From the IMG/VR virus record IMGVR_UViG_3300010354_000087, positions 1 to 63,668 of that record: DNA of 63,668 nt; one strand, given 5' to 3'. Numbering within the stretch: the stretch's first letter is position 1; every line of letters begins with the position of its first letter. Below are positions 1 to 63,668 of this stretch, piece after piece. Under the pieces are notes generated by a model. It ran no database searches and was not told where the DNA came from. It saw only the letters and a program-made list of their open reading frames with translations. The stretch is from a virus. A program made the translations under genes and the position numbers.

Positions 1-3000
1 GTAGGATAAAATTTGTATGGAAAGGTGAGTGGGCTACTGCTACCGTTTATATTAAAGATGATGTTATTAAATATGGGGGTAAAACCTATATGTGTGTGTT
101 AGGGCACACAGCATCAAGTGATTTTAATACAGATTTAAATCTAATACCTACAAGATGGAATCTCATGGCAGATGGCCAAAGATGGAGGGGTGATTGGGCC
201 TCTAGCACTATCTACGAAAAAGGTGACCTAGTAAAATACGGCGGTAACGTTTATCTTGCCATAACTTATCATACATCTGCATCCGTTATATCATCTGGAC
301 TAGAAGCAGATGCAAATAAATGGGAATTATTTGCAGAAGGTTTTGATTGGAAGAATGATTGGACTGTAGCAACTCGTTATAAAGTTAATGATATTGTTAA
401 GTATGGTGGAATTAATTATATTTGTATCACCCAACACACTTCGGCATTAAGCGAGAGCCAAGGTTTAGAAAATGACCAAAGTAAATGGCAAGTATTTAAT
501 ACTGGGATAGAATTCAAAGGAAATTGGTCAAATTCAATTCGTTATAAATTGAATGATGTTGTAAAATTTGGTGCAGGAACTTGGATTTGTATAACTTATC
601 ACACATCGACAACAACTTTTTCAGCTGATTCAGCCTATTGGAACCAATTTATAGAAGGTTTAGAGTATGAATCTAACTGGAGTGGAGCTACGGCATATCA
701 ACCAGGCGATATTGTTAAGTATGGTGGAAATCAATATGTTTCAAAAACACAGAATACGAACAGTAACCCAGTAACAGGAACAAGTAATTGGGATTTATTT
801 AGTGAAGGTTTAGATTATAAATCTAATTGGGATATTTCTACAACATATCTTATAGGAGAAATGGTTAGAGTAAACGGATATAACTATGTAGCCAACCTAG
901 ATAGTCCGTCTTATTCTGTTACTGTAACTGCATCTAGCTCTGTAACTGATACATTTTCAACTGCTTCGACCAACAATATGACACTAGGAATGGCCATTCA
1001 GTTTTCTGGAACAACATTTGGTAATGTTTTTACTGGTGCTACTTATTATATTGCAGAAATTTCTGGTGCAACTACATTTAAGATTACAGACGTGTTAGGA
1101 GGATCGTTTTTTAATCCTACAACTGCAACAGGGACAATGACAGCTAATTTTGCCATAAAGCCACCTAATGTTACAACATGGACTTTATTAAGTAACGGTA
1201 TAAATTGGAGAGGATATTGGACTGATGATACAGAGTATGTTCTTGGTGATGCAGTAAGATATCTTAATAATTCTTATATTTGTAAGCTTGCTCATAGATC
1301 AGAAGGCGACGATGGGTCTACATTATCTGCGACAGGCGGAGGACAATCCTTAAGTAGACCAGATCAAGATATTTCAGGAACTTATTGGAACGTATTAAGC
1401 GTAGGGTCGGAGACTGCTACACTTCAAGAACTAGGCGACTTAGTTTACTACGATGGAGCTGGTCCAGCTAGACTACCTATAGGCACAGAAGGTCAAATAC
1501 TACGTGTTAGTTCTGATTTAAAACCAGAATGGGTTACATGGGGAGTAACAGATAGAGTTTATTGGGTAGGAAATCATGGTATAGACGCACCATGGCCAAC
1601 TCAAGGAGCTACATTTGACAAACCATGGAAATCAATAAGATATGCCTGTATGGAAATTGAAAAAGGTGCTAGATATCCTCAAGCCAAACGACTCCTTGAA
1701 ATGAACAGATTGTTTATTCAAAGAGAAACTACTCAATGGATCAATTATCAAATTGTCAACTCTATTGCACCATTTGCTTCTAGCTTTAAATATAGAGAAG
1801 ATCGTTGTGAAAGAGATATTGGATGGGTAATAGATGCGCTTGCTTATGACCTAGGCCACGGAGGTAATGTAAGAACTAGAGGCGCAGCATTAGCCTATGT
1901 AAATGCTCTCACTGAGGATGAACAAAGCGGAACAGGAATATACACTAAATTAAGTGCTGAAAGTGATGAAGATATTGCTGCTTACAATTACATGTTAACA
2001 CTAATTGGTAAGTGTTTAGCAAATGAAGCTCCTACAATTGCTTATCAAAATGTTTCAGAAGATTCAACAAATATTATACCTCAGTGGTTTGATGCAAATC
2101 TTACATCAGAGCCTGGTGCCTTAACTGAAATAACCAGTCTTGTAGGCATTGTAACAACTGCTTTATCTGACAAAACAGCGGCTAATATACCAGCAAGATA
2201 CGCAGCATTTAACACTATTCATGTCCTTACAGGGCAATATAGAGAAGTATTGCCTATTATAGTTCCAGAAAGCACAGTGGTTTTAGGAGACGAAGTTAGA
2301 TCTACTAATGCAGGACCAATCGGCAGTATTATTGATAAAACAGATGTAAAATTTAGTGTAAGTAGTCTTGGAAGATTAGAAAGTATTGCAGGAGATATAG
2401 TAACAGGGACAGCGGTAACTAGAAGTCAAAGTAACATGACGGATCAAATTATACAAGTTCCTGTAGCACAAGCTGCACAAAGAACTTTAACATCTGGACT
2501 TGTAAGAATGATGCAACATAGAGTTGATTTTCTTACAGCTCAAACAAATATGATCAATTATACTTTACCTACTGGCTATGGCACAACATATCTAGCAGGA
2601 TACCATCATGCTAGAACATTAGTTAAAGAAAACAAAGATTTTATTAAAGAAGAAATAGGGGCATACATAGATTTTACATTCTCCGGTGTTCAATATTCGA
2701 GAACAAAATGTAAGCGTGATGTAGGATATGTAGTTGACGCTTTAATCTATGATCTAACCTACGGAGGAAAAACACAATCATTAAATGCTGCTCTAGCCTA
2801 TTTTGATGGTCCGGGATCTAATTTAGTTACAGATAGTAGCGAAGCGCTAGCCAATATTGCTGCCTACGAAAGAATGAAAGTTATCCTTGGACAGATCGTT
2901 GCTAATACTTTAGTTACAAAAACTACAGGCAATACTGCTATACAATTTAGAGATTCGGTTAATTTTAATAACGGATCTACAGCAGTAACATTTATTAATA

Positions 3001-6000
3001 GCTGCATGGATCTTTTAATAGACATGTTAGAAGGTGGAAACACAAATTCAAGACCTTCGATTACTGTTACTACAATCACTTCTGGAAATACTTTGACATC
3101 CAACGGGAGCCACGGATTAGCAACTGGTGATGTATTATATGCAGTGGCAACGTCTTTAAACGGAATAATTGAAGGAAAGAAATACTTTGTTTTGCCTACA
3201 GGATTAAACGCTACAAGTTTTCAACTAAGCTTATCTTTAAATGGATCGACGATAACTTTAGTCAACGGAACAGGACTTTCTATTAATTTCCAAACAGAAT
3301 CACGACCACCTTTGACTAATGGAGTAACAACTACTACAGCTTTAGTCAATGCATTCAATTCATTAAGCTTTGTAGTTCCGCAAATTCAAATAGACACGAT
3401 AGATTACATTAATAGTAACTATGGTAATTTTACCTATAACAGTGCTCTTTGTAGACGTGATATTGGATTTTTAATTGATGCAGGCTACTATGACTCTGCT
3501 TTTGGATCTAACTATTGGGCTATTCAAAATGGGCTTTCATATCTAAGACTACAAGCAAATGTTGTTACAACATATCAAATAGATCAAGAGCTAGCTTCAA
3601 TAGCCTATATAAAACAACAACTAGCGTCTACGTTGACTGGTAGTTCTACTGCTGTGACTAGAAGTAATGCTTGCTATGATGAAATTATAGATATTATTAG
3701 CAACGGAACTACAGCCGCAGATTCTATCGTATGGACTGACCCTGGCGTAGACTCAAATAAATTATATGCGAGAGAACAACTTCAAACTAACAGAACATTT
3801 ATCATTAATACCTTAACTACATGGCTTATTGTTAACTATAATACTGTTTGGGCAGGCTTAGGAGCTACTGGCCAAGCTAAATGTCAACGAGACATTGGAT
3901 ATTCAATAGATGCTTTTAGTTATGATGTGCAATATGGAGGAAACCTTGCAACAAGAAATGTTATAAGATCTTTGTTTAATCAAATAACTGGCGACTCAGT
4001 TTATCCTGATTCACAACAAAAAACTGCCAGCGCTGCAATGTATACTCAGTTAGGCAGTGTTTGTGGACAAGTTGTAAGAGAATTATACTCCGGACAAGAT
4101 ACGAGTGGTAATGCTGCAACAGCTACCGAGCAAACACAGATTACTACTCTAGCAGGATATATCAACATTGCTATTGTAGCAGATGATCCATCATCCTTAC
4201 CAGGAGAAAGTCTACCTTTAATAACATGGGCAGCTTCTGATATTCAAACTGCATTGAATTTACTTCGTTTAGAAAAAGAAGGAATAACATCTGATACACT
4301 TCAGTATATTACAGATACTTTCAATGATTTCAAATACAACCAGTCTAAATGTAGTAGAGATCTAGCAATAATCTTAGACGCAGTTGGTTATGATTTTTGT
4401 TTTAACACTAATCATCAGACAATTAAAGCTGCATATTCATATTTAAGATCCAGTGCAAGTGAAGTCTTTAGTCTCAATCAGAAAACAGTTACAAGAGAAG
4501 CCTTAACTTTTGCTAAAAATATAGCTTTAAATAATTTAAATTCTAATACTACAGCACAAACAAGATTGACTTCTTTAATGCAGACATTAGATGATATTTT
4601 ATTCTCAGCTACTTCTGAAGGTATAACATGCAGTCAAGCCGAAGCCAATACTGACTACGCTATTCATTTATTAGAATTAAACAAACAGTTCATTATAGAT
4701 GAAATAAGAGCTTATAATCAAAGTGCATTTAGCAGTGTGGTTACATTGACTACAACTTCAACACTAACCTGTGCTTCAACAAATTGGATGCAAAGAAATA
4801 CAGCAATTAGATTTACCGGAGTTTTATTTGGAGGACTAAATTTAACTACAACTTACTACGTTCAGAATATAATTAATTCTACTACATTTACTGTAGCACT
4901 TACTAAAGATGCTTCAAGTCCGTTGGGTCTCACTGGAGGATCTGGATCTATGGTAGTAGCTATGGAATACGACGAAGAATTATGTTTAAGAGATGTAGTT
5001 TCTTATGTAGATGCCTTAAAATATGACCTAAGATTTACAGGAAATTATAAGTCTTTATTAGCAGCTAGATATTATTCTAATGCTGTTATTGGAAGCTTAG
5101 AAGAAGACATGTATTATCTGCGTAATGCTACTGGTATACGTAATCAAACTTTAGAAGGTTTAACAGGTGATTTACTAGCACCTAATGCTTATGGAACAAG
5201 CAGAGTCAGTGCAGGAGCCTACTGTTCACTAGATCCAGGGTATGGACCAGACGATTATCATGTTTGGATAGTAAGTAGAAGCCCATACATTCAGAACGTT
5301 GCAACTTTTGGTTATGCTGCAATAGGTCAAAAGGTAGACGGTGCTCTGCACAATGGTGGTAATAAATCTTTAACCTCTAATGACTTTACACAAATTATAA
5401 GTGATGGTATAGGAGCTTGGATTACTAATAATGCTAGAGCTGAATTGGTATCAGTGTTTACATACTATTCACATGTAGGATATCTGTCAGAAAACGGAGG
5501 GCGAATAAGAGGAACTAATGGAAACAATTCCTATGGTGATTTTGGCAGTGTGGCAGAAGGATTTGACGAAACAGAAACTCCTATTTTCGCAGAAGTAAAC
5601 AATAAAGGATACACTGCCGAAGTAGGATCAGTATTAGGTGATGGAACAAATAAACTGTTTACAGTTGAGTATTCTAATGCAGGATCAGACTATACATTCG
5701 CTACATGGGCATTTGGCGGAACAGGATCAGGTTTAAGCGTTGAACAAGACGAATTTAGAGATAATGGTGTATATCAAGTTAGATTAACTGATTTAGTGGA
5801 TGATAGCACAGATGCACCTGAAGCTTCCGGAAATTTTGGAGGATTTGGATACTTAACCAATAGTAATGTTTCTCAGTCAGGAACAACAACATCTATTAAA
5901 ATTGCAGCAGTTGATGCAGAGGTAGCAGCAGCTTATGTAGGTATGAGAATTGTTATTACTTCAGGTGCAGGTGCAGGACAATATGCTCAAATTACATCTT

Positions 6001-8564
6001 ATAACATTGGAACTAAAGATCTTACAATTATAAAAGAAAGCGACGGAACTGCTGGATTTGATCATTGGGTTCCCGGAACTACTATTGTAGCGCCAGATGC
6101 AAGTTCTAGCTATACAATTGAGCCTAGAATAAGTTTTACAGCACCTACTTATACAAGCACAGCGATTACCTTATCAAACGCTGCTGTATACAATGACCTT
6201 GCTTGGGCAGAAACTTACAGAGTATTTTATCCTATTACAGGAACAACAAGCGGTGGTGGATCTGGAGCAAGATTCGTAGTAGTTAAAAAAGGTGGAAAAT
6301 ATAGTTCTGTTACATTAATCCCAGGTTATGTTGGCATTAACTATGCTAGATTAGACACAATTACTATTTTAGGATCTAACGTAGGCGGTGTTGATGGAAC
6401 ACATAATATTACTTTAACACTTACATCAGTAAACTCAACTAATGGCAGTATTGTAGAATTCGAAGTTGTTGGTATAGCTCAGTCAGGAAATTATGTTGCT
6501 TTACCTAATACGGGGCAAACTGTTATTACTTCTAGTGATGGAACTAGTTGGACTACAAGACCTAATGTTTTACCTTCAAGTTTAACATGGACTGCAATGG
6601 CTACAGGTGAAGTCGTTGAAACCAGCCCAGTTCAAGCAGGATCATTCGTTGTTGGTAGAGCTTATAAAATAGCTGCTTTGGCGACCACACAATGGACATT
6701 GATTGGGCATCCTGCTCCTACTAACTTACAAGTACGACTAGGGGACTATTTTATTGCTACTGGTTCAGGAACAGGAACGGGCACTGCAACAGCATTTGAA
6801 AAACTCACTGTGGCAATAGCCAACGGTAGCAATGCTACAGCCTATAGTAAAGATGGAGGAGTTAGTTGGACAGCAGGACAAAGTCTTACTGGAGCTTCAA
6901 CTGCTAATAGCGCAATAGCTTATGGTCGATTAACCACTGGGGCAACAAGATGGGTCGTAATTAAGTCAGGTGTAACGCAGACAAGTTGGAGTTCAACTGG
7001 TGGAGTAGGAGCATGGCAAACAGGTGGAGCGATGCCCGGGACAGATAATTGGAGCAGTTTAGTATACGGAGCTGGAAAATTTGTAGCAGTGGCAAATGGC
7101 TCTAGAAATACTGCCTATAGCACTGACGGCGGCACAACTTGGACTGCTGGAAATCAACTACCTAATGTAGGAACTAACCAATGGGTAAGCATAACTTATG
7201 GAAATAATAGATTTGTGGCAGTCACTGCGGATTCAGGAGCAACTGCTGCTTATAGCTTAGATGGAATTACTTGGGTTTCTGCTACTCTAAGTGAAACAGC
7301 AAGCTATACAAATGTTACCTATGGTCAAGGTGTGTTTTTAGCTGTGAATGGTACAAATACAGCTTCTAGTTCAGAAGACGGCATCAACTGGACAGACAGA
7401 GCGTTAACAAGAGCTAGTGGAACTGGATTTAAAAAAGCAGTTCATGGTAACCCTTCGGGCAATCCAAAGTGGGTCGCAATACCAAGCGCTTCAACTACTG
7501 CCAGCTCTAGTGCCAATTTAGGTGCAACAGCTAAAGCAAGATGCTTTGTTCAAGACGAAAAGATTTTTTCAATTCGTATTATAGAACCGGGGTCAAGTTA
7601 CACATCTGTGCCTACAATGACTATTACAGATCCTAATAATATCTATGAAGCCCCATTTACTGTAAGAGTAGGAAAAGGAGCCTTAGCGCAACCTAGCTTT
7701 AAAAATAGAGGTGTTGGATATAATAACGTATTTGCCAATCTCGATCAAGGTGACGGATATGCAGATAATTACCAGTCCGGTAAATTTGTTTCTGTTAGAA
7801 GACTTACTGGAACTCCTCAGTCAGGAGCGAACGTAGTATTTTCTAATCTACCTAATAGAACGTATAAGTTAGTTCAAGTATTATCTTTACAAGGAACGAA
7901 CGATGGTTCTATCAAGGCTTTCCTACAAGTAAGCCCAGATGTAACATTATTTGATTCACCAGAAGACGGCACTGGGGTGATTACTAGAATTAGATACAGT
8001 CAAGTTAGACTTACTGGCCATGACTTCTTAGATATAGGAACAGGCAATTTTGTAGAAACTAATTATCCGTTAACTCCTAGCCAGGTTCCTAGCCAAGCGA
8101 ATGAAACTGTGGATAATAATGGAGGACGAGTTTTCTATACTTCTACTGATCAAGACGGTAACTTTAGAGTAGGGGAATTGTTTACAATTGAACAGGCTAC
8201 AGGGGTAGCTACTTTAAATGCAGATGCGTTTAATATTGCAGGTCTTTCAGAACTTACACTTGGTGCAGTAACGTTAGGTGGAACTAGTGCTACAATTACT
8301 GAATTTAGCACAGACCCATTCTTTACGTCAAATAGTGACAGTGTTGTTCCTACCCAACGAGCTATACGTAGTTATATTGCTGCGCAAATCGGTGGTGGTG
8401 GAGCATCAATTAATGTAAATAGTGTAGTAGCAGGTTTTATTGAAATTGCAGGAACAACTATTTCTACAACTACTGGACAGGCAATTACAATGAAGGCGAA
8501 TTTTAACTTTACAGGCGGAGTTAAAGGATTGCCAGTAGCCTGGAATTACTTCTTAAATAATTAA
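1..8564 (+). CDS. Giant mosaic virion/tail-fibre structural protein, 5' end cut by window
   Basis: The reading frame is open from base 3, upstream of the first ATG at 90, so the gene continues beyond the left edge. At least 2,850 residues are visible. Bases about 3-1300 encode about seven copies of a carbohydrate-binding-like repeat with the pattern W-x-W-x(n)-Y-x-x-GD-x-V-K-Y-GG-x-x-Y-x-C, resembling CBM5/12 modules. Bases about 1800-5050 encode six helical units each carrying C-x-RD-[IVL] followed by D-A-x-x-YD. Bases about 6540-7420 carry Asp-box-like SxDGxxW blades as in sialidase-type propellers. The C-terminus (8400-8564) is glycine-rich. A surface or fibre role is inferred from these modules and from the adhesin genes that follow; the exact T4 equivalent is unknown. 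Confidence 0.8.
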   Translation, partial: RIKFVWKGEWATATVYIKDDVIKYGGKTYMCVLGHTASSDFNTDLNLIPTRWNLMADGQRWRGDWASSTIYEKGDLVKYGGNVYLAITYHTSASVISSGLEADANKWELFAEGFDWKNDWTVATRYKVNDIVKYGGINYICITQHTSALSESQGLENDQSKWQVFNTGIEFKGNWSNSIRYKLNDVVKFGAGTWICITYHTSTTTFSADSAYWNQFIEGLEYESNWSGATAYQPGDIVKYGGNQYVSKTQNTNSNPVTGTSNWDLFSEGLDYKSNWDISTTYLIGEMVRVNGYNYVANLDSPSYSVTVTASSSVTDTFSTASTNNMTLGMAIQFSGTTFGNVFTGATYYIAEISGATTFKITDVLGGSFFNPTTATGTMTANFAIKPPNVTTWTLLSNGINWRGYWTDDTEYVLGDAVRYLNNSYICKLAHRSEGDDGSTLSATGGGQSLSRPDQDISGTYWNVLSVGSETATLQELGDLVYYDGAGPARLPIGTEGQILRVSSDLKPEWVTWGVTDRVYWVGNHGIDAPWPTQGATFDKPWKSIRYACMEIEKGARYPQAKRLLEMNRLFIQRETTQWINYQIVNSIAPFASSFKYREDRCERDIGWVIDALAYDLGHGGNVRTRGAALAYVNALTEDEQSGTGIYTKLSAESDEDIAAYNYMLTLIGKCLANEAPTIAYQNVSEDSTNIIPQWFDANLTSEPGALTEITSLVGIVTTALSDKTAANIPARYAAFNTIHVLTGQYREVLPIIVPESTVVLGDEVRSTNAGPIGSIIDKTDVKFSVSSLGRLESIAGDIVTGTAVTRSQSNMTDQIIQVPVAQAAQRTLTSGLVRMMQHRVDFLTAQTNMINYTLPTGYGTTYLAGYHHARTLVKENKDFIKEEIGAYIDFTFSGVQYSRTKCKRDVGYVVDALIYDLTYGGKTQSLNAALAYFDGPGSNLVTDSSEALANIAAYERMKVILGQIVANTLVTKTTGNTAIQFRDSVNFNNGSTAVTFINSCMDLLIDMLEGGNTNSRPSITVTTITSGNTLTSNGSHGLATGDVLYAVATSLNGIIEGKKYFVLPTGLNATSFQLSLSLNGSTITLVNGTGLSINFQTESRPPLTNGVTTTTALVNAFNSLSFVVPQIQIDTIDYINSNYGNFTYNSALCRRDIGFLIDAGYYDSAFGSNYWAIQNGLSYLRLQANVVTTYQIDQELASIAYIKQQLASTLTGSSTAVTRSNACYDEIIDIISNGTTAADSIVWTDPGVDSNKLYAREQLQTNRTFIINTLTTWLIVNYNTVWAGLGATGQAKCQRDIGYSIDAFSYDVQYGGNLATRNVIRSLFNQITGDSVYPDSQQKTASAAMYTQLGSVCGQVVRELYSGQDTSGNAATATEQTQITTLAGYINIAIVADDPSSLPGESLPLITWAASDIQTALNLLRLEKEGITSDTLQYITDTFNDFKYNQSKCSRDLAIILDAVGYDFCFNTNHQTIKAAYSYLRSSASEVFSLNQKTVTREALTFAKNIALNNLNSNTTAQTRLTSLMQTLDDILFSATSEGITCSQAEANTDYAIHLLELNKQFIIDEIRAYNQSAFSSVVTLTTTSTLTCASTNWMQRNTAIRFTGVLFGGLNLTTTYYVQNIINSTTFTVALTKDASSPLGLTGGSGSMVVAMEYDEELCLRDVVSYVDALKYDLRFTGNYKSLLAARYYSNAVIGSLEEDMYYLRNATGIRNQTLEGLTGDLLAPNAYGTSRVSAGAYCSLDPGYGPDDYHVWIVSRSPYIQNVATFGYAAIGQKVDGALHNGGNKSLTSNDFTQIISDGIGAWITNNARAELVSVFTYYSHVGYLSENGGRIRGTNGNNSYGDFGSVAEGFDETETPIFAEVNNKGYTAEVGSVLGDGTNKLFTVEYSNAGSDYTFATWAFGGTGSGLSVEQDEFRDNGVYQVRLTDLVDDSTDAPEASGNFGGFGYLTNSNVSQSGTTTSIKIAAVDAEVAAAYVGMRIVITSGAGAGQYAQITSYNIGTKDLTIIKESDGTAGFDHWVPGTTIVAPDASSSYTIEPRISFTAPTYTSTAITLSNAAVYNDLAWAETYRVFYPITGTTSGGGSGARFVVVKKGGKYSSVTLIPGYVGINYARLDTITILGSNVGGVDGTHNITLTLTSVNSTNGSIVEFEVVGIAQSGNYVALPNTGQTVITSSDGTSWTTRPNVLPSSLTWTAMATGEVVETSPVQAGSFVVGRAYKIAALATTQWTLIGHPAPTNLQVRLGDYFIATGSGTGTGTATAFEKLTVAIANGSNATAYSKDGGVSWTAGQSLTGASTANSAIAYGRLTTGATRWVVIKSGVTQTSWSSTGGVGAWQTGGAMPGTDNWSSLVYGAGKFVAVANGSRNTAYSTDGGTTWTAGNQLPNVGTNQWVSITYGNNRFVAVTADSGATAAYSLDGITWVSATLSETASYTNVTYGQGVFLAVNGTNTASSSEDGINWTDRALTRASGTGFKKAVHGNPSGNPKWVAIPSASTTASSSANLGATAKARCFVQDEKIFSIRIIEPGSSYTSVPTMTITDPNNIYEAPFTVRVGKGALAQPSFKNRGVGYNNVFANLDQGDGYADNYQSGKFVSVRRLTGTPQSGANVVFSNLPNRTYKLVQVLSLQGTNDGSIKAFLQVSPDVTLFDSPEDGTGVITRIRYSQVRLTGHDFLDIGTGNFVETNYPLTPSQVPSQANETVDNNGGRVFYTSTDQDGNFRVGELFTIEQATGVATLNADAFNIAGLSELTLGAVTLGGTSATITEFSTDPFFTSNSDSVVPTQRAIRSYIAAQIGGGGASINVNSVVAGFIEIAGTTISTTTGQAITMKANFNFTGGVKGLPVAWNYFLNN

Positions 8565-8575
8565 TGGAGATTTAA

Positions 8576-8917
8576 ATGGCAACAGGAAGATTAGGGATAC
8601 AAGATATTACAAGTGCAAATACATATTACACTCCATATCAAGTTCCAGCCAACACATTTTCTGTGGTAACAGTGAGTATTGCAAATCGCAGTTCAACAAA
8701 CGTTGCTACAGTGAGACTAGCAATTACAACAAGTATTGCTCCTAGTGCTCCAGGAGATGGAGAATTTTTAGAATACGATTCACAGATTCTTGCGAATGGT
8801 GTTCTAGAACGAACAGGATTGGTTTTAGAGTCAGGAAAATATATCAGTGTTAGAGGTGCTGGGACGGGACTTGGCTTAAGTGTAACTATTATGGGCATTG
8901 AAACAACTACCGCTTAA
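8576..8917 (+). CDS. Small virion structural protein, unassigned
   Basis: 113 residues, starting 11 nt after the giant structural gene with a GGAG Shine-Dalgarno sequence at 8565-8568. The protein is rich in Thr, Ser, Val and Gly with alternating hydrophobic residues, suggesting a beta-sandwich. It has no signal peptide, membrane segment or catalytic motif. Its position between a giant fibre-like protein and further fibre-like genes suggests a small tail or fibre accessory protein; I do not recognise a specific family. Confidence 0.6.
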   Translation: MATGRLGIQDITSANTYYTPYQVPANTFSVVTVSIANRSSTNVATVRLAITTSIAPSAPGDGEFLEYDSQILANGVLERTGLVLESGKYISVRGAGTGLGLSVTIMGIETTTA

Positions 8918-8931
8918 TAAGGATTAGAAAA

Positions 8932-9840
8932 ATGGGAAGACAGGTAAGCACAGGTGTAGTAGGTAGTGGATCTCCGTTAGGGTCTATCTATGCATCAGGA
9001 CAAAATACAATCACTACAGCAGTTACTAACCAAGATATTGTCATTGATCCAAACGGGTCAGGAACAGTTCAATTTGTAGGTGGAGTTCAACTACGCACTA
9101 ATGGTGAACTCAGAGCTTATAATACTGCAAATACGTTTTATACATCTCTAAAATCTCTAGCAGGGCTTACTGCAAATACCACATTTCAACTTCCTAGCAC
9201 AAATGGATCAAATGGAGCATTTTTGCAGACTGATGGCGCTGGAGTAACTAGTTGGCAAGCGGTTCCTACCGCTGCCTTAACTGTTAGTGATGCAGGATCA
9301 AACAGCAATACACATTATGTGTATTTTGGAACAAGCACTCCGACAGAAGGAAGCTTGCCTACTGGTGCTCAATCTACCATGAGAGTAGACTCTGGTTTAA
9401 CTTTTATTCCTAGTGAAAATAGAATTGTATCTAATATAGGACAGCATCCAACAGTTACAGGAAGTAGTGGGGCAAGCGGCCAGATAACTATAAACGGAAC
9501 TACGAATGCTACAAAGGCAACAGCCAGCGTTCTTATGACTGATAATGTAACATCAACTAGCACTTCTACAGGAACACTGGTAGTAACAGGTGGAGTTGGT
9601 ATAAGCGGAGCATTAAACGTAGGTGGTAGTATTGTAATGAATAGCTCAACTGTAGTTACACAAAGTTCATTAGCAACTTTACAGCCAACACTAGGAACTA
9701 ATGCTATTATAAGAACAAACTCTAACACCATAAATGAAACAATTACTATCCCAGCAGGAACTAATGGTATGAGCAGTGGACCGGTAACTATAGCAAGCGG
9801 CCAAACAGTCACAGTTAACGGTGATTGGAGTGTTGTCTAA
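8932..9840 (+). CDS. Tail-fibre-like structural protein
   Basis: 302 residues, preceded by AAGGA (8919-8923). Low-complexity Thr/Ser/Gly/Asn composition. A motif of the type I-D-P-N-G-S-G-T-V-Q-F-x-GG near residues 43-56, plus GGVGISGALNVGGSI around residues 220-235, is typical of phage fibre shafts and trimerisation segments in marine T4-like phages (family knowledge). It ends in the TAATG overlap with the next gene, so it is translationally coupled to the adhesin array. Fibre role is inferred; receptor unknown. Confidence 0.6.
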   Translation: MGRQVSTGVVGSGSPLGSIYASGQNTITTAVTNQDIVIDPNGSGTVQFVGGVQLRTNGELRAYNTANTFYTSLKSLAGLTANTTFQLPSTNGSNGAFLQTDGAGVTSWQAVPTAALTVSDAGSNSNTHYVYFGTSTPTEGSLPTGAQSTMRVDSGLTFIPSENRIVSNIGQHPTVTGSSGASGQITINGTTNATKATASVLMTDNVTSTSTSTGTLVVTGGVGISGALNVGGSIVMNSSTVVTQSSLATLQPTLGTNAIIRTNSNTINETITIPAGTNGMSSGPVTIASGQTVTVNGDWSVV

Positions 9841-10406
9841 TGAGCACATTGGTAACTGATGAACTTGCTGGAAGACAAGATGGTGATCATCTAATCGCCT
9901 TTCCTAACAACAATATTTTATATGTTCCAGGACAGGTTATTCAGTGTGTGTGGACTAAAATGGATAATCATGCTACCTACAATAGTTACAATGATAACAA
10001 CAGCAGAGATATTGCTGGTCTAAATACTACAATTACTCTTAAACGTGCAAACAGTTTAGTTTACTTACAATGGTGGCTATTTTATGAGTGTCATCATGAC
10101 ATAACATTTCAAGCCAAAAGAAGTGGCACTGTTATAGGTTATAATACAGAAGTAGGTAATGTAAGATGGAGCGGTATAGGTTGTGCAGAATATGAGCATA
10201 GTCATGATCAAAGCAGTACTCCTTCCTACACTCATATGGCCTGGGTTGATACTCCAGGAAGTGTCGGCCCTCATGTTTATAGTCTAGGATCTAGAAGCAG
10301 CACAGGATCTAATTATGATATACGTGTTAACAGAGCCTGGGGAGCCTTTCAAGACGATCACGAAGGTGGTGTAAGTTTTTGTATGATACAGGAGATAGCT
10401 CAATGA
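9840..10406 (+). CDS. Adhesin-array paralogue A1
   Basis: 188 residues. I use ATG 9840 (TAATG overlap with the upstream stop) rather than the in-frame ATG at 9825, because all paralogues begin M-[ST]-x-L/V-x-V/A-D. First of three subfamily-A members. The shared core is FYE-x-HHDI-x-F, then a G-x-x-IGYN-like segment, a YDxDxSSTPSY-like segment, an RSS strand and a C-terminal S-x-x-x-x-QEIA. No signal peptide or catalytic motif. Likely a small fibre tip, fibril or decoration subunit, inferred from position and tandem amplification. Confidence 0.6.
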   Translation: MSTLVTDELAGRQDGDHLIAFPNNNILYVPGQVIQCVWTKMDNHATYNSYNDNNSRDIAGLNTTITLKRANSLVYLQWWLFYECHHDITFQAKRSGTVIGYNTEVGNVRWSGIGCAEYEHSHDQSSTPSYTHMAWVDTPGSVGPHVYSLGSRSSTGSNYDIRVNRAWGAFQDDHEGGVSFCMIQEIAQ

Positions 10407-10951
10407 CAGTTACAGTAGGAGGACTAGCACCCGCAACTGGAAGTCAAACTACTGTCAGTAATGGGCTTATCCAACAAGGAACCATAATACAATGGATACA
10501 GGCAAGTACAAGTGTAAGAACTACATACACTGCTCAACCGAGTGGAAATGGAACCGCCATTACTCAACTAAATTTAACCATTACACCACGCAGAGCAGAC
10601 AGTGTAATTTGGCTTCGTTGGACAACTTTTTATGAAATGCATCACGACTGTGGATTTGTAGTTTTAAGAGACAGTAATTTAATAGGTTATAATACCTATA
10701 GAGGAAATGTTCGTTGGTCTAACATACTAACTCCTCTCTATGACAATGATTACAGCACCACTCCGCAACAAAGTACCATAAATTGGTTTGACCCAGCAGG
10801 TAACACTTCAGCCAGAACTTATAGTCTAGCAGTTAGAAGCAGCAGCAGCGGTACATTCACATATGCTCTAAATAGATCGTTAAACAGCGCAGGCACAGAC
10901 GGACAAGAAGTTGGTCATAGTTGGGGTTGGGCAAGGGAGATAGCAGGATGA
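10403..10951 (+). CDS. Adhesin-array paralogue A2
   Basis: 182 residues. ATG 10403 overlaps the previous stop as ATGA; the longer in-frame ATG at 10379 would lie inside the upstream gene and lacks the family N-terminus. It shares with A1 the FYEMHHDCGF segment, GYNTYRGNVRW, a TTPQQS segment and the terminal REIAG. A stretch of PRRADSVIWLRW is also found in the subfamily-B proteins as PRxADSRI, linking the two subfamilies. Role as for A1, inferred. Confidence 0.6.
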   Translation: MTVTVGGLAPATGSQTTVSNGLIQQGTIIQWIQASTSVRTTYTAQPSGNGTAITQLNLTITPRRADSVIWLRWTTFYEMHHDCGFVVLRDSNLIGYNTYRGNVRWSNILTPLYDNDYSTTPQQSTINWFDPAGNTSARTYSLAVRSSSSGTFTYALNRSLNSAGTDGQEVGHSWGWAREIAG

Positions 10952-11562
10952 GTGTTTTAAAAGTAGATAATATAACAGGTCCTGTAAGAGTAGCCTACCC
11001 AAACGCAGTCTATGCTCCAGGACACATAGTGCAAGTTCAATATTCTGTAGCCATGGAACGTCATTACTACACAGTGCCCAACAATGATGGAGGTATGAGA
11101 GCAGATATATTTGCAGAAGGTATTCACGAAGGCGGTGTTATTGTCAGACCATTGGATGTCAATATTAAACCACGTAGTAGAGATAGTTTTATTTTCATAG
11201 AATTTAATGTGTTTTTTGAAGGCAGTCATGATATTGTGTTTACTATACTTAGAGACGGTTCTATGATAGGTGCAGCACAACCTGATCATGAAGTTATAGG
11301 CAGATATGGAGCAAGTAAACAACAAGGGATCGGTGTTTCACGCTACGACAACAACTATGATAGTACACCTAGTTACATTCAAGTACCATGGATTGATCGC
11401 CCAGGTAAAACAGAGTGGGTAACCTATAGTTTTGCTGTAAAAAGCTCAGGCGCATCCAACCAGAGTTTTACACTAAATTCAACGCTTACAAACTATCAAA
11501 ATGGTGGCGATGCATATGAACAAGGTGTGAGTTTTGGAATAGCTCAAGAAATCGCCGCATAA
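10948..11562 (+). CDS. Adhesin-array paralogue A3
   Basis: 204 residues from ATG 10948 (ATGA overlap); the in-frame ATG at 10921 is inside A2. Starts MSVLKVDNITG. Conserved features are YAPGHIVQVQY near the N-terminus, KPRSRDSFIFIEFNVFFEG, HDIVFTILRDGSMIGA, YDNNYDSTPSYIQVPWIDRPG and a C-terminal SFGIAQEIAA. It is the largest of the subfamily-A members, with extra residues after the N-terminal strand. Translational coupling to A2 suggests the products are made in fixed proportions. Confidence 0.6.
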   Translation: MSVLKVDNITGPVRVAYPNAVYAPGHIVQVQYSVAMERHYYTVPNNDGGMRADIFAEGIHEGGVIVRPLDVNIKPRSRDSFIFIEFNVFFEGSHDIVFTILRDGSMIGAAQPDHEVIGRYGASKQQGIGVSRYDNNYDSTPSYIQVPWIDRPGKTEWVTYSFAVKSSGASNQSFTLNSTLTNYQNGGDAYEQGVSFGIAQEIAA

Positions 11563-11565
11563 ATA
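11560..11565 (+). promoter_or_regulatory. Late promoter core within adhesin array (before 11586)
   Basis: CATAAATA overlapping the A3 stop, then AAGGA and ATG 11586. Would give the chaperone-like gene and subfamily B their own late transcript. Confidence 0.4.
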
Positions 11566-11585
11566 ATAGAAGGAATTAAAAAAAC

Positions 11586-12017
11586 ATGTCAGATACCGCT
11601 AGCCCAAGTAGAAAAATATTACCAATCGCTGAAGCTCTATATCTACTAGCGCCCAATGCTATTTGGAGCGTAGAAGGAGACAATGTTGATGGTATTAAGT
11701 GGGAGTCAGATCCTGCTTTAAGACCTAGTGACGAATCTATTTTAGCAAAAGCTCAAGAATTAATCAACGAAGCTCCTATGAAAGCATTACGTAGAGTAAG
11801 AGACGCTAGATTAAGAGAGACGGATTGGGTCACACTTAGAGCCATGAGGACTGGAGAGCCTATTCCTCAAGAATGGAAAGATTATATGCAGGCTCTAGCA
11901 GACATCACTAAGAACAGCAATCCACAATTAGTAGCAGGAGAGCTTGTTGGTGTAACATGGCCTGTTAGACCTGATGGCGAAGAAGCAGGTCAAACGAGAT
12001 TTAGAGTAATTAGATGA
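11586..12017 (+). CDS. Tail-fibre assembly chaperone-like protein
   Basis: 143 residues with AAGGA (11570-11574) and a late-type TAAATA further upstream. The central part has RDARLRETDW followed about 20 residues later by W-x-x-Y-x-QAL-x-DI. This matches the pattern of phage tail assembly chaperone domains (Phage_tail_APC type), in which such a helix pair binds fibre tips (family knowledge). Soluble, helical, charged. It lies between subfamilies A and B, so a chaperone for the adjacent short Trp-rich proteins is a reasonable inference. Confidence 0.6.
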   Translation: MSDTASPSRKILPIAEALYLLAPNAIWSVEGDNVDGIKWESDPALRPSDESILAKAQELINEAPMKALRRVRDARLRETDWVTLRAMRTGEPIPQEWKDYMQALADITKNSNPQLVAGELVGVTWPVRPDGEEAGQTRFRVIR

Positions 12018-12520
12018 GCACAGTAAGAGCAGATAATCTTCAGGCAGTTACAAGTGAAGTTACACTTCCATTGACTGAATTAAGGCAGCGTGTAATAAAA
12101 GATTTTCGATCACGTTACACAGGAGGATCTTATATACCTGGAGATGCTTATTCATGGGCATTAGGTATGTTTCAAGATTATGCTCCAGCCTCTGCGTCTA
12201 GTAGAATTAGAACAACTATAAGTTTTAGTTACAGCCATGAAAATGGACACGCTATAAGCCATTGGATATTTTATGCTAACGGCACAGAAATTGGTCGTCA
12301 CAGTATAGCAGGTCAAAGTCCAGAGCATAGACATGTATATGTCTGGGATTTTGCCAGTTGGGGAACAGCTACTGGCAGAATAGGCTATCAAGTAAGACGA
12401 TACGGTAGCGGTAATCAGCCTAGAATACACGCTACACATCATTGGGATGGTGGTGGAAGTAATCAATCATCCCTTGCTGTAGGTGAAATGACAATTGAGG
12501 AATATTTTGCAATACCATGA
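12014..12520 (+). CDS. Adhesin-array paralogue B1 (Trp-rich)
   Basis: 168 residues, ATGA overlap with the chaperone-like gene. First of six subfamily-B members. Conserved core: HAISHWIFYANG, then a HS-x-x-G-x-x-x-E segment, W-x-FASWGT, a GRIGYQVR-Y strand, HWDGGG and a C-terminal IEEY-F. Many invariant Trp, Tyr, Gly and His residues suggest a compact beta-sandwich. No homologue of known function is recognised. Tail-tip or fibre-decoration role inferred from context. Confidence 0.6.
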   Translation: MSTVRADNLQAVTSEVTLPLTELRQRVIKDFRSRYTGGSYIPGDAYSWALGMFQDYAPASASSRIRTTISFSYSHENGHAISHWIFYANGTEIGRHSIAGQSPEHRHVYVWDFASWGTATGRIGYQVRRYGSGNQPRIHATHHWDGGGSNQSSLAVGEMTIEEYFAIP

Positions 12521-13026
12521 GCACTTTAATCGTTGACCAATTAACAGTAGATCCTGAGCAAACACAGGTTCCTCTTACCGAACTAGGACATCGCGTAATA
12601 AGAAGCTATAGAGCTACTTACACTGGTGGACAGTGGAACCCTACGACCTCATATCAATGGATTCCTGGAATGTTTTATGATTACACTCCTTTGTCTGCAA
12701 GTAGCAGAATAAGAACATGTTGTCATATTCCTTATGCACGTAATAGCGGAGTAGCTCATGCAATAAGTCATTGGATATTTTACGCCAATGGTGTAGAGCA
12801 GGGTCGCCACAGTATTTCAGGAAATCATCTTGAAGATATGAGCACATACATTTGGGATTTCGCTAGTTGGGGAACCAGTGTAGGTCGTATAGGATATCAG
12901 CAACGCTCGTATGGTGACGACAATCATGAAGTTCGTGTTTACACAACACAATACTGGGACGGCGGTGGTAGCGCTCAAAATTGCTATGGCCAGTTAGTCA
13001 TAGAAGAATATCTACCAGGAGTATAA
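12517..13026 (+). CDS. Adhesin-array paralogue B2 (Trp-rich)
   Basis: 169 residues, ATGA overlap with B1. N-terminus MSTLIVDQLTVDP, then TGGQWNPTTSYQWIPGMFYD, HAISHWIFYANGV, GRHSISGNHLED, WDFASWGTSVGRIGYQQRSY, DDNHEVRVYTTQYWDGGG and a terminal IEEYLPGV. It is clearly homologous to B1, B3 and B4 throughout. Differences cluster in the N-terminal 25 residues and in loops, as expected for a diversified adhesin family; this interpretation is inferred. Confidence 0.6.
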   Translation: MSTLIVDQLTVDPEQTQVPLTELGHRVIRSYRATYTGGQWNPTTSYQWIPGMFYDYTPLSASSRIRTCCHIPYARNSGVAHAISHWIFYANGVEQGRHSISGNHLEDMSTYIWDFASWGTSVGRIGYQQRSYGDDNHEVRVYTTQYWDGGGSAQNCYGQLVIEEYLPGV

Positions 13027-13530
13027 ATGGGAGCCCTTACAGTAGAAAACTTGCGAGATGTTAGCGGAACAGTTACTATTCCAGTAAGAGATCTTAAACA
13101 ACGAGTAATACAATACTATCAAGCTGTTTATACCGGAGGAGAGTGGAACCCAGATAATACGTTTAACTGGATTCCAGGTGCGTTCTATGATTTTACTCCA
13201 AGAAGAGCAGACAGCAGGATAAAATATACTATGAGATTACCTATTGCATGGGTAGCATCAAGTCATGCAATAAGTCATATGTATTTTTACGCCAATAGCA
13301 TTTTATATTATTACTGGAGTGAAAGCGGAACTCATATAGAAAATGGTAGAACTTTTCAATTTGAAGTTCCTAGTTGGGGGACCAACCAGGCTAGAATAGG
13401 AATGCAGCATAGATCCTATAGCAATGATAATCATGAAGTAAGAATGTATACAACTTACTACTGGGACGGCACAGGACGTAGTGCTCAGAATGCTAGAGGG
13501 CATTTAATGATAGAGGAACTACTTTACTAA
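13027..13530 (+). CDS. Adhesin-array paralogue B3 (Trp-rich)
   Basis: 167 residues, starting directly after the B2 stop. It is very close to B4, including three stretches of 23-27 identical nucleotides (13135-13160, 13411-13437 and 13459-13481). The core keeps GGEWNPDNTFNW, YDFTPRRADSRI, HAISHMYFYAN, VPSWGTNQARIG, SNDNHEVRMYTTYYWDGT and SAQNARGHLMIEEL. Likely a product of recent duplication or gene conversion. Function not known beyond probable virion adhesin. Confidence 0.6.
   Translation: MGALTVENLRDVSGTVTIPVRDLKQRVIQYYQAVYTGGEWNPDNTFNWIPGAFYDFTPRRADSRIKYTMRLPIAWVASSHAISHMYFYANSILYYYWSESGTHIENGRTFQFEVPSWGTNQARIGMQHRSYSNDNHEVRMYTTYYWDGTGRSAQNARGHLMIEELLY
13135..13481 (+). repeat. DNA repeat segments shared by B3 with B4
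   Basis: Three stretches in B3 are identical to B4 at the base level: 13135-13160 with 13638-13663 (26 nt), 13411-13437 with 13914-13940 (27 nt), and 13459-13481 with 13962-13984 (23 nt). All are about 503 nt apart, as expected for a tandem gene duplication or gene conversion. Confidence 0.7.
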
Positions 13531-14087
13531 TGGGAACACTTAGATTAGATGCAATAAGCAATAGACTAGGCACAATAACCGTGCCCTTAACAGAACTTAC
13601 TGCTAGAGTAATTCAGCGCTATGAGAATACCTATACAGGAGGAGAGTGGAACCCAGATAATACTAGCAACTGGGTTCCTGGAGGTTTCGTAGATTTTACA
13701 CCAAGAAGCGCCCAGTCAAGAATACATTTCTTATGGAGAATTCCTCACGCTTGGTCAAATGCTACCCATGCTATTAGCCATTGGAGATTTTTTGTCGCAG
13801 GAATTTGTTACTATTGGCATAGTCAGTCAGGTGTTCATATAGAAGACGGTAATATTATTCAATGGGATGTGCCTAGCTGGGGAACAAGTTCAGGAAGAAT
13901 AGGTTACCAAGTTAGATCCTATAGCAATGATAATCATGAAACAAGATTATATACAACGTATTACTGGGACGGCACAGGACGTAGCGCTCAAAATGCTAGA
14001 GGGCAATTAATAGTTGAAGAATATTTAGGAGTGGGAGAACCAACAGGAGTTGGTGCTGCTTCAAGACAAACAATTACAGCAAGGTAA
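13530..14087 (+). CDS. Adhesin-array paralogue B4 (Trp-rich, C-terminal tail)
   Basis: 185 residues, start overlapping the B3 stop by one base (TAATG). Same core as B3 (GGEWNPDNTSNW, FTPRSAQSRI, HAISHWRFFVAG, VPSWGTSSGRIGYQVRSY, YYWDGTGRSAQNARGQLIVE). It is longer by a C-terminal tail of about 20 residues that is Gly/Thr/Ala-rich and absent from the other copies. It is followed by a late-type TAAATA and a new Shine-Dalgarno, so this closes one translationally coupled run. Confidence 0.6.
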   Translation: MGTLRLDAISNRLGTITVPLTELTARVIQRYENTYTGGEWNPDNTSNWVPGGFVDFTPRSAQSRIHFLWRIPHAWSNATHAISHWRFFVAGICYYWHSQSGVHIEDGNIIQWDVPSWGTSSGRIGYQVRSYSNDNHETRLYTTYYWDGTGRSAQNARGQLIVEEYLGVGEPTGVGAASRQTITAR

Positions 14088-14090
14088 ATA
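14085..14090 (+). promoter_or_regulatory. Late promoter core within adhesin array (before 14110)
   Basis: GGTAAATA overlapping the B4 stop, then AAGGAG and ATG 14110. Same arrangement as before 11586. Confidence 0.4.
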
Positions 14091-14109
14091 AAGAAACAAG
14101 GAGATAACA

Positions 14110-14439
14110 ATGTCTAATGATGTTGATTTTGGTGAGGTTATGCACAAGTTCTATGCAGGACGTCTATATGGAGTAAGAGGTCCTTTATACGACGATATTA
14201 CGTGGATGGAAACAACCCCAAAACCTACTAGAGAAGAATTAATTGCCAAATGGGAAACTATTAAGGACGATGTTGCACTAAGACGTGTTCATGAACAACG
14301 TGCAATGCCAGGAAAATATCCTAGTAGGGACGATATGATTGTAGCTCTATGGGAAATGGTAGTAGAAAATCGCCCAGAAAAAGCCGCAGCACTACAGTCA
14401 CGTAGAGAAGCAATTAAACAAGAATTTCCTAAGCCATAA
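14110..14439 (+). CDS. Small fibre-associated protein, chaperone-like
   Basis: 109 residues, with AAGGAG at 14098-14103. Highly charged and helical. The C-terminal half reads YPSRDDMIVALWEMVVENRP and ends REAIKQEFPKP. Marine T4-like phages often carry small proteins with a YPS-x-x-D-x-x-x-ALWE core and a PKP end near fibre genes (my recollection of the family, not searched). Like the 143-aa gene at 11586 it is inserted within the adhesin run, so an assembly role for the downstream B5/B6 proteins is inferred. Confidence 0.5.
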   Translation: MSNDVDFGEVMHKFYAGRLYGVRGPLYDDITWMETTPKPTREELIAKWETIKDDVALRRVHEQRAMPGKYPSRDDMIVALWEMVVENRPEKAAALQSRREAIKQEFPKP

Positions 14440-14441
14440 AC

Positions 14442-14951
14442 ATGACCGGAACTCTTTTAGTTAATACCATCCGCAATTCTGCGAATTCAGTGAATCTTTC
14501 TACGACAAATCTAAATCGTAGGCTGATACAACGAACTTATAGATGGTTCAGGGGAGGTGCTTGGAATCCAGGCAACACCTACTACGAAGTTCCTGGTAGT
14601 TGGTTAAGTATAACACCAGTCTATAGTAATAGTTATTTAACTTATACTTGGATGTGTCCATTAGGCCACAGAGGTGCTGCACATTCTATAACACATTGGA
14701 TTTTTATGGCCAACGGGCAAGAATATGCAAGGCATAGTGTTAGTGTAGATCATCAAGAATCGGGAGTAATCCGTCGTTGGGAAGTTCCCAGCTGGGGTGC
14801 AGGAAAAGCAGCAGGTATGGGATACATAACAAGACAATACACTGATAGTAATCATAGTGTGCATTGGAATGCTCAAAGATACCAAAACGGCAGTGATAGC
14901 ACAAGAGGTGTTCCAAGCTGGGTTAGTGTAGAGGAGTATACAGCGGCATGA
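14442..14951 (+). CDS. Adhesin-array paralogue B5 (divergent)
   Basis: 169 residues, two bases after the upstream stop. More divergent than B1-B4 but keeps GGAWNPGNTYYEVPGSW, HSITHWIFMANGQE, YARHSVSVDHQE, RRWEVPSWG, a GYITRQY-x-DSNH strand and a terminal VEEYTAA. The shared N-terminal pattern L-N-R-R-L-I-Q-R-T groups it with B6 rather than B1-B4. Structural/adhesive role inferred from homology within the array. Confidence 0.58.
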   Translation: MTGTLLVNTIRNSANSVNLSTTNLNRRLIQRTYRWFRGGAWNPGNTYYEVPGSWLSITPVYSNSYLTYTWMCPLGHRGAAHSITHWIFMANGQEYARHSVSVDHQESGVIRRWEVPSWGAGKAAGMGYITRQYTDSNHSVHWNAQRYQNGSDSTRGVPSWVSVEEYTAA

Positions 14952-15460
14952 CAGGCATTCTACAAGTAGATAGTGTTACCAATGAATCAGCGTCATTTGG
15001 AATAACTACCGATTATTTCAAAAGAAGATTAATTCAAAGAACAAATTATATTCATAGAACCGGATGGTGGAGAGCAAACAATGCCTACTATTGGGTTCCA
15101 GGAGCTTATATGGATTTTAGGCCTATGCGAGGAGACACTCGCATTCGTGTAAGTTATAATATTCATACAAGACAATATGGACCAAGTCAGCATATGATTA
15201 TGCACTATATTTTTTATGTAGACGAGGTTGAGTATGGCAGATTTACCAGAGGCGGCCATCATGTAGAAAATACAAATACTATTCAATTTGATGTGCCTAG
15301 TTGGGATGCATATGCTTATGCTAGGATTGGATTTAAGTGCAGATCTTATTCAGAAGGTAATCATAATGCGCATTTATGGCATACTCAATATTGGGATGGT
15401 GGCGGCAATTCATATGACACTCCAGGACAAATGATAGTCGAGGAATACGTTCCTGTGTAA
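14948..15460 (+). CDS. Adhesin-array paralogue B6 (divergent, end of array)
   Basis: 170 residues, ATGA overlap with B5. Core elements are KRRLIQRTNYIHRTGWW, YYWVPGAYMDFRP, a TRIRVSYNI strand, MHYIFYVDEVEYGRF, FDVPSWDAYAYARIGFKCRS, TQYWDGGGNS and IVEEYVPV. It is the last member of the nine-gene array. A 55-nt spacer with a small inverted repeat separates it from the accessory halogenase cassette. Confidence 0.58.
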   Translation: MTGILQVDSVTNESASFGITTDYFKRRLIQRTNYIHRTGWWRANNAYYWVPGAYMDFRPMRGDTRIRVSYNIHTRQYGPSQHMIMHYIFYVDEVEYGRFTRGGHHVENTNTIQFDVPSWDAYAYARIGFKCRSYSEGNHNAHLWHTQYWDGGGNSYDTPGQMIVEEYVPV

Positions 15461-15515
15461 TCATATCTAACTGAATAGTCTACGATTTTTTACTATATAA
15501 AGTAAAAGGGCATAG

Positions 15516-16001
15516 ATGAATCATTCAGAAACATTGTCAATTATACTAAGCAAAGACCAGAATATATTGCATTTTAGCCATAATGAAGAACGCTTAGACA
15601 ACTATCAGGAGTTTAAAAATTATAAAACAATTGGAATGGATGACAATTCCGATATTAAAATTTCTCCTAACAAACCTATAAATCAAGAATTACTACAAGG
15701 GTTTGACCTAATTGTATTTTCAGCCTATTTAGAAATTATAGACAATCCTTTAGAATTAATTGAACAAGTTAAAAACTTTTCAGAAACTATTTGTATATAT
15801 GAATACAAGTATGATTTAATGTCTAATTGTAGCACAGAATGGAAAAAACATTGGAGTCAAATCGGGCTTACTTGGAATCTAACTCAAAAATTTGATCTTA
15901 TCAACGAGTTATATTTTGAAGAAGCCACACTACATACTTGTAAAATTCCTTATAATCAGAACGAAAATCAAAAAAAGGAATTAGAAAATGTTGCTCAATA
16001 A
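15516..16001 (+). CDS. Unknown protein at head of halogenase cassette
   Basis: 161 residues. I do not recognise the family. The protein is acidic and soluble, with a segment QGFDLIVFSAYLEIIDNPLE that looks like the motif-IV region of a Rossmann-type methyltransferase (FD-x-I-x-F-S), but no SAM-binding glycine motif is visible. The 3' end overlaps the first halogenase start by 14 nt, so the two are probably co-translated. It may be a degenerate or partner subunit of the halogenase cassette; this is inference. Confidence 0.5.
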   Translation: MNHSETLSIILSKDQNILHFSHNEERLDNYQEFKNYKTIGMDDNSDIKISPNKPINQELLQGFDLIVFSAYLEIIDNPLELIEQVKNFSETICIYEYKYDLMSNCSTEWKKHWSQIGLTWNLTQKFDLINELYFEEATLHTCKIPYNQNENQKKELENVAQ

Positions 16002-17475
16002 TATTGCTATTGTAGGCGGAGGAACAGCAGGATTAATTACTGCTATAATTTTACGAAAAACTTGGCCTAATTTAAAAATAGATATCATAGAATCTGATAA
16101 TATAGGTATAGTTGGAGTAGGAGAAGGTTCAACTGAGCATTGGCGCAATTTTATTTCAGATTGTAATATAAAATTAGTTGATCTTGTTAAAGAAACAGAT
16201 TGCACATTTAAATATGGTATTAACTTTTCCAACTGGCTAGGTGATGGCACAAATTATATTCATAATGTCAGTAGCAATATGAGTATAGAAAGCCAAACAC
16301 ACAGTAAAATAATGTATGCCTATCCAATTAGCGAAGGCTTAGATGCTAAAAGTCTTGTAATGGATTATGTTGAAAAAAGCCTACATATAGAGCCATACTG
16401 GGGTGTAAATCAATTTCATTTCAATACCTTTAAATTGAATACATTTTTACACAAAATTTGTGAAGAAAGAAATATAGGTATAGTTAAAGCAGACATTGAT
16501 AGCGTTCATTTAACTGAAAACGGAGCAATAGACTACCTTAAAGATAAACAAGGAGTTGTTCATAACTATGAGTTTTATGTTGACAGCACAGGATTTCATA
16601 GGCTATTGCTACACAAAACTATGGGCGTTCCTTGGAGGAGTTATCAAAAATATCTTCCAATGAATTCTGCCATTGCGTTTCCGACCGAACGACAAGAAGA
16701 TATTCCAAGTTGGACTTTAAGTAGAGCAATGGACAGTGGATGGCTATGGAGAATTCCTACACAGGAACGTTTTGGCAACGGCTATGTTTTTAATGATAGT
16801 TTTATGGATTTTGAAACTGCTAAGAAAGAAGTTGAAAAGTTATACGGATACGAAGTTAATATTGCCAAGCAGATTAAATTCGATGCAGGATGTTTAGAAA
16901 CATCCTGGGTTAAAAATTGCTGTGCCATAGGACTAAGTTGCAGTTTCGTTGAACCTTTAGAAGCAAGTAGTATAGGATCTAGTATTCAACAAGCCTATTA
17001 TTTAACCACAGCCTTAAGCAGTTATATTCCAGGATCAGATATAGACTTGGCACAGAGAACTTTTAACAGATTGTCAGATGAATTACTAGAAAATATTGTA
17101 GAGTTTGTTCAACTACACTACATAACTTCAAGACAAGATACTGATTTCTGGAAAAGTATTCAGGAACTTCCTAAATTTCCATCGTTAGAAGAAAAATTAG
17201 AAATATGGCGACATAAATTTCCAGGTATAGGTGAGTTTCAAAATAGAACTGTAATGTTTAAAGAATCTAATTATATTCTAGTATTACACGGTTTAGGATT
17301 AATTTCAAAAGATATCGCTCAAAAAGAAATGTTAAAACAGCCCAAACATGTGCAAGAAAGTGTGCCCTTTAATTATAATAGGATGCGTAACGACATGCAG
17401 GAAAAAATTAAAAATAGCCAGGCAGTTTCCCATAGACAAGCGTTACAATGGCTAGCAGATAATCCGGAGTCCTAA
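15988..17475 (+). CDS. Flavin-dependent halogenase, tryptophan-halogenase family (copy 1)
   Basis: 495 residues, AAGGA 5' of ATG 15988. N-terminal FAD-binding motif GGGTAG at residues 10-15. GVGEGST lies around 43-49 and the conserved Lys sits in TFKYGI (K75), matching the catalytic Lys region of PrnA/RebH-type enzymes. The family signature W-x-W-x-I-P is present as GWLWRIP near residue 252. The VEPLEAS segment near residue 318 matches the region holding the active-site Glu. The enzyme should use reduced FAD, O2 and halide to make hypohalous acid. No flavin reductase gene is seen here, so a host reductase is assumed. The substrate is unknown and need not be free tryptophan. Confidence 0.85.
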   Translation: MLLNNIAIVGGGTAGLITAIILRKTWPNLKIDIIESDNIGIVGVGEGSTEHWRNFISDCNIKLVDLVKETDCTFKYGINFSNWLGDGTNYIHNVSSNMSIESQTHSKIMYAYPISEGLDAKSLVMDYVEKSLHIEPYWGVNQFHFNTFKLNTFLHKICEERNIGIVKADIDSVHLTENGAIDYLKDKQGVVHNYEFYVDSTGFHRLLLHKTMGVPWRSYQKYLPMNSAIAFPTERQEDIPSWTLSRAMDSGWLWRIPTQERFGNGYVFNDSFMDFETAKKEVEKLYGYEVNIAKQIKFDAGCLETSWVKNCCAIGLSCSFVEPLEASSIGSSIQQAYYLTTALSSYIPGSDIDLAQRTFNRLSDELLENIVEFVQLHYITSRQDTDFWKSIQELPKFPSLEEKLEIWRHKFPGIGEFQNRTVMFKESNYILVLHGLGLISKDIAQKEMLKQPKHVQESVPFNYNRMRNDMQEKIKNSQAVSHRQALQWLADNPES

Positions 17476-18134
17476 TGAGTCACTTAACAAGACAAGGTAA
17501 TAGTTGGATAATTATCACTCACGTTTCAGATATATCTGATGCTAAAACTATGCTAGAAACTGTAAACAAAGAAAATTATGCCGACTATACCAGCGCTAAA
17601 GGCATAAATTCTAAACAACATTATATAATCCCTCCTTCTTGGATGCCTAGCAAAGACCATAACTTTCCCGATAACTGGGACACAATCTCAGCTAAGTATG
17701 CCTTGATTGCGCAAAAAGAATTAGTGCATTATGGAATTATGCCTTTGAATTGGAAGAAATTATATGCTCGTAGTGCTTGGACAGTAAAAGGAGAAGAAGG
17801 AAGTTATCATACTATTCATGAACACGGACCAAACTCAGTAAGCACTATTTTATATACTACTGTTCCTCCCAAAGGCGAAGACGATATTCCTTACACTAAT
17901 GGGTCAACATACTTTGTAATGGACGGCAGTGCCTATAATGACTTATCTATCCCTGCTTGTAGAGTCATGCATGTTACGCCTAAAGAAGGTATGCTGGTAA
18001 TTTTTCCTAGTTATATACTGCACGGAGTTTATCCCCAAGGACCAGGTCTACGACAGACTTTAAACATCGATTATCACGGAGATCCAAACTTTACTTATGG
18101 TCTAGGAACCGGCGGATCTACAAGTTATAATTAA
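17475..18134 (+). CDS. Putative 2-oxoglutarate/Fe(II) oxygenase
   Basis: 219 residues, one-base TAATG overlap with the upstream halogenase. A HEHGPNSVSTILY segment (around residues 115-127), a later IFPSYILHGVYP segment and a following LRQTLNID give the H...H...R layout of small phage 2OG-Fe(II) oxygenases, with the double-stranded beta-helix pattern S-x-x-x-Y-x-x-x-P. Such enzymes hydroxylate or otherwise oxidise small molecules, peptides or nucleobases. Placement exactly between two halogenases with coupled starts suggests that all three act on the same substrate (inference). Confidence 0.68.
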   Translation: MSHLTRQGNSWIIITHVSDISDAKTMLETVNKENYADYTSAKGINSKQHYIIPPSWMPSKDHNFPDNWDTISAKYALIAQKELVHYGIMPLNWKKLYARSAWTVKGEEGSYHTIHEHGPNSVSTILYTTVPPKGEDDIPYTNGSTYFVMDGSAYNDLSIPACRVMHVTPKEGMLVIFPSYILHGVYPQGPGLRQTLNIDYHGDPNFTYGLGTGGSTSYN

Positions 18135-19624
18135 TGCGTATAAATTCAATCTGCATAGTCGGTGGAGGAACAAGCGGTTTTCTAACTGCTTGTTATCTTG
18201 CTAATAAATTCCCTCAAATCAATCTTACTTTAGTCGAAAGCACCAAAATAGGAACTATAGGAGTAGGGGAAGGCACACAGCCTTACACAACAAAATTTTT
18301 AAGAGATTGTGGGCTTGAGCCTAAGGATTGGATGAAGGATTCTGATGCTACCTATAAGTTAGGTGTTGAGTTTGTAGGATGGCAATCAGAATCCTTTTTT
18401 GTTGATAACGATAGTACAGTTACTCATGTAGTAGGACCTAATAAACTTTTCCATGATTACTGGATTGGAAAAAATTCTAAAGATTATTTCAATTGGTTGC
18501 CTGCATATAGACTTGCTAAAGAAAATAAAAGTCCAAAATTAACTCCTGATTTAGATTTTGTATTAGGTGCCTCGGTAATTCCTTCAGAAGCTGTGCATTT
18601 TAATGCTAGTAAAATTATTAACACTCTTAAATCAAAAGTTATAAATCGAATTCACTATATAGATGCAGAAATCTTAGATGTAAAAGTTAATGAACTAGGA
18701 ATAGAATTTTTAATTTTAGAAAATTATCAAGTTAGTGCAGACCTTTATATAGACTGCACAGGGTTTAAATCTCTACTTATAGAGCAGGCGTTAAACATAA
18801 AACATCATAACATAAATGCATTACTTCCTTGCGATAAAGCAATAGCAATGCCAACTAATTATCTTGACCCTACTTCTCAATGTCATCCATACACAAAATC
18901 AACTGCTATGTCTAGCGGATGGATTTGGACTATTCCTACTTTTGGTAGAATAGGGAATGGATATGTGTATAGTTCTGATTTTATTAGTAAAGATAATGCA
19001 GAATTAGAATTACGAAATTACCTACAAGATTTTAAAACAGATGTTCTTCATATTAATATGAGAACAGGTTATAAAGAAAAAATCTGCGAAAAGAATGTAG
19101 TTGCAGTAGGCTTAAGCGGGGGTTTTGTCGAGCCGCTAGAGGCCACTGGTATTACATTTACCACAAAATCTGTAGAAATTTTATGCAATTATCTCGAGTC
19201 TTTTGACTTTGTTTATGATGACAACGTTCGCAATAATATCAATCAAGTTTATAATTCATTGTTTAAAGAAATACTTGCTTTTGTGCATTTACATTACAAG
19301 ACGAACGAAGCGAAAAAAACAGAATTTTGGCAGTATTTCGATGAAGTTCCATTTCCTGAATTTATAAAAGATATAGTAAGAAATTTTGTGCCATACCCAC
19401 CTGATATATTATTCAAAGAAAATAATTTCAGCATGTTTCATAGCGGACAATGGTTTGAATTATTAACGGCCTGCGGACAATATAAAAAAGTCTCGAACAA
19501 ACTTAGCAATGACGAAGTTCAGTATTATGAAATACACAAAGAAATGTTTAAGGTAAGAACTGATCTAGAAATCGCAAAATTTCCCAATCATTACGATTAC
19601 CTTAAACAGATTTACTCTAATTAA
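18134..19624 (+). CDS. Flavin-dependent halogenase, tryptophan-halogenase family (copy 2)
   Basis: 496 residues, TAATG overlap with the oxygenase. GGGTSG at residues 10-15, GVGEGTQP at 43-50, the catalytic-type Lys in TYKLGV (K75, same position as copy 1), GWIWTIP near residue 263 and FVEPLEATGIT near residue 332. Although both enzymes keep every signature, they are clearly divergent in sequence, so they are probably not recent duplicates and may have different substrates or regiospecificity. Marine phage halogenases are known (the cyanophage Syn10 enzyme VirX1), but two in one operon with an oxygenase is unusual to my knowledge. Confidence 0.85.
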   Translation: MRINSICIVGGGTSGFLTACYLANKFPQINLTLVESTKIGTIGVGEGTQPYTTKFLRDCGLEPKDWMKDSDATYKLGVEFVGWQSESFFVDNDSTVTHVVGPNKLFHDYWIGKNSKDYFNWLPAYRLAKENKSPKLTPDLDFVLGASVIPSEAVHFNASKIINTLKSKVINRIHYIDAEILDVKVNELGIEFLILENYQVSADLYIDCTGFKSLLIEQALNIKHHNINALLPCDKAIAMPTNYLDPTSQCHPYTKSTAMSSGWIWTIPTFGRIGNGYVYSSDFISKDNAELELRNYLQDFKTDVLHINMRTGYKEKICEKNVVAVGLSGGFVEPLEATGITFTTKSVEILCNYLESFDFVYDDNVRNNINQVYNSLFKEILAFVHLHYKTNEAKKTEFWQYFDEVPFPEFIKDIVRNFVPYPPDILFKENNFSMFHSGQWFELLTACGQYKKVSNKLSNDEVQYYEIHKEMFKVRTDLEIAKFPNHYDYLKQIYSN

Positions 19625-19881
19625 CCAACCTCTTGAAATTTTTTATATATAGTTCGTCTGATATTTAGAATATTTTCTCTAAATTCTAGAGTATTTGTGC
19701 TGATTCTATTAGTAGTTCCTAGATCATTATGACAGTTATCCAGAAGTCTAACCTGCTTTATTAAATTTCCTAATAAAACTTCTATTTCTTTTTTTACGAG
19801 TTCATTTTCAACTAAGGATAATCTTGAATACCATTCAGATATTTCAGTTTGAAATTTTTCACTTTTTTCGATAGATAACAT
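19621..19881 (-). CDS. Small coiled-coil hypothetical protein
   Basis: 86 residues, Glu/Lys/Leu-rich, predicted helical throughout. It converges on the second halogenase with a 4-nt overlap at the 3' ends and lies just downstream of the Nudix gene on the minus strand. Family not recognised. Compatible with a small regulatory or structural coiled coil. Confidence 0.5.
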   Translation of the reverse strand: MLSIEKSEKFQTEISEWYSRLSLVENELVKKEIEVLLGNLIKQVRLLDNCHNDLGTTNRISTNTLEFRENILNIRRTIYKKFQEVG

Positions 19882-19890
19882 TTAAAAGTC

Positions 19891-20349
19891 CTATAATATT
19901 TCGATAATATCAATCATAGTTTGTATTTTAGATTGAAAAATTTTATTTTTTAAGCTTAATTCTAAAGCATTATGTAAAGGCTTAGGAAGCATTTTTAAAT
20001 CAAACCATCCATAAGCAGCATGTTCATCGCTTAATACGGGAATAAATTCTTGATCTACTACACAAAAATATGTGCTAAATTTGAATAAATTATCATTAGA
20101 TACAAATTTTTCCAGTGGAACAATTTTTATTATGTCAGGCAAAAAAGATAATTCCTCGGTAATTTCTCTAGTTAAACCCTGAAAAGTATTTTCAGTTAAA
20201 TGGTGTGTCCCACCAATTAGTCCCCAACGACCGGTATGTTTACCTCTAGATTTTTGTAAAAGAATAACTCTTTTCGTGCTCTTGGCACATATTATAGCTC
20301 CTGAACAAATTATAGCTTTATAATTGCAATCGCCATTTTCCTCTATCAT
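19891..20349 (-). CDS. Nudix hydrolase
   Basis: 152 residues from the ATG at 20349, which has an AAGGTG Shine-Dalgarno just upstream; an in-frame TTG lies four codons earlier. The Nudix box is visible as G-x5-E-x7-RE-x2-EE (the segment GTHHLTENTFQGLTREITEE), with an upstream GRWGLIGG. The usual terminal Gly after EE-hydrophobic is replaced by Ser. Nudix enzymes cleave nucleoside diphosphates linked to another moiety; the substrate (oxidised dNTP, ADP-ribose or an RNA cap) cannot be told. It overlaps the 3' end of the gp15 gene by 32 nt. Confidence 0.8.
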   Translation of the reverse strand: MIEENGDCNYKAIICSGAIICAKSTKRVILLQKSRGKHTGRWGLIGGTHHLTENTFQGLTREITEELSFLPDIIKIVPLEKFVSNDNLFKFSTYFCVVDQEFIPVLSDEHAAYGWFDLKMLPKPLHNALELSLKNKIFQSKIQTMIDIIEIL

Positions 20350-21967
20350 AATCACCTTCAAAGCTTTTTACCCAACTTATTCCGTTCCATTTGTATTGAG
20401 TATTAGTATAGTAATTAGTTTGATAGATTATGGTATCTGTTCGAACTTGAGCATCAAACACTACACGCCATTCTGATCCAGTCCACATAACAATATCATT
20501 TGCATAGGCTATAGGATCTGACCCGTCACTATTTTTCCAAGCATCAGGGCCATCCTCGTTAAAATTTAAAATATAAGTTACAGTGCTATTTTTTGGTATT
20601 GCAGTTAGTGTTTTTATATAACAAATTCCGTTTACATTATCGAGAGTGTGTGAAACAATACTACCGTCAACTAAAAGCACTGAATCGTTAACTTTAGAAA
20701 AATCTTCTCCTGTATTAATTGACTTAGACGATCTTAAAGGAATAAATGTTTCTCTCACACCTCCCCCTAGGTTATCAACTATTAGACATCTTAATCCTGT
20801 TTGAATGATTTGATCTGTAGTTTCTCCATTAGGACGTTTGGGATTAAAAGTTAAAGGACTGACAATAGCATCAAAAGTTCCTCTTCCTGTAGCACTATTG
20901 TAGCCTAAATCTATACCGTCGATTTTCCCGTCATTATCAATGTAATTATTGCTATGATAAGAGTCTACATCCCAAACTACACTCATTAAACACGGGTCTA
21001 AAGGATTTAAAGACAATGTTCCAATAATTACAGATCCATCGCTTTGTATTAAAAATAGTTTACTTAACCCTGATTTAAATTCTCCAGGCATTTGTTTTAG
21101 TAAAGTATCCCACGGTAAATTATTGCCTTCCCCTTTTACCTTACTAAACATGCGTATTCCGTCAGATGCTACACTAATTTCAAAATTACCTATAGTCGTT
21201 GTTGTTTGAAATTCTAAGTCTCCCATACCTATTTCATAAGCTTGCGGATCATTTCCTAGTCCATCAATATAGTTCCCGATTCCAGGTAGAGTGCTAGTAT
21301 ACAAACTATTAATTATTCTTGTCACAACACCTAGCTTTTTAACTTTAACAGGAGGACTTAACCAAGTAGGTGTTTTTAATGTAATACTAGCTATGTCAAT
21401 CGAGCTATTAGTTCCTACTGGAACTGTTCTTGAACTAAAATTTACATCTTCTAGCTCTACTACACTTAAGCTAGTCCAATCTATATAATTATCAGTAGTT
21501 TGTATTTCTAAGCTCGGATTAAATAAGACCAAAATCTGTTCTAATATTTGTAATTTCTGATCAGTATTACTACTCCAAATATCTACTTTTACAGTTAAGT
21601 CAAATGGCGTAGGCATCATACGTTCAATGGAATATTGCTTACCCTGTTCACTAGTATAGAATTCATTGCCTTCTGAGTCAGTTTCAATTGCTCTTTCTCT
21701 TATGTGAATTTTACTAATAAAAGTTGGCTCTTGTATCCTATTCCTATTTAGGTCAAATTCTGTAATATATATTGACATTCGAGGCACTGAAGGAATAGTG
21801 TTTTCGCTATTTTGATTAATAATATTAGCAACTTGTCTATCAATATCTCCATACATTACAGGAACTCTTACTAAGGTTCCATCTCCGTATTTCACTACAA
21901 AGTTACTTAATAATCTTACTATTTGAGTAAGATATCTTCTAATTTGTCCATCATAAAAATGCTGCAT
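20318..21967 (-). CDS. gp15: Tail sheath stabilizer/completion protein gp15-like, enlarged
   Basis: 549 residues. The N-terminal region resembles T4 gp15: FYDGQIRRYLTQ, LLSNFVVKYGDGT, RVPVMYGD, then PRMSIYITEFDLNRNR and a segment PTPFDLTVKVDIWS leading to EQILVLFNPSLEI. T4 gp15 is about 272 residues, so the C-terminal 270 or so residues are an added region. That region ends in an Asp/Trp/Tyr-rich stretch (QYKWNGISWV) like display domains of marine phage structural proteins. gp15 caps the tail tube and sheath and joins it to the neck. It is translationally coupled (TAATG) to gp14 on the minus strand. Confidence 0.78.
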   Translation of the reverse strand: MQHFYDGQIRRYLTQIVRLLSNFVVKYGDGTLVRVPVMYGDIDRQVANIINQNSENTIPSVPRMSIYITEFDLNRNRIQEPTFISKIHIRERAIETDSEGNEFYTSEQGKQYSIERMMPTPFDLTVKVDIWSSNTDQKLQILEQILVLFNPSLEIQTTDNYIDWTSLSVVELEDVNFSSRTVPVGTNSSIDIASITLKTPTWLSPPVKVKKLGVVTRIINSLYTSTLPGIGNYIDGLGNDPQAYEIGMGDLEFQTTTTIGNFEISVASDGIRMFSKVKGEGNNLPWDTLLKQMPGEFKSGLSKLFLIQSDGSVIIGTLSLNPLDPCLMSVVWDVDSYHSNNYIDNDGKIDGIDLGYNSATGRGTFDAIVSPLTFNPKRPNGETTDQIIQTGLRCLIVDNLGGGVRETFIPLRSSKSINTGEDFSKVNDSVLLVDGSIVSHTLDNVNGICYIKTLTAIPKNSTVTYILNFNEDGPDAWKNSDGSDPIAYANDIVMWTGSEWRVVFDAQVRTDTIIYQTNYYTNTQYKWNGISWVKSFEGDYDRGKWRLQL

Positions 21968-23268
21968 TAAAGATCTGCCTTAGGTTTTAAAGCTTTACTG
22001 ATAGGTTGGCGTTCTTCAACCATGTCTCCGTTTATTTCAGCTACATTATTATTATTGATAAAGCTAGACTTTCTTGTCTTTCTTGTATCTGTATTTGTTA
22101 AAGTATGTCTAACGTTATCTTCTCGTTTGACCCAACGTTTACCACTGTATCTAAATAATCTGTTTGGACTATAATCTGTTCTCAAAAAATAATCTCCTTC
22201 AATTGCTCCTTGCGGAAATCCAGTGCCAAAACCAAACTGCACACCATTGTCAGGGATACCGTCACCTAACATGTAGCCTGCATATCCAGTTCTTATAGGT
22301 CTTTCTAATATTCTACTAGCATCATAGCCTGTGCTGCTAGCATCTGGAGGAGAACTAGTATCGTCTACGGAGATTAAGGCAGGTTTTCCTTCATCATTAA
22401 CGGCTAGTGTATATAATTGCCTTGTTTCATATCCACTTTTTGGTGTATTTTCTTCTGCTTGGGCTATTATAGCATCATTAATTTCTAATGATTTATTACC
22501 AGTGGATAGAATATCTTTTATGCTAGATTCAGTATAAGGAGCAAAATAGGATGTGTCAGGGGGAGCTACTCCTGTAATCGAAGATAAAACAGTATATAGA
22601 TTTCCTTGATATCTTACTATTTGTCCTTGAGTATAGCTAGTAGTTGAAGAATATTCTCCTACGAAGTTTGAGTCTTTGTCGGTAGGTTTATTAAGAATAT
22701 CTGCAAATAATTGACTATCTGTAATTTTCTTTAATTTTAATCTATAAAGATGGGGATACCATGTTCTGCTGAATCCTTCGCTAGCTCTTCCTACATCTTC
22801 TACTACATAAAATCTAGGTAAACCAACATCAGCTGAATTAAGAGCAAACTCGTCTAATAAATGTGGAATTTCAATAACGTCTCCGCTAAGAGGTTTTCTT
22901 CCTATTAATGTAACTGTATCATTTATATGAACAGTAATAGTTAGAGTATCATTATCTAGCCATAACCCAAATTGGCTAAGATTAAAGTCTATATCGGCTA
23001 CATTATATATTCCCCTTAGTATATAAACACTTGAATCGTATTTTCTATCACGATTTTCTAATAACAATAAATCTTGAATGTTAGTTTCGCTCTGTGTTAG
23101 ATAATGAGGTTGTTCAGAAGTTGATTCTGCTACCGATGTGTTAATAGGCCCTATATACTTATGGAAAAATAGGTCTGTCCCTCCTACCTGAAACATCTCG
23201 GAAATATTCTTATCTATAAATTTATAATCGTTGCCCTTTTCAGGACGGTATAGTGATAAACGTGGCAT
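21967..23268 (-). CDS. gp14: Neck protein gp14-like with inserted carbohydrate-binding-like repeat
   Basis: 433 residues versus 256 in T4. Assignment rests on position next to gp13 and gp15 and on the marine-phage pattern near residues 10-45 (YRPEKGNDYKFIDKNISEMF, GGTDLFFHKY) with a VTLIGRKPLSGDVIEIPHLL segment. Residues about 203-235 read Y-S-S-T-T-SY-x-x-GQIVRYQGNLY, the same CBM-like repeat as in the first gene, inserted in a neck protein. The C-terminus is basic and disordered-looking. gp13/gp14 complete the head and accept the tail. It starts from a bidirectional late promoter with no Shine-Dalgarno. Confidence 0.68.
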   Translation of the reverse strand: MPRLSLYRPEKGNDYKFIDKNISEMFQVGGTDLFFHKYIGPINTSVAESTSEQPHYLTQSETNIQDLLLLENRDRKYDSSVYILRGIYNVADIDFNLSQFGLWLDNDTLTITVHINDTVTLIGRKPLSGDVIEIPHLLDEFALNSADVGLPRFYVVEDVGRASEGFSRTWYPHLYRLKLKKITDSQLFADILNKPTDKDSNFVGEYSSTTSYTQGQIVRYQGNLYTVLSSITGVAPPDTSYFAPYTESSIKDILSTGNKSLEINDAIIAQAEENTPKSGYETRQLYTLAVNDEGKPALISVDDTSSPPDASSTGYDASRILERPIRTGYAGYMLGDGIPDNGVQFGFGTGFPQGAIEGDYFLRTDYSPNRLFRYSGKRWVKREDNVRHTLTNTDTRKTRKSSFINNNNVAEINGDMVEERQPISKALKPKADL

Positions 23269-23275
23269 AGTAATA

Positions 23276-23290
23276 TATTTATGGTAAATA
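23276..23290. promoter_or_regulatory. Compact bidirectional late promoter between gp14 and gp13
   Basis: TATTTA-TGG-TAAATA: the minus-strand TAAATA (23281-23276) serves gp14, whose ATG is 8 nt further; the plus-strand TAAATA (23285-23290) serves gp13, with GGAG and ATG 23306. The two cores are three bases apart. Confidence 0.6.
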
Positions 23291-23305
23291 TTAATGGAGA
23301 ATTAT

Positions 23306-24067
23306 ATGAACGACAATCCTCAAGAGGAACGCCAAAAAGTCTACGACTATTGCCGAACCATGTTAGGCGACGGTATGATTGACGTGGAACTCGATCCTGC
23401 TCATTATGAAACTGCGCTAAACAGAACTTTATCTAAATTTAGACAAAGAAGCAGCAATAGTGTGGAAGAAAGTTATGTTTTTTTAACTTTAGAAAAAGAC
23501 AAGAATGATTACAGGCTGGACGATCAGATTATTAATGTTCAAAGCTGTTTTAGAAGGACATTAGGTAGTCGAACAGGAGGAGGAACAGGGACTAATTTCG
23601 AACCTTTTAATTTAGCATACACAAATACATATCTATTGAATAGCACTATGCTAGGCGGAATAGCTACTTATTATATGTTTGCTAGTTATCAAGAAATGAT
23701 AGGTAAAATATTTGGTAGTTATATAGAGTTTCAATGGATACAACATAGTAGGACATTCAGAGTTTTACAGCGACCTTTTACAGAAGGTGAAGTATTAATG
23801 CTAAGAGTTCAGAACTTTAAGCCTGACTTTGTAATAATTAATGATTTATATGCACGACAATGGATTCTAGATTATACCTTGGCTAATTGCAAAATTATTC
23901 TAGGAGAAGCACGCAGTAAGTTTGCTAATATTGCAGGACCGCAAGGTGGAGGACAACTCAACGGCGGAGATCTTAAAACACAAGGAACTGCTGAAATAGA
24001 AAAATTAGAAAAAGAACTTTTCGATTTAATTCCTGGTGGAACTGGCTATACTTTTATCATAGGATAG
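23306..24067 (+). CDS. gp13: Neck protein gp13-like
   Basis: 253 residues from ATG 23306, chosen because GGAG (23296-23299) lies at the right distance; ATG 23294 is an in-frame alternative immediately behind the late promoter. Recognised by CRTMLGDGMIDVELDP near the N-terminus, YTLANCKIILGEARSKFANI in the C-terminal half and a final GGTGYTF. In T4, gp13 with gp14 completes the packaged head and forms the neck. It is divergently transcribed from gp14, sharing a compact two-way late promoter, so the two partners are on opposite strands. Confidence 0.8.
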   Translation: MNDNPQEERQKVYDYCRTMLGDGMIDVELDPAHYETALNRTLSKFRQRSSNSVEESYVFLTLEKDKNDYRLDDQIINVQSCFRRTLGSRTGGGTGTNFEPFNLAYTNTYLLNSTMLGGIATYYMFASYQEMIGKIFGSYIEFQWIQHSRTFRVLQRPFTEGEVLMLRVQNFKPDFVIINDLYARQWILDYTLANCKIILGEARSKFANIAGPQGGGQLNGGDLKTQGTAEIEKLEKELFDLIPGGTGYTFIIG

Positions 24068-24069
24068 TT

Positions 24070-24426
24070 ATGAAAATTTTTGAAATTTTAACAGAAAAAG
24101 CAGAGAAAAAATTAGGTAAAAATATTAAACAATCCGGAAGTCATGCCAAGCAGTATACAGGCATTGATCAATATTACGGAATGTATAGATTTGGAATAGC
24201 AATGGCAGGTGCTCCAGACAAACCCATTAATAAAGAAGGCCCAGCTAAAGATGTTCCCGCAGTTTGGATGTATAGCAAAGGCGAAGAAGATATAGTTAAT
24301 AAGGCACAAAAAAATCAAGGCATAAAAGGAAAAACTCTTGTGGGCAAAGGTCCTAGTCAAGAGCTCAAAACTACAAATACTAAAAGCATAGTTTCTACAC
24401 CGAAACCTAACAAATATGGTGTCTAA
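24070..24426 (+). CDS. Small basic phage protein with capsid-targeting-like N-terminus
   Basis: 118 residues, two bases after gp13. The start MKIFEILTE resembles the amphipathic N-terminal capsid-targeting segments of T4 internal proteins (MKTYQEFIAE type; family knowledge). The rest is Lys/Gly-rich and probably disordered, with a GKTLVGKGPSQE region. Proposed head-internal or scaffold-associated protein; function not known. Confidence 0.5.
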   Translation: MKIFEILTEKAEKKLGKNIKQSGSHAKQYTGIDQYYGMYRFGIAMAGAPDKPINKEGPAKDVPAVWMYSKGEEDIVNKAQKNQGIKGKTLVGKGPSQELKTTNTKSIVSTPKPNKYGV

Positions 24427-24429
24427 ATA

Positions 24430-24458
24430 TTGACATCTTAATCTAAATTTAATAAAAT
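24430..24458 (+). promoter_or_regulatory. Sigma70-like promoter for gp1
   Basis: TTGACA (24430-24435), 17-nt spacer, TAAAAT (24453-24458). Near-consensus host-type promoter, consistent with early expression of the nucleotide kinase. Confidence 0.6.
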
Positions 24459-24460
24459 AT

Positions 24461-24479
24461 AGTATCTGTAGGAGATACT
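24461..24479 (+). promoter_or_regulatory. Hairpin enclosing the gp1 Shine-Dalgarno
   Basis: AGTATC (24461-24466) pairs with GATACT (24474-24479), just before ATG 24480, and overlaps or encloses the GGAG at 24471-24474. It would limit ribosome access unless opened. A translational operator or an mRNA 5' stability element is possible. Confidence 0.45.
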
Positions 24480-25178
24480 ATGATAGTAGGATTTGTTGGA
24501 TTTATTGGATCAGGTAAAGATACAGCAGCAGATTATCTTGTGAACTTTCATGGATTCAGAAGAGATAGTTTTGCAAATACACTAAAAGATGCAGTAGCAG
24601 CAGTATTTGGCTGGGACAGAACGCTGTTAGAAGGCCGCACAACAGAAAGCAGAGAATGGAGAGATCAAATTGACTTCTGGTGGTCTAATCGATTAGGCAG
24701 ACAAATTACTCCTCGCTGGGTTTTACAATACTGGGGCACAGAAGTTTTAAGAAATCATTTTCATGATGACATTTGGATCGCAAGTCTAGAAAATAAGTTG
24801 AGAAAAACAAAAGATAATATTGTTATTAGTGATGTTAGATTTCCAAATGAAATCGAAGCTATACATAATGCAAAAGGTCTAGTAGTTCGAGTTAAACGTG
24901 GTCCAGATCCAGATTGGTATGAAGATGCTCTTAATATGAACAAAGGTCCTGTAAATTTAAACTGGGCCATTAGTCATCAAAAGATGAGCGAACTAAAAAT
25001 TCATGCTAGTGAGACAAGTTGGGTAGGTGGAAATATAGATTATACTATTTTAAATGATACAACTATCGACGACTTGTTTAAACAACTTAAAAATCTGGTA
25101 GAAGATCACCTTGCTTCCAATGCTGACCTTCTTTATGTAAAACCCGTTGACAATTTGCACATATCGTTTTCAAGTTAG
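24480..25178 (+). CDS. gp1: Deoxynucleoside monophosphate kinase gp1-like
   Basis: 232 residues, close to T4 gp1 (241). P-loop GFIGSGKDT at residues 7-15, then HGFRRDSFANTLKD and DVRFPNEIEAI, the pattern of T4-type dNMP kinases. The enzyme phosphorylates dNMPs (in T4 including the modified cytidylate) for DNA synthesis. It has its own sigma70-like promoter (TTGACA-17-TAAAAT), and its Shine-Dalgarno is enclosed in a hairpin at 24461-24479. The last 92 nt overlap the convergent HNH-like gene. Confidence 0.82.
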   Translation: MIVGFVGFIGSGKDTAADYLVNFHGFRRDSFANTLKDAVAAVFGWDRTLLEGRTTESREWRDQIDFWWSNRLGRQITPRWVLQYWGTEVLRNHFHDDIWIASLENKLRKTKDNIVISDVRFPNEIEAIHNAKGLVVRVKRGPDPDWYEDALNMNKGPVNLNWAISHQKMSELKIHASETSWVGGNIDYTILNDTTIDDLFKQLKNLVEDHLASNADLLYVKPVDNLHISFSS

Positions 25179-25428
25179 TTGTTCTTGTATTATTCAAATC
25201 ACTATCAAGATGATAGACATTGAATTGTTCTTTGTATTTGCTTTTAAATCCACACTTATCGCAAGATAACTTTAATCTATAGCCATCTTGATACCACTTA
25301 GGATACCCTTTGTTAATTCCTCCATATCTTATGCATATTTCACATTTTTTCCTATAGTAAATTCTACCATCTTTGTGATAGTTTATTGCAGCAGGTCTTA
25401 GCCTACAAGGGCATAATGGTCTTGTCAT
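25087..25428 (-). CDS. HNH-like zinc-binding nuclease/recombination-type protein
   Basis: 113 residues. N-terminal CPCR followed by KKCEIC, then CDKCGFKSKYKEQFNVYHLD-type, N-N-T-R-x-x-NL-x-x-ICANC, consistent with a zinc-ribbon HNH fold in which the YHLDSD...N...C-x-x-C region forms the metal site. Small HNH proteins of this sort occur in marine T4-like phages as free-standing homing-type nucleases or packaging accessories (family knowledge). It starts directly behind a late-type TAAATA (5 nt to ATG, no Shine-Dalgarno) and runs convergently into gp1. Confidence 0.62.
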   Translation of the reverse strand: MTRPLCPCRLRPAAINYHKDGRIYYRKKCEICIRYGGINKGYPKWYQDGYRLKLSCDKCGFKSKYKEQFNVYHLDSDLNNTRTTNLKTICANCQRVLHKEGQHWKQGDLLPDF

Positions 25429-25432
25429 AATA

Positions 25433-25438
25433 TATTTA
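25433..25438 (-). promoter_or_regulatory. Late promoter core for the HNH-like gene, leaderless
   Basis: Minus-strand TAAATA ends 5 nt before ATG 25428. No Shine-Dalgarno in the short space. Confidence 0.5.
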
Positions 25439-25497
25439 GCTGCCCTTTTGTTTCCCTTTTCTTAGTGTCTTAAATGGTTATTTTTGAAAAAATCCAA

Positions 25498-25503
25498 TAA
25501 ATA
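25498..25503 (+). promoter_or_regulatory. Late promoter core for tail sheath
   Basis: AATAAATA, then TAGGAG (25522-25527) and ATG 25536. Leader of about 27 nt with a canonical Shine-Dalgarno. Confidence 0.55.
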
Positions 25504-25535
25504 CATTTAGAACAGAAACCTTAGGAGAATCCAAT

Positions 25536-28500
25536 ATGGCATTAAGTTCACCAGGCGTAGAAGTCAAAGTTATTGACGAATCATTTTATACACCAGCTGA
25601 GCCTGGCACCGTTCCACTGATCGTTGTCGCAACAGCTGATAATAAATCTAACGGCGGAGGCACTGGAATCGCCCCAGGAACACTTAAGGCCAACGCTGGA
25701 GCAGTATATCTTATAACAAGCCAACGAGATCTAGCAGACAATTTCGGAGATCCAATATTTAAAACTGATGTTAGTGGAAATCCAGTTCACGCTGGAGAAC
25801 AAAACGAGTATGGCTTACAAGCAGCTTATAGTTTCCTAGGAGTTAGTAATAGAGCCTATGTGGTCAGAGCTGATGTAGATCTAGGGCAATTGGATGCAAA
25901 AGCAGACGAGCCCGGAAGTGATGCAGCCGGTGGCACACATTGGTTAGATACTCAAGTTAGCAAATTTGGCATATTTGAATGGAACGGTTCTGCAATCACA
26001 GTAACCGGAGGACAAAAATTTACAAATAAAGTTCCTTTAGTTATAACTGAATCTAGCAAAGTAGATAGCAGCACAGGCGCACCTAAGAGTTCTATAGGAC
26101 AATTTGGAGATTATGCCATAGTTAGCACAGATACTAATTCTTCAACACCAAGTCTTACAACTTATCATGGCAACACTTTAGAACATCAGCTATATTATAA
26201 AAAAGCAGGCAGTGGTTGGGTCACAGTTGGTAGCACTGCATGGAGTGGCGGAACACTTGATCTTCAAATAAGTCCGCATACAGACATTCCTTTATGGAAA
26301 ACAGCAGAGACCAACGCACCAACCGGTAGTGTTTGGATTAAGACAACATCACCAAATAATGGTTTGTCATTGTCAGTGAAACGTTTTAATAGCACTACAT
26401 CAGAATGGGAAAAAGTAGCTTGCCCAGTTTACAAAACTGGCCACGCAGCAATTTTTGGAAATGATCCTACAGGCGGTGGATCTAATCTAGCATTAGGTGC
26501 ATTATTTGCTCAGGTTAATCATACTGAAGCATCTACAGAGATTGTTAATTTCAAGCTTTGGAAACGAGGTGCAGTAGGTGCAACAGTTATTACAAGTAAT
26601 ATAATTTTAGACACTACCTTTACAGATTCGACGGTATATACTTTCCAGATGAGAGAAAGTTTACTAGATGGAACTCTTAGCAGTGCATCTACAATAAGCT
26701 TTACTGCATCTGCCGCAGGCGGAACAGCAGAAGGCACCGAGGATGCAGAAGCATTGGCAACTGCAATTAACAATGCAGGTTTTGTTAACGTAGTAGCCGA
26801 GGTTGATTCGCAAAACCGGTTAGTGATTAAGCATTTAAAAGGCGGAGATATGCGCTTTGACAACGGTGGTGGCACCAGCCCATTACCTTTAATATTTGCA
26901 GTGTTTAATTATGAGCCAGGGTCAAATAATTTAGGAAAAACTAGATTCCTGCATGATGCCCCAGACGCAACTAACGAATATATTGCAAGTAACTGGGAAC
27001 CTTTAGTCTATGCTGCTACAAATGATCCTCCTTCTCGCATACCAGAAGATGGACAAATGTGGTATAGTAGTGTAGTTGATGAAGTTGATATTATGGTTCA
27101 TAACGGAACAACTTGGAAAGGATACAGAAACATATATCCTACCACTAATGGTCCTATAGTTGCTGCAAGTCCTCCTGAAACACAAGCCGACGGAGTAACA
27201 GCTCTGGTAGAAGGTGACATATGGGTTGATACTAGCGATCTAGAAAATTTTCCTCAAATTTATGTCTACCGTGCCGCATTGACAACTATCCCAGTGGTTA
27301 AACGTTGGATTAAACGTGATACAACTGATCAAAGCACAGAAGAAGGTGTATTATTTGCAGATGCAAGATGGACAGACGTTGGCGATCTAGCAACAGCAGA
27401 AGCAAGCTCAATTGCTGACCTAGCACTTAGTGACTTTTTAGATCCAGACGCTCCTGATCCTGCACTATATCCAAAAGGTATGTTGTTATGGAACTTGCGT
27501 CGTAGTGGATTTAATGTAAAACAATTTAAGCGCGACTACATAGACACCACAGCAGATAATCCAAGAGATAATGATAGTCCTATGGCTGATTACTACCCTC
27601 ATCGCTGGGTTACTATAAGTAGTAACCAAGATGACGGATCTGGAAGTTTTGGACGTAAAGCTCAACGTAAAGTTGTAGTAAAGGCTTTGCAAGCAGTTGT
27701 TAATAATAATGACGAGCTAAGAGACGAAGAGCGCAGAGTGTTTAACTTGATGGCATGTCCAGGATATCCAGAACTTATAGGTGAATTAATTAATCTAAAC
27801 TATGATAGAGCTTTGACAGCCTTCGTTGTAGGTGACAGTCCTTCAAGACTAAGACCAGGAGCTACTTCATTATTAAGCTGGGCAAGTAATGAAAACTTAG
27901 CAAACGAAGATAATGATATTGGAGCAGTCAGCTACGATGAATATATGGCCATGTATTATCCTTGGGGATTCACAAGTGACAACTTCGGAAATAACGTAGT
28001 AGTTCCTCCAAGTCATATGATGCTAAGAACTATAGCACTTAACGACCAAGTAGCTTATCCTTGGTTCGCACCAGCTGGTGTTAGAAGAGGTGGTATAACT
28101 AATGCAACAAGTGTTGGATATATAACTGCTGAAGGAGAATTCCAAAGTGTAGCGCTTAATACTGGTCAACGCGACACACTATACGAACAAAAAGTTAACC
28201 CAATCACATTCCTAACAGGAACAGGATTAGTTGCCTACGGGCAAAAAACTAGAGCTAGAGCTGCTAGTGCCCTTGATCGTATAAATGTTGCTCGTCTAAT
28301 TGTTTATCTACGTAGACAGTTAAGTATTTTGGCGAAACCGTATATATTTGAACCTAATGATAAAATTACTAGGGATCAAATTAAAGCAGCAGCAGAATCA
28401 TTGTTAGTTGAGCTTGTTGGTCAACGTGCTCTATATGACTACGTAGTAGTGTGTGATGAATCAAATAATACACCTAGTAGAATTGATCGTAACGAATTAT

Positions 28501-28595
28501 GGCTTGATATAGCTATAGAACCTGTAAAAGCAGTTGAATTCATTTACATTCCGTTACGTATCAAGAATACCGGCGAAATAGCAAGCTTAGGCTAA
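25536..28595 (+). CDS. gp18: Tail sheath protein gp18-like, enlarged
   Basis: 1,019 residues (T4 gp18: 659). N-terminus ALSSPGVEVKVIDESFYTPA and TVPLIVVATADNK are typical of T4-like sheath subunits. The C-terminal half has NVARLIVYLRRQLSILAKPY and a final ALYDYVVVCDESNN and IEPVKAVEFIYIPLRI, the conserved sheath core that forms the interlocking C-terminal arm. The middle (residues about 130-640) is expanded with repeated Trp/Asp/Thr-rich segments (for example DGQMWYSS and GDIWVDTSDL), probably surface-exposed domains. Late-type TAAATA at 25498 and GGAG at 25524. Subunits contract during DNA delivery. Confidence 0.9.
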   Translation: MALSSPGVEVKVIDESFYTPAEPGTVPLIVVATADNKSNGGGTGIAPGTLKANAGAVYLITSQRDLADNFGDPIFKTDVSGNPVHAGEQNEYGLQAAYSFLGVSNRAYVVRADVDLGQLDAKADEPGSDAAGGTHWLDTQVSKFGIFEWNGSAITVTGGQKFTNKVPLVITESSKVDSSTGAPKSSIGQFGDYAIVSTDTNSSTPSLTTYHGNTLEHQLYYKKAGSGWVTVGSTAWSGGTLDLQISPHTDIPLWKTAETNAPTGSVWIKTTSPNNGLSLSVKRFNSTTSEWEKVACPVYKTGHAAIFGNDPTGGGSNLALGALFAQVNHTEASTEIVNFKLWKRGAVGATVITSNIILDTTFTDSTVYTFQMRESLLDGTLSSASTISFTASAAGGTAEGTEDAEALATAINNAGFVNVVAEVDSQNRLVIKHLKGGDMRFDNGGGTSPLPLIFAVFNYEPGSNNLGKTRFLHDAPDATNEYIASNWEPLVYAATNDPPSRIPEDGQMWYSSVVDEVDIMVHNGTTWKGYRNIYPTTNGPIVAASPPETQADGVTALVEGDIWVDTSDLENFPQIYVYRAALTTIPVVKRWIKRDTTDQSTEEGVLFADARWTDVGDLATAEASSIADLALSDFLDPDAPDPALYPKGMLLWNLRRSGFNVKQFKRDYIDTTADNPRDNDSPMADYYPHRWVTISSNQDDGSGSFGRKAQRKVVVKALQAVVNNNDELRDEERRVFNLMACPGYPELIGELINLNYDRALTAFVVGDSPSRLRPGATSLLSWASNENLANEDNDIGAVSYDEYMAMYYPWGFTSDNFGNNVVVPPSHMMLRTIALNDQVAYPWFAPAGVRRGGITNATSVGYITAEGEFQSVALNTGQRDTLYEQKVNPITFLTGTGLVAYGQKTRARAASALDRINVARLIVYLRRQLSILAKPYIFEPNDKITRDQIKAAAESLLVELVGQRALYDYVVVCDESNNTPSRIDRNELWLDIAIEPVKAVEFIYIPLRIKNTGEIASLG

Positions 28596-28611
28596 TTTAG
28601 GAGAAAAATAA

Positions 28612-29253
28612 ATGGCAATCGCTTCTTTATCAAAATTTACAGTACCGTTGGCTACTAACCAGAGTGCAACATCTCAAGGGATGCTGATGCCTAAGCTTAA
28701 ATATCGCTTTAGAGTGACATTTGTTGCTTTTGGCGCAGGCGGAGTTGATGGTATTAATGAACTTACAAAACAAGTTATTGATGTAACTAGACCTAATGTT
28801 CAGTTTCAAAATGTCCCCATTGATGTATATAACAGCAAGGTTAACTATGCTGGAAAACATACATGGCAACCTATGACTATCAACCTACGTGATGATGCTA
28901 ACGGCAATATCAGCAAAATGGTAGGCGAACAGTTACAGAAACAATTCGACTTTTTAGAACAAAGTTCAGCAGCATCAGCAAGTAACTATAAATTCCAAAC
29001 TAACGTTGAAATATTAGACGGACAAAATGGTATTGATGGTTCAGGATTTGTGCTTGAAACTTGGGAAATTTATGGATGTTATCTACAAACAGTTAACTAT
29101 CAAAATTTAGCCTACAGTGATAGCAACCCTGCTACAATTGCGTTAACAATACAAATGGATAATTGTATTCAAACACCTAATGGAACAGGTGTAGGGGCCG
29201 TCGTTGCTCGTACAATTGGAGAATTTGCAACTGGAACAGCTGGGCTAGGTTAA
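28612..29253 (+). CDS. gp19: Tail tube protein gp19-like
   Basis: 213 residues, preceded by TAGGAG. Placed directly after the sheath gene as in T4. Segments LKYRFRVTFVAFG, TRPNVQFQNVPIDVYNSK and TWQPMTINLRDD, followed by WEIYGCYLQTVNYQNLAYSD, match the tail-tube beta-barrel of T4-like phages. It forms stacked hexameric rings around which the sheath assembles. A strong intrinsic terminator follows at 29268-29297, closing the sheath-tube transcription unit. Confidence 0.85.
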   Translation: MAIASLSKFTVPLATNQSATSQGMLMPKLKYRFRVTFVAFGAGGVDGINELTKQVIDVTRPNVQFQNVPIDVYNSKVNYAGKHTWQPMTINLRDDANGNISKMVGEQLQKQFDFLEQSSAASASNYKFQTNVEILDGQNGIDGSGFVLETWEIYGCYLQTVNYQNLAYSDSNPATIALTIQMDNCIQTPNGTGVGAVVARTIGEFATGTAGLG

Positions 29254-29267
29254 ACTTACTTTTCTTC

Positions 29268-29297
29268 AAAAAAAAGCGCCTCTGAGGCGCTTTTTTT
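29268..29297 (+). terminator. Intrinsic terminator after tail tube
   Basis: A-run, then AGCGCC / GGCGCT stem around a TCTGA loop, then seven or more Ts. Could act in both directions; ends the sheath-tube unit. Confidence 0.85.
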
Positions 29298-29328
29298 GTA
29301 TAGAAGTTATATACGTAGTTTATTTTAC

Positions 29329-29336
29329 TATAAATA
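29329..29336 (+). promoter_or_regulatory. Perfect T4-type late promoter, leaderless
   Basis: TATAAATA, the T4 late consensus. The usual start six bases after the last A falls on the ATG at 29342. Confidence 0.7.
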
Positions 29337-29341
29337 TTAAT

Positions 29342-30424
29342 ATGACTAGTAAAAGTAATAGTTGGTTTATAAACAACTTAACAAGTCCCAAAGGACAGTT
29401 AGGAGACTTTCGTCATGCAGCCCGTCTATTTGACGATGATGATATACGACTGGCTCCTAAGTTAAAATTTCAATATCATGTTAATTTCAGTATTAATCCC
29501 CAGGCCCTAAAAAGTTTAAATTTTACCTTCAGACATCAACAAGAATTTAATATGTTGGTCAAGACAGCAGAGTTACCTAAATTTAGCATACAAACAGACA
29601 AATTAAATCAATACAATAGAAGAAAAGTAACTCAAGTAAAAATTGACTATCAACCTGTAAATATTACGTTTCATGAAGATAACTTTAATGTTGTGAGAAT
29701 GTTGTGGGAATCTTACTATAGCTACTATTATGCAGATAATGACGCTGCTAAAATTTATGGTAATTATAATAGAACAGCTATGCTGAATGGTAATTTCATC
29801 AAAACTCCATATGGATTCGATAACGGAAGCCATATACCTTTCTTTAATAATATTTCAATATACCTTATGGCAAGACATAGTTGGAGTAGTGCCAAATTAA
29901 TTAATCCTGTTATTACGCAATTTACTCATGATACAATGAATCATGCAGATAGTAATCCTGCTCAAAACTCTATGCAACTTGACTACGAAGCAGTAACATA
30001 TGACTATGGTCAAGTTAGTAGAAATAATCCGCCAGGATTCGCGGCAGATCATTATGATCATACTCCTAGCCCATTAAGTTTAGCAGGAGGAGGCACAGCT
30101 ACAGTATTTGGCTCAGGCGGAGTTTTAGCAGGAGCAAGCACTGTGTTTGGTAATATTGCTAGCGGAAAAGCTTTTGAAAGTCCTGCAAACTTCCTTACTA
30201 CTGCTATCCAAACTATAAACACTTATCAGAATGCCAAAAGTCTTACTAAAGCTGGTGTTAAGAATGAGTTTACAAATATAGCTGTTAGAGGACTACAAAA
30301 TGTAGCTAGAGCTAATCCAGGATCTATTAATAATACAGTTTTTCCTATTAACGATACTGGAAATCAAAACGTTCTATTAGCTAAACCTTATTCAAGCGCC
30401 GTTGACATAGGAGCTGGTCCTTGA
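29342..30424 (+). CDS. Tail-tube-fold protein, gp54-like tube initiator candidate
   Basis: 360 residues. The N-terminal two thirds read like a tube-fold paralogue of gp19: PKLKFQYHVNFSINPQALK, LVKTAELPKFSIQTDKLNQY, RKVTQVKIDYQPVNITFHED and LWESYYSYYYADND. The C-terminal third is Gly/Ala/Asn-rich. In T4 the tube-like proteins other than gp19 are gp48 and gp54, which initiate tube assembly on the baseplate; gp54 (320 aa) fits best by size, but gp48 is an alternative. TATAAATA at 29329-29336 puts the predicted transcription start at the ATG, with no Shine-Dalgarno. Confidence 0.6.
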   Translation: MTSKSNSWFINNLTSPKGQLGDFRHAARLFDDDDIRLAPKLKFQYHVNFSINPQALKSLNFTFRHQQEFNMLVKTAELPKFSIQTDKLNQYNRRKVTQVKIDYQPVNITFHEDNFNVVRMLWESYYSYYYADNDAAKIYGNYNRTAMLNGNFIKTPYGFDNGSHIPFFNNISIYLMARHSWSSAKLINPVITQFTHDTMNHADSNPAQNSMQLDYEAVTYDYGQVSRNNPPGFAADHYDHTPSPLSLAGGGTATVFGSGGVLAGASTVFGNIASGKAFESPANFLTTAIQTINTYQNAKSLTKAGVKNEFTNIAVRGLQNVARANPGSINNTVFPINDTGNQNVLLAKPYSSAVDIGAGP

Positions 30425-30795
30425 TAAACAAACAAAATTTACCTTCTCAAGAAGCAAAAAATAGCGACGAAGCAGTAAGGAGCTTTTTTGATAGCTATTT
30501 TTTACATCAAATTACCTTTCCTAGTAATCAAATAGATGCGGTGGTAGGGCATTTTTTAAAACGTGGATTTGATGAACTAGCTGCAAAAAGCACTGCAATT
30601 GTATTGTTAAATCAAAGTAAGTTAGAAAATATAAATGTGTTTAGCTTAATTGACACATTAAAAGGATTAACTGACCAGCAATTAAGCGGGGTAGTAGCAG
30701 AAGTATTGAATACTTATAGAGAAAAAACTAGCAGCCTGGGTTTTAGAGATGTTAATATTGTTGAAAATTACGAAAGCAGAAATATTCGTCAATGA
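30421..30795 (+). CDS. Conserved helical phage protein, unknown function
   Basis: 124 residues with a TTG start overlapping the preceding stop (TTGA); no nearer ATG preserves the N-terminal segment. Helical, with FDSYFLHQITFPSNQIDAVV, a KSTAIVLLNQSKLENINVF segment and LTDQQLSGVVAEVLNTYR. I recall similar small proteins beside terminase/completion genes in marine T4-like phages, but no function. Sits between the tube-like gene and gp4, both coupled by 4-nt overlaps. Confidence 0.55.
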   Translation: MINKQNLPSQEAKNSDEAVRSFFDSYFLHQITFPSNQIDAVVGHFLKRGFDELAAKSTAIVLLNQSKLENINVFSLIDTLKGLTDQQLSGVVAEVLNTYREKTSSLGFRDVNIVENYESRNIRQ

Positions 30796-31223
30796 AAAGA
30801 CATTATGCTCAAGGTAAATTTAGTATAACTAATCCTGAAAAATATGTAGGTAATCATCAACCTACTTATAGAAGTAGTTGGGAATGGAGTTTTATGAGAT
30901 TTTGTGATACCAACCCTAACATAATAAAATGGGCCAGCGAAGCAATTAAAATTCCATACAAAGATCCGTTTACAGGTAGGCAAACAATTTATGTTCCTGA
31001 TTTTTTTATTCAATACACAGATAGAAATAATAAAATAAACACTGAGTTAATAGAAGTTAAACCTATAAATCAAACTTTAAAAGAACATGTAGGGAAAAGT
31101 AAAAATAATCAAATTCAATTTGCTAAAAATCAATATAAATGGAGAGCTGCAAACGAGTGGTGTGCTAAACAAGGAATACGTTTTAGAATCTTAACCGAAA
31201 ATGACTTATTCTCTAATAGATAA
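30792..31223 (+). CDS. gp4: Head completion protein gp4-like (PD-(D/E)xK fold)
   Basis: 143 residues (T4 gp4: 150). Shared with T4 are the pattern Y-x-G-N-x-x-x-x-TYRSSWE, an NPNIIKWASEAIKIPY segment, and a C-terminal WRAANEWCAKQGIRFRILTE. A restriction-endonuclease-like core is visible: D70 in VPDFF and E88-V-K90 in ELIEVKP. gp4 (gp50/gp65 in older naming) is needed to finish DNA-filled heads before tail joining. ATGA overlap upstream. Confidence 0.82.
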   Translation: MKRHYAQGKFSITNPEKYVGNHQPTYRSSWEWSFMRFCDTNPNIIKWASEAIKIPYKDPFTGRQTIYVPDFFIQYTDRNNKINTELIEVKPINQTLKEHVGKSKNNQIQFAKNQYKWRAANEWCAKQGIRFRILTENDLFSNR

Positions 31224-31231
31224 GTATTATT

Positions 31232-31702
31232 ATGAAAAAATTAGAAGAAATTTTAAATTTACCGGAATCTAAAACTGTAATTAAAAAAGCAGAAAAAGAA
31301 GAGCTCAAGCAAGCCAACAAAACTGCATTAAGAGACATTAGTGAATTTGATAAAATAAGTGCAGCTTTACCTCAGGTTAAAGGCCTAGGAGATATGAGCG
31401 ACGGTGAATTTGATAGTCTAGCACAACGAGCTACTGATGCATTTGATGATCTTATGGATCTTGGCATGAACGTAGAAGCTCGATATAGTGGACGGGTATT
31501 TGAAGTTGCTAGCACAATGTTAAAAAATGCTATTGATGCTAAAGCAGCTAAGATAGATAAAAAATTAAAAATGATTGAGTTACAAATAAAGAAAGAAAAA
31601 TTAGATAAAGAAACTGTTAACGACAGCATCGATATAAGCGGAACAGGTGTAATTGTTAGTGATAGAAATAGCCTAATTGAAAAACTTAAGAATATGAAAT
31701 AA
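31232..31702 (+). CDS. gp16: Terminase small subunit gp16-like
   Basis: 156 residues, mostly helical. The central region MSDGEFDSLAQRATDAFDDL, then DLGMNVEARYSGRVFEVAST, MLKNAIDAKAAKIDKKLKMI and ELQIKKEKLD matches the coiled-coil oligomerisation core of marine T4-like gp16. Its position just upstream of the large terminase (with two unknown genes between) supports this. gp16 forms rings that regulate gp17 ATPase and DNA recognition. Confidence 0.7.
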   Translation: MKKLEEILNLPESKTVIKKAEKEELKQANKTALRDISEFDKISAALPQVKGLGDMSDGEFDSLAQRATDAFDDLMDLGMNVEARYSGRVFEVASTMLKNAIDAKAAKIDKKLKMIELQIKKEKLDKETVNDSIDISGTGVIVSDRNSLIEKLKNMK

Positions 31703-31705
31703 ATA
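31700..31705 (+). promoter_or_regulatory. Late promoter core for the 31724 gene
   Basis: AATAAATA 19 nt before ATG 31724, with AGGA between. Overlaps the gp16 stop codon region. Confidence 0.4.
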
Positions 31706-31723
31706 TATTATTAGGATCACGGT

Positions 31724-32329
31724 ATGAAATCTTTTAAAGAATATCTAGTAGAAAGCCAAGAAGAAAAAATTTACAGTTTTAAGCTAAAAGTTGCCGGTGA
31801 ACTTCCAGATAACTTCGAGGACGTTGTCGAAAATTGTATGAAAAAATACGAATGTTGTAAATTTTCAAAAAGTAAAACTGTTCCAATTCAAGAAAATCTT
31901 CCAGATTTCCCTGATTTAAAAAATTTAGAAGTTAGTGTGTATGATATAGAATGTAAATATCCAACAACTAGCAGTGTCTTAACTAGCTATATTGCTGAGC
32001 ATACTGGCATGCCTGTAAATGCAGTAAAGGTTAGAAGTCTTAGAGAAGAAGAGGCAGCAACAATCGAGGAAAATCCCGAAACATCAGGCGGAAAACCTTT
32101 GATTGGACAATGTGATTTTCCTAAAGTTAACCACCAAGATATTGTAGGTGAAAAACATATGTCTAGTTTTCTAAAAGAACTAGCAAAAGAACGTAAGAAA
32201 AATGAACCACAGCCTTATAAAGGGGTAAACGATCAACTTCTTGCAAAAAAAGCCCCTAAGGAAAAAGCTAATGAAATGGCTAAACCTGGGCCTGCTCGTA
32301 GTGCCTTAAAAGCCTATAGTAGTAAATAA
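31724..32329 (+). CDS. Unknown protein with capsid-targeting-like N-terminus
   Basis: 201 residues. Start MKSFKEYLVES is very like the capsid-targeting peptide of T4 internal proteins. The following domain (residues 15-120: YSFKLKVAGELPDNFEDVVE, CKFSKSKTVPIQE, SVYDIECKYPTTSSVLTSYI) looks like a small alpha/beta fold. The C-terminal 70 residues are Lys/Pro-rich and end in SALKAYSSK. Preceded by a late-type TAAATA (31700-31705) and AGGA. Possible head-internal or assembly protein, inferred. Confidence 0.5.
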   Translation: MKSFKEYLVESQEEKIYSFKLKVAGELPDNFEDVVENCMKKYECCKFSKSKTVPIQENLPDFPDLKNLEVSVYDIECKYPTTSSVLTSYIAEHTGMPVNAVKVRSLREEEAATIEENPETSGGKPLIGQCDFPKVNHQDIVGEKHMSSFLKELAKERKKNEPQPYKGVNDQLLAKKAPKEKANEMAKPGPARSALKAYSSK

Positions 32330-32338
32330 GGAATCAAT

Positions 32339-32932
32339 ATGAATTTCCAAGAATTATTAAACCGAATGAAGCAGCTAGATCAGCCTATGATCGAGGAGCC
32401 TAACGAAGGCAATGCCTATGGACAAGCAGTTCAAAATACGCCCCCTGGCGAGGAAATAAAAATTAATGGTAAAGGAACTGGAGATATTAAACGAGAAGCA
32501 GCCTTATCAAATGAGTGTGGACCTGACATGGGTCCTAGTCCTATGAAACAACAGGATAATGTCAGTATGAACGTCAGTATGAATGGTAGTGGTGCAGGCG
32601 GAATTCGAGATCTTATAGATATTCTTAAAAACATAGATGCTGCTCACGGTGGTGGCAATGACGACCTGGGCGCTTTGATTGGCAAAATGGACCATCCACA
32701 CGATGATGAACACGGCGATATGGGTGCTAAAAAAGGTGTAGTGATAGGTGATGATCAGCCCGTTGATGAATTTGCCAATGAGCCTTCAGAACAAAATCTT
32801 CCATTACCCATGGCAGGCGATGATCTGCATAAACCACACGGAAATTATCCAGCTACACAACCAGGAGATAATCCTATGGCAGTTGCTAGAATCCGCGAAG
32901 GTCTACAAAGCTTATATCAAAAATATCAATAA
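32339..32932 (+). CDS. Unknown acidic His/Asp-rich phage protein
   Basis: 197 residues, AAGGAA at 32328-32333. N-terminal helix MNFQELLNRMKQLDQPM, a Met/Gly/Asn-rich middle, a His/Asp-rich stretch (KMDHPHDDEHGD near residue 120) and a C-terminal helix VARIREGLQSLYQKYQ. Mostly disordered-looking. The terminal helix pattern recurs in other unknown proteins of this phage (34593, 62311). A terminator follows. Function unknown; late head/packaging context. Confidence 0.5.
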   Translation: MNFQELLNRMKQLDQPMIEEPNEGNAYGQAVQNTPPGEEIKINGKGTGDIKREAALSNECGPDMGPSPMKQQDNVSMNVSMNGSGAGGIRDLIDILKNIDAAHGGGNDDLGALIGKMDHPHDDEHGDMGAKKGVVIGDDQPVDEFANEPSEQNLPLPMAGDDLHKPHGNYPATQPGDNPMAVARIREGLQSLYQKYQ

Positions 32933-32949
32933 CTTTAAACAAGTTTCTA

Positions 32950-32975
32950 AATAGGCTCATTGAGCCTATTTTTTT
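32950..32975 (+). terminator. Intrinsic terminator before large terminase
   Basis: AATAGGCTC (32950-32958) pairs with GAGCCTATT (32962-32970), followed by Ts to 32975. Just upstream of the gp17 late promoter. Confidence 0.8.
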
Positions 32976-32977
32976 CT

Positions 32978-32983
32978 TAAATA
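32978..32983 (+). promoter_or_regulatory. Late promoter core for gp17, leaderless
   Basis: TTAAATA abutting the terminator T-run; last A is 5 nt from ATG 32988. No Shine-Dalgarno. Confidence 0.55.
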
Positions 32984-32987
32984 TATA

Positions 32988-34580
32988 ATGGCTGGTAAAA
33001 GTTTAGATGGTGTCTTAATAAAAAAAGCACATAAGCAAACCTCATTTACAAATGAGCATATTGAGGATTTGATGAAATGTAGTGCAGATAATGGCTATCA
33101 TTATTTTTGCGAAAACTTTTTTTATATTCAGCATCCTGTAAAAGGAAAGCTCTTATTTGAACCTTTTAGTTACCAAACACGTTTATTAGATGCATATCAT
33201 TTTCACAGATTTAATGTAAACTTATTACCACGTCAAATGGGTAAAACTACTTGTGCCGCAGGATATCTGCTTTGGTATGCAATGTTTCACCCTGATCAAA
33301 CTATCTTAATTTCAGCACACAAATACACAGGGTCACAGGAAATTATGCAGCGTATTCGATATGGATACGAACTTTGTCCTGATCACATACGCTGTGGTGT
33401 AACAAACTATAACAAAGGTAGCATAGAATTTGACAACGGCAGTCGTATTGTAAGCACAACTACTACTGAAAACACAGGACGAGGTATGAGTATTAGTTTA
33501 CTCTACTGTGACGAGTTTGCGTTTGTGCCACCTAATATTGCTGCTGAATTTTGGACCTCAATAAGTCCTACACTAGCAACTGGTGGTAAATGTATTATTA
33601 CTAGCACACCTAATAGTGACGAAGATACATTTGCTATGATATGGAAGGAAGCTAACAAGAAATTTGATGATTACGGTAATGAAAGAGAAGTAGGAGTAAA
33701 TGGATTTTATCCATTTACTTGTAAATGGGATGAGCATCCCGATAGGGACGACGCCTGGGCCACAGAAGAACGGGGACGCATTGGAGAAGAACGTTTTCGA
33801 CGTGAATATAATTGTGAATTTTTAATCTACGACGAAACACTGATTAATAGCATTCACCTCGCAGGTATGGAAGGAAAGCAACCTCTTTATAATGTTGGAC
33901 AAATTAGATGGTATAAAGAACCTAATAAAGATTGTCTTTATGCTATAGCACTTGACCCTAGTCTAGGCACAGGAGGTAACAATGCTGCTATAGAAATCTT
34001 CGAATTACCTAGCTTCACTCAAGTTGGCGAATGGCAGCATAATTTAACTCCTATAAGTCAGCAGGTAAAAATACTTAGAGACATACTAAAATATATACTA
34101 GAATGTATCGGTGAAGATAATATTAATAATATTTTTTGGAGTATAGAAAATAATAATATAGGAGAAGCAGGGCTAATCTGTATTCGAGACTTAGGAGAAG
34201 AAAGCTTTCCTGGACTGTTTATAAGTGAACCAATGAGAAAAGGCCATGTAAGAAAATTTAGAAAAGGCTTTAATACCACACATAAAACTAAAATTAGTGC
34301 TTGTGCTCGTTTAAAATATCTCATAGAATCTAATAAAATGTCTATTGCCAGTAAACCATTAATTTCAGAACTCAAGTCCTTCATAGCAAGTGGTATTACA
34401 TTTAAAGGTAAATTAGAAGAAGAGGACGACTTAGTAGCGGCCTGTCTTCTTATAGTAAGAATGAGTCAAGTTTTAGCTGATTGGGACAGCAGAGTATTTG
34501 ATGTCTATAGCACAAATGAAGCTTACGACGAAGAAGATTTTGAACCTCCTATGCCAATATTCATTTCCTCAACCCTTTGA
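32988..34580 (+). CDS. gp17: Terminase large subunit gp17
   Basis: 530 residues. N-terminal ATPase with Walker A RQMGKTT at about 82-88, Walker B LLYCDEFAF at about 170-178 and the coupling segment CIITSTPN. C-terminal RNase-H-like nuclease begins with IALDPSLGTGG at about 320. This motor packages DNA into proheads at the portal and cuts concatemers. It begins directly behind a TAAATA motif (5 nt to the ATG) and a terminator, with no Shine-Dalgarno, so a leaderless late transcript is likely. Confidence 0.93.
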   Translation: MAGKSLDGVLIKKAHKQTSFTNEHIEDLMKCSADNGYHYFCENFFYIQHPVKGKLLFEPFSYQTRLLDAYHFHRFNVNLLPRQMGKTTCAAGYLLWYAMFHPDQTILISAHKYTGSQEIMQRIRYGYELCPDHIRCGVTNYNKGSIEFDNGSRIVSTTTTENTGRGMSISLLYCDEFAFVPPNIAAEFWTSISPTLATGGKCIITSTPNSDEDTFAMIWKEANKKFDDYGNEREVGVNGFYPFTCKWDEHPDRDDAWATEERGRIGEERFRREYNCEFLIYDETLINSIHLAGMEGKQPLYNVGQIRWYKEPNKDCLYAIALDPSLGTGGNNAAIEIFELPSFTQVGEWQHNLTPISQQVKILRDILKYILECIGEDNINNIFWSIENNNIGEAGLICIRDLGEESFPGLFISEPMRKGHVRKFRKGFNTTHKTKISACARLKYLIESNKMSIASKPLISELKSFIASGITFKGKLEEEDDLVAACLLIVRMSQVLADWDSRVFDVYSTNEAYDEEDFEPPMPIFISSTL

Positions 34581-34586
34581 TAAATA
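34581..34586 (+). promoter_or_regulatory. Late promoter core for the 34593 gene, leaderless
   Basis: GATAAATA overlapping the gp17 stop (TGA 34578-34580 region); last A is 7 nt from ATG 34593. No Shine-Dalgarno. Confidence 0.5.
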
Positions 34587-34592
34587 TAAAGT

Positions 34593-36152
34593 ATGGAAAA
34601 AAATCTAGAAAATGTTGCTAAAGAATTATTCGGGAAACTAAGAACACAATTCCCTAGTATAAAGTTGCGAGATAAGGACGAAGATCCTACTGATCGAGAA
34701 AAAGATGCAAGATTTTTTGAATTTAACTATATAAAAAATAATATAGATTTAGGCAATGTAAATATTAGTATAGATGATAATCCCGACGGCGACAACGATG
34801 GACTAGTTGTAATGTATAGTCAAGATATTGTAGCCAATCAACCACAGTTAGTAAAACGCCAATGGTTTCGTTTTTTAGAAAGCCTAAGCGATTTTGCAAG
34901 TAGACATTTTATGGACTACAATATAAGAGATATTACCAAGTCAAATCTAGATAAAAGACAACAATTATATTTGGCCAATAATCGCGGAGATGGCGCAATG
35001 AGTGAAAGTAAAAAATTATGGGGAACTTCCAGGACCAGTTTTCAGGAAATGGGAGAAGCAAAACTAATAGTAAAACATAGCAAACCTGTTAACTATGACA
35101 TTCCAGCTGGGCGTGCTATGCATATTGAAAGCATCTTTGTCGAAAGCTCTGAAGGAGAACGCTTCAAATATCCATTTAAACATTTAAACGGAGCAAGAGC
35201 TTTGGCTGTTCACGTAGCTCACGGTGGAACTAGCTATGATCCGATTGGCCAACACATAATCGGATTAAGCGAAGAGTTAGCTAAACTTAGAATGTTTAAA
35301 GGTTATGTAGATCGTAATGAAATGGTTAGTGAGGCTATGGGAAGCATCCACGGCAAAGTTTTAGAACGCATTGATCAAGTCAAAAAAGAAATCCATAGTT
35401 TACAAAGTAAAAATTATTATCAATCGTTTGCAGAAAGTTTTACTGTCAATGACAAAGTAGAAATCCCAGAAGATGTTGTTAATGATTGGGTAGATAGATT
35501 GACAATAAGAAGCTTTAATGAAGAGCTTAAAAATGTATTTCCATATATCTACAAGTTAGTAGGAGAAAACACCGGAGTAGTTAAAGAGCTCAGTCCAGAA
35601 GATATTATCAGTGGTAATAATACGCAGGACCCAGTGAACGAAATCGAATCTGAGCTTAAGGAACTAAGCGATTTTGAAGCGTATATGAATGAACTTGCCA
35701 TGACAGAATCAGATAAGGAGGATCCTCCATTTGACCCAGATCCTCCAAAGAAAGATAAGGAAGCTGGGGACAAAGCAGAACATGGTGGTCACAGCCGTGC
35801 TAAACATTTAGCCAAAGCAGCAATGGAAAAAGCTAAAAAAGCCGGAGCCAAAAAAGAAACGGTTATTAATATTGGTGGCCAAGATATGACACTTGGCGAA
35901 GCAGCCGCTATGGTTGGCATTGATGCCGATGAATTCTTTACAGAAAGCAAAGGTGCTCAAGAAGTAGTAGAATTTATTAAGTCAATGTATGACGAAAATA
36001 CCGGACAGTTCCCTAAAGGTGAAGAAGGTGTTAAGATTGCAGTAGAAAAAGAATTTGGTGAAGATGCTGGACAAATTGCAGAAAGAGTTATGGCAGAACT
36101 TAATCAAGTATTTGAGAGTAATAGAATTCGGAAATTAGCTGGTTTAATGTAA
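34593..36152 (+). CDS. Unknown large virion/assembly protein
   Basis: 519 residues. I do not recognise a catalytic motif. Residues about 1-360 appear structured (SESKKLWGTSRTSFQE, EGERFKYPFKHLNGARALAV), a Pro/Asp/Lys-rich linker (DPPFDPDPPKKDKEAGDK) falls at about 380, a Lys/Ala-rich helix (HLAKAAMEKAKKAGAKKE) follows and the C-terminus ends RIRKLAGLM. It starts 7 nt after TAAATA (34581-34586) without Shine-Dalgarno. The position after gp17 suggests a head or packaging protein. A strong terminator follows. Confidence 0.5.
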   Translation: MEKNLENVAKELFGKLRTQFPSIKLRDKDEDPTDREKDARFFEFNYIKNNIDLGNVNISIDDNPDGDNDGLVVMYSQDIVANQPQLVKRQWFRFLESLSDFASRHFMDYNIRDITKSNLDKRQQLYLANNRGDGAMSESKKLWGTSRTSFQEMGEAKLIVKHSKPVNYDIPAGRAMHIESIFVESSEGERFKYPFKHLNGARALAVHVAHGGTSYDPIGQHIIGLSEELAKLRMFKGYVDRNEMVSEAMGSIHGKVLERIDQVKKEIHSLQSKNYYQSFAESFTVNDKVEIPEDVVNDWVDRLTIRSFNEELKNVFPYIYKLVGENTGVVKELSPEDIISGNNTQDPVNEIESELKELSDFEAYMNELAMTESDKEDPPFDPDPPKKDKEAGDKAEHGGHSRAKHLAKAAMEKAKKAGAKKETVINIGGQDMTLGEAAAMVGIDADEFFTESKGAQEVVEFIKSMYDENTGQFPKGEEGVKIAVEKEFGEDAGQIAERVMAELNQVFESNRIRKLAGLM

Positions 36153-36193
36153 TCAAGTTTCGGCAATCTTTGAGGTTGCAAGACTAAATAAAA

Positions 36194-36222
36194 ACGCATA
36201 CAATAACATGTATGCGTTTTTT
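36194..36222 (+). terminator. Intrinsic terminator before gp32
   Basis: ACGCATAC (36194-36201) pairs with GTATGCGT (36210-36217) around an 8-nt loop, followed by a T-run. Separates packaging genes from the recombination operon. Confidence 0.82.
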
Positions 36223-36281
36223 GTTTAAGAAAGTCTTAGACAATATAGGCAAAAATAGAGGCTAACAATAGGAGAAAAATT

Positions 36282-37250
36282 ATGGCATCTTTAGCAGAAA
36301 TTCGCGCAAAATTAAAAGAACAAGAAGCTCGCTCAACAGGCGGTGAGCGCACAGGTGGTGATAATTCCATTTATCCCTTCTGGAACTTAAAGGAAGGTAG
36401 TGAATCAACAGTCCGTTTTCTTCCTGACGGAGACAGCAATAACACATTTTTCTGGGTAGAACGTGCAATGATTAAGTTGCCATTTCCTGGAGTAAAAGGT
36501 TCAACTGACAATAAACCAGTGGTTGTAAATGTTCCTTGTATGGAAATGTATGGAGATACTTGTCCTATTCTAAGTGAAGTTCGTGGTTGGTTTAAGGATC
36601 CTAGTCTAGAGGATATGGGTCGTAAGTATTGGAAAAAACGTAGTTACATTTTCCAGGGATTTGTAGTAGAAGATGGCTTAAAAGAAGAATCTAGTCCCGA
36701 GAATCCTATCCGTAGATTTATTATCGGACCTCAAATTTTCCAGCTTATTCGAGGCGCTTTACTTGACCCTGAGATGGATGATCTGCCCACTGACACTGTG
36801 AACGGTGTAGACTTTAAAATGATCAAAACTAGTAAGGGTGGATACGCAGATTATAGCACCAGCAAGTGGAGCCGTCGTAGTCGTCCTCTAGGAGACACAG
36901 AGACTAAGGCTATTTCAGCACATGGTCTTTTTAATCTTAAAGACTATCTTCCTAAAAAGCCAGGAGAAGTTGAACTCAAGGTTATCAAAGAAATGTTTGA
37001 AGCCAGTGTAGATGGTGAACCCTTTGATATGGAACGGTGGAGTCAATACTTTAAACCAGCTGGCATGGGAGCAGCTACAGGTGATCCTGCGGCTCGTTCT
37101 GCAAAGTCAGCTGCCGCAGAAGAAGAGTATGACGATGAACCCACAGTAGCTAAAGTTGCTCCTGCTCCTAGAGCAGAAGAGCCAAAAGCTAGTGTTGGTG
37201 GCAGCAAGGCAGAAGATATCCTTGCTATGATTCGCAATCGTAAACAATAA
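36282..37250 (+). CDS. gp32: Single-stranded DNA-binding protein gp32
   Basis: 322 residues (T4 gp32: 301). N-terminal basic segment MASLAEIRAKLKEQE for cooperativity, then YPFWNLKEGSESTVRFLPDG and VPCMEMYGDTCPI of the OB/zinc core, and DYLPKKPGEVELKVIKEMFE near the end of the core. A long Ala/Glu/Asp-rich acidic linker and C-terminal helix DILAMIRNRKQ follow, the site for partner binding. It coats ssDNA in replication and recombination. Good GGAG upstream; the unit is bounded by a terminator before and a hairpin after. Confidence 0.9.
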   Translation: MASLAEIRAKLKEQEARSTGGERTGGDNSIYPFWNLKEGSESTVRFLPDGDSNNTFFWVERAMIKLPFPGVKGSTDNKPVVVNVPCMEMYGDTCPILSEVRGWFKDPSLEDMGRKYWKKRSYIFQGFVVEDGLKEESSPENPIRRFIIGPQIFQLIRGALLDPEMDDLPTDTVNGVDFKMIKTSKGGYADYSTSKWSRRSRPLGDTETKAISAHGLFNLKDYLPKKPGEVELKVIKEMFEASVDGEPFDMERWSQYFKPAGMGAATGDPAARSAKSAAAEEEYDDEPTVAKVAPAPRAEEPKASVGGSKAEDILAMIRNRKQ

Positions 37251-37259
37251 TAGATTAGA

Positions 37260-37278
37260 CTCGGGACTAGTTCCCGAG
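37260..37278 (+). promoter_or_regulatory. GC-rich hairpin between gp32 and downstream genes
   Basis: CTCGGGA (37260-37266), loop CTAGT, TCCCGAG (37272-37278), then CCTTCTTC rather than a pure T-run. Weak terminator, attenuator or RNA-stability element that would favour gp32 over uvsX expression. Confidence 0.5.
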
Positions 37279-37298
37279 CCTTCTTCACGGAGAAAATA

Positions 37299-37511
37299 AT
37301 GGCAAAATTAATAAAAATTAACGAAAGTTTCAGTCTGAATTATAGCAGTCGGGAAGCAGATACTGGCGATACCGTAATGGATTGTAATATCAATTTTGAT
37401 AATCCTAAAGACGACTCTACTATAATTCATAGATTAAACACTTGGCTGTCAGCAATTGGCAGAAATGACATTGTTGTAGAACCAAAAGATTATCCTAAAG
37501 GAATAAAGTAA
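37299..37511 (+). CDS. Small conserved protein between gp32 and uvsX
   Basis: 70 residues, acidic, with ACGGAG at 37287-37292. No domain recognised. The core (SSREADTGDTVMDCNINFDN) looks beta-rich. It lies behind a 7-bp GC-rich hairpin and its stop overlaps the UvsX start by one base (TAATG), so it is likely co-translated with UvsX. Function unknown; a recombination accessory role would be inference from context. Confidence 0.5.
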   Translation: MAKLIKINESFSLNYSSREADTGDTVMDCNINFDNPKDDSTIIHRLNTWLSAIGRNDIVVEPKDYPKGIK

Positions 37512-38569
37512 TGGCTACAAAACCTTTTGATTTAAGTAAATTTCGTAAGACATTGACTAAGAGCATTGACGGGCTTGGTGTAGGTTTTAATGATCCTACT
37601 GATTGGGTAAGCACAGGTAATTACGCCCTAAACTATTTGATTAGTGGCGACTTTAATAAAGGTATCCCATTGGGTAAGGTTACTGTGTTTGCCGGTGAAA
37701 GTGGTGCTGGTAAAAGCTACATTTGTTCAGGTAATATAATTCGACACGCACAGGAACAAGGTATCTATGTTGTATTAATTGACAGCGAAAACGCATTGGA
37801 TCAGTCTTGGCTAACTGCCCTAGGTGTCGACACTGACGAGAACAAACTACTCAAGCTCAATATGGCCATGATTGATGATGTAGCTAAAACTATCAATGAG
37901 TTTATGAAAGAGTTTAAGGCACTAAGTGAAACTGATAAACCTAAAGTGTTATTTGTTATTGATAGTCTAGGTATGCTATTGACTCCTACTGATGTAAATC
38001 AGTTCGAAGCAGGAGACCTTAAAGGTGATATGGGCCGTAAGCCTAAAGCACTGACAGCACTTGTTCGTAATTGTGTTAATATGTTTGGTAGTCATAATGT
38101 AGGACTGGTTGCTACTAACCATACATATGCCAGTCAAGACATGTTCGATCCAGATGACAAGATCAGCGGTGGTCAAGGATTTATCTACGCTAGTTCCATT
38201 GTAGTAGCCATGCGTAAGTTAAAACTAAAAGTTGATGAGGATGGCAATAAGACCAGCCAGGTTCATGGTATTCGTGCTGCTTGTAAGATCATGAAAACAC
38301 GCTATGCCAAGCCTTTTGAAACTATGGAAGTTGAAATTCCTTACAAAACAGGTATGAATCCTTGTAGTGGTCTAGTAGATTTATTTGAAAAAGAAGGACT
38401 ATTAGTTCAGCAGGGAAATAGGCTCAAGTTTGTTGACAGTTCTGGTAATGAACACTTATACTACCGAAAAGAGTGGAAAGAAGATAAATTACATATGATA
38501 ATGAACGACTTTCATAATCATAAAAAAATTATAACTGAACAAACTGAGGAGCCTGTAGTAAATGAATGA
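37511..38569 (+). CDS. uvsX: UvsX recombinase (RecA-like)
   Basis: 352 residues. Walker A GESGAGKS at residues 62-69, Walker B LFVIDSLGMLL at about 148-158, and the RecA-type L2 region ISGGQGFIYASSIVVAMRKL. It forms filaments on gp32-coated ssDNA and drives strand exchange in recombination-dependent replication. Coupled to the 70-aa gene upstream and overlapping the acidic protein downstream by 8 nt. Confidence 0.92.
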   Translation: MATKPFDLSKFRKTLTKSIDGLGVGFNDPTDWVSTGNYALNYLISGDFNKGIPLGKVTVFAGESGAGKSYICSGNIIRHAQEQGIYVVLIDSENALDQSWLTALGVDTDENKLLKLNMAMIDDVAKTINEFMKEFKALSETDKPKVLFVIDSLGMLLTPTDVNQFEAGDLKGDMGRKPKALTALVRNCVNMFGSHNVGLVATNHTYASQDMFDPDDKISGGQGFIYASSIVVAMRKLKLKVDEDGNKTSQVHGIRAACKIMKTRYAKPFETMEVEIPYKTGMNPCSGLVDLFEKEGLLVQQGNRLKFVDSSGNEHLYYRKEWKEDKLHMIMNDFHNHKKIITEQTEEPVVNE

Positions 38570-38807
38570 AAATCAAATCGCTGATATCTGGATGCTGTTT
38601 AAAGAATATGTAGATAAAAAGAACCTTGAATCTGTAGCAGAACGTTATATAGACCTGTTAGCAGACCATGGTGTTAGTGATCGCGTCCTTGAATCTTCAA
38701 CTGGTGTAGACGATGACCTTGACACTGCCATCGAATACTATCTGGACCAAGGTGAAGTTGAAGAAGAGGAAGAGGATAACTGGGACTACGATGAAGAGGA
38801 CGAATGA
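38562..38807 (+). CDS. Small acidic protein downstream of uvsX
   Basis: 81 residues with an N-terminal helix (MNENQIADIWMLFKEYVDKK) and a very acidic tail (DQGEVEEEEEDNWDYDEEDE). The tail resembles DNA mimics or the C-terminal tails that contact ssDNA-binding proteins. Overlaps UvsX by 8 nt and the UvsY-like gene by 4 nt, so it is part of the recombination operon. Not otherwise recognised. Confidence 0.55.
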   Translation: MNENQIADIWMLFKEYVDKKNLESVAERYIDLLADHGVSDRVLESSTGVDDDLDTAIEYYLDQGEVEEEEEDNWDYDEEDE

Positions 38808-39259
38808 ACTGGTATTCTAAAATATCAAAGGATATCAGTCACATTCCAGACGCAGTGGAATACTATGAATCTGAACTATTAGAAGCTAAAAAAGATAGTA
38901 GAATATCAGGTAACATAGAAAAAGCCGCTGCTAATATGCCAGGTATTGTAGAGCACAGATTTGGACAGCTTCAAGAAATTGAAGCTATATTAGAATACCT
39001 AAACATAGAACTACGCCGATTGAAAAGTCGGCATTTTCGTAAATATTTAGAAAATTATCAACGTGCTCTTAGTAGTAGGGACTGTGAAAAATTCACCGAT
39101 GGCGAAGATGATGTTATCGATTTTGAAAAAATTATAAATGAATTCGCCTTAATAAGAAATAAATGGTTAGGTGTAACCAAAGCACTTGACCAAAAACAAT
39201 GGATGATTACTAACATTGTTAAACTCAGAGTTGCCGGTATGGAGGACGCAACTTTGTAA
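38804..39259 (+). CDS. uvsY: UvsY-like recombination mediator
   Basis: 151 residues, helical (T4 UvsY: 137). Assigned mainly by its place after uvsX and by the marine-phage pattern of a KYLENYQRALSSRDCEKFTD segment followed by EFALIRNKWLGVTKALDQKQ and IVKLRVAGMEDATL. UvsY helps load UvsX on gp32-coated ssDNA. Sequence similarity to T4 UvsY itself is weak by eye, so the name is provisional. ATGA overlap with the upstream gene. Confidence 0.55.
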   Translation: MNWYSKISKDISHIPDAVEYYESELLEAKKDSRISGNIEKAAANMPGIVEHRFGQLQEIEAILEYLNIELRRLKSRHFRKYLENYQRALSSRDCEKFTDGEDDVIDFEKIINEFALIRNKWLGVTKALDQKQWMITNIVKLRVAGMEDATL

Positions 39260-39262
39260 ATA
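39257..39262 (+). promoter_or_regulatory. Late-type promoter core for the sugar cluster, leaderless
   Basis: TAAATA overlapping the end of the UvsY-like gene; last A is 6 nt from ATG 39268. No Shine-Dalgarno. Confidence 0.45.
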
Positions 39263-39267
39263 TAACC

Positions 39268-39600
39268 ATGAATACTGTTGATATACAATGGGGTTATTGT
39301 AGAGTCTTAAGTGAATGTCCAAACTATAAAGTAAATGAGTTAGTAATAAATCCTAAGTCAAAGCTAGCTTTCGAAAAGCATATCTATAGAAATGAACATT
39401 GGTATATTCTTAAAGGTCAATGCTCTATAATTACAGAATTTGAGAAAATTCAAAATACTGTTATAAAACGTTCAAACGAAACTTATCAAATCGGTAAAAA
39501 TGTTTGGCATCAAGTTATCAACGACTCGGATGAGCCTTGCTATATATTAGAAGTTCAATTCGGTGAAAAATGCCTAGAAGAGGATATAACACAACGATGA
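39268..39600 (+). CDS. Mannose-6-phosphate isomerase type II cupin
   Basis: 110 residues matching the C-terminal cupin of bifunctional GMP/phosphomannose isomerases: starts W-G near residue 8, then FEKHIYRNEHWYILKGQC, IGKNVWHQVINDS and the terminal ILEVQFGEKCLEEDITQR. Normal versions begin with the S-x-Q-x-H metal motif; here the second His-x-x-R-x-EHW is intact. It likely supplies or binds a hexose phosphate. First gene of a sugar cluster. TAAATA ends 6 nt before the ATG and there is no Shine-Dalgarno. Confidence 0.75.
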   Translation: MNTVDIQWGYCRVLSECPNYKVNELVINPKSKLAFEKHIYRNEHWYILKGQCSIITEFEKIQNTVIKRSNETYQIGKNVWHQVINDSDEPCYILEVQFGEKCLEEDITQR

Positions 39601-40268
39601 AAATTTTTATAGGCTACGATATCCGAGAAGACATAGCATACCAAGTTTGTGAGTATAGCATTTACAAGCATAATGATAAGGCAGAAGTATTTGCTCTTAA
39701 ACAAAAAGATTTACGAGAAGCTGGAATTTATAATAGGCCAATAGATCCTCTTAGTTCAACCGAATTTACATTCACTAGATTTCTTGTTCCTTATCTTACT
39801 GACTATAAAGGTTGGGCAATTTTCGCAGATTGTGATTTTGTATTTGTCGAAGATATCAAAAAATTATTCGATTTAGCAGATAGCAAATATGCAGTAATGG
39901 TAGTTAAGCATGACTACACTCCAAAAGAAAGTTTAAAAATGGATGGATGTAAACAATTGCCCTATCCAAGGAAAAATTGGAGTTCTTGTATTTTATGGAA
40001 TAACGAGCATCCTAGTAATCGAATATTAACTCCTGATTTAATTAACTCTCAAACAGGTCAATTTTTGCATAGATTTCAGTGGCTACAGGACGAAGAAATT
40101 GGATCATTAACCCCGGAATGGAATTGGTTAGCAGGATGGTATGATGAAAAAAAGGATGGAAAACCTTCTGCTATACACTACACAGAAGGAGGACCTTGGT
40201 TTAAAGAATACAGACGTTGTCCATATCATAAAACCTGGAAAAAATATCTTAGAGAAATGCTAAAATGA
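39597..40268 (+). CDS. Glycosyltransferase with DXD motif (GT8-like)
   Basis: 223 residues from ATG 39597, which overlaps the cupin stop as ATGA; a longer frame begins at 39570. N-terminus MKIFIGYDIREDIAYQVCEY, then the acceptor-side SSTEFTFTRFLVPYLTDY and the metal-binding FADCDFVFVED (DXD), as in GT-A glycosyltransferases. It ends in a Trp/Tyr-rich IHYTEGGPWFKEY. Transfers a sugar from a nucleotide sugar; acceptor unknown. Member of an overlapping five-gene run. Confidence 0.72.
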   Translation: MKIFIGYDIREDIAYQVCEYSIYKHNDKAEVFALKQKDLREAGIYNRPIDPLSSTEFTFTRFLVPYLTDYKGWAIFADCDFVFVEDIKKLFDLADSKYAVMVVKHDYTPKESLKMDGCKQLPYPRKNWSSCILWNNEHPSNRILTPDLINSQTGQFLHRFQWLQDEEIGSLTPEWNWLAGWYDEKKDGKPSAIHYTEGGPWFKEYRRCPYHKTWKKYLREMLK

Positions 40269-41056
40269 ACGAGAATGAATACGATAACCATATTTTAACA
40301 TTGTTCACCCGATCTACTAATGGACAAGTAAGCAAAAACAAAGACGAGGAAAATGTAGCCTTAGCAGTAAGAGGAATTGCAAAGAAAAAAACTATAAAGA
40401 ATTGCGAAAAAAATGGAAGAGACTACTACTATGTTGACACCGGTTATTTAGGTAATTTTCCTTCTTTAGGAAATCCTACAGGAAAAAAAGTTTATCACAG
40501 AATAGTAAAAAATAATCTGCAACATTCCGTTGTAAAAGATAGACCATCTGACAGATGGATGAAGTTAGTTGGACAAGATCCTAGATTAGAATGGAAATCT
40601 TGGAAAAAGAATGGTAAGAAAATTTTACTTGTATTGCCAAATCCGAAAGCATGTAATTTTTATAATTTTGATACACAAACTTGGATAGATGAAACTTCAA
40701 ATCAAATAAAACAGTTTACAGATATGCCTATAGAAATAAGAGTAAAAGGTAGTAGAGCATATAGAAATCATGAGTATTCAATTTATGATGCCTTCGACTC
40801 TGGAGTTCATGCTACAGTTTGTTTTAACAGTATTGCAGCATTAGAAAGTATTCTGTACGGCATACCTGCTTTTGTATCTGTTCCGTGTGCTGCTAGCCCA
40901 TTAGCGAATAGTGATATATCTAAATTAATGGATCCTTTTAAGCCTGACAGAGACTTAATTATCAAACAATGTCAAAATTTAGCTTATGGCCAATTTACCG
41001 TAGAAGAAATTACAAATGGAACAGCTTGGAAAATTTTAAATGAATTTGCTGATTAA
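40265..41056 (+). CDS. GT-B-like glycosyltransferase paralogue 1
   Basis: 263 residues, ATGA overlap. C-terminal half follows the layout GKKILLVLPNPKACNFYNFD, QIKQFTDMPIEIRVKG, a CFNSIAALESILYGIPAFVS donor-site segment and a final QNLAYGQFTVEEITNGTAWK. The same layout recurs in the genes at 41040, 42139 and 43926. Resembles capsule/kdo-type or DNA-type GT-B transferases. The N-terminal domain is short. Substrate unknown. Confidence 0.6.
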   Translation: MNENEYDNHILTLFTRSTNGQVSKNKDEENVALAVRGIAKKKTIKNCEKNGRDYYYVDTGYLGNFPSLGNPTGKKVYHRIVKNNLQHSVVKDRPSDRWMKLVGQDPRLEWKSWKKNGKKILLVLPNPKACNFYNFDTQTWIDETSNQIKQFTDMPIEIRVKGSRAYRNHEYSIYDAFDSGVHATVCFNSIAALESILYGIPAFVSVPCAASPLANSDISKLMDPFKPDRDLIIKQCQNLAYGQFTVEEITNGTAWKILNEFAD

Positions 41057-42146
41057 CGATAAAGAAATAGTTAAATTTCTTGTCGACATATATTCAAAAA
41101 ATGTCAAATTTTATAGCTTTCCTGAATTCAGTTGGCCTCAAACGACATACAATGCTGACAGGTTAAAAATTTCTTATAACAAAAATAAATCTAAGCCTAG
41201 CTTTAATAAAAAAGAAGAAGTGGTTAAAGTTAAGGCTAAGATGCTACGGTTCATCCAGGCAGATTTAAAGTCACAATGCGAACTTGTTAAAGAAATAATA
41301 GATGCTCGTAGACAACATTTTTTTAACCTTTTCCATCGTCATATAGACTATATTTTTAGGAAGTTAGGAGAAGAAAAAATATTTGAGGCTTATAAAAAAC
41401 ATAAATCTAAAAATTTTATAAAAACTGTGGGCTACTATATAAATCCTAATGCACAGTTTGTAAGAAGATCAAAAACAACAGACTATGATTCTGATTGTCT
41501 AATGAGAAATACTGTAAGCAACGAAAGTATGTTATTAGATAAAATTAGTAATAACAAACCTTTTTGGTTTATAGACAGCGGATACACAAATTTTTTAGAA
41601 TCGAATAAAAAATGGCATCGTTTAGTAAGGAATCATATTCATAGTTCTGGAAATTTTCTTCCTCCTGTTGATAGATTAGGAATATTCAAATCATTTCCTA
41701 CTAGATGGAGAAGGTCTGGACATACAATTCTTGTAATAGAGCCTGGAAAATTTAGCGCAAGTATTTTTAAAGTAGATATAAAAAAATGGAAATATAGCGT
41801 AGAAGAAGAACTACGACAATATACTGATAAAAAAATAATTTTTAGAGAAAAGGCTCCTAAAAAAAGTAGAAAGTCATTATATCATGAATTAAAGAACGAA
41901 GATTACTACTGTTTAGTAAACATTAATTCTAATGCAGCCACAGAGGCAATATGGAATGGAATTCCTGTAATAACTTTAGATAGACATATTACTAATTCTG
42001 TTAGTAGACAACATTTAAGAGATATTAATAATTTATTGCGTCCCAATTTAGCACATTGGCTAGCGATGCTTAGTTACAGTCAATTTACGTATGATGAATT
42101 AATGAATGGTCTTGCTGTAAAACTTTTAAAAAAAATAAATGCGTAA
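41040..42146 (+). CDS. GT-B-like glycosyltransferase paralogue 2
   Basis: 368 residues, overlapping the previous gene by 17 nt. The C-terminal part repeats the family signature: HTILVIEPGKFSASIFKVDI, ELRQYTDKKIIFREKAP, VNINSNAATEAIWNGIPVIT and LAMLSYSQFTYDELMNGLAV. An extra basic N-terminal domain (residues about 1-150, Lys/Arg/Phe-rich) is not present in paralogue 1 and has no recognised family. Likely transferase acting on the same or a related acceptor. Confidence 0.58.
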   Translation: MNLLINDKEIVKFLVDIYSKNVKFYSFPEFSWPQTTYNADRLKISYNKNKSKPSFNKKEEVVKVKAKMLRFIQADLKSQCELVKEIIDARRQHFFNLFHRHIDYIFRKLGEEKIFEAYKKHKSKNFIKTVGYYINPNAQFVRRSKTTDYDSDCLMRNTVSNESMLLDKISNNKPFWFIDSGYTNFLESNKKWHRLVRNHIHSSGNFLPPVDRLGIFKSFPTRWRRSGHTILVIEPGKFSASIFKVDIKKWKYSVEEELRQYTDKKIIFREKAPKKSRKSLYHELKNEDYYCLVNINSNAATEAIWNGIPVITLDRHITNSVSRQHLRDINNLLRPNLAHWLAMLSYSQFTYDELMNGLAVKLLKKINA

Positions 42147-43068
42147 ATTTACAGTTGCAGCCTACTATGCAGGTATCCCGGCCAATAATACCAACGAAGA
42201 AAAGCCTTTAATTTTAGATAATTTTTGTCTGGGTGTTATGATTAATAGTGACCGAGCTATTAAACACTATCAACCAACGCCAATTCCCGCAGATGTTGCT
42301 TTAATTCAAGGTTTCGTTCACGAGAATAGTAAATTAACTCCTCATCTGCAAGTAAGACGTAGAGTAATAGATTTTCAAAAAGAATACGAAAAAAGAACTT
42401 TAATAGTTGATAGTAATTTATTTTTATATGCAGATCCTGGAAATTCTAAACGCTATCTACGTTATAGCTTTGATGGAATTTTTCCTAAAACGGGATTTTA
42501 CTTTGATTCTAACATAGATCCTTCGCGCTGGAAAAAAATAAGTGAAAATTTAAATATTTCTGTTAAAGATTACAGAGAAAAAGGTAACCATGTCCTTGTT
42601 TGTCTACAAAGAAACGGAGGTTGGAGTATGCAAGGGCTAGATTCCTTAAAATGGCTGAATCAAACCATAGAAATTATTAAAAAATTTACCGATCGTCCTA
42701 TTTTAGTAAGACCGCACCCAGGAGACAAGCAAACTAAGCAAACTCTTCGCCTGAATCTGCCAAATGTAAGTATAAGTAAACAAAATAACATTAAAGACGA
42801 TTTAATAGATGCTTGGGCTACAGTTGTCTATAACAGTAGTCCTAGTATTGCAAGTCTTATCGAAGGAATACCTGTTTTTATAACAGATTCTAATCCAGAA
42901 AACAGTCAAAGCTTTGATGTGGCTAATTTAAACTTATCAAATTTAGAAAAACCTGAATTAAAAGATAGAACTAAATGGTTAGAAAAGTTGTCTATGTGCC
43001 ATTGGAGTTTTGAGGAGCTTAAATCAGGAGAAGCTTGGAGATTTATGAAAGATTATGTAGACCAATAG
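42139..43068 (+). CDS. GT-B-like glycosyltransferase paralogue 3
   Basis: 309 residues, 8-nt overlap upstream. Clearest GT-B features of the set: NHVLVCLQRNGGWSMQG, QTIEIIKKFTDRPILVRPHP (the RPHP donor motif), VVYNSSPSIASLIEGIPVFI and a C-terminal LSMCHWSFEELKSGEAWRFM. N-terminal domain of about 130 residues has a conserved-looking FVHENSKLTPHLQVRR segment. The 3' end overlaps the convergent minus-strand transferase by 16 nt. Confidence 0.65.
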   Translation: MRKFTVAAYYAGIPANNTNEEKPLILDNFCLGVMINSDRAIKHYQPTPIPADVALIQGFVHENSKLTPHLQVRRRVIDFQKEYEKRTLIVDSNLFLYADPGNSKRYLRYSFDGIFPKTGFYFDSNIDPSRWKKISENLNISVKDYREKGNHVLVCLQRNGGWSMQGLDSLKWLNQTIEIIKKFTDRPILVRPHPGDKQTKQTLRLNLPNVSISKQNNIKDDLIDAWATVVYNSSPSIASLIEGIPVFITDSNPENSQSFDVANLNLSNLEKPELKDRTKWLEKLSMCHWSFEELKSGEAWRFMKDYVDQ

Positions 43069-43889
43069 CTTTCAGTTCGTTGAATTTTAAGATCTATAGG
43101 CCTACTTTTTCCTAATTCTTTCCTATCTCCTTTTAAATGATCCAAAAATGCGCCCCATTCGCTATTAATCAAAGGATGTCCTTCTCCTTTACTGTTATAT
43201 TGTGTAGGTCTTAGATCAGGTAAATTTTCCCCCCAGCTTAGTAAATTTAAATTAAACTTTTTTCTCACTTGTTCGAACACATAACTATCATGCCATTCGT
43301 CTAACCTAAAAATTCCATTTTCGGCATCATCATATGCTCTTTGAAATTCAGATAAAAAATCTAAAACTGTTTTTGACCTTAAATTTAAAGAATATAACCC
43401 ACACTCTGGATATTTTCCGTCTCTTCCTAGATAACAAATATCTTTACTGCCCGGAATTAGACGCTCTATGTCATTTAATGTAATAGGACTATGACAGATT
43501 ATGTCAGCATCCATCCAAATTAAAATATCTGAATTTGTATTACGAGCACAATGAAAAATACTATAGACTTTATGACTAAATCTTATAGCATCCCACTTGA
43601 ATTTTTTATTAGAGTCTTTTCTACGACTACGAATAGGGTCTTTGCTAATGTCACCATTGGCTTTTGCCACATCTTTCCACCGATTCTTAAATGCAACTAA
43701 TTCAGATGATGTTAAATGAAGATCAAAAACTTGAAGATTAGAGGAACTCTCGTTAATTTTGCAATCTTCAGAGTAAACATTAAGCATAATTTCTTTAGGC
43801 CAATTTTTTATGAAGGTCTGCAAAAATTTTTGAGCATATTGATCGTATCCTTTGGCATGAAAAGTAGTAACTACGCTATAATTTGGCAT
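43053..43889 (-). CDS. GT-A glycosyltransferase (DXD), minus strand
   Basis: 278 residues. N-terminus MPNYSVVTTFHAKGYDQYAQ, a central WDAIRFSHKVYSIFHCA segment followed by ILIWMDADIICH (DAD metal site) and a later HDSYVFEQVRK. A GT-A fold enzyme with nucleotide-sugar donor. It is the only minus-strand gene in the sugar cluster, converging on paralogue 3 and divergent from paralogue 4, which suggests a separate insertion. Acceptor unknown. Confidence 0.65.
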   Translation of the reverse strand: MPNYSVVTTFHAKGYDQYAQKFLQTFIKNWPKEIMLNVYSEDCKINESSSNLQVFDLHLTSSELVAFKNRWKDVAKANGDISKDPIRSRRKDSNKKFKWDAIRFSHKVYSIFHCARNTNSDILIWMDADIICHSPITLNDIERLIPGSKDICYLGRDGKYPECGLYSLNLRSKTVLDFLSEFQRAYDDAENGIFRLDEWHDSYVFEQVRKKFNLNLLSWGENLPDLRPTQYNSKGEGHPLINSEWGAFLDHLKGDRKELGKSRPIDLKIQRTESYWST

Positions 43890-43925
43890 TTTAAACTCAG
43901 TAAATAATATATTAGTATATATCTT

Positions 43926-44780
43926 ATGAAATTTTCACTTTTTAGACAAAATGGAGCCTTGAATAGCGGACCAATTTTTGATGCTTTTACACAAGGAGCA
44001 AAAAAGAATGGTTTTCAGATAGTAGATAATGATTTATCTGCTGATATCTATGTTATATGGTCAGTTTTGTGGCAAGGAAGAATGGCTAATAATAAAAAAA
44101 TATGGGAAATCGCTAAAAAGCAGAACAAAAGGGTCTTGATCATAGAAGTAGGAGGTTTAAAAAGAGGTATAACTTGGAAACTTGGTCTTAATCATGTAAA
44201 CGGCTTAGGAAAATTTAATAACGAAGATTCTTATGATATAGACAGACCTAAAAAATTAGGAATTTTCCTCAAAAATAGAGAAAAAAAGGGAGAAAATATC
44301 TTAATCTGTGGTCAAAACACCAAAAGCCTCCAATGGGAGCATCGTGAACCTGTCGGAGCTTGGCTTAATAATCTAGTTAATGAGATAAAAATGGTGTCGA
44401 ATCGAAAAATTGTATTTCGTCCACATCCTAGAGACCACAGTTTTGTTAATTCTTTGCCTAATTTAGGCATAGAGATTCGATATCCAAGAAAAATTATAGG
44501 AACCTACGACGATTTTGATTTGTATGAAGATTTTAACTCGTCGTGGTGCGTGATCAGTCCTTGCAGTAACCCTGGAATCCATGCGGCTATTGAAGGAATT
44601 CCAGTTTTTACCGACAAAGACAGTTTAGCATACCCTGTTAGCTTGAAAGATTTAAAAAATATAGAAAATCCTATAGATATTGATAAAGGTAAATGGTTAG
44701 TAGAAGTCTGTCACACAGAATGGACCAAAGAAGAAATACAGTCTGGTATACCTTTAACCAGAATCTTTCAACTTTCTTGA
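43926..44780 (+). CDS. GT-B-like glycosyltransferase paralogue 4
   Basis: 284 residues. Family signature: ENILICGQNTKSLQWEHREP, KMVSNRKIVFRPHPRDHSFV (RPHP motif), VISPCSNPGIHAAIEGIPVF and CHTEWTKEEIQSGIPLTR. It is the same family as 40265, 41040 and 42139. Upstream is AT-rich spacer with TAAATA (43901-43906) and TATATA (43916-43921) but no Shine-Dalgarno. Its stop codon sits within the -35 element of the following gene's promoter. Confidence 0.65.
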   Translation: MKFSLFRQNGALNSGPIFDAFTQGAKKNGFQIVDNDLSADIYVIWSVLWQGRMANNKKIWEIAKKQNKRVLIIEVGGLKRGITWKLGLNHVNGLGKFNNEDSYDIDRPKKLGIFLKNREKKGENILICGQNTKSLQWEHREPVGAWLNNLVNEIKMVSNRKIVFRPHPRDHSFVNSLPNLGIEIRYPRKIIGTYDDFDLYEDFNSSWCVISPCSNPGIHAAIEGIPVFTDKDSLAYPVSLKDLKNIENPIDIDKGKWLVEVCHTEWTKEEIQSGIPLTRIFQLS

Positions 44781-44804
44781 CTTTTGTTGTTTTTCTGCTA
44801 TAAT
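44777..44804 (+). promoter_or_regulatory. Sigma70-like promoter for the gene upstream of uvsW
   Basis: TTGACT (44777-44782), 16-nt spacer, TATAAT (44799-44804). Predicted start about 7 nt later, at ATG 44811, so the transcript would be leaderless. The -35 overlaps the upstream stop codon. Confidence 0.62.
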
Positions 44805-44810
44805 ATTAAA

Positions 44811-45965
44811 ATGAAAACAGTAGATAAATTTCTATTAGAATTGCAAAATAAGAATTATTTAGATCAAATTAATCTTCGTGATAGAAGAATACTTGTTAGT
44901 CTTGGTAACCAGCTTAAAAGTGGCAATTTTTTGACAGAAAATCAAGCAAAATTATTAATTAAGATATTAAATGAAAATAAAACAATCTTGAGTAGTATAG
45001 ATAATACTATAGAGGAAATTTTGACACTATCGTTGTGGTCTAAACCATTTCGTCTTATAGAAAAAGTAAGGAAAATCAGCTTAGGAACTAAAGATCCTAG
45101 TTTTTTTCACATAGAGTTTACTTTTAATAAGGCAATTAAGTCAGCTATTACTAATCTGTTATCTAGTCAAAAAATTGAAAGAGTTCAATATACAGGAAAA
45201 ATTATATCTATCCCATTAACTGAGCTAAATCTTTATCATGTATTAACAACACTTAAAAAATACAATTTTCAAATAGATCAAACCTTAATTAATTTTTATA
45301 ATGACATCGATCAAATTATAAAAAATCCCGAAATTTATAAATTAAATTATAAAGAAAATAAATCTTTAGTTGCCGCTATTGAAAAAGATTTAACCTCAAA
45401 TTTTATTGATGATCAGATACTAATTACAGATAGAAGAATTAGATACCAGTTCGATGTTGATTATAATCTCGATTCTTCCTTAACCTCTTTAATTGCAGCA
45501 CGGAAAAAAAATAAAATTTGGATTGAAAATCAAAAGCAAGAACTATCCAATATTTGTTTATCTTTATTAGACCTACATCGATTTCCTGTTTTATTTGTTT
45601 TAGATAAACATAATCCTGAACAAACGTTTTTAAATCTACAGCTAATATATCAGGTTATGAAAAATTTAAATAAAACACTAAATGTTTATTTCAGACTTAG
45701 TAGTAATACCGGTAAGAATTTTAACAATTTTATCTCGGATTATAAATTAAATGGATTTCTAAATAAACATACAGATTCAATAATTTTAGACAATGGCCAC
45801 CTACCAAAGTTTTTGTTTCGGACTGATTGGAAGCCTGCTAGTGTTATAAGCTTTACAAATAATTTAAGAAATAATAAATTAAGTGCCTATAGTAATTTTG
45901 TCGACTTAATAGTATACTATACTTCTACTCAACCTATAATAAGTGATACAGATGCCATCATGTAA
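44811..45965 (+). CDS. Unknown protein upstream of uvsW, probable early gene
   Basis: 384 residues from ATG 44811; an in-frame TTG at 44784 lies inside the promoter and is unlikely. Lys/Asn/Leu-rich and mostly helical. No known motif seen. An N-terminal segment (DKFLLELQNKNYLDQINL, DRRILVSLGNQLKSGNFLTE) looks like a small helical DNA-binding or adaptor module. It overlaps the uvsW start by 14 nt, suggesting coupled translation with the helicase. A sigma70 consensus promoter lies directly upstream with the start predicted at the ATG. Confidence 0.55.
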   Translation: MKTVDKFLLELQNKNYLDQINLRDRRILVSLGNQLKSGNFLTENQAKLLIKILNENKTILSSIDNTIEEILTLSLWSKPFRLIEKVRKISLGTKDPSFFHIEFTFNKAIKSAITNLLSSQKIERVQYTGKIISIPLTELNLYHVLTTLKKYNFQIDQTLINFYNDIDQIIKNPEIYKLNYKENKSLVAAIEKDLTSNFIDDQILITDRRIRYQFDVDYNLDSSLTSLIAARKKNKIWIENQKQELSNICLSLLDLHRFPVLFVLDKHNPEQTFLNLQLIYQVMKNLNKTLNVYFRLSSNTGKNFNNFISDYKLNGFLNKHTDSIILDNGHLPKFLFRTDWKPASVISFTNNLRNNKLSAYSNFVDLIVYYTSTQPIISDTDAIM

Positions 45966-47412
45966 ATTAATTATAAAAGATGAAGTAAATCTAAAACTAG
46001 AAGGTCTTACCGTAGAAATTAGAAGAAAACTAAGTAATACTTTTAAATATGTAGATCCAACTGCTAGATATAGGCCTGCCTATAAATTAGGAAGATGGGA
46101 TGGATCAGTTACATTATTTGGTCTTGGTGGAAATGGTTATATCCATCAGCTTCCAAAAATATTAGAAGTTTTAGAACAAAATAATATTTCAATAGACGAG
46201 ATAGAAGATAAAAGAAAATCTTTAAACTTAAGTTTTACTCCAATCGGAGAAGATTTTTGGGGTGATAAATGTTGGCCAAAAGGACATAGGTTTGAAGGAC
46301 AACCTATTAGACTACGAACTGATCAGGTTCAAGTCGTTAATAAGTTTTTAGAAAATCCCCAATGCCTACAAGAGATTGCAACTGGTTTTGGTAAAACAAT
46401 TACTACAGCTACTCTGAGCAAATTATGTGAAAATTATGGAAGAACTATAACTATAGTTCCTAATAAAAGCCTTGTTGAACAAACGGAAGAAGATTTCATT
46501 AACTGCAATCTAGATGTTGGTGTTTACTACGGTGACCGTAAAGAGTTAAACAAAACACATACAATATGCACATGGCAAAGTTTAAATATTTTAGATAAAA
46601 AAAGTAAAGAACACGAAGCTGAAATAATAACATTAGCAGAATTTTTAGAGAATGTAGTGGCAGTTATTGTAGACGAAGTTCACATGGCTAAAGCTAATGT
46701 ATTAAAAAATTTACTGACACAAAACTTCTGTAATGCTGCTATTAGATGGGGATTAACCGGAACAATACCTAAAGAAGACTACGAGAATCAAGCTATTTTT
46801 GCTACTATTGGTCCTCTTATAAATCAAGTATCAGCTCATTCATTACAAGAATCAGGAGTATTATCTAATTGTCATGTAAATATTGTTCAACTATTTGATC
46901 TTCCAGAATTTAAAAGTTACGCAGAAGAACTTAAGTATCTAGTAACCAACGAAGGAAGAATGACATACATAAGCAATCTTATAAAAACAATAAGCAACTC
47001 CGGAAATACACTAGTATTAGTTAATAGGATTGATACTGGTAAATTTATCATAGGAAATATTAAAGACAGTGTGTTTATATCCGGTGAGGTTAAAACAAAA
47101 GATCGCAAAGAAGAATATGATGAAGTGGCAGTTACTGATAACAAGGTTATTGTGGCGACTTATGGTGTGGCCGCTGTGGGTATTAATATCCCTAGGATTT
47201 TTAATCTGGTTCTTTTGGAGCCCGGAAAAAGCTTTGTCCGCGTTATACAAAGCATTGGGCGAGGTATTAGACGAGCTGAAGATAAGGACTTCGTCCAAAT
47301 CTGGGATATCACATCAACATGTAAATTTGCCAAAAAACATCTTACACAACGAAAAAAATTTTACAAGGAAGCAAAGTATCCTTTTACGCAAGAAAAAAGT
47401 GACTGGAAATAA
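45952..47412 (+). CDS. uvsW: UvsW helicase
   Basis: 486 residues from ATG 45952 (a GTG three codons earlier is possible). SF2 helicase: Walker A ATGFGKT at about 143-149, motif Ia TIVPNKSLVEQTE, DEVH box at about 241, motif III GLTGTIP, motif V VATYGVAAVGINIP and motif VI QSIGRGIRRAED. N-terminal DNA-binding domain present (ARYRPAYKLGRWDGSVTLF). UvsW branch-migrates recombination intermediates and removes R-loops, ending origin-type replication in T4. Confidence 0.92.
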   Translation: MPSCKLIIKDEVNLKLEGLTVEIRRKLSNTFKYVDPTARYRPAYKLGRWDGSVTLFGLGGNGYIHQLPKILEVLEQNNISIDEIEDKRKSLNLSFTPIGEDFWGDKCWPKGHRFEGQPIRLRTDQVQVVNKFLENPQCLQEIATGFGKTITTATLSKLCENYGRTITIVPNKSLVEQTEEDFINCNLDVGVYYGDRKELNKTHTICTWQSLNILDKKSKEHEAEIITLAEFLENVVAVIVDEVHMAKANVLKNLLTQNFCNAAIRWGLTGTIPKEDYENQAIFATIGPLINQVSAHSLQESGVLSNCHVNIVQLFDLPEFKSYAEELKYLVTNEGRMTYISNLIKTISNSGNTLVLVNRIDTGKFIIGNIKDSVFISGEVKTKDRKEEYDEVAVTDNKVIVATYGVAAVGINIPRIFNLVLLEPGKSFVRVIQSIGRGIRRAEDKDFVQIWDITSTCKFAKKHLTQRKKFYKEAKYPFTQEKSDWK

Positions 47413-47414
47413 TT

Positions 47415-47921
47415 ATGCAGATTTTGACTTTAGACAATAATTCTTTTGATTTAAATAATCTTCCCGACGAAATTGAAGAAGATCTACGTTTTGCAGTATT
47501 AGATAACAGCGATTCACTAAATCCTGATTTCTTTTTTATACCTTTAATTTTCTTAGAAAGCTTTAATAGTCCCGCTATGGTATTAAAGATTGACAATTAT
47601 GAAATAACTATGCCTCTCGACTGGAGTATAGCTGTAGGAGATAGCACCAGTGCCTGCGACATTGAAATTTTACCTTTAACTAGCTTAAATGATAGAGGAT
47701 TTGAAGCATTTTGTTTTAACCCTTTAACAGGGTTTAAGGTTGAATTTAAAAAAATTGAAATTGTGAATTTCTATAATGATGTTAAATGGTATTTTCCTAA
47801 AATGAGAAATAATCAGCTATTAGCTGTGCCATTAAGTTCAGATCCACAGCCAATTTGTGCCTACTTTATTAAAGAGATAAGTAGACAAAGCGAGTTGATT
47901 GATTTAAGCAAAATACTGTAA
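47415..47921 (+). CDS. Conserved phage protein downstream of uvsW, unknown
   Basis: 168 residues, two bases after uvsW. Acidic, with TMPLDWSIAVGD-like and SACDIEILPLTSLNDRGFEA segments, then FNPLTGFKVEFKKIEIVNFY and VKWYFPKMRNNQLLAVPL. This pattern is familiar from marine T4-like phages next to uvsW, but I know no function. Compact alpha/beta protein, no membrane segment. Possibly transcription or replication linked, by context only. Confidence 0.5.
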   Translation: MQILTLDNNSFDLNNLPDEIEEDLRFAVLDNSDSLNPDFFFIPLIFLESFNSPAMVLKIDNYEITMPLDWSIAVGDSTSACDIEILPLTSLNDRGFEAFCFNPLTGFKVEFKKIEIVNFYNDVKWYFPKMRNNQLLAVPLSSDPQPICAYFIKEISRQSELIDLSKIL

Positions 47922-47931
47922 AGGATTAAGC

Positions 47932-48285
47932 ATGATAGCTGGAAAAGTATGGGGTAAAACAGAATTAATCGAAGCTAATGGAGTTTTAGAATTTCATCGA
48001 ATTGAAATTAAAAAAGGTGGTATTTGCAGTAAGCATAAGCATAAGACTAAATGGAATGGTTTTTTCGTAGAAACTGGAAGTTTGTTGATAAGAGTGTGGA
48101 AGAACAATTATAACCTAGTAGACGAAACAATTTTAAATGATGGAGATTATACCAAAGTTTCTCCTGGAGAATATCATCAATTTGAAGCTTTAGCTGACAC
48201 CGTTGCTTTTGAGCTGTATTGGGCTCAATTCGATCATGACGATATAGAAAGAGAAACAGTAGGATACTCTAAAAATGCCAGTTAG
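47932..48285 (+). CDS. Small cupin-domain protein
   Basis: 117 residues; single cupin. Metal-type motif GGICSKHKHKTKWNGFFVETG and second box SPGEYHQFEALADT. Resembles the cupin domains of sugar-nucleotide isomerases or of small metal-binding proteins. AAGGATTAAG upstream provides the Shine-Dalgarno. It opens a second modification gene run and overlaps the methyltransferase by 11 nt. Confidence 0.7.
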   Translation: MIAGKVWGKTELIEANGVLEFHRIEIKKGGICSKHKHKTKWNGFFVETGSLLIRVWKNNYNLVDETILNDGDYTKVSPGEYHQFEALADTVAFELYWAQFDHDDIERETVGYSKNAS

Positions 48286-48823
48286 TAGTTCTTTAGGAAA
48301 AAAAGAAATTTTAGAATGGATAGAAAATGAAAAACAAAATATTCATCGAATATTAGATATTGGAGTTGGTGCAGGAACTTATTCAACTTTATTGACAAAA
48401 TCTAATCTACGCTCTAATTTTGAATTAATAGGTATAGAAGTTTGGGAACCATATATAACTCAATTTAACCTAAATTCTTTATATGATAAGATTTATAATC
48501 AAGATGCTAGAATTATTGATTGGGATATATTAGGTAAGTTTGATGTTATCTTTGCCGGAGATGTCCTCGAACATATGACAAAATTAGAGGCTGAGAATTT
48601 AGTCACAAAAACACTAGAACACGCAACCACGACTATAATTAGTATTCCTATAACATATATGCCTCAAGATGAACATGAAGGAAATCCTTACGAAAAACAT
48701 ATTAAACCTGACTGGTCTCATGAAGAAGTTATGAATACATGGCCGTTAAATATTAAAAAATTTTTTATAGGTAAAAAATCTAACGGAGCACCAAGAATAG
48801 GTGTATATTGGCTAGAAAAATGA
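48275..48823 (+). CDS. Class I SAM-dependent methyltransferase
   Basis: 182 residues. Motif I LDIGVGAGTYS (residues about 26-36), an acidic end of strand 2 in IGIEVWEPY, a later YNQDARIIDW segment and motif IV FDVIFAGDVLEHM, typical of a small Rossmann methyltransferase. Substrate unknown; neighbouring glycosyltransferases suggest sugar or surface glycan methylation, but small-molecule methylation is equally possible. Confidence 0.75.
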   Translation: MPVSSSLGKKEILEWIENEKQNIHRILDIGVGAGTYSTLLTKSNLRSNFELIGIEVWEPYITQFNLNSLYDKIYNQDARIIDWDILGKFDVIFAGDVLEHMTKLEAENLVTKTLEHATTTIISIPITYMPQDEHEGNPYEKHIKPDWSHEEVMNTWPLNIKKFFIGKKSNGAPRIGVYWLEK

Positions 48824-49509
48824 ATGTAACTCTTGTTATAACAACATGTAATCGAACTGATCTATTAGAACGAACTATTTTTTCATTTTGTAAATTTAAT
48901 ACATATCCTATTAAAAAAATTATTATAATTGAAGATAGCGGTATTAGTCAAAACTTTAGTAAGGTTGAATCTATTGTAAAAACTGATATAATTATTATTA
49001 AAAATCCTACTAATTTAGGACAAATTGCAAGCATAGACAAAGCTTATAGTCTAGTAGAAACTGATTATATTTTCCATTGCGAAGAAGATTGGGAATTTTA
49101 TAACACAGGATTTATCGAAAAAAGTTTTGAAATATTATTAGCCGATGAGAAAATTTTTACTGTTTGGTTAAGAGCACATACTGATACAAAGAATCATACA
49201 ATACTTAAAGATCAAAAATATTTTATAAATGATGATTTTTATTATAAAATGGATCCTGAGCATAAAAAAGTTTGGTGTGGGTTTACTTTAAACCCCGGGC
49301 TTCGAAGAACAGTGGACTGCATGAAATTACATCCATACAATGAGTTACCGGTAAAAGTAATAAAGAATGGGTTAGAATTAATGGGAGAAGTTGATTTGTC
49401 ACTTTATTATAAAGATCTAGGATATTATGGAGCTATTACTAGTAGAGAAGAAGGATTTGTTAGACATCTAGGAGGTAAGAGGCACGTTCCTCTACCATGG
49501 CAAAAATGA
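48820..49509 (+). CDS. Family 2-like glycosyltransferase
   Basis: 229 residues from ATG 48820 (ATGA overlap; a longer in-frame ATG at 48808 is in the methyltransferase). N-terminus MNVTLVITTCNRTDLLERTI, then KKIIIIEDSG and TDYIFHCEEDWEFY (the EED taking the place of DXD). This is a GT2-type nucleotide-sugar transferase. It is coupled to the next gene, a GT25-type enzyme, so the two probably build one glycan. Confidence 0.72.
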   Translation: MNVTLVITTCNRTDLLERTIFSFCKFNTYPIKKIIIIEDSGISQNFSKVESIVKTDIIIIKNPTNLGQIASIDKAYSLVETDYIFHCEEDWEFYNTGFIEKSFEILLADEKIFTVWLRAHTDTKNHTILKDQKYFINDDFYYKMDPEHKKVWCGFTLNPGLRRTVDCMKLHPYNELPVKVIKNGLELMGEVDLSLYYKDLGYYGAITSREEGFVRHLGGKRHVPLPWQK

Positions 49510-50192
49510 AAGCATATGTAATTTGCTTGAAAGGTATAGAAACTAGTGAAAAGTTAGCAGAAGATTGTATAACATCTGCACACTTAAATGGCTTAGAAGT
49601 GTCAAAGTTTAACGGAATCTACGGAGATAAAGTAAATCCATATATTAATGAAGTGTTGAAGATTAAACAAGGCCCTTCAAAGATGAAAAAAAGGAGACTA
49701 GGAGTTTTAGGGTGTTTAGCAAGCCATTTTACTCTTTGGCAAAAATCTATGGATGAGAATGAAACATTATGTATTTTTGAGCATGACGGAATATTGTTAA
49801 GGAAACTTCCAGAAGATATAGAATTAAAATTTGATGAATTCCTTCTTTTAGATCCTTACAATAAATTTAATCAAAGCTACGCAGAACAACATTCAAATTT
49901 AGCAGAAGACATTATTAATATAGTTGAATACGAAAGTCCAGAGTCGAGAAAAAAGTATAATGTTAAAAGCCAATATGCAATGGGATTACAGGCCTACATA
50001 ATCAAACCAAAAGCTGCAAAAAAATTAATAAAACATATAAGATTATTTGGATTTGTTCCTGCGGATATGCAGTGCAACAAAGACATTGTTAACCTTCAAA
50101 CGGTTTCTACTCCTTTAGCATCAATTAACAAAATTTTTTACAATAATAAAGGAAAAATGCAAGAATTAAGCACAACGCAAAAGGTATGGTAA
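49506..50192 (+). CDS. Family 25-like glycosyltransferase
   Basis: 228 residues from ATG 49506 (ATGA overlap). GT25 pattern: AYVICLKGIETSEKLAED at the start, RLGVLGCLASHFTLWQKSMD and then CIFEHDGILL, where E-x-D replaces the common EDD. GT25 enzymes extend lipooligosaccharide or protein glycans. End of the second modification cluster. Confidence 0.72.
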   Translation: MKAYVICLKGIETSEKLAEDCITSAHLNGLEVSKFNGIYGDKVNPYINEVLKIKQGPSKMKKRRLGVLGCLASHFTLWQKSMDENETLCIFEHDGILLRKLPEDIELKFDEFLLLDPYNKFNQSYAEQHSNLAEDIINIVEYESPESRKKYNVKSQYAMGLQAYIIKPKAAKKLIKHIRLFGFVPADMQCNKDIVNLQTVSTPLASINKIFYNNKGKMQELSTTQKVW

Positions 50193-50474
50193 ATGGGAAA
50201 CCTAACTCCAAATGTTCCTCTTATATACGAAAGTCCGGATGGAGGTAAAACTATCTATGCAAGAGAAAGAGGAAGTAGTGAAAGAACACTAGTAGGATAC
50301 CATTATGACATAAACAATAGTCATGTCAACACCAAAAGTCCAGGTCAGCAAGACTACGAAGATCATATTTTATGGAACGAAATTAGACAAGAAGCGAAAA
50401 CCAATCCTGCTTTACAAAAGGCCATGGATCGTGTTAAACTTATATATAGACTATCTAAGGATAATCCAAAATGA
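50193..50474 (+). CDS. Small conserved phage protein, unknown
   Basis: 93 residues. N-terminal PLIYESPDGGKTIYARERGS, a short linker, then helix ILWNEIRQEAKTNPALQKAM and an RVKLIYRLSKD end. I recall proteins of this type in marine T4-like replication regions, function unknown. Directly follows the glycosyltransferase stop and overlaps the next gene by 4 nt. Confidence 0.55.
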   Translation: MGNLTPNVPLIYESPDGGKTIYARERGSSERTLVGYHYDINNSHVNTKSPGQQDYEDHILWNEIRQEAKTNPALQKAMDRVKLIYRLSKDNPK

Positions 50475-50752
50475 GTAATGACGTTGACAAAATTAAAAAT
50501 AGTCGTCGTAGGCTAAAGGATGAAAATGCTGTAGCCAAACAAGTTAAGATAGCCAAAGCATATAATATTCCTATAGAAGAACCGCATAAATTAGCAAAAC
50601 ATCATGCTACTAATTGCGGAAATCCTAAATGTATAATGTGTTCTAATCCTAGAAAAATGTTCAAAGAACTTTCTATGCAAGAACGCAGACTATTTCAAGA
50701 CATAGATACTCCAAATGACAAACACAGTAACGGACTAAAACCTAATGAGTGA
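50471..50752 (+). CDS. Small Cys-motif phage protein, unknown
   Basis: 93 residues, basic, ATGA overlap. The centre AKHHATNCGNPKCIMCSNPR gives C-x4-C-x2-C, a possible zinc site with the His residues. Ends acidic and Asn-rich. Conserved in marine T4-like phages as far as I recall. Function unknown. Confidence 0.55.
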   Translation: MSNDVDKIKNSRRRLKDENAVAKQVKIAKAYNIPIEEPHKLAKHHATNCGNPKCIMCSNPRKMFKELSMQERRLFQDIDTPNDKHSNGLKPNE

Positions 50753-51221
50753 TAAAATTGAACTAAAAGAAAAAATAGCAGCAGTAGATCTTGGTGTAAA
50801 GAACCTTTGGGATAATTTAGACGACGACAACAAAAAGATTTTAAAAAATGAATTTTTCCTTCTAAATCGGTATATTAGTAATGTTAAATCCAGTAATAGA
50901 GAAATAAAGGAACATTATTTATTGACTGTAAATGAATTTTTTAACAAACATTGGAATGACCTACAAAAACATCCCAAGCTTATGTGGTTACTATTATCAA
51001 TGTGTTCCTACGATAGCAAGCAATTGTTTTATCACGAATGGATTGGATTTAAGAAAAAAGAAGCAGGACATAATAAAGTAATTAAATTTTTATCTGAAAT
51101 ATATACAGATAAGAAAAATGACGAAATCGAACTTATGTCTAAATTATTTAATAAATCTGATCTTAAAGAACTGGCTAAAAACTATGGTTATAGCGATAGT
51201 GAAATAGCTAGACTATTTTAA
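50745..51221 (+). CDS. Helical phage protein, unknown (clamp-loader-size)
   Basis: 158 residues, all-helical by pattern: VDLGVKNLWDNLDDDNKKIL, a KNEFFLLNRYISNVKSS segment, KHPKLMWLLLSMCSYDSKQL and a C-terminal LKELAKNYGYSDSEIARLF. Size and helicity resemble small clamp-loader subunits (T4 gp62, 187 aa), but no specific residues prove this. Sits in a replication-type gene run with 8-nt overlap upstream. Confidence 0.5.
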   Translation: MSDKIELKEKIAAVDLGVKNLWDNLDDDNKKILKNEFFLLNRYISNVKSSNREIKEHYLLTVNEFFNKHWNDLQKHPKLMWLLLSMCSYDSKQLFYHEWIGFKKKEAGHNKVIKFLSEIYTDKKNDEIELMSKLFNKSDLKELAKNYGYSDSEIARLF

Positions 51222-51222
51222 T

Positions 51223-51915
51223 ATGCTAGAATTAAAAGTGACTAAATTTAATTGTCCGTATTGTAAAAGCACCTTTACACAAGAAAGAACGCTTGCTGTT
51301 CATATGTGCGAGCAAAAACGCCGACAATTCGCTAAAGACGATAAGGCATCCATTTTAGGACACGAAACTTATAATAGATTTTATAAACTTACTCAAAACG
51401 CAAAAGAAAATAAGACTTATGACGAATTCGCAAAAAGTCAATATTATAATGCATTTGTTAAATTTGGGAGTTTTTTAAGTAATGTGAACCCTTTATATCC
51501 AGATAAATTTATAGATTATGTAATTAAAAGTGGAGTGAAACTTGATCATTGGTGTAAAGAATCTTTATATGAAAAATATGTTATTGATCTAGTTCATACC
51601 GAAAGTGTAGAAACTGCACTTGAAAGATCTATTAATCATATGGAATTATGGGCTAAAGATAATGATAGTTTATGGAACCATTACTTTTTATATGTAAGCA
51701 CTAACAGAGCATCTTATGATATCAAAGACGGAAAAGTGAGTCCTTGGCTTATCCTTAACTGCTCTAGCGGCAAAAAATTGCTTGAATCGATGAGAGACGA
51801 TCAGCTTTCTTCTATAAGTAATATAATAGATCCTACAATTTGGATTAAAAAATTTAGGTCAAAATCTTTTGACTTGGATCTAGTTAAACGTATAGTTCAG
51901 GAGGCGAATCTATGA
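51223..51915 (+). CDS. C2H2 zinc-finger protein, unknown role
   Basis: 230 residues. N-terminal finger CPYCKSTFTQERTLAVHMC (C-x2-C-x12-H-x2-C arrangement) followed by basic EQKRRQ, a nucleic-acid-binding look. The remaining 200 residues are helical with WCKESLYEKYVIDLVHTESV and WAKDNDSLWNHYFLYVS segments. Found in a replication gene run, so binding of primed DNA or RNA is plausible. No enzyme motif seen. Confidence 0.6.
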   Translation: MLELKVTKFNCPYCKSTFTQERTLAVHMCEQKRRQFAKDDKASILGHETYNRFYKLTQNAKENKTYDEFAKSQYYNAFVKFGSFLSNVNPLYPDKFIDYVIKSGVKLDHWCKESLYEKYVIDLVHTESVETALERSINHMELWAKDNDSLWNHYFLYVSTNRASYDIKDGKVSPWLILNCSSGKKLLESMRDDQLSSISNIIDPTIWIKKFRSKSFDLDLVKRIVQEANL

Positions 51916-52094
51916 ACGTTCAAACAGAAATAGTTGAAGCAAATTTGAATATGGAAATAATTCTTTCGGAGACAGATAAAAGTTTGTATGTAAAATTAAC
52001 TGGATTTCAAACAGTTGAAGACGCAGATGATTACGCATCATATCTAGCAGATCATCTTCCTTTAATGTTATTTCACTCAGAGGTAATGCACTAA
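51912..52094 (+). CDS. Small partner protein of the mini-DnaE gene
   Basis: 60 residues, ATGA overlap with the zinc-finger gene and one-base overlap with the DnaE-like gene. Pattern NLNMEIILSETDKSLYVKLT then DADDYASYLADHLPLMLFHS suggests one beta-hairpin and one helix. Coupled on both sides, so it is likely a genuine gene even though it is short. It could be an accessory of the DnaE-like product; inferred only. Confidence 0.6.
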   Translation: MNVQTEIVEANLNMEIILSETDKSLYVKLTGFQTVEDADDYASYLADHLPLMLFHSEVMH

Positions 52095-52672
52095 TGCCAG
52101 ACATAGACATAGATTTCGCCAATAGGGATCAAATCTTAAAATATGTGAAGCATATTACGGCAGCTAGATTAGACAAAGATAATCTAGTGAGTCATAATAC
52201 AGGAATCTACATACAACCGGTTCCGCACAATCCTTTAACAAACAAGGCAACTATCGATTATAAAGAAGCAGAAGAGCGCGGTTATTTTAAAATTGATTTT
52301 TTAAATGTTGGCCTATATAAACAAGTTAAAAATGAAGAACATTTAAATGCTTTAATATCTCAGGAGCCATTATGGGAACTTTTAGAACAGGACGATTTCG
52401 TCAATTTGCTCTTTCACGTCAACGGACATGGTTCGATCTTAAGAGAAATGAAACCAAAGACAATACCCCAACTTGCGGCAGTTTTGGCAATGATACGCCC
52501 CGCGAAACGCTATCTGATTGGGAAAGATTGGACTACAGTGATGAACGAAGTATGGATGAAACCTGAAGGAGAAGAATACTATTTTAAGAAATCACATGCA
52601 ATAGCTTATGCAACTGCTGTAGTAGTTCAAATGAATTTAATTTGTGAAAGTATTAGCTACGATTTTTCATAA
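52094..52672 (+). CDS. Miniature C-family (DnaE-like) DNA polymerase fragment
   Basis: 192 residues. Starts MPDIDIDFANR, the DnaE palm motif that carries two catalytic Asp residues (D5, D7). A SHNTGIYIQPVP segment matches the DnaE HAAGVVI region, KIDFL at 66-70 matches the motif with the third Asp (D68), LAAVLAMIRPAKRYLIG matches the ALYRPGP fingers segment, and FKKSHAIAYATAVVVQM matches FNKSHAAAYAL near the end. Bacterial DnaE is about 1,160 residues, so this is a stripped palm/fingers core lacking PHP, most fingers and C-terminal domains. Whether it polymerises DNA is unknown. Confidence 0.75.
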   Translation: MPDIDIDFANRDQILKYVKHITAARLDKDNLVSHNTGIYIQPVPHNPLTNKATIDYKEAEERGYFKIDFLNVGLYKQVKNEEHLNALISQEPLWELLEQDDFVNLLFHVNGHGSILREMKPKTIPQLAAVLAMIRPAKRYLIGKDWTTVMNEVWMKPEGEEYYFKKSHAIAYATAVVVQMNLICESISYDFS

Positions 52673-53050
52673 TCACTTTTTCATCGGTCTAATTAGTTGA
52701 ACTTGTTTTCTTTTAATTCGTTTTAGACTCATATTAAGCAAATTTACAGTAGGACCAAGAATAACGCGAACATCTTTACTATTAAAAGTCTTTATTGCAT
52801 ATCTGTATGGTTCTATCTCTTTTCTACAAAAAATACTTATTGGAATCTGTCTATTACTTTCCCACCACCAGATTTCTCCAATTTGTAATAGTTCAGTCTT
52901 TTCTTCCTGAGATTTGAGCACACCTAGATCAAAAAAGCTAGTTACAAATTGATCTTGATTAATAATTATACCTACATATTCGTCGTCACCGTAGTGTAAA
53001 ACTGTTATGTAAGGAAGCTGATCTTGTATATTTTGTCTTAATTTCACCAT
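52673..53050 (-). CDS. Conserved basic phage protein, unknown
   Basis: 125 residues from ATG 53050 (a longer frame to 53080 would run into the divergent promoter). Pattern QIGEIWWWESNRQIPISIFC, a YAIKTFNSKDVRVILGP segment and a basic LKRIKRKQVQLIRPMKK tail. I recall this shape in marine T4-like phages without a known role. The basic tail suggests nucleic-acid contact. Confidence 0.55.
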   Translation of the reverse strand: MVKLRQNIQDQLPYITVLHYGDDEYVGIIINQDQFVTSFFDLGVLKSQEEKTELLQIGEIWWWESNRQIPISIFCRKEIEPYRYAIKTFNSKDVRVILGPTVNLLNMSLKRIKRKQVQLIRPMKK

Positions 53051-53055
53051 AAATA
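53050..53055 (+). promoter_or_regulatory. Late promoter core for the 53075 structural gene
   Basis: CATAAATA, then AAGG and ATG 53075. It overlaps the start codon of the divergent minus-strand gene at 53050. Confidence 0.45.
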
Positions 53056-53074
53056 CTTGTAAGGCCGAACACCG

Positions 53075-53881
53075 ATGCAAAAAATTTCAAGTTATTTATA
53101 TCCAAACCGAATTAATTTAACTGTTGATTTGGCAACTCATCCTACGGAGTGGAGAATCGTGTATCAACGTAAATTTAAAATTTATAAAGGTTTTAAGAAC
53201 GACCTTTTACTAGACATAAAAAATGCTGAGCAAAAAAGAATTAATGTAAGTGATAAAAACATTATGTTCCTTATATTAGATCAGAATAACCAAGAAATCT
53301 ATTCATCCTCAGTTACACATTCTAGCACTGCTGGGCTTGCTACTGTAAGCATTCCCGCTTCGACCTTTGATTATGTGAAGCCACAATTCTTAAAGTATTC
53401 AGTTTATATTTTAAACATTGATACATCAAAAACACCAGTATATGGTGATACGCAATTCGGTTTAACAGGAACTATAGAGCTAATCGACAGTGGTTTAGAA
53501 CAACCTATTCAAGAACTAGTTATAGATACTTTTAATTATATGACAGACGAATCTGTTTACCCATTCGTTAAAAAATATACCAGTGAATCTGTTTTGGTTA
53601 ATAGCCCCAATGATATTGTAGCTAATCCAACTATCGAATTAGATTTTATTTTTAATAATTTTGAAGGCTCTATATCAACACAGTTTACAGAAGACAGTGT
53701 TGTCCAAACAGAATCTATTTGGAAAACCGTAGAAACTTTTAATGTTGCTTCAACTACAACAACCTTGACTAAAACTTACACTAATCCATCTTACTCAAAA
53801 AATGTAAATTGGCTACGTATTCAATATGTTTTAAATCCTAATACCACCGGAAAAATTGACAAAATAATAGTAAGACGCTAA
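53075..53881 (+). CDS. Virion structural protein (baseplate/upper-fibre type)
   Basis: 268 residues. N-terminal region RINLTVDLATHPTEWRIVYQ, KFKIYKGFKNDLLLDIKNAE and VSDKNIMFLILDQNNQEIYS follows the beta-rich layout of baseplate-upper-protein N-termini (BppU-like) seen in phage structural proteins. C-terminal beta domain ends KIDKIIVRR. Late-type TAAATA at 53050-53055 and AAGG upstream. Virion role is inferred from this pattern. Confidence 0.55.
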   Translation: MQKISSYLYPNRINLTVDLATHPTEWRIVYQRKFKIYKGFKNDLLLDIKNAEQKRINVSDKNIMFLILDQNNQEIYSSSVTHSSTAGLATVSIPASTFDYVKPQFLKYSVYILNIDTSKTPVYGDTQFGLTGTIELIDSGLEQPIQELVIDTFNYMTDESVYPFVKKYTSESVLVNSPNDIVANPTIELDFIFNNFEGSISTQFTEDSVVQTESIWKTVETFNVASTTTTLTKTYTNPSYSKNVNWLRIQYVLNPNTTGKIDKIIVRR

Positions 53882-53890
53882 ACTAAATCT

Positions 53891-54889
53891 ATGAATATTA
53901 TCATAGATACTGTATTCTCTAATCTACCTAGAAAACGTAAAACGACTCCTAGTGGTTGGCATAGTTTCAATGCAGTATGTTGCCATAATACTGGCAATTC
54001 TAGAGATACTAGAAATCGTGGAGGAATAATACAGAATGGTGACAGTGTAAGTTATCATTGCTTTAATTGTCAGTTTAAAACCAGTTGGCAACCAGGACGA
54101 ACTTTATCTCCAAAATTTAAAAAATTTTTAAAATGGTTAGGTGTTTCAGATGATTTAATAACTAAATGCCATTTTGAAAGCCTTAAATTGAAAGACGAGT
54201 TAGTAGATAGACAACTTGAGAAATCATCGAATTTTACAGAACGTTCTCTCCCAGATCAATGTTTTCATTTGAAAGAATGGGCTAGTCGAACTATAGATAA
54301 TCAAAATGCTGAGAATTTTTATAATGTAATTCAATATCTTATGAATAGAGGGTTTCCTAACCCATTCGAGAAAGATTTTTATTGGTCTCCTAATTATCAA
54401 GATAGAGTGATTATTCCTTTTAGATATCAAGATAAAATAGTTGGATATACTGCTAGAAAGATCAAAGAAGGAAAACCTAAGTATATCTCAGAGCAACAAC
54501 CTGGATACGTTTTTAACCTTGATAACCAAGAAGACTGTCGCAGATTTGTCATTATTTGTGAAGGACCATTTGATGCTATTTCAATAGAAGGTGTTGCTAT
54601 ATTAGGCAGTGAAATTTCTTTGAATCAAAAAAGATTAATAGATAAACTAGAACGACCTGTTATTGTTGTCCCTGATAGAGACCACGAAGGACATAAATTA
54701 ATAGAACAGGCTATAGAATTTGGATGGTCAGTAAGCTTTCCAGACTGGGATGATCTTAAAGATATTAACGAAGCTGTGATAAAATATGGCAAAACTCTAT
54801 GTCTTTATAAAATTTTAAATAATGTAGAGTCAAATGAATTGAAGATAAAACTTCTATCTAAAAACTGGCTAAAAGGAAAAAATGTATGA
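53891..54889 (+). CDS. gp61: DNA primase gp61-like
   Basis: 332 residues (T4 gp61: 342). Zinc-binding region with CCH at 30-32 and C57-x2-C60 (YHCFNCQFK). Toprim core RFVIICEGPFDAISI with the acidic VVVPDRDHEGHKLIE (two Asp of the D-x-D). GRFPNP-like YLMNRGFPNPFEKDFYWSP segment in the middle. It synthesises RNA primers with gp41 helicase, whose gene follows two genes downstream. Confidence 0.88.
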   Translation: MNIIIDTVFSNLPRKRKTTPSGWHSFNAVCCHNTGNSRDTRNRGGIIQNGDSVSYHCFNCQFKTSWQPGRTLSPKFKKFLKWLGVSDDLITKCHFESLKLKDELVDRQLEKSSNFTERSLPDQCFHLKEWASRTIDNQNAENFYNVIQYLMNRGFPNPFEKDFYWSPNYQDRVIIPFRYQDKIVGYTARKIKEGKPKYISEQQPGYVFNLDNQEDCRRFVIICEGPFDAISIEGVAILGSEISLNQKRLIDKLERPVIVVPDRDHEGHKLIEQAIEFGWSVSFPDWDDLKDINEAVIKYGKTLCLYKILNNVESNELKIKLLSKNWLKGKNV

Positions 54890-54999
54890 GAAAACTTCTT
54901 TATTGGGTCTTATACCCTTATTATAAATTTAGAGAACGCAGGTTAATTAAACAACGATTGAAGGAACTACAAGAACGAGATCCTTTTATCTACAAATGA
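54886..54999 (+). CDS. 37-residue basic microprotein between primase and carbamoyltransferase
   Basis: The frame from ATG 54886 gives 37 residues, beginning MRKLLYWVLYPYYKF and ending LQERDPFIYK. It overlaps the primase stop (ATGA) and its own TGA overlaps the next ATG at 54996 (ATGA), so it is tightly coupled on both sides. The N-terminus is aromatic and hydrophobic, the centre strongly basic (RERRLIKQRLK). Compatible with a membrane-edge or nucleic-acid-binding peptide. Too short for many gene callers. Confidence 0.6.
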   Translation: MRKLLYWVLYPYYKFRERRLIKQRLKELQERDPFIYK

Positions 55000-56453
55000 T
55001 TACTTGGGGAATATCAGCCAATAGTCACGATGCAAGTCTGGCTGTATTTGAACAAAAAAATTTATTATTTGCCAGTCATAGCGAACGTTTTAGTGAAATT
55101 AAAAATGATGCAAACTTATGCCCTGAACTAATTGAATATGCAGAAAGAAATTATGGCAAACCTAACGAAATTTTTTGGTATGAAAAACCCTGGCTTAAAA
55201 CTCTTAGACAATTTTATGCACGGCAAGGGTATGTTAGAAATAATGTAAAATCATATCTAAAAAATTACAATATTAAGGCTAAAATTAAAACTGTCCAACA
55301 TCATCATAGTCATGCAGCAGCAGGTTTTTATACAAGCAATTTTTCTAAGGCTGTAGTAGTGGTTATTGATGCCATAGGAGAATTTGAAACGATTACTATA
55401 TGGAAAGGTCAAGATAATAAATTACAAAAAATATATTCTCAAAATTATCCTCATAGTGTAGGGTTATGGTATAGTGCTATGACTCAGCGTATAGGACTAA
55501 AACCTAACGAAGAAGAATATATTCTTATGGGTATGGCTGCTTATGGTGACGCTAAGATTCTTGCTCCAAAAATAGCTGAAGACTTTATTGAAGATTTTCA
55601 AAGTTTTAAATTTAAACAAAATCTTCATAGGGGATGCTTGTCCTGGGCTAAGGAACTTGGCATTAAAGATTATTTTAATATTGCTGCTGGAACACAACGA
55701 GTCTATGAGGAAATTTTTAAGAACATTTTATATTTTGCTAAACATATATCCGATGAAGATAATCTAGTATTAATGGGAGGCTGTGCTTTAAACTGTAGTG
55801 CCAATAGCCATGCATTTGGTTTATTTAAAGATATTTGGATAATGCCGAATCCTGGTGATGCTGGGTCGGCTATCGGTGCTGTGCTGGGAGGGAAAAATTT
55901 CAGAATACCTTGGCAGTCGCCTTTTTTAGGATACAATATCGAACCAGAAAATAGTCTTGTAGATATAGTTGATTATCTAATTGAATATAAGATATGTGGG
56001 CTAGCTCAAGGTCCTGCTGAATTTGGTCCAAGAGCATTAGGTAATAGAAGCTTATTGGCAGATCCTCGAGGTCCTGAAATAAAAGATCAAGTTAATAAAA
56101 TAAAACAAAGACAAAAATTTAGACCTTTTGCTCCTATAATACTTGAAGAATTTGTAAACGATTTTTTCGACATTCGCGGTCTTCCTCGACATCATAGATA
56201 TATGCAGTTTACCAGTAAGGCTAGATTTCCTGATCAGTTTCCTGCTATAGTGCATTATGACAATACAAGCAGAGTTCAAACTGTGCCTAGAGATAATTCT
56301 AGAATAAGAAAGCTTTTAGAAATATGGTATGAAAAAACAGGGTGTCCTATGCTTTTAAATACCAGCCTTAATATTAAGGGAAAGCCAATGGTTAATGATC
56401 GAATACATGCTAGGAATTTTGAAACACAATATAACATAAAGGTTTTTACATAA
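54996..56453 (+). CDS. Carbamoyltransferase (NodU/CmcH/TobZ type)
   Basis: 485 residues. N-terminal YrdC/ASKHA-type part with WGISANSHDASLAVF, the HHHSHAAAGFYTS segment and LMGMAAYGD. C-terminal part with AIGAVLGG, then LAQGPAEFGPRALGNRSLLA, DPRGPEIKDQVNKIKQRQKF and RPFAPIILEE, all hallmarks of O-carbamoyltransferases. The reaction moves a carbamoyl group from carbamoyl phosphate/ATP to a hydroxyl. The acceptor is unknown; in phages these enzymes can modify hydroxymethyl bases or sugars. Confidence 0.88.
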   Translation: MITWGISANSHDASLAVFEQKNLLFASHSERFSEIKNDANLCPELIEYAERNYGKPNEIFWYEKPWLKTLRQFYARQGYVRNNVKSYLKNYNIKAKIKTVQHHHSHAAAGFYTSNFSKAVVVVIDAIGEFETITIWKGQDNKLQKIYSQNYPHSVGLWYSAMTQRIGLKPNEEEYILMGMAAYGDAKILAPKIAEDFIEDFQSFKFKQNLHRGCLSWAKELGIKDYFNIAAGTQRVYEEIFKNILYFAKHISDEDNLVLMGGCALNCSANSHAFGLFKDIWIMPNPGDAGSAIGAVLGGKNFRIPWQSPFLGYNIEPENSLVDIVDYLIEYKICGLAQGPAEFGPRALGNRSLLADPRGPEIKDQVNKIKQRQKFRPFAPIILEEFVNDFFDIRGLPRHHRYMQFTSKARFPDQFPAIVHYDNTSRVQTVPRDNSRIRKLLEIWYEKTGCPMLLNTSLNIKGKPMVNDRIHARNFETQYNIKVFT

Positions 56454-57863
56454 ATGACAAAACAAAATGCTGATTATGGATATGATATACAAAAGCTATA
56501 CTTAGAAATTATGCTTACAGATGCAGAAACATTTGTTAGATGCCAAAGTATTTTTGACCCAGACTTATTTGATAGAAAGTTAAATGCAGCAGCAAAATTT
56601 ATCAATGACTACGTGGTAGAACACAATGTCCTTCCTACATTTGAAATAGTTAATGCTGCAACTTCATCTAAGTTTACTAACCCAGGCGAGCTTAGAGAAG
56701 AACATCTAGACTGGTTATTGCAAGATTTTGAAACTTTTATAAGACATAAAGGTTTAGAACGTGCTATTCTACAAAGTGCAGATTTATTAGAAAAAGGTGA
56801 ATATGGACCAGTTGAGGATCTAGTTAAAAAAGCAGTGCAAGTTGGTTTAACTAAAGATATGGGCACTGATTACTTTGCAGACCCTCGTGCTAGACTTATG
56901 AAAATAAAAGATAAAAATGGGCAGATTAGCACAGGATGGCCCAGTGTAGATAAAAAGCTATTTGGAGGAATGAACAAAGGAGAGCTTAACATTTTTGCTG
57001 GTGCATCTGGTGCGGGTAAAAGCTTATTCTTGGCAAATTTAGGTGTAAACTGGGCTTTACAAGGTATGAATGTTGTTTATCTAACTCTTGAACTAAGTGA
57101 AGAACTAGTAAGTATGAGAGTTGATAGTATGGTTACAGAAATACCTAGTAGAGACATTTTTAAACAAATAGACGAAGTTGAAATGCGTGTAAGGGTAATT
57201 GGCAAAAAATCTGGAACATATCAGGTAAAATATCTACCTTCAGGGAAGACAGCCAACGATGTCAGAAGTTATCTTAAAGAATATGAAATCAAGCTAGGAC
57301 GAAAAATAGATGTGCTGCTCATCGATTACCTAGACCTGTTAATGCCTATAAGTAGAAAAATATCTGCTGAGAATCTTTTTATCAAGGACAAATTTGTCAG
57401 TGAAGAACTAAGAAACTTAGCAGTTGAAAAACAGTGTATATTGGTAACTGCTAGTCAGTTAAATCGCGGAGCAGTAGAAGAAGTAGAGTTCGATCATAGT
57501 CATATCAGTGGAGGGTTAAGTAAGATACAGACAGCTGATAATGTGTTTGGAATTTTTACTAGTCGAGCCATGCGAGAACATGGCAGATATCAACTTCAAT
57601 TAATGAAAACACGTAGTTCTAGCGGCGTTGGGCAAAAAATTGATTTAGAGTTTAACGTAGACACACTGAGAATAACCGATCCAGGAGAGGAAGTTGAAAC
57701 GTATGGTCAAACTCAAAGCAAGGCTAATAGTATCCTAAATAATCTCCAAAGAACTAGTAGTATGCTAGTAGATCCTAGTCAAGGAACTAGTGTAAAAACC
57801 AGTCCAACTCAGGTAGAAAGCAGTAAACTACGACAGCTAATTAATAACCTAGACTTAATTTAA
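56454..57863 (+). CDS. gp41: Replicative helicase gp41 (DnaB family)
   Basis: 469 residues (T4 gp41: 475). RecA-fold C-terminal domain: STGWPSVDKKLFGGM, Walker A GASGAGKS at about 183-190, Walker B VLLIDYLDLL at about 284, and the DnaB-type CILVTASQLNRGA and SRAMREHGRYQLQLMKTR motifs. The tail is Ser/Thr/Gln-rich. A hexameric 5'-3' helicase acting with primase gp61 at the fork. Confidence 0.92.
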   Translation: MTKQNADYGYDIQKLYLEIMLTDAETFVRCQSIFDPDLFDRKLNAAAKFINDYVVEHNVLPTFEIVNAATSSKFTNPGELREEHLDWLLQDFETFIRHKGLERAILQSADLLEKGEYGPVEDLVKKAVQVGLTKDMGTDYFADPRARLMKIKDKNGQISTGWPSVDKKLFGGMNKGELNIFAGASGAGKSLFLANLGVNWALQGMNVVYLTLELSEELVSMRVDSMVTEIPSRDIFKQIDEVEMRVRVIGKKSGTYQVKYLPSGKTANDVRSYLKEYEIKLGRKIDVLLIDYLDLLMPISRKISAENLFIKDKFVSEELRNLAVEKQCILVTASQLNRGAVEEVEFDHSHISGGLSKIQTADNVFGIFTSRAMREHGRYQLQLMKTRSSSGVGQKIDLEFNVDTLRITDPGEEVETYGQTQSKANSILNNLQRTSSMLVDPSQGTSVKTSPTQVESSKLRQLINNLDLI

Positions 57864-58051
57864 GCACTATATTCTTTGACGAATGGCCGCCAAGTTTGTC
57901 TAGTTCTGTCTGTTAACTTTTGAGCCAACTTGCTGGCCATCTCCTCAGCAATCCACCTCTGAGCAAGGGTGTAACGCCCACTCAGATCTCTTCCTTGAAC
58001 AGTCTGTCTAGTTTCTATATTTCGAGCCATAGGCATTAAAAATGTCTCCAT
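57860..58051 (-). CDS. Small basic phage protein, unknown
   Basis: 63 residues from the ATG at 58051, chosen because GGAG on the minus strand lies 6 nt upstream; frames open further to 58108 with another ATG at 58063. Contains SGRYTLAQRWIAEEMASKLA and ends VKEYSA. Helical, basic. It converges with gp41 by 4 nt and shares a divergent late promoter region with the fibre gene. Function unknown. Confidence 0.55.
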   Translation of the reverse strand: METFLMPMARNIETRQTVQGRDLSGRYTLAQRWIAEEMASKLAQKLTDRTRQTWRPFVKEYSA

Positions 58052-58070
58052 TTTGATCTCCATGATAGAA

Positions 58071-58096
58071 TATTTACCATAAAATATTGGTAAATA
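58071..58096. promoter_or_regulatory. Divergent late promoters between 57860 (-) and the fibre gene (+)
   Basis: Inverted repeat ATATTTACC ... GGTAAATAT. Minus core at 58076-58071, plus core at 58091-58096, 14 nt apart. Both genes also have Shine-Dalgarno sequences further in. Confidence 0.55.
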
Positions 58097-58120
58097 TAGA
58101 TAAATCAAGGACGATAAAAT

Positions 58121-60484
58121 ATGGCCTTACCGGTAAGAAATATACGACTAAGAGGTTTTAGTGCTAACACTTTAGATAATGCAAGCGGGTCAAGTGGCGA
58201 AATTTTTTGGGATCAAACAAATAATACACTGAGAATTTTTGCAGGAACAGGAGTAGGCGGAGCACAACTAGCCAAAAGTAACCTAGCTAATGTAGACAAT
58301 GCTGTATTTTTAGCCAAGGCCACAGCAGCAGGGATAGGTGCCAGTAGCGGTGAAGTAGAAGCTGGAACTCAGGGCAGTCTAGCCTATTATGCTGCGAATG
58401 GCACAGTATTAAATGGACAGGATAAACTATATTGGAACAATGATAAACTTACTATAACCGGTGAACTCACAGTTTCAGGCGCTAAAAACCGTATAAGGGC
58501 ACATTGGGATAGTCTAGCAGACCTACAAGCCGAAGTCAGTCCTTCAGTCTATCATGGCATGCTGGCTCATGCACACCTAGAAGGACGAGTTTATTTTGCC
58601 CACAGCGGATCATGGCAACCATTGGCCTTGCTCACCGACGTTCCTGGAACAACTAACAGCTTTGCTAATATTGCTGTAGCAGGACAAAATACTGTGGTCG
58701 CTAACTCGAGCACAGATACTCTTACCTTAGTAGGCGGAACAGGTATTACAGTCACTACCGATTCTACAACAGATACAATTACTATAACAGGACAAAGCAC
58801 TCAAAATACTTTTAGCACAGTGGCCGTGGCGGGACAGACAAATATTGTAGCTGATTCTACATCAGATACGCTGACCTTGGCAGCGGGTGCAGGCATTACA
58901 TTAACTACCAATGCTACTACAGATACTGTAACTATAACAGGAACAACTCCAGTTACAACTATAGATCAACTCAGTGATGTAGACACAACTACTACAGCAC
59001 CTTTAGTTGGACAGGTTTTAAAATGGTTTGGAACTAGTTGGAGACCTGCCACTGACGCTACGGTGGGAGGAGCAGGCACTGACGCGGATACCCTAGATGG
59101 ACAAGATAGTGCATTTTATCTTAATTTTACTAATCTTAACAATAAACCAAACATTTTTAAAACTATCAGTGTGGCTACTCAAGACAACATAGAACCAACT
59201 CAATTTGCAGATACACTAACCATAGCTGCTGGACCAAACGTAACTTTGGCCACCGATGCCACTACTAAAACTCTAACCATAGATAGCTCAGCTGCTCTAA
59301 GTTACAATCTTGATGTGGAAAATACAGTATCAGGAGCACTGATAAAACTAGTTGATAATGCTCTAACAGAAGACTCTGTGAATCTTATAGCAGGCTCAGG
59401 GATAACTCTTGTGGGTAATGCAGGAGCAGGTAGTATTACAATAACTAGCACAAGTCTTACCAATAGCTTTACCAGCATCGTGGTCAGCGGCAATGATACT
59501 GTTACAGCTACTACCAGTAATGAAACCCTGACCTTTGAAGCTGGAACTAATATTCAATTGGCCACTAATAATGAAACTAAAAAGATTATTATCAGTGCCA
59601 GCGGAGGAGGTGGCGGTGCTACCAATACATTTGGCACCATTGCTGTGTCAGGACAAAATAATGTTCAGGCCGATGATGTCAATGATACGCTTACTCTAGC
59701 AGCAGGCAGTGGAGTAAGTATTACTACAAATAGCACTACAGATACTATAACCTTTAGTAGTAGTATCAATACCTTTAGCAGTATGAATATCCAAGGAACT
59801 AGTATTGCGTCAGATAGCAGCACTTCTACTTTTAGTATTTTCCAAGGATCAGGCATAACATTGACCACAGACGTGGGCAACAAGGCCATGACAATCACCA
59901 ATGGCGGTGTAACACAAATCACTCAAGGAACTGGTATCAGCATAAGTCCTGGCACAGGCGTAGGTAATGTTACTATTAATAACAGTATCAGTAATATTAG
60001 CAACCTCACTGATGCTACCACTGCAATTTATCCCGCTTATTCAGGAGGTAGTGTAAACACCGGTAACTTTGGTGCAGTAACCGTAGACAAAGTTTTCTTG
60101 CAAGCTATTGCTAGAATAGGAGTTGCTTTTGTTTTTGACGGCACTAATGGTGGTAGTGGTTTTAGAATGGACAGTCACTATGGAAACACGCTAGATCCTA
60201 CAATCTATGCATTTACAGGCACAACCATTGCGTTTAATCTAAACTGTGCTGGGCACCCATTCCAAATTATGAACCCAGGTGGCACAGTGGCTACAACAGG
60301 TATTATATATGTCAGCACCTCAGGAGCAGTTTCCACTGCGGGTTCAGCAAATGTGGGCAGAACCAGCGGGACACTTTACTGGCAAATTCCAGAAACAGCT
60401 ACAGGTAACTATAGTTATCGTTGCACCAGCCATCCAACTCAGATGACGGGCACTATAACTCTTAAGAGAATAAGCTTATTATAA
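58121..60484 (+). CDS. Tail-fibre-like protein with C-terminal cupredoxin-like domain
   Basis: 787 residues, AAGGAC upstream. Residues about 180-620 are Thr/Ala/Ser-rich with imperfect 45-residue repeats of the form NTF-x-x-[IV]-x-V-[AS]-G-Q then D-T-L-T-L-x-x-G-[AS]-G-I-x-[IVL]-T-T, a fibre shaft pattern. The last 75 residues resemble a cupredoxin: CAGHPFQI near residue 708, later YRCTSHPTQMTGTI giving C-x2-H-x3-M as at type-1 copper sites. It may end a fibre that binds a receptor; metal binding is inferred. Confidence 0.7.
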   Translation: MALPVRNIRLRGFSANTLDNASGSSGEIFWDQTNNTLRIFAGTGVGGAQLAKSNLANVDNAVFLAKATAAGIGASSGEVEAGTQGSLAYYAANGTVLNGQDKLYWNNDKLTITGELTVSGAKNRIRAHWDSLADLQAEVSPSVYHGMLAHAHLEGRVYFAHSGSWQPLALLTDVPGTTNSFANIAVAGQNTVVANSSTDTLTLVGGTGITVTTDSTTDTITITGQSTQNTFSTVAVAGQTNIVADSTSDTLTLAAGAGITLTTNATTDTVTITGTTPVTTIDQLSDVDTTTTAPLVGQVLKWFGTSWRPATDATVGGAGTDADTLDGQDSAFYLNFTNLNNKPNIFKTISVATQDNIEPTQFADTLTIAAGPNVTLATDATTKTLTIDSSAALSYNLDVENTVSGALIKLVDNALTEDSVNLIAGSGITLVGNAGAGSITITSTSLTNSFTSIVVSGNDTVTATTSNETLTFEAGTNIQLATNNETKKIIISASGGGGGATNTFGTIAVSGQNNVQADDVNDTLTLAAGSGVSITTNSTTDTITFSSSINTFSSMNIQGTSIASDSSTSTFSIFQGSGITLTTDVGNKAMTITNGGVTQITQGTGISISPGTGVGNVTINNSISNISNLTDATTAIYPAYSGGSVNTGNFGAVTVDKVFLQAIARIGVAFVFDGTNGGSGFRMDSHYGNTLDPTIYAFTGTTIAFNLNCAGHPFQIMNPGGTVATTGIIYVSTSGAVSTAGSANVGRTSGTLYWQIPETATGNYSYRCTSHPTQMTGTITLKRISLL

Positions 60485-60705
60485 CAACTACTTGGTTTGA
60501 GTCAGGGCACTATATTCATCCTCAGTGGGGTAAACAACCAATTTATACACAAGTATGGAAAGGCCCACGAGGCACTGTGCAGGCCACCAACATGGTCTTC
60601 TGCACTGACGACAAAGATGTATCAGAAGATCTTTACTGGAGTATAGTCAACTGCCTTGACGGTGTTTATCACTGCTGCTTTACTGGCCACTCCGCATGGC
60701 TGTAG
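60478..60705 (+). CDS. Possible gene with ATT start or frameshift extension of the fibre gene
   Basis: An open frame of about 75 residues with no ATG, GTG or TTG near its start. It begins at ATT 60478 (or ATA 60481) just inside the fibre stop, in the -1 frame, and ends at TAG 60705. The product reads TTTWFESGHYIHPQWGKQPI and then YTQVWKGPRGTVQATNMVFC, aromatic-rich and protein-like. Options are a rare ATT start, a mutated ATG, or -1 frameshift from the fibre. No classical slippery heptamer is seen. Its end overlaps the minus-strand gene. Confidence 0.35.
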   Translation: MITTTWFESGHYIHPQWGKQPIYTQVWKGPRGTVQATNMVFCTDDKDVSEDLYWSIVNCLDGVYHCCFTGHSAWL

Positions 60706-60905
60706 CGGCGATATCGTCGTTGTTCATAATAGGCTATCCAGGGCAGCAGATGTGCAATACTCATAACTAGCCACATCCAAGTCATTTCGCTAAGTCCCAA
60801 AGTAAATCCGCAGATATGATCTGAATTAACGTAGCTCACAACTGCCAAGCAAAAAAATAAAGGTGCAGGAGCTAATCCTAATATAATTTTCACTGTTCTT
60901 AACAT
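60669..60905 (-). CDS. Small membrane protein, two helices
   Basis: 78 residues. Hydrophobic segments LGLAPAPLFFCLAVVSYV and MTWMWLVMSIAHLLPWIAYY separated by a short polar loop, then a basic YEQRRYRRYSHAEW tail. Likely inner-membrane protein; size and topology would fit a holin, antiholin or host-takeover protein but nothing specific is recognised. TAAATA on the minus strand ends 6 nt before the ATG, no Shine-Dalgarno. Confidence 0.5.
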   Translation of the reverse strand: MLRTVKIILGLAPAPLFFCLAVVSYVNSDHICGFTLGLSEMTWMWLVMSIAHLLPWIAYYEQRRYRRYSHAEWPVKQQ

Positions 60906-60910
60906 ATTGT

Positions 60911-60925
60911 TATTTACGGTAAATA
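60911..60925. promoter_or_regulatory. Compact bidirectional late promoter (60669 minus, 60945 plus)
   Basis: TATTTA-CGG-TAAATA, nearly identical to the element at 23276-23290. The minus core ends 6 nt before ATG 60905; the plus core precedes GGAG and ATG 60945. Confidence 0.6.
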
Positions 60926-60944
60926 TTACAAGGCGGAGAATTTT

Positions 60945-61367
60945 ATGACTGCAAAAACAGCATTTAGAACTATTCTCACAGAGACCTACAGACTACATGG
61001 TTGGGACATACCTGAATATGTTCTAGCTTATAAAACAGAAATCTTATACGATCGTATGAGTCGCCCTAACTGGCAACCACAGCCCAGTTATGCAGAATGT
61101 TTCCTCAGTGTTAAAACCACAAGACAGGCCCTGGATTTGGCCAATACCTGCTGGTTCACTAGGGCTGTATTTCCCGAACTGGGCCAGCGTCATATTAGTT
61201 CTGACTACTATACTGATTTAGGACAGAGTTGTTATGATAGAGTTATTCAATCTAGTGCTGTAGCCAGCCCCACACTGGAAGCCATGCGAGACCATTTTGA
61301 TTTCCTAGCAGAAACAGCTTATACTGCTATTAGACATTTTGGCGATTTTCGTAGTATGTGGGATTAG
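60945..61367 (+). CDS. Unknown late phage protein
   Basis: 140 residues with GGAG 60935-60938. Helical, Trp/Tyr-rich: TYRLHGWDIPEYVLAYKTEI, RPNWQPQPSYAECFLSVKTT and a final HFGDFRSMWD. No motif known. It is divergent from the small membrane protein through a compact two-way late promoter, and convergent with the next minus-strand gene (4-nt overlap). Confidence 0.5.
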   Translation: MTAKTAFRTILTETYRLHGWDIPEYVLAYKTEILYDRMSRPNWQPQPSYAECFLSVKTTRQALDLANTCWFTRAVFPELGQRHISSDYYTDLGQSCYDRVIQSSAVASPTLEAMRDHFDFLAETAYTAIRHFGDFRSMWD

Positions 61368-62218
61368 CGCAGACGCCTGTTACGCAAACAGTCCATGTAG
61401 TGATGATAACGCCAATTTGGAACCACGTAGCTGATTGGTCTATATCTATCCAATTCTTTAAGATTATATAGATAACACTGCCCAGTTAGATTACTCACAG
61501 GCTCACTGTTTAGTTCTGCGGTTACTAGGTTATCTAAAATATCTGCAAATACGTCCCTTATAGATTCAGCATGAGTCTGTGTTTGCCTATGCACACTTCT
61601 ATCAAAAATTTGTAGACTGAGATTGGTTTCCCACCTGAGATTAGATAAGGTCTTCCTTAACAAGTCCACACTGTTTTCACACATAAATTCATCTATACTA
61701 ACATGTAATAATTTTAAGGGACTTATACCCAAGAGCCAATCATCTAATAACTGTCTTTGTTCGTTATTCTCTAAACTTTCAAAAAATAATTTATAATCTA
61801 TTTGCAAGATAGTGTCTAAACTGGGTAGATCTTCTCTGATATAACCATTATCAGCATCACTGCAAGTTCTATAAAATTGAGGACGGCTACCATTGTAGTT
61901 AGTGTGAAAATTGCTGGGATTTCCATACCAACGATAATAACACCGTCCATGTATACGATTTATAGGATCTATGACTAACTGGTTCTCCCTTTCTATTTTA
62001 ACATGCTGCCAGGCAACATGATGGCCATAGATACAGGGAGTCATAACTCTGGCTACAGGATCACGTAGTGTGGTATACTGGCGCAGCACACCGGCTGTGA
62101 TATTTAGGGCTAGTTGACTGTTAATACTATTCAAACTACTGGCGTGATTTTCTATTGTGTATTCCCGCACAGTAAAGCTAGGAATATGTTGCCGACTTCT
62201 TCCAAAGTGTATTTTCAT
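61364..62218 (-). CDS. Unknown protein, minus strand
   Basis: 284 residues. Starts MKIHFGRSRQHIPSFTVREY. His, Tyr, Arg and Asn-rich, with CIYGHHVAWQHVKIE and HGRCYYRWYGNPSNFHTNYN segments. No family recognised and no membrane segment. The many aromatic and polar residues are compatible with a structural or sugar-binding protein. Its base composition seems less AT-biased than genes in the centre of the window. Confidence 0.5.
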   Translation of the reverse strand: MKIHFGRSRQHIPSFTVREYTIENHASSLNSINSQLALNITAGVLRQYTTLRDPVARVMTPCIYGHHVAWQHVKIERENQLVIDPINRIHGRCYYRWYGNPSNFHTNYNGSRPQFYRTCSDADNGYIREDLPSLDTILQIDYKLFFESLENNEQRQLLDDWLLGISPLKLLHVSIDEFMCENSVDLLRKTLSNLRWETNLSLQIFDRSVHRQTQTHAESIRDVFADILDNLVTAELNSEPVSNLTGQCYLYNLKELDRYRPISYVVPNWRYHHYMDCLRNRRLR

Positions 62219-62299
62219 AATGTAGTTATTCCGTCGACATTAGACAGTCTAGCGAAACTGATAGCCCTCAACGCGACGAAGTCGCAGAGCGGAAAACGC

Positions 62300-62305
62300 T
62301 AAATA
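62300..62305 (+). promoter_or_regulatory. Late promoter core for the 62311 gene, leaderless
   Basis: GCTAAATA with its last A 6 nt before ATG 62311. No Shine-Dalgarno. Confidence 0.5.
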
Positions 62306-62310
62306 TCACT

Positions 62311-62889
62311 ATGAAAATCCGAGAACTAATAGAACAGACTGATTTTGAATTGGCTAATCAAGAACCAAGTCAGCAAGACATAGACACTATACAGGACTTT
62401 ATAGACACTATAGATCCACAACAAGATACACCAAAACAAGTATTAACACGACTACAGCAACTACAACAAGAATATCCCCTACTTGATCGTATTACTGATA
62501 TGATACCACAGACTCGTATGGCTAAAGCAGTGGCACTGGCTGTGGATAGCTTGGTAGCCAACAGATCAATGGACGCACTAACACACTTGGGTCAAGTGGT
62601 TGGTGGACAGGTTGCTAAGGCCGCTACAGTGGCTAATACTGCACAGAGCTTGGCAAAAGGTGACTATATGGGTGCCGCTCGACAGGCCTTTGGCGCTACA
62701 CGATTAGGTCAGGATTATAATCGTGGACAGCAAATGGTCCAACGCTTTGATCAGGCAACACAGGCTTTGTCTAATCCACAACAGGCTTATACAGATTTGA
62801 AAAATCGTATTATTCCACAACAGGCACCTGCACCCGTAGATAATAAAACTGATGAACTAGAACGTGTAAAAAAACTGTCGGGAATTTAG
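62311..62889 (+). CDS. Unknown Gln/Ala-rich phage protein with capsid-targeting-like N-terminus
   Basis: 192 residues. Starts MKIRELIEQTDFELANQ, then Gln/Asp-rich helices (LTRLQQLQQEYPLLDRITDM), an Ala/Gly-rich middle (MGAARQAFGATRLGQDYNRG) and a C-terminal RVKKLSGI similar to the ends of other unknown virion proteins here. TAAATA ends 6 nt before the ATG and no Shine-Dalgarno is seen. Possibly a head-internal or late structural protein. Confidence 0.48.
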   Translation: MKIRELIEQTDFELANQEPSQQDIDTIQDFIDTIDPQQDTPKQVLTRLQQLQQEYPLLDRITDMIPQTRMAKAVALAVDSLVANRSMDALTHLGQVVGGQVAKAATVANTAQSLAKGDYMGAARQAFGATRLGQDYNRGQQMVQRFDQATQALSNPQQAYTDLKNRIIPQQAPAPVDNKTDELERVKKLSGI

Positions 62890-62893
62890 CTAT

Positions 62894-63496
62894 ATGCTGG
62901 TTAAAGAAGTTTTATTTGAGGCTTATCCGAGCATTGCTATTAAAAGCAAAACAACTGCCCAGCAGCAAACTCCTATACCAAAACCAGATGTGAACTTGAT
63001 GGCACTGACACAAATTCCAGGCGCTGCACCTGTAATTCGAGCAGCAGAACTGGCAGGCATCAAAGGCATAGAATTAGCACAGTTTATAGCTCAACTGAAA
63101 CACGAAAGTTGGAACTTTACTAGACTACAAGAAGTTCCCAAAGGAAACACTTACTTTAGACGCTACGATATTAAACATAATCCTAAACAGGCTAGATCCT
63201 TGGGCAATCGACATCAAGGAGACGGAGCTCGCTATAGAGGACGTGGTTATATACAGCTTACAGGCAGAGAAAACTACCAACGAGCAGGCAAGGCCTTGGG
63301 CATTGACCTAGTTAGACAACCAGAACTGGCAGCAAGACCTGACATAGCAGCTAGAGTGGCTGTATGGTATTGGACTAGTAGAGTTAGACCCTATGTGCGA
63401 GATTGGATGGATACAACACAGGTCACTAGACTGATTAATCCTGGACTAATGGGTCTACAGGATAGACAACGCAATTTTCAAGAATTGTTGAAATAG
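62894..63496 (+). CDS. GH19 chitinase-like lysozyme (endolysin or virion lysozyme)
   Basis: 200 residues. GH19 fold: IAQLKHESWNFTRLQE with the catalytic Glu in KHES, then GDGARYRGRGYIQLTGRENY-type substrate-binding motif and GIDLVRQPELAARPDIAARV. In phages GH19 enzymes cleave peptidoglycan for lysis. No signal peptide or membrane segment. The N-terminus MLVKEVLFEAYP resembles capsid-targeting segments, so delivery inside the virion is an alternative to a role as the lysis enzyme. It is the last gene of the window. Confidence 0.82.
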   Translation: MLVKEVLFEAYPSIAIKSKTTAQQQTPIPKPDVNLMALTQIPGAAPVIRAAELAGIKGIELAQFIAQLKHESWNFTRLQEVPKGNTYFRRYDIKHNPKQARSLGNRHQGDGARYRGRGYIQLTGRENYQRAGKALGIDLVRQPELAARPDIAARVAVWYWTSRVRPYVRDWMDTTQVTRLINPGLMGLQDRQRNFQELLK

Positions 63497-63668
63497 AATG
63501 TGTGGGAATTCGGCCCGAAATGGGTCCTGCATGGAAAAAAATTAGTGTCACGAAAATTTTTAATATAGGGTATTTTTCTCTCGACCTGGTGATTTTGCAC
63601 CTATGGGCATTAGCGTTAGTGCTACAAAATATAAAAAATAAAATTATATTCTGACCCCGACCCCTGAC
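63497..63668. other. Right-edge non-coding stretch
   Basis: 172 nt without a convincing gene. It contains an imperfect inverted repeat around 63511-63530 (GGCCC/GGGTC), a run of A/T near 63625-63652 and a C-rich end. No late TAAATA motif and no T-run terminator are obvious. It may be the edge of a regulatory or packaging-adjacent region but nothing can be asserted. Confidence 0.4.

Follow-up and report, generated by a model that had tools for sequence, protein, structure and literature searches.

A conserved halogenase–oxygenase cassette adjoins tail adhesin genes in metagenome viruses and may tailor aromatic residues of the adhesins

The window analysed here, the whole 63,668-nucleotide stretch of IMG/VR virus record IMGVR_UViG_3300010354_000087, contains a cassette of four genes (HEAD, HAL1, OX and HAL2; Table 1) that lie on one strand and overlap successively by 14, 1 and 1 nt, as the original prediction had described. 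The cassette sits directly behind nine adhesin genes on the same strand, also as foreseen; six of these belong to a single family, and the other three are more distant adhesin-like genes. From position 8576 to position 19624 the largest gap is 55 nt, and all genes from the adhesins through HAL2 share a strand. Scans for promoters and terminators gave about as many matches as in shuffled sequence, and a T4-like late promoter (TATAAATA) looked for ahead of the operon was not there. The Nudix hydrolase and tail sheath stabiliser genes that bound the locus also border HAL2-type loci in other phages.

Table 1. Features of the adhesin and cassette region, in window coordinates
Feature	Coordinates	Strand	Description	Evidence
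Giant tail fibre	3..8564	+	5' end beyond window; CBM5/12 domains	phrog_9851 tail fibre E 9e-97; PF02839
Three more distant adhesin-like genes	9825..11562	+	193/190/213 aa; same operon	Conserved in relatives; overlapping, same strand
Adhesin paralogue 1	12014..12520	+		Adhesin HMM, alignment
Adhesin paralogue 2	12517..13026	+		Adhesin HMM, alignment
Adhesin paralogue 3	13027..13530	+		Adhesin HMM, alignment
Adhesin paralogue 4	13530..14087	+	Predicted TNF/C1q-like jelly roll	AlphaFold pLDDT 82; lectin and tail-fibre matches
109-aa gene	14110..14439	+	phrog_9114; conserved spot within adhesin array	
Adhesin paralogue 5	14442..14951	+		Adhesin HMM, alignment
Adhesin paralogue 6	14948..15460	+	Ends 55 nt before HEAD	Adhesin HMM, gaps
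HEAD	15516..16001	+	Small class I methyltransferase-like, 161 aa, SAM motif eroded; proposed docking partner	AlphaFold model pLDDT 83; constant HAL1 neighbour
HAL1	15988..17475	+	Flavin-dependent halogenase, 495 aa; best-conserved cassette gene	PF04820 E 4e-96; K75, E325, WLWRIP
OX	17475..18134	+	2OG-Fe(II)-type oxygenase, 219 aa	PF13759 E 7e-14, phrog_81
HAL2	18134..19624	+	Second flavin-dependent halogenase, 496 aa; optional, separate branch	PF04820 E 5e-97; tree
Nudix hydrolase and tail sheath stabiliser	19891..21967	-	Locus boundary	

Both HAL1 and HAL2 match the Trp_halogenase family (PF04820) over their full length (323 and 326 bits, respectively; cut-off 21), and the halogenase motifs originally read in the two large open reading frames are confirmed. 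The GxGxxG flavin motif, the catalytic lysine, WxWxIP and the glutamate of EPLE are present in each (GGGTAG at 10-15, K75, WLWRIP at 252-257 and EPLEA at 322-326 in HAL1; GGGTSG, K75, WIWTIP and EPLEA in HAL2), so that at the sequence level the catalytic Lys/Glu pair is retained. Judged from these motifs and from pN/pS values of 0.03-0.16 across HEAD, HAL1, OX and HAL2, both are intact flavin halogenases under purifying selection. In alignments, the YHPF of tryptophan halogenases (PrnA/RebH/PyrH type) has the counterpart YIHNV in HAL1, and HAL2 is without the H. HAL1 shows the highest identity of the cassette members (62-80% among cassettes). The two halogenases share 29% identity and occupy separate branches of a FastTree phylogeny in which syn9 gp42 stands in for VirX1, which rules out a recent duplication of HAL1 as the origin of HAL2. 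The same tree places HAL1 in a clade other than that of VirX1, and HAL2, also outside the VirX1 clade, groups only with the diverged phage L106 as a lone branch.

The H...H...R oxygenase layout expected of the intervening protein is borne out in OX, which matches PF13759 (2OG-FeII_Oxy_5; 52.5 bits, cut-off 27) and phrog_81 (E 5e-20) and has the arrangement H115-x-H117...H183...R193, with all four residues invariant. A sequence search of OX alone against the PDB gave no match. At the second metal-ligand position, where the HxD/E...H plus Arg pattern calls for D or E, 200 of 360 relatives have H, 126 have D and 21 have E, and dependence on 2OG is uncertain because OX has H (H117) at this position, where the family has mostly H or D. 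For HEAD, family searches by sequence gave only weak methyltransferase hints, which are explained by its structure model: the best 50 PDB matches are nearly all methyltransferases (top E 5e-5, TM ~0.5-0.6). HEAD therefore models as a small class I methyltransferase fold whose SAM motif is eroded, the glycine-rich GxGxG being absent from all six aligned HEAD homologues. The suggestion that this gene may be a partner of the halogenase gains weight from its position, as HEAD adjoins HAL1 in all seven lineages.

The array upstream of the cassette models as a set of TNF/C1q-like jelly-roll tail adhesins, predicted from a structure whose matches include TNF-like lectins, lambda gpJ and phage fibre proteins. 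These adhesins contain 4.0% W, 7.4% Y and 4.4% H, vs 1.6, 3.9 and 2.0% elsewhere in the window, although this composition may simply reflect the lectin fold.

HEAD-HAL1-OX lies directly after a homologous adhesin array in every one of the seven lineages found, and all adhesin arrays with downstream sequence carry it, so for these three genes the predicted gene order is conserved. HAL2 is present in only two lineages, that of the window and that of L106. The conserved unit is thus HEAD-HAL1-OX, and HAL2 is an optional extra from a separate branch. A single HAL1-OX-HAL2 pathway acting on one substrate, as first proposed, is unsupported because HAL2 is missing in five of seven lineages and is not sister to HAL1. 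The order of the full cassette reflects neither chance nor chimeric assembly, since HAL1-OX-HAL2 recurs on a contig from a different sample (L004), OX-HAL2 on another contig (L005) and the entire cassette in L106.

Comparisons of the window with G002 and G004 reveal how the cassette and adhesins diverge. Relative to G002, where the cassette sits within the fibre cluster, identity is ~84% for the backbone, 47-66% for adhesins, 61% for HAL1 and 48% for OX; relative to G004 the corresponding values are ~47%, 55-73%, 63% and 48%. Adhesins and cassette therefore behave as one module, because they stand at ~50-65% identity whether the backbone is at ~84% or ~47%. HEAD-HAL1-OX is, in sum, one conserved unit that adjoins the predicted jelly-roll adhesins on the same strand and diverges jointly with them.

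Adjoining genes can move together without acting on each other, and an insertion hot spot 3' of tail-fibre genes could carry the cassette as unrelated cargo whenever adhesins are exchanged. The lineage-dependent content 3' of OX (HAL2, phosphatase-like, DNA ligase, unknowns, tail fibre) fits such a hot spot, as does the presence of accessory 2OG and halogenase genes in the corresponding region of cyanophages, but the content and order of HEAD-HAL1-OX stay constant over seven lineages while neighbouring genes vary, and pN/pS is low, so that mere hitchhiking appears improbable. The joint divergence would be equally explained if the enzymes changed a host-surface molecule bound by the adhesins, blocking re-adsorption or superinfection like serotype-converting genes, and the resemblance of the adhesins to sugar-binding lectins and the CBM5/12 domains of the giant fibre are consistent with this. 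However, halogenases require an aromatic substrate, the cassette shows no evident export signal or membrane enzyme, and serotype-converting genes are known mostly from temperate phages; we regard such receptor modification as having little likelihood.

The linkage of halogenases to tail genes extends to other phages. Halogenase genes lie by tail-fibre genes in many of them, although those of S-B64, S-SCSM2R, Syn1 and S-PM2 have no tail genes next to them, and halogenases neighbour 2OG genes more often than expected (50 observed vs 17.9±5.7). The premise that phage halogenases usually occur singly is contradicted by 27 of 79 IMG/VR loci with at least two close together, and by syn9 and Syn10 (the source of VirX1), which have two each. 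Tail-gene linkage in several phage groups speaks against the proposal that the enzymes halogenate and hydroxylate a free metabolite or signalling compound of the host, derived from indole, tryptophan or tyrosine, and thereby alter host physiology or yield an antibiotic-like product. The best-studied family members use free Trp or indole, VirX1 accepts many small aromatics, and Iyer et al. (2021; PMC7824862) interpreted the S-SSM6a halogenase cluster as serving secondary metabolism or capsule decoration, with a similar cluster, including carbamoyltransferases and sugar enzymes, in S-SSM7. The cassette, moreover, encodes neither a carrier protein nor a transporter, nor any enzyme that would build a scaffold, and its conserved partner is the adhesin array, which together with the tail linkage leaves small-molecule tailoring unlikely, if worth keeping in mind.

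We tentatively favour the explanation that this is an oxidative tailoring cassette within an adhesion module, acting most likely on aromatic residues of the adhesins. As expected from its enzyme family, HAL1 would use host FADH2, O2 and halide to form a hypohalous species that K75 and E325 would deliver to an electron-rich aromatic ring, and OX would oxygenate a C-H bond. HEAD, whose methyltransferase fold lacks a regular SAM motif, would most probably serve to dock the substrate, and HAL2, when present, would perform a second halogenation independent of HAL1. The least certain steps are that the natural substrate would be Trp/Tyr side chains of the co-expressed adhesins or fibre, and that modification during virion assembly would tune or stabilise host-surface binding. 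More broadly, the recurrence of this arrangement suggests that the tail proteins of phages, or whatever these proteins bind, may be chemically modified by enzymes that the phages encode. A bolder and more doubtful possibility is that phages add halogens and hydroxyl groups to aromatic residues of the tail adhesins they make. The tailoring system responsible would be widespread in metagenome viruses, would move with the adhesins as a single host-recognition module and would hitherto have been filed as auxiliary metabolism.

Viral tryptophan halogenases have long been on record in cyanophage genomes, yet the literature searched yielded no natural substrate for them; among openly licensed PMC papers (no preprints), none linked phage halogenases to tail proteins. 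The conserved tie between the halogenase–oxygenase cassette and a defined set of adhesins provides a concrete, testable candidate substrate. Adhesin modification would shift viral halogenases from auxiliary metabolism to virion maturation and, if true, would amount to a novel type of viral protein modification and would supply enzymes capable of halogenating proteins in their folded state.

Several known systems share features with this cassette. The S-SSM6a/S-SSM7 cluster, for which a role in a metabolite or capsule pathway has been proposed, also combines a phage halogenase with several 2OG and cupin enzymes (PMC7824862), but it contains sugar and carbamoyl enzymes absent from the window cassette and no conserved adhesin array. 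BrvH-type halogenases (Brevundimonas, Caulobacter, Sphingomonas) belong to the same family as HAL1 and are commonly paired, and BrvH, whose active site is open, shows no halogenation of free Trp; these proteins are, however, bacterial, at most 33% identical to HAL1 and separate in the tree. The nearest named relatives of HAL1 (38-41% identity), in P-SSM2, S-H38 and S-SCSM2R, have 2OG genes close by, but each phage has one halogenase and neither HEAD nor an adhesin array of the window's family. SrpI, which brominates Trp in proteusin precursor proteins (PMC10858898), and other peptide/RiPP brominases offer a precedent for the proposed system, as flavin halogenases acting on Trp inside a protein or peptide, although they are non-phage, leader-peptide systems; RebH and a variant are likewise reported to be able to brominate peptidyl-Trp (PMC13184988). 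Finally, syn9, Syn10 (VirX1), S-RIM44, P-RSM6 and P-TIM40 are T4-like, whereas the cassette phages here are jumbo, and they have halogenases of other clades, adhesins of other families and no detected HEAD, yet they too carry tandem intact flavin halogenases, placed between tail-fibre/assembly genes, which they immediately follow, and 2OG oxygenases.

Searches of IMG/VR with the first halogenase of the cassette (HAL1), the methyltransferase-like protein at its head (HEAD), the 2OG-Fe(II)-type oxygenase (OX) and one adhesin yielded seven lineages: the window and a near-identical strain, 3300023179 (L106), 3300013126 (L109), 3300008259 (L110, L124), 3300027797 and three similar contigs (L026, L117, L118, L121), 3300020141/20160 (L001, L002) and 3300022752 (L135). 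HEAD-HAL1-OX lies downstream of the adhesin array in all seven, and is present in every array found there that has sequence downstream. In L001 a DUF6065/phrog_7084 gene, and in L135 a set of three genes, separates array from HEAD. The gene past OX varies: it is HAL2 (the second halogenase), a DNA ligase, a 680-aa gene, a gene resembling dual-specificity phosphatases, a tail fibre, or a gene of Nudix size on the opposite strand. Pairwise identities among cassettes, leaving out L135, are 62-80% for HAL1, 45-67% for OX and 28-55% for HEAD. HAL2, limited to L106 and the window lineage (copies 67% identical), would be an optional addition. In several of the lineages the six adhesin paralogues stand in one constant order, as if each had its own fixed role and were not interchangeable.

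The cassette encodes intact enzymes. The four coupled ORFs of the original prediction were found where it had placed them, all on the + strand with overlaps of 14, 1 and 1 nt, and both halogenase sequences retain, as claimed, the flavin motif, the catalytic Lys and Glu, and WxWxIP. PF04820 spans the full family length in HAL1 and HAL2, each of which also matches phrog_2928, and OX matches PF13759 and phrog_81 with H115, H117, H183 and R193 present. The gene order recurs on L004 and L005, contigs that come from other samples, as well as in the diverged phage L106, and between the window and its near-identical strain changes are mostly synonymous (pN/pS 0.03-0.16 for cassette genes). Gaps and overlaps suggest that cassette and adhesins are co-transcribed. 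Across the OX family, the metal site at the H117 position is HxH, not HxD/E, in over half of viral 2OG-type proteins (200/360).

Coordinates of cassette, window and related viral features
Feature	Source	Position (strand)	Observation
Giant tail fibre	window	90-8564 (+)	CBM5/12 carbohydrate-binding modules, four stretches, E 2.6e-24
Six adhesin paralogues	window	12014-15460 (+)	same order in several lineages
HEAD	window	15516-16001 (+)	
HAL1	window	15988-17475 (+)	
OX	window	17475-18134 (+)	
HAL2	window	18134-19624 (+)	
Nol-like carbamoyltransferase (phrog_1601)	window	54996-56453 (+)	family beside halogenases in 16 IMG/VR loci
Terminase large subunit	G005 (3300023179)	1643-3231	two overlapping matches; single ORF in window
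phrog_1458 gene	L135	4437-6086	adjoins HEAD
phrog_1458 gene	L229	4427-6166	near HAL2-type halogenase
DUF6065/phrog_7084 gene	L001	6749-7546	near halogenase
DUF6065/phrog_7084 gene	L066	13708-14448	near halogenase
Halogenase remnant	S-PM2, NC_006820	121319-122608	internal stop; no annotated gene
Partial second halogenase	P-TIM40	183737-184705	
Partial second halogenase	S-SSM7	168252-169244	

The HEAD model (pLDDT 83) matches chiefly SAM methyltransferases and the GxGxG motif was found in none of the HEAD homologues, so this protein is predicted to be methyltransferase-like with a docking or non-canonical role. For the adhesin, an alignment of 30 sequences gave a beta-sandwich model with pLDDT 82. 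In the PDB this model matches Chlamydia Pgp3, the lambda central fibre and two TNF-like lectins, BC2L-C and PLTL, at E 1e-4 to 1e-3, and in BFVD it matches phage proteins (best E 1e-7).

The cassette adjoins the adhesins on the same strand, and the two diverge jointly. Between the window and L135, backbone genes are 64-93% identical (middle about 84% by our reading of the identity table; terminase 91%), versus 47-66% for adhesins, 61% for HAL1 and 48% for OX; between the window and L117, the backbone is 26-77% identical (middle, read likewise, about 47%; terminase 61%), versus 55-73%, 63% and 48%. Because these values depart from those of the backbone, adhesins and cassette share a history unlike the backbone's, although a swap of a single contiguous stretch would bring any neighbour with it. 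A rival explanation is hitchhiking in a hot spot; constancy of content and order over seven lineages argues for function. In L135 the cassette sits inside a fibre cluster, flanked by adhesins and a phrog_1409/phrog_1458 pair and, at its opposite end, by glycine-rich fibre-like genes and a tail-fibre gene of phrog_9729. The phrog_1458 family is large and uncharacterised (about 550-580 aa, methyltransferase-like C-terminus), and its members also occur close to halogenases of the HAL2 type in other phages.

The source record, a viral fragment of 63.7 kb, also has helicase, baseplate, tail-fibre and tail sheath genes. Its terminase shares 55% identity with that of Pseudomonas phage PA5oct and 46-50% with those of other jumbo phages (GAP32, CBB, Phosso), which makes a jumbo-type myovirus the most likely identity of the phage, rather than a T4-like cyanophage. 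The split terminase in the relative G005 may reflect a frameshift, an inserted element or an assembly error. The carbohydrate-binding modules of the giant fibre may indicate a host glycan resembling chitin or cellulose.

In viruses, halogenase genes often lie close to 2OG genes and to tail genes. Among annotated phages, genes for tail fibres, adhesins or collagen-like proteins adjoin the halogenases of syn9, S-RIM44, S-SRM01 (where the halogenase stands between fibre genes and a gp37-gp38 adhesin tip), Sf-FP1, Sf-CH11, S-CREM1, P-RSM6 and P-TIM40, and likewise those of the actinobacterial phage DSL-LC01; exceptions are S-B64, S-SCSM2R, Syn1, S-PM2 and HTVC008M, the last with its halogenase among neck and terminase genes, and several phages have a second site elsewhere. 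For 18 phages with 23 halogenase places between them, 50 2OG genes fell within 6 kb of a place (17.9±5.7 expected under random placement) and 16 places had at least one (9.3±2.2 expected). The P value is optimistic since the phages are related; 2OG positions had been transcribed by hand. Over 79 partly redundant IMG/VR loci, a 2OG gene lay within five genes of the halogenase in 66 and two halogenases within two genes of each other in 27, and the 2OG share of genes was 35% at up to 3 places and 12% at 7 or more. HAL2 relatives (44-49%) have two 2OG genes next to them and lie mostly between a tail-fibre gene and a Nudix/tail-sheath-stabiliser pair, the pair that also forms the boundary of the cassette in the window. 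Among the genes that adjoin halogenases in IMG/VR, the commonest non-2OG group (27 loci) belongs to DUF6065/phrog_7084, which may be another partner. Four contigs (L080, L081, L082, L092) carry up to five halogenases and many 2OG genes in a single stretch of about 17 kb.

With their chemistry predicted from protein families, the cassette enzymes would act on the adhesins, HEAD serving as a docking factor. Alternatively, they could form a small-molecule pathway or modify a receptor. Openly licensed PMC literature yielded no paper connecting halogenase and oxygenase with an adhesin array, though such a connection may have been mentioned elsewhere. The enzyme families are all already known, and viral halogenases have been described (PMC8407142, PMC10452541, PMC3037559).

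In a FastTree phylogeny of 143 sequences, HAL1 clusters with other cassette copies within a large viral clade including P-SSM2, S-H38 and S-SCSM2R, HAL2 and its L106 copy form a long branch of their own, and syn9 proteins resembling VirX1 (the cyanophage Syn10 halogenase) fall in a different clade, with BrvH-type bacterial genes apart. The residues aligned after EPLE, a stretch close to where known enzymes bind halide, are A-S-S-I in HAL1, A-T-G-I in HAL2 and S-T-G-L in the VirX1-like protein.
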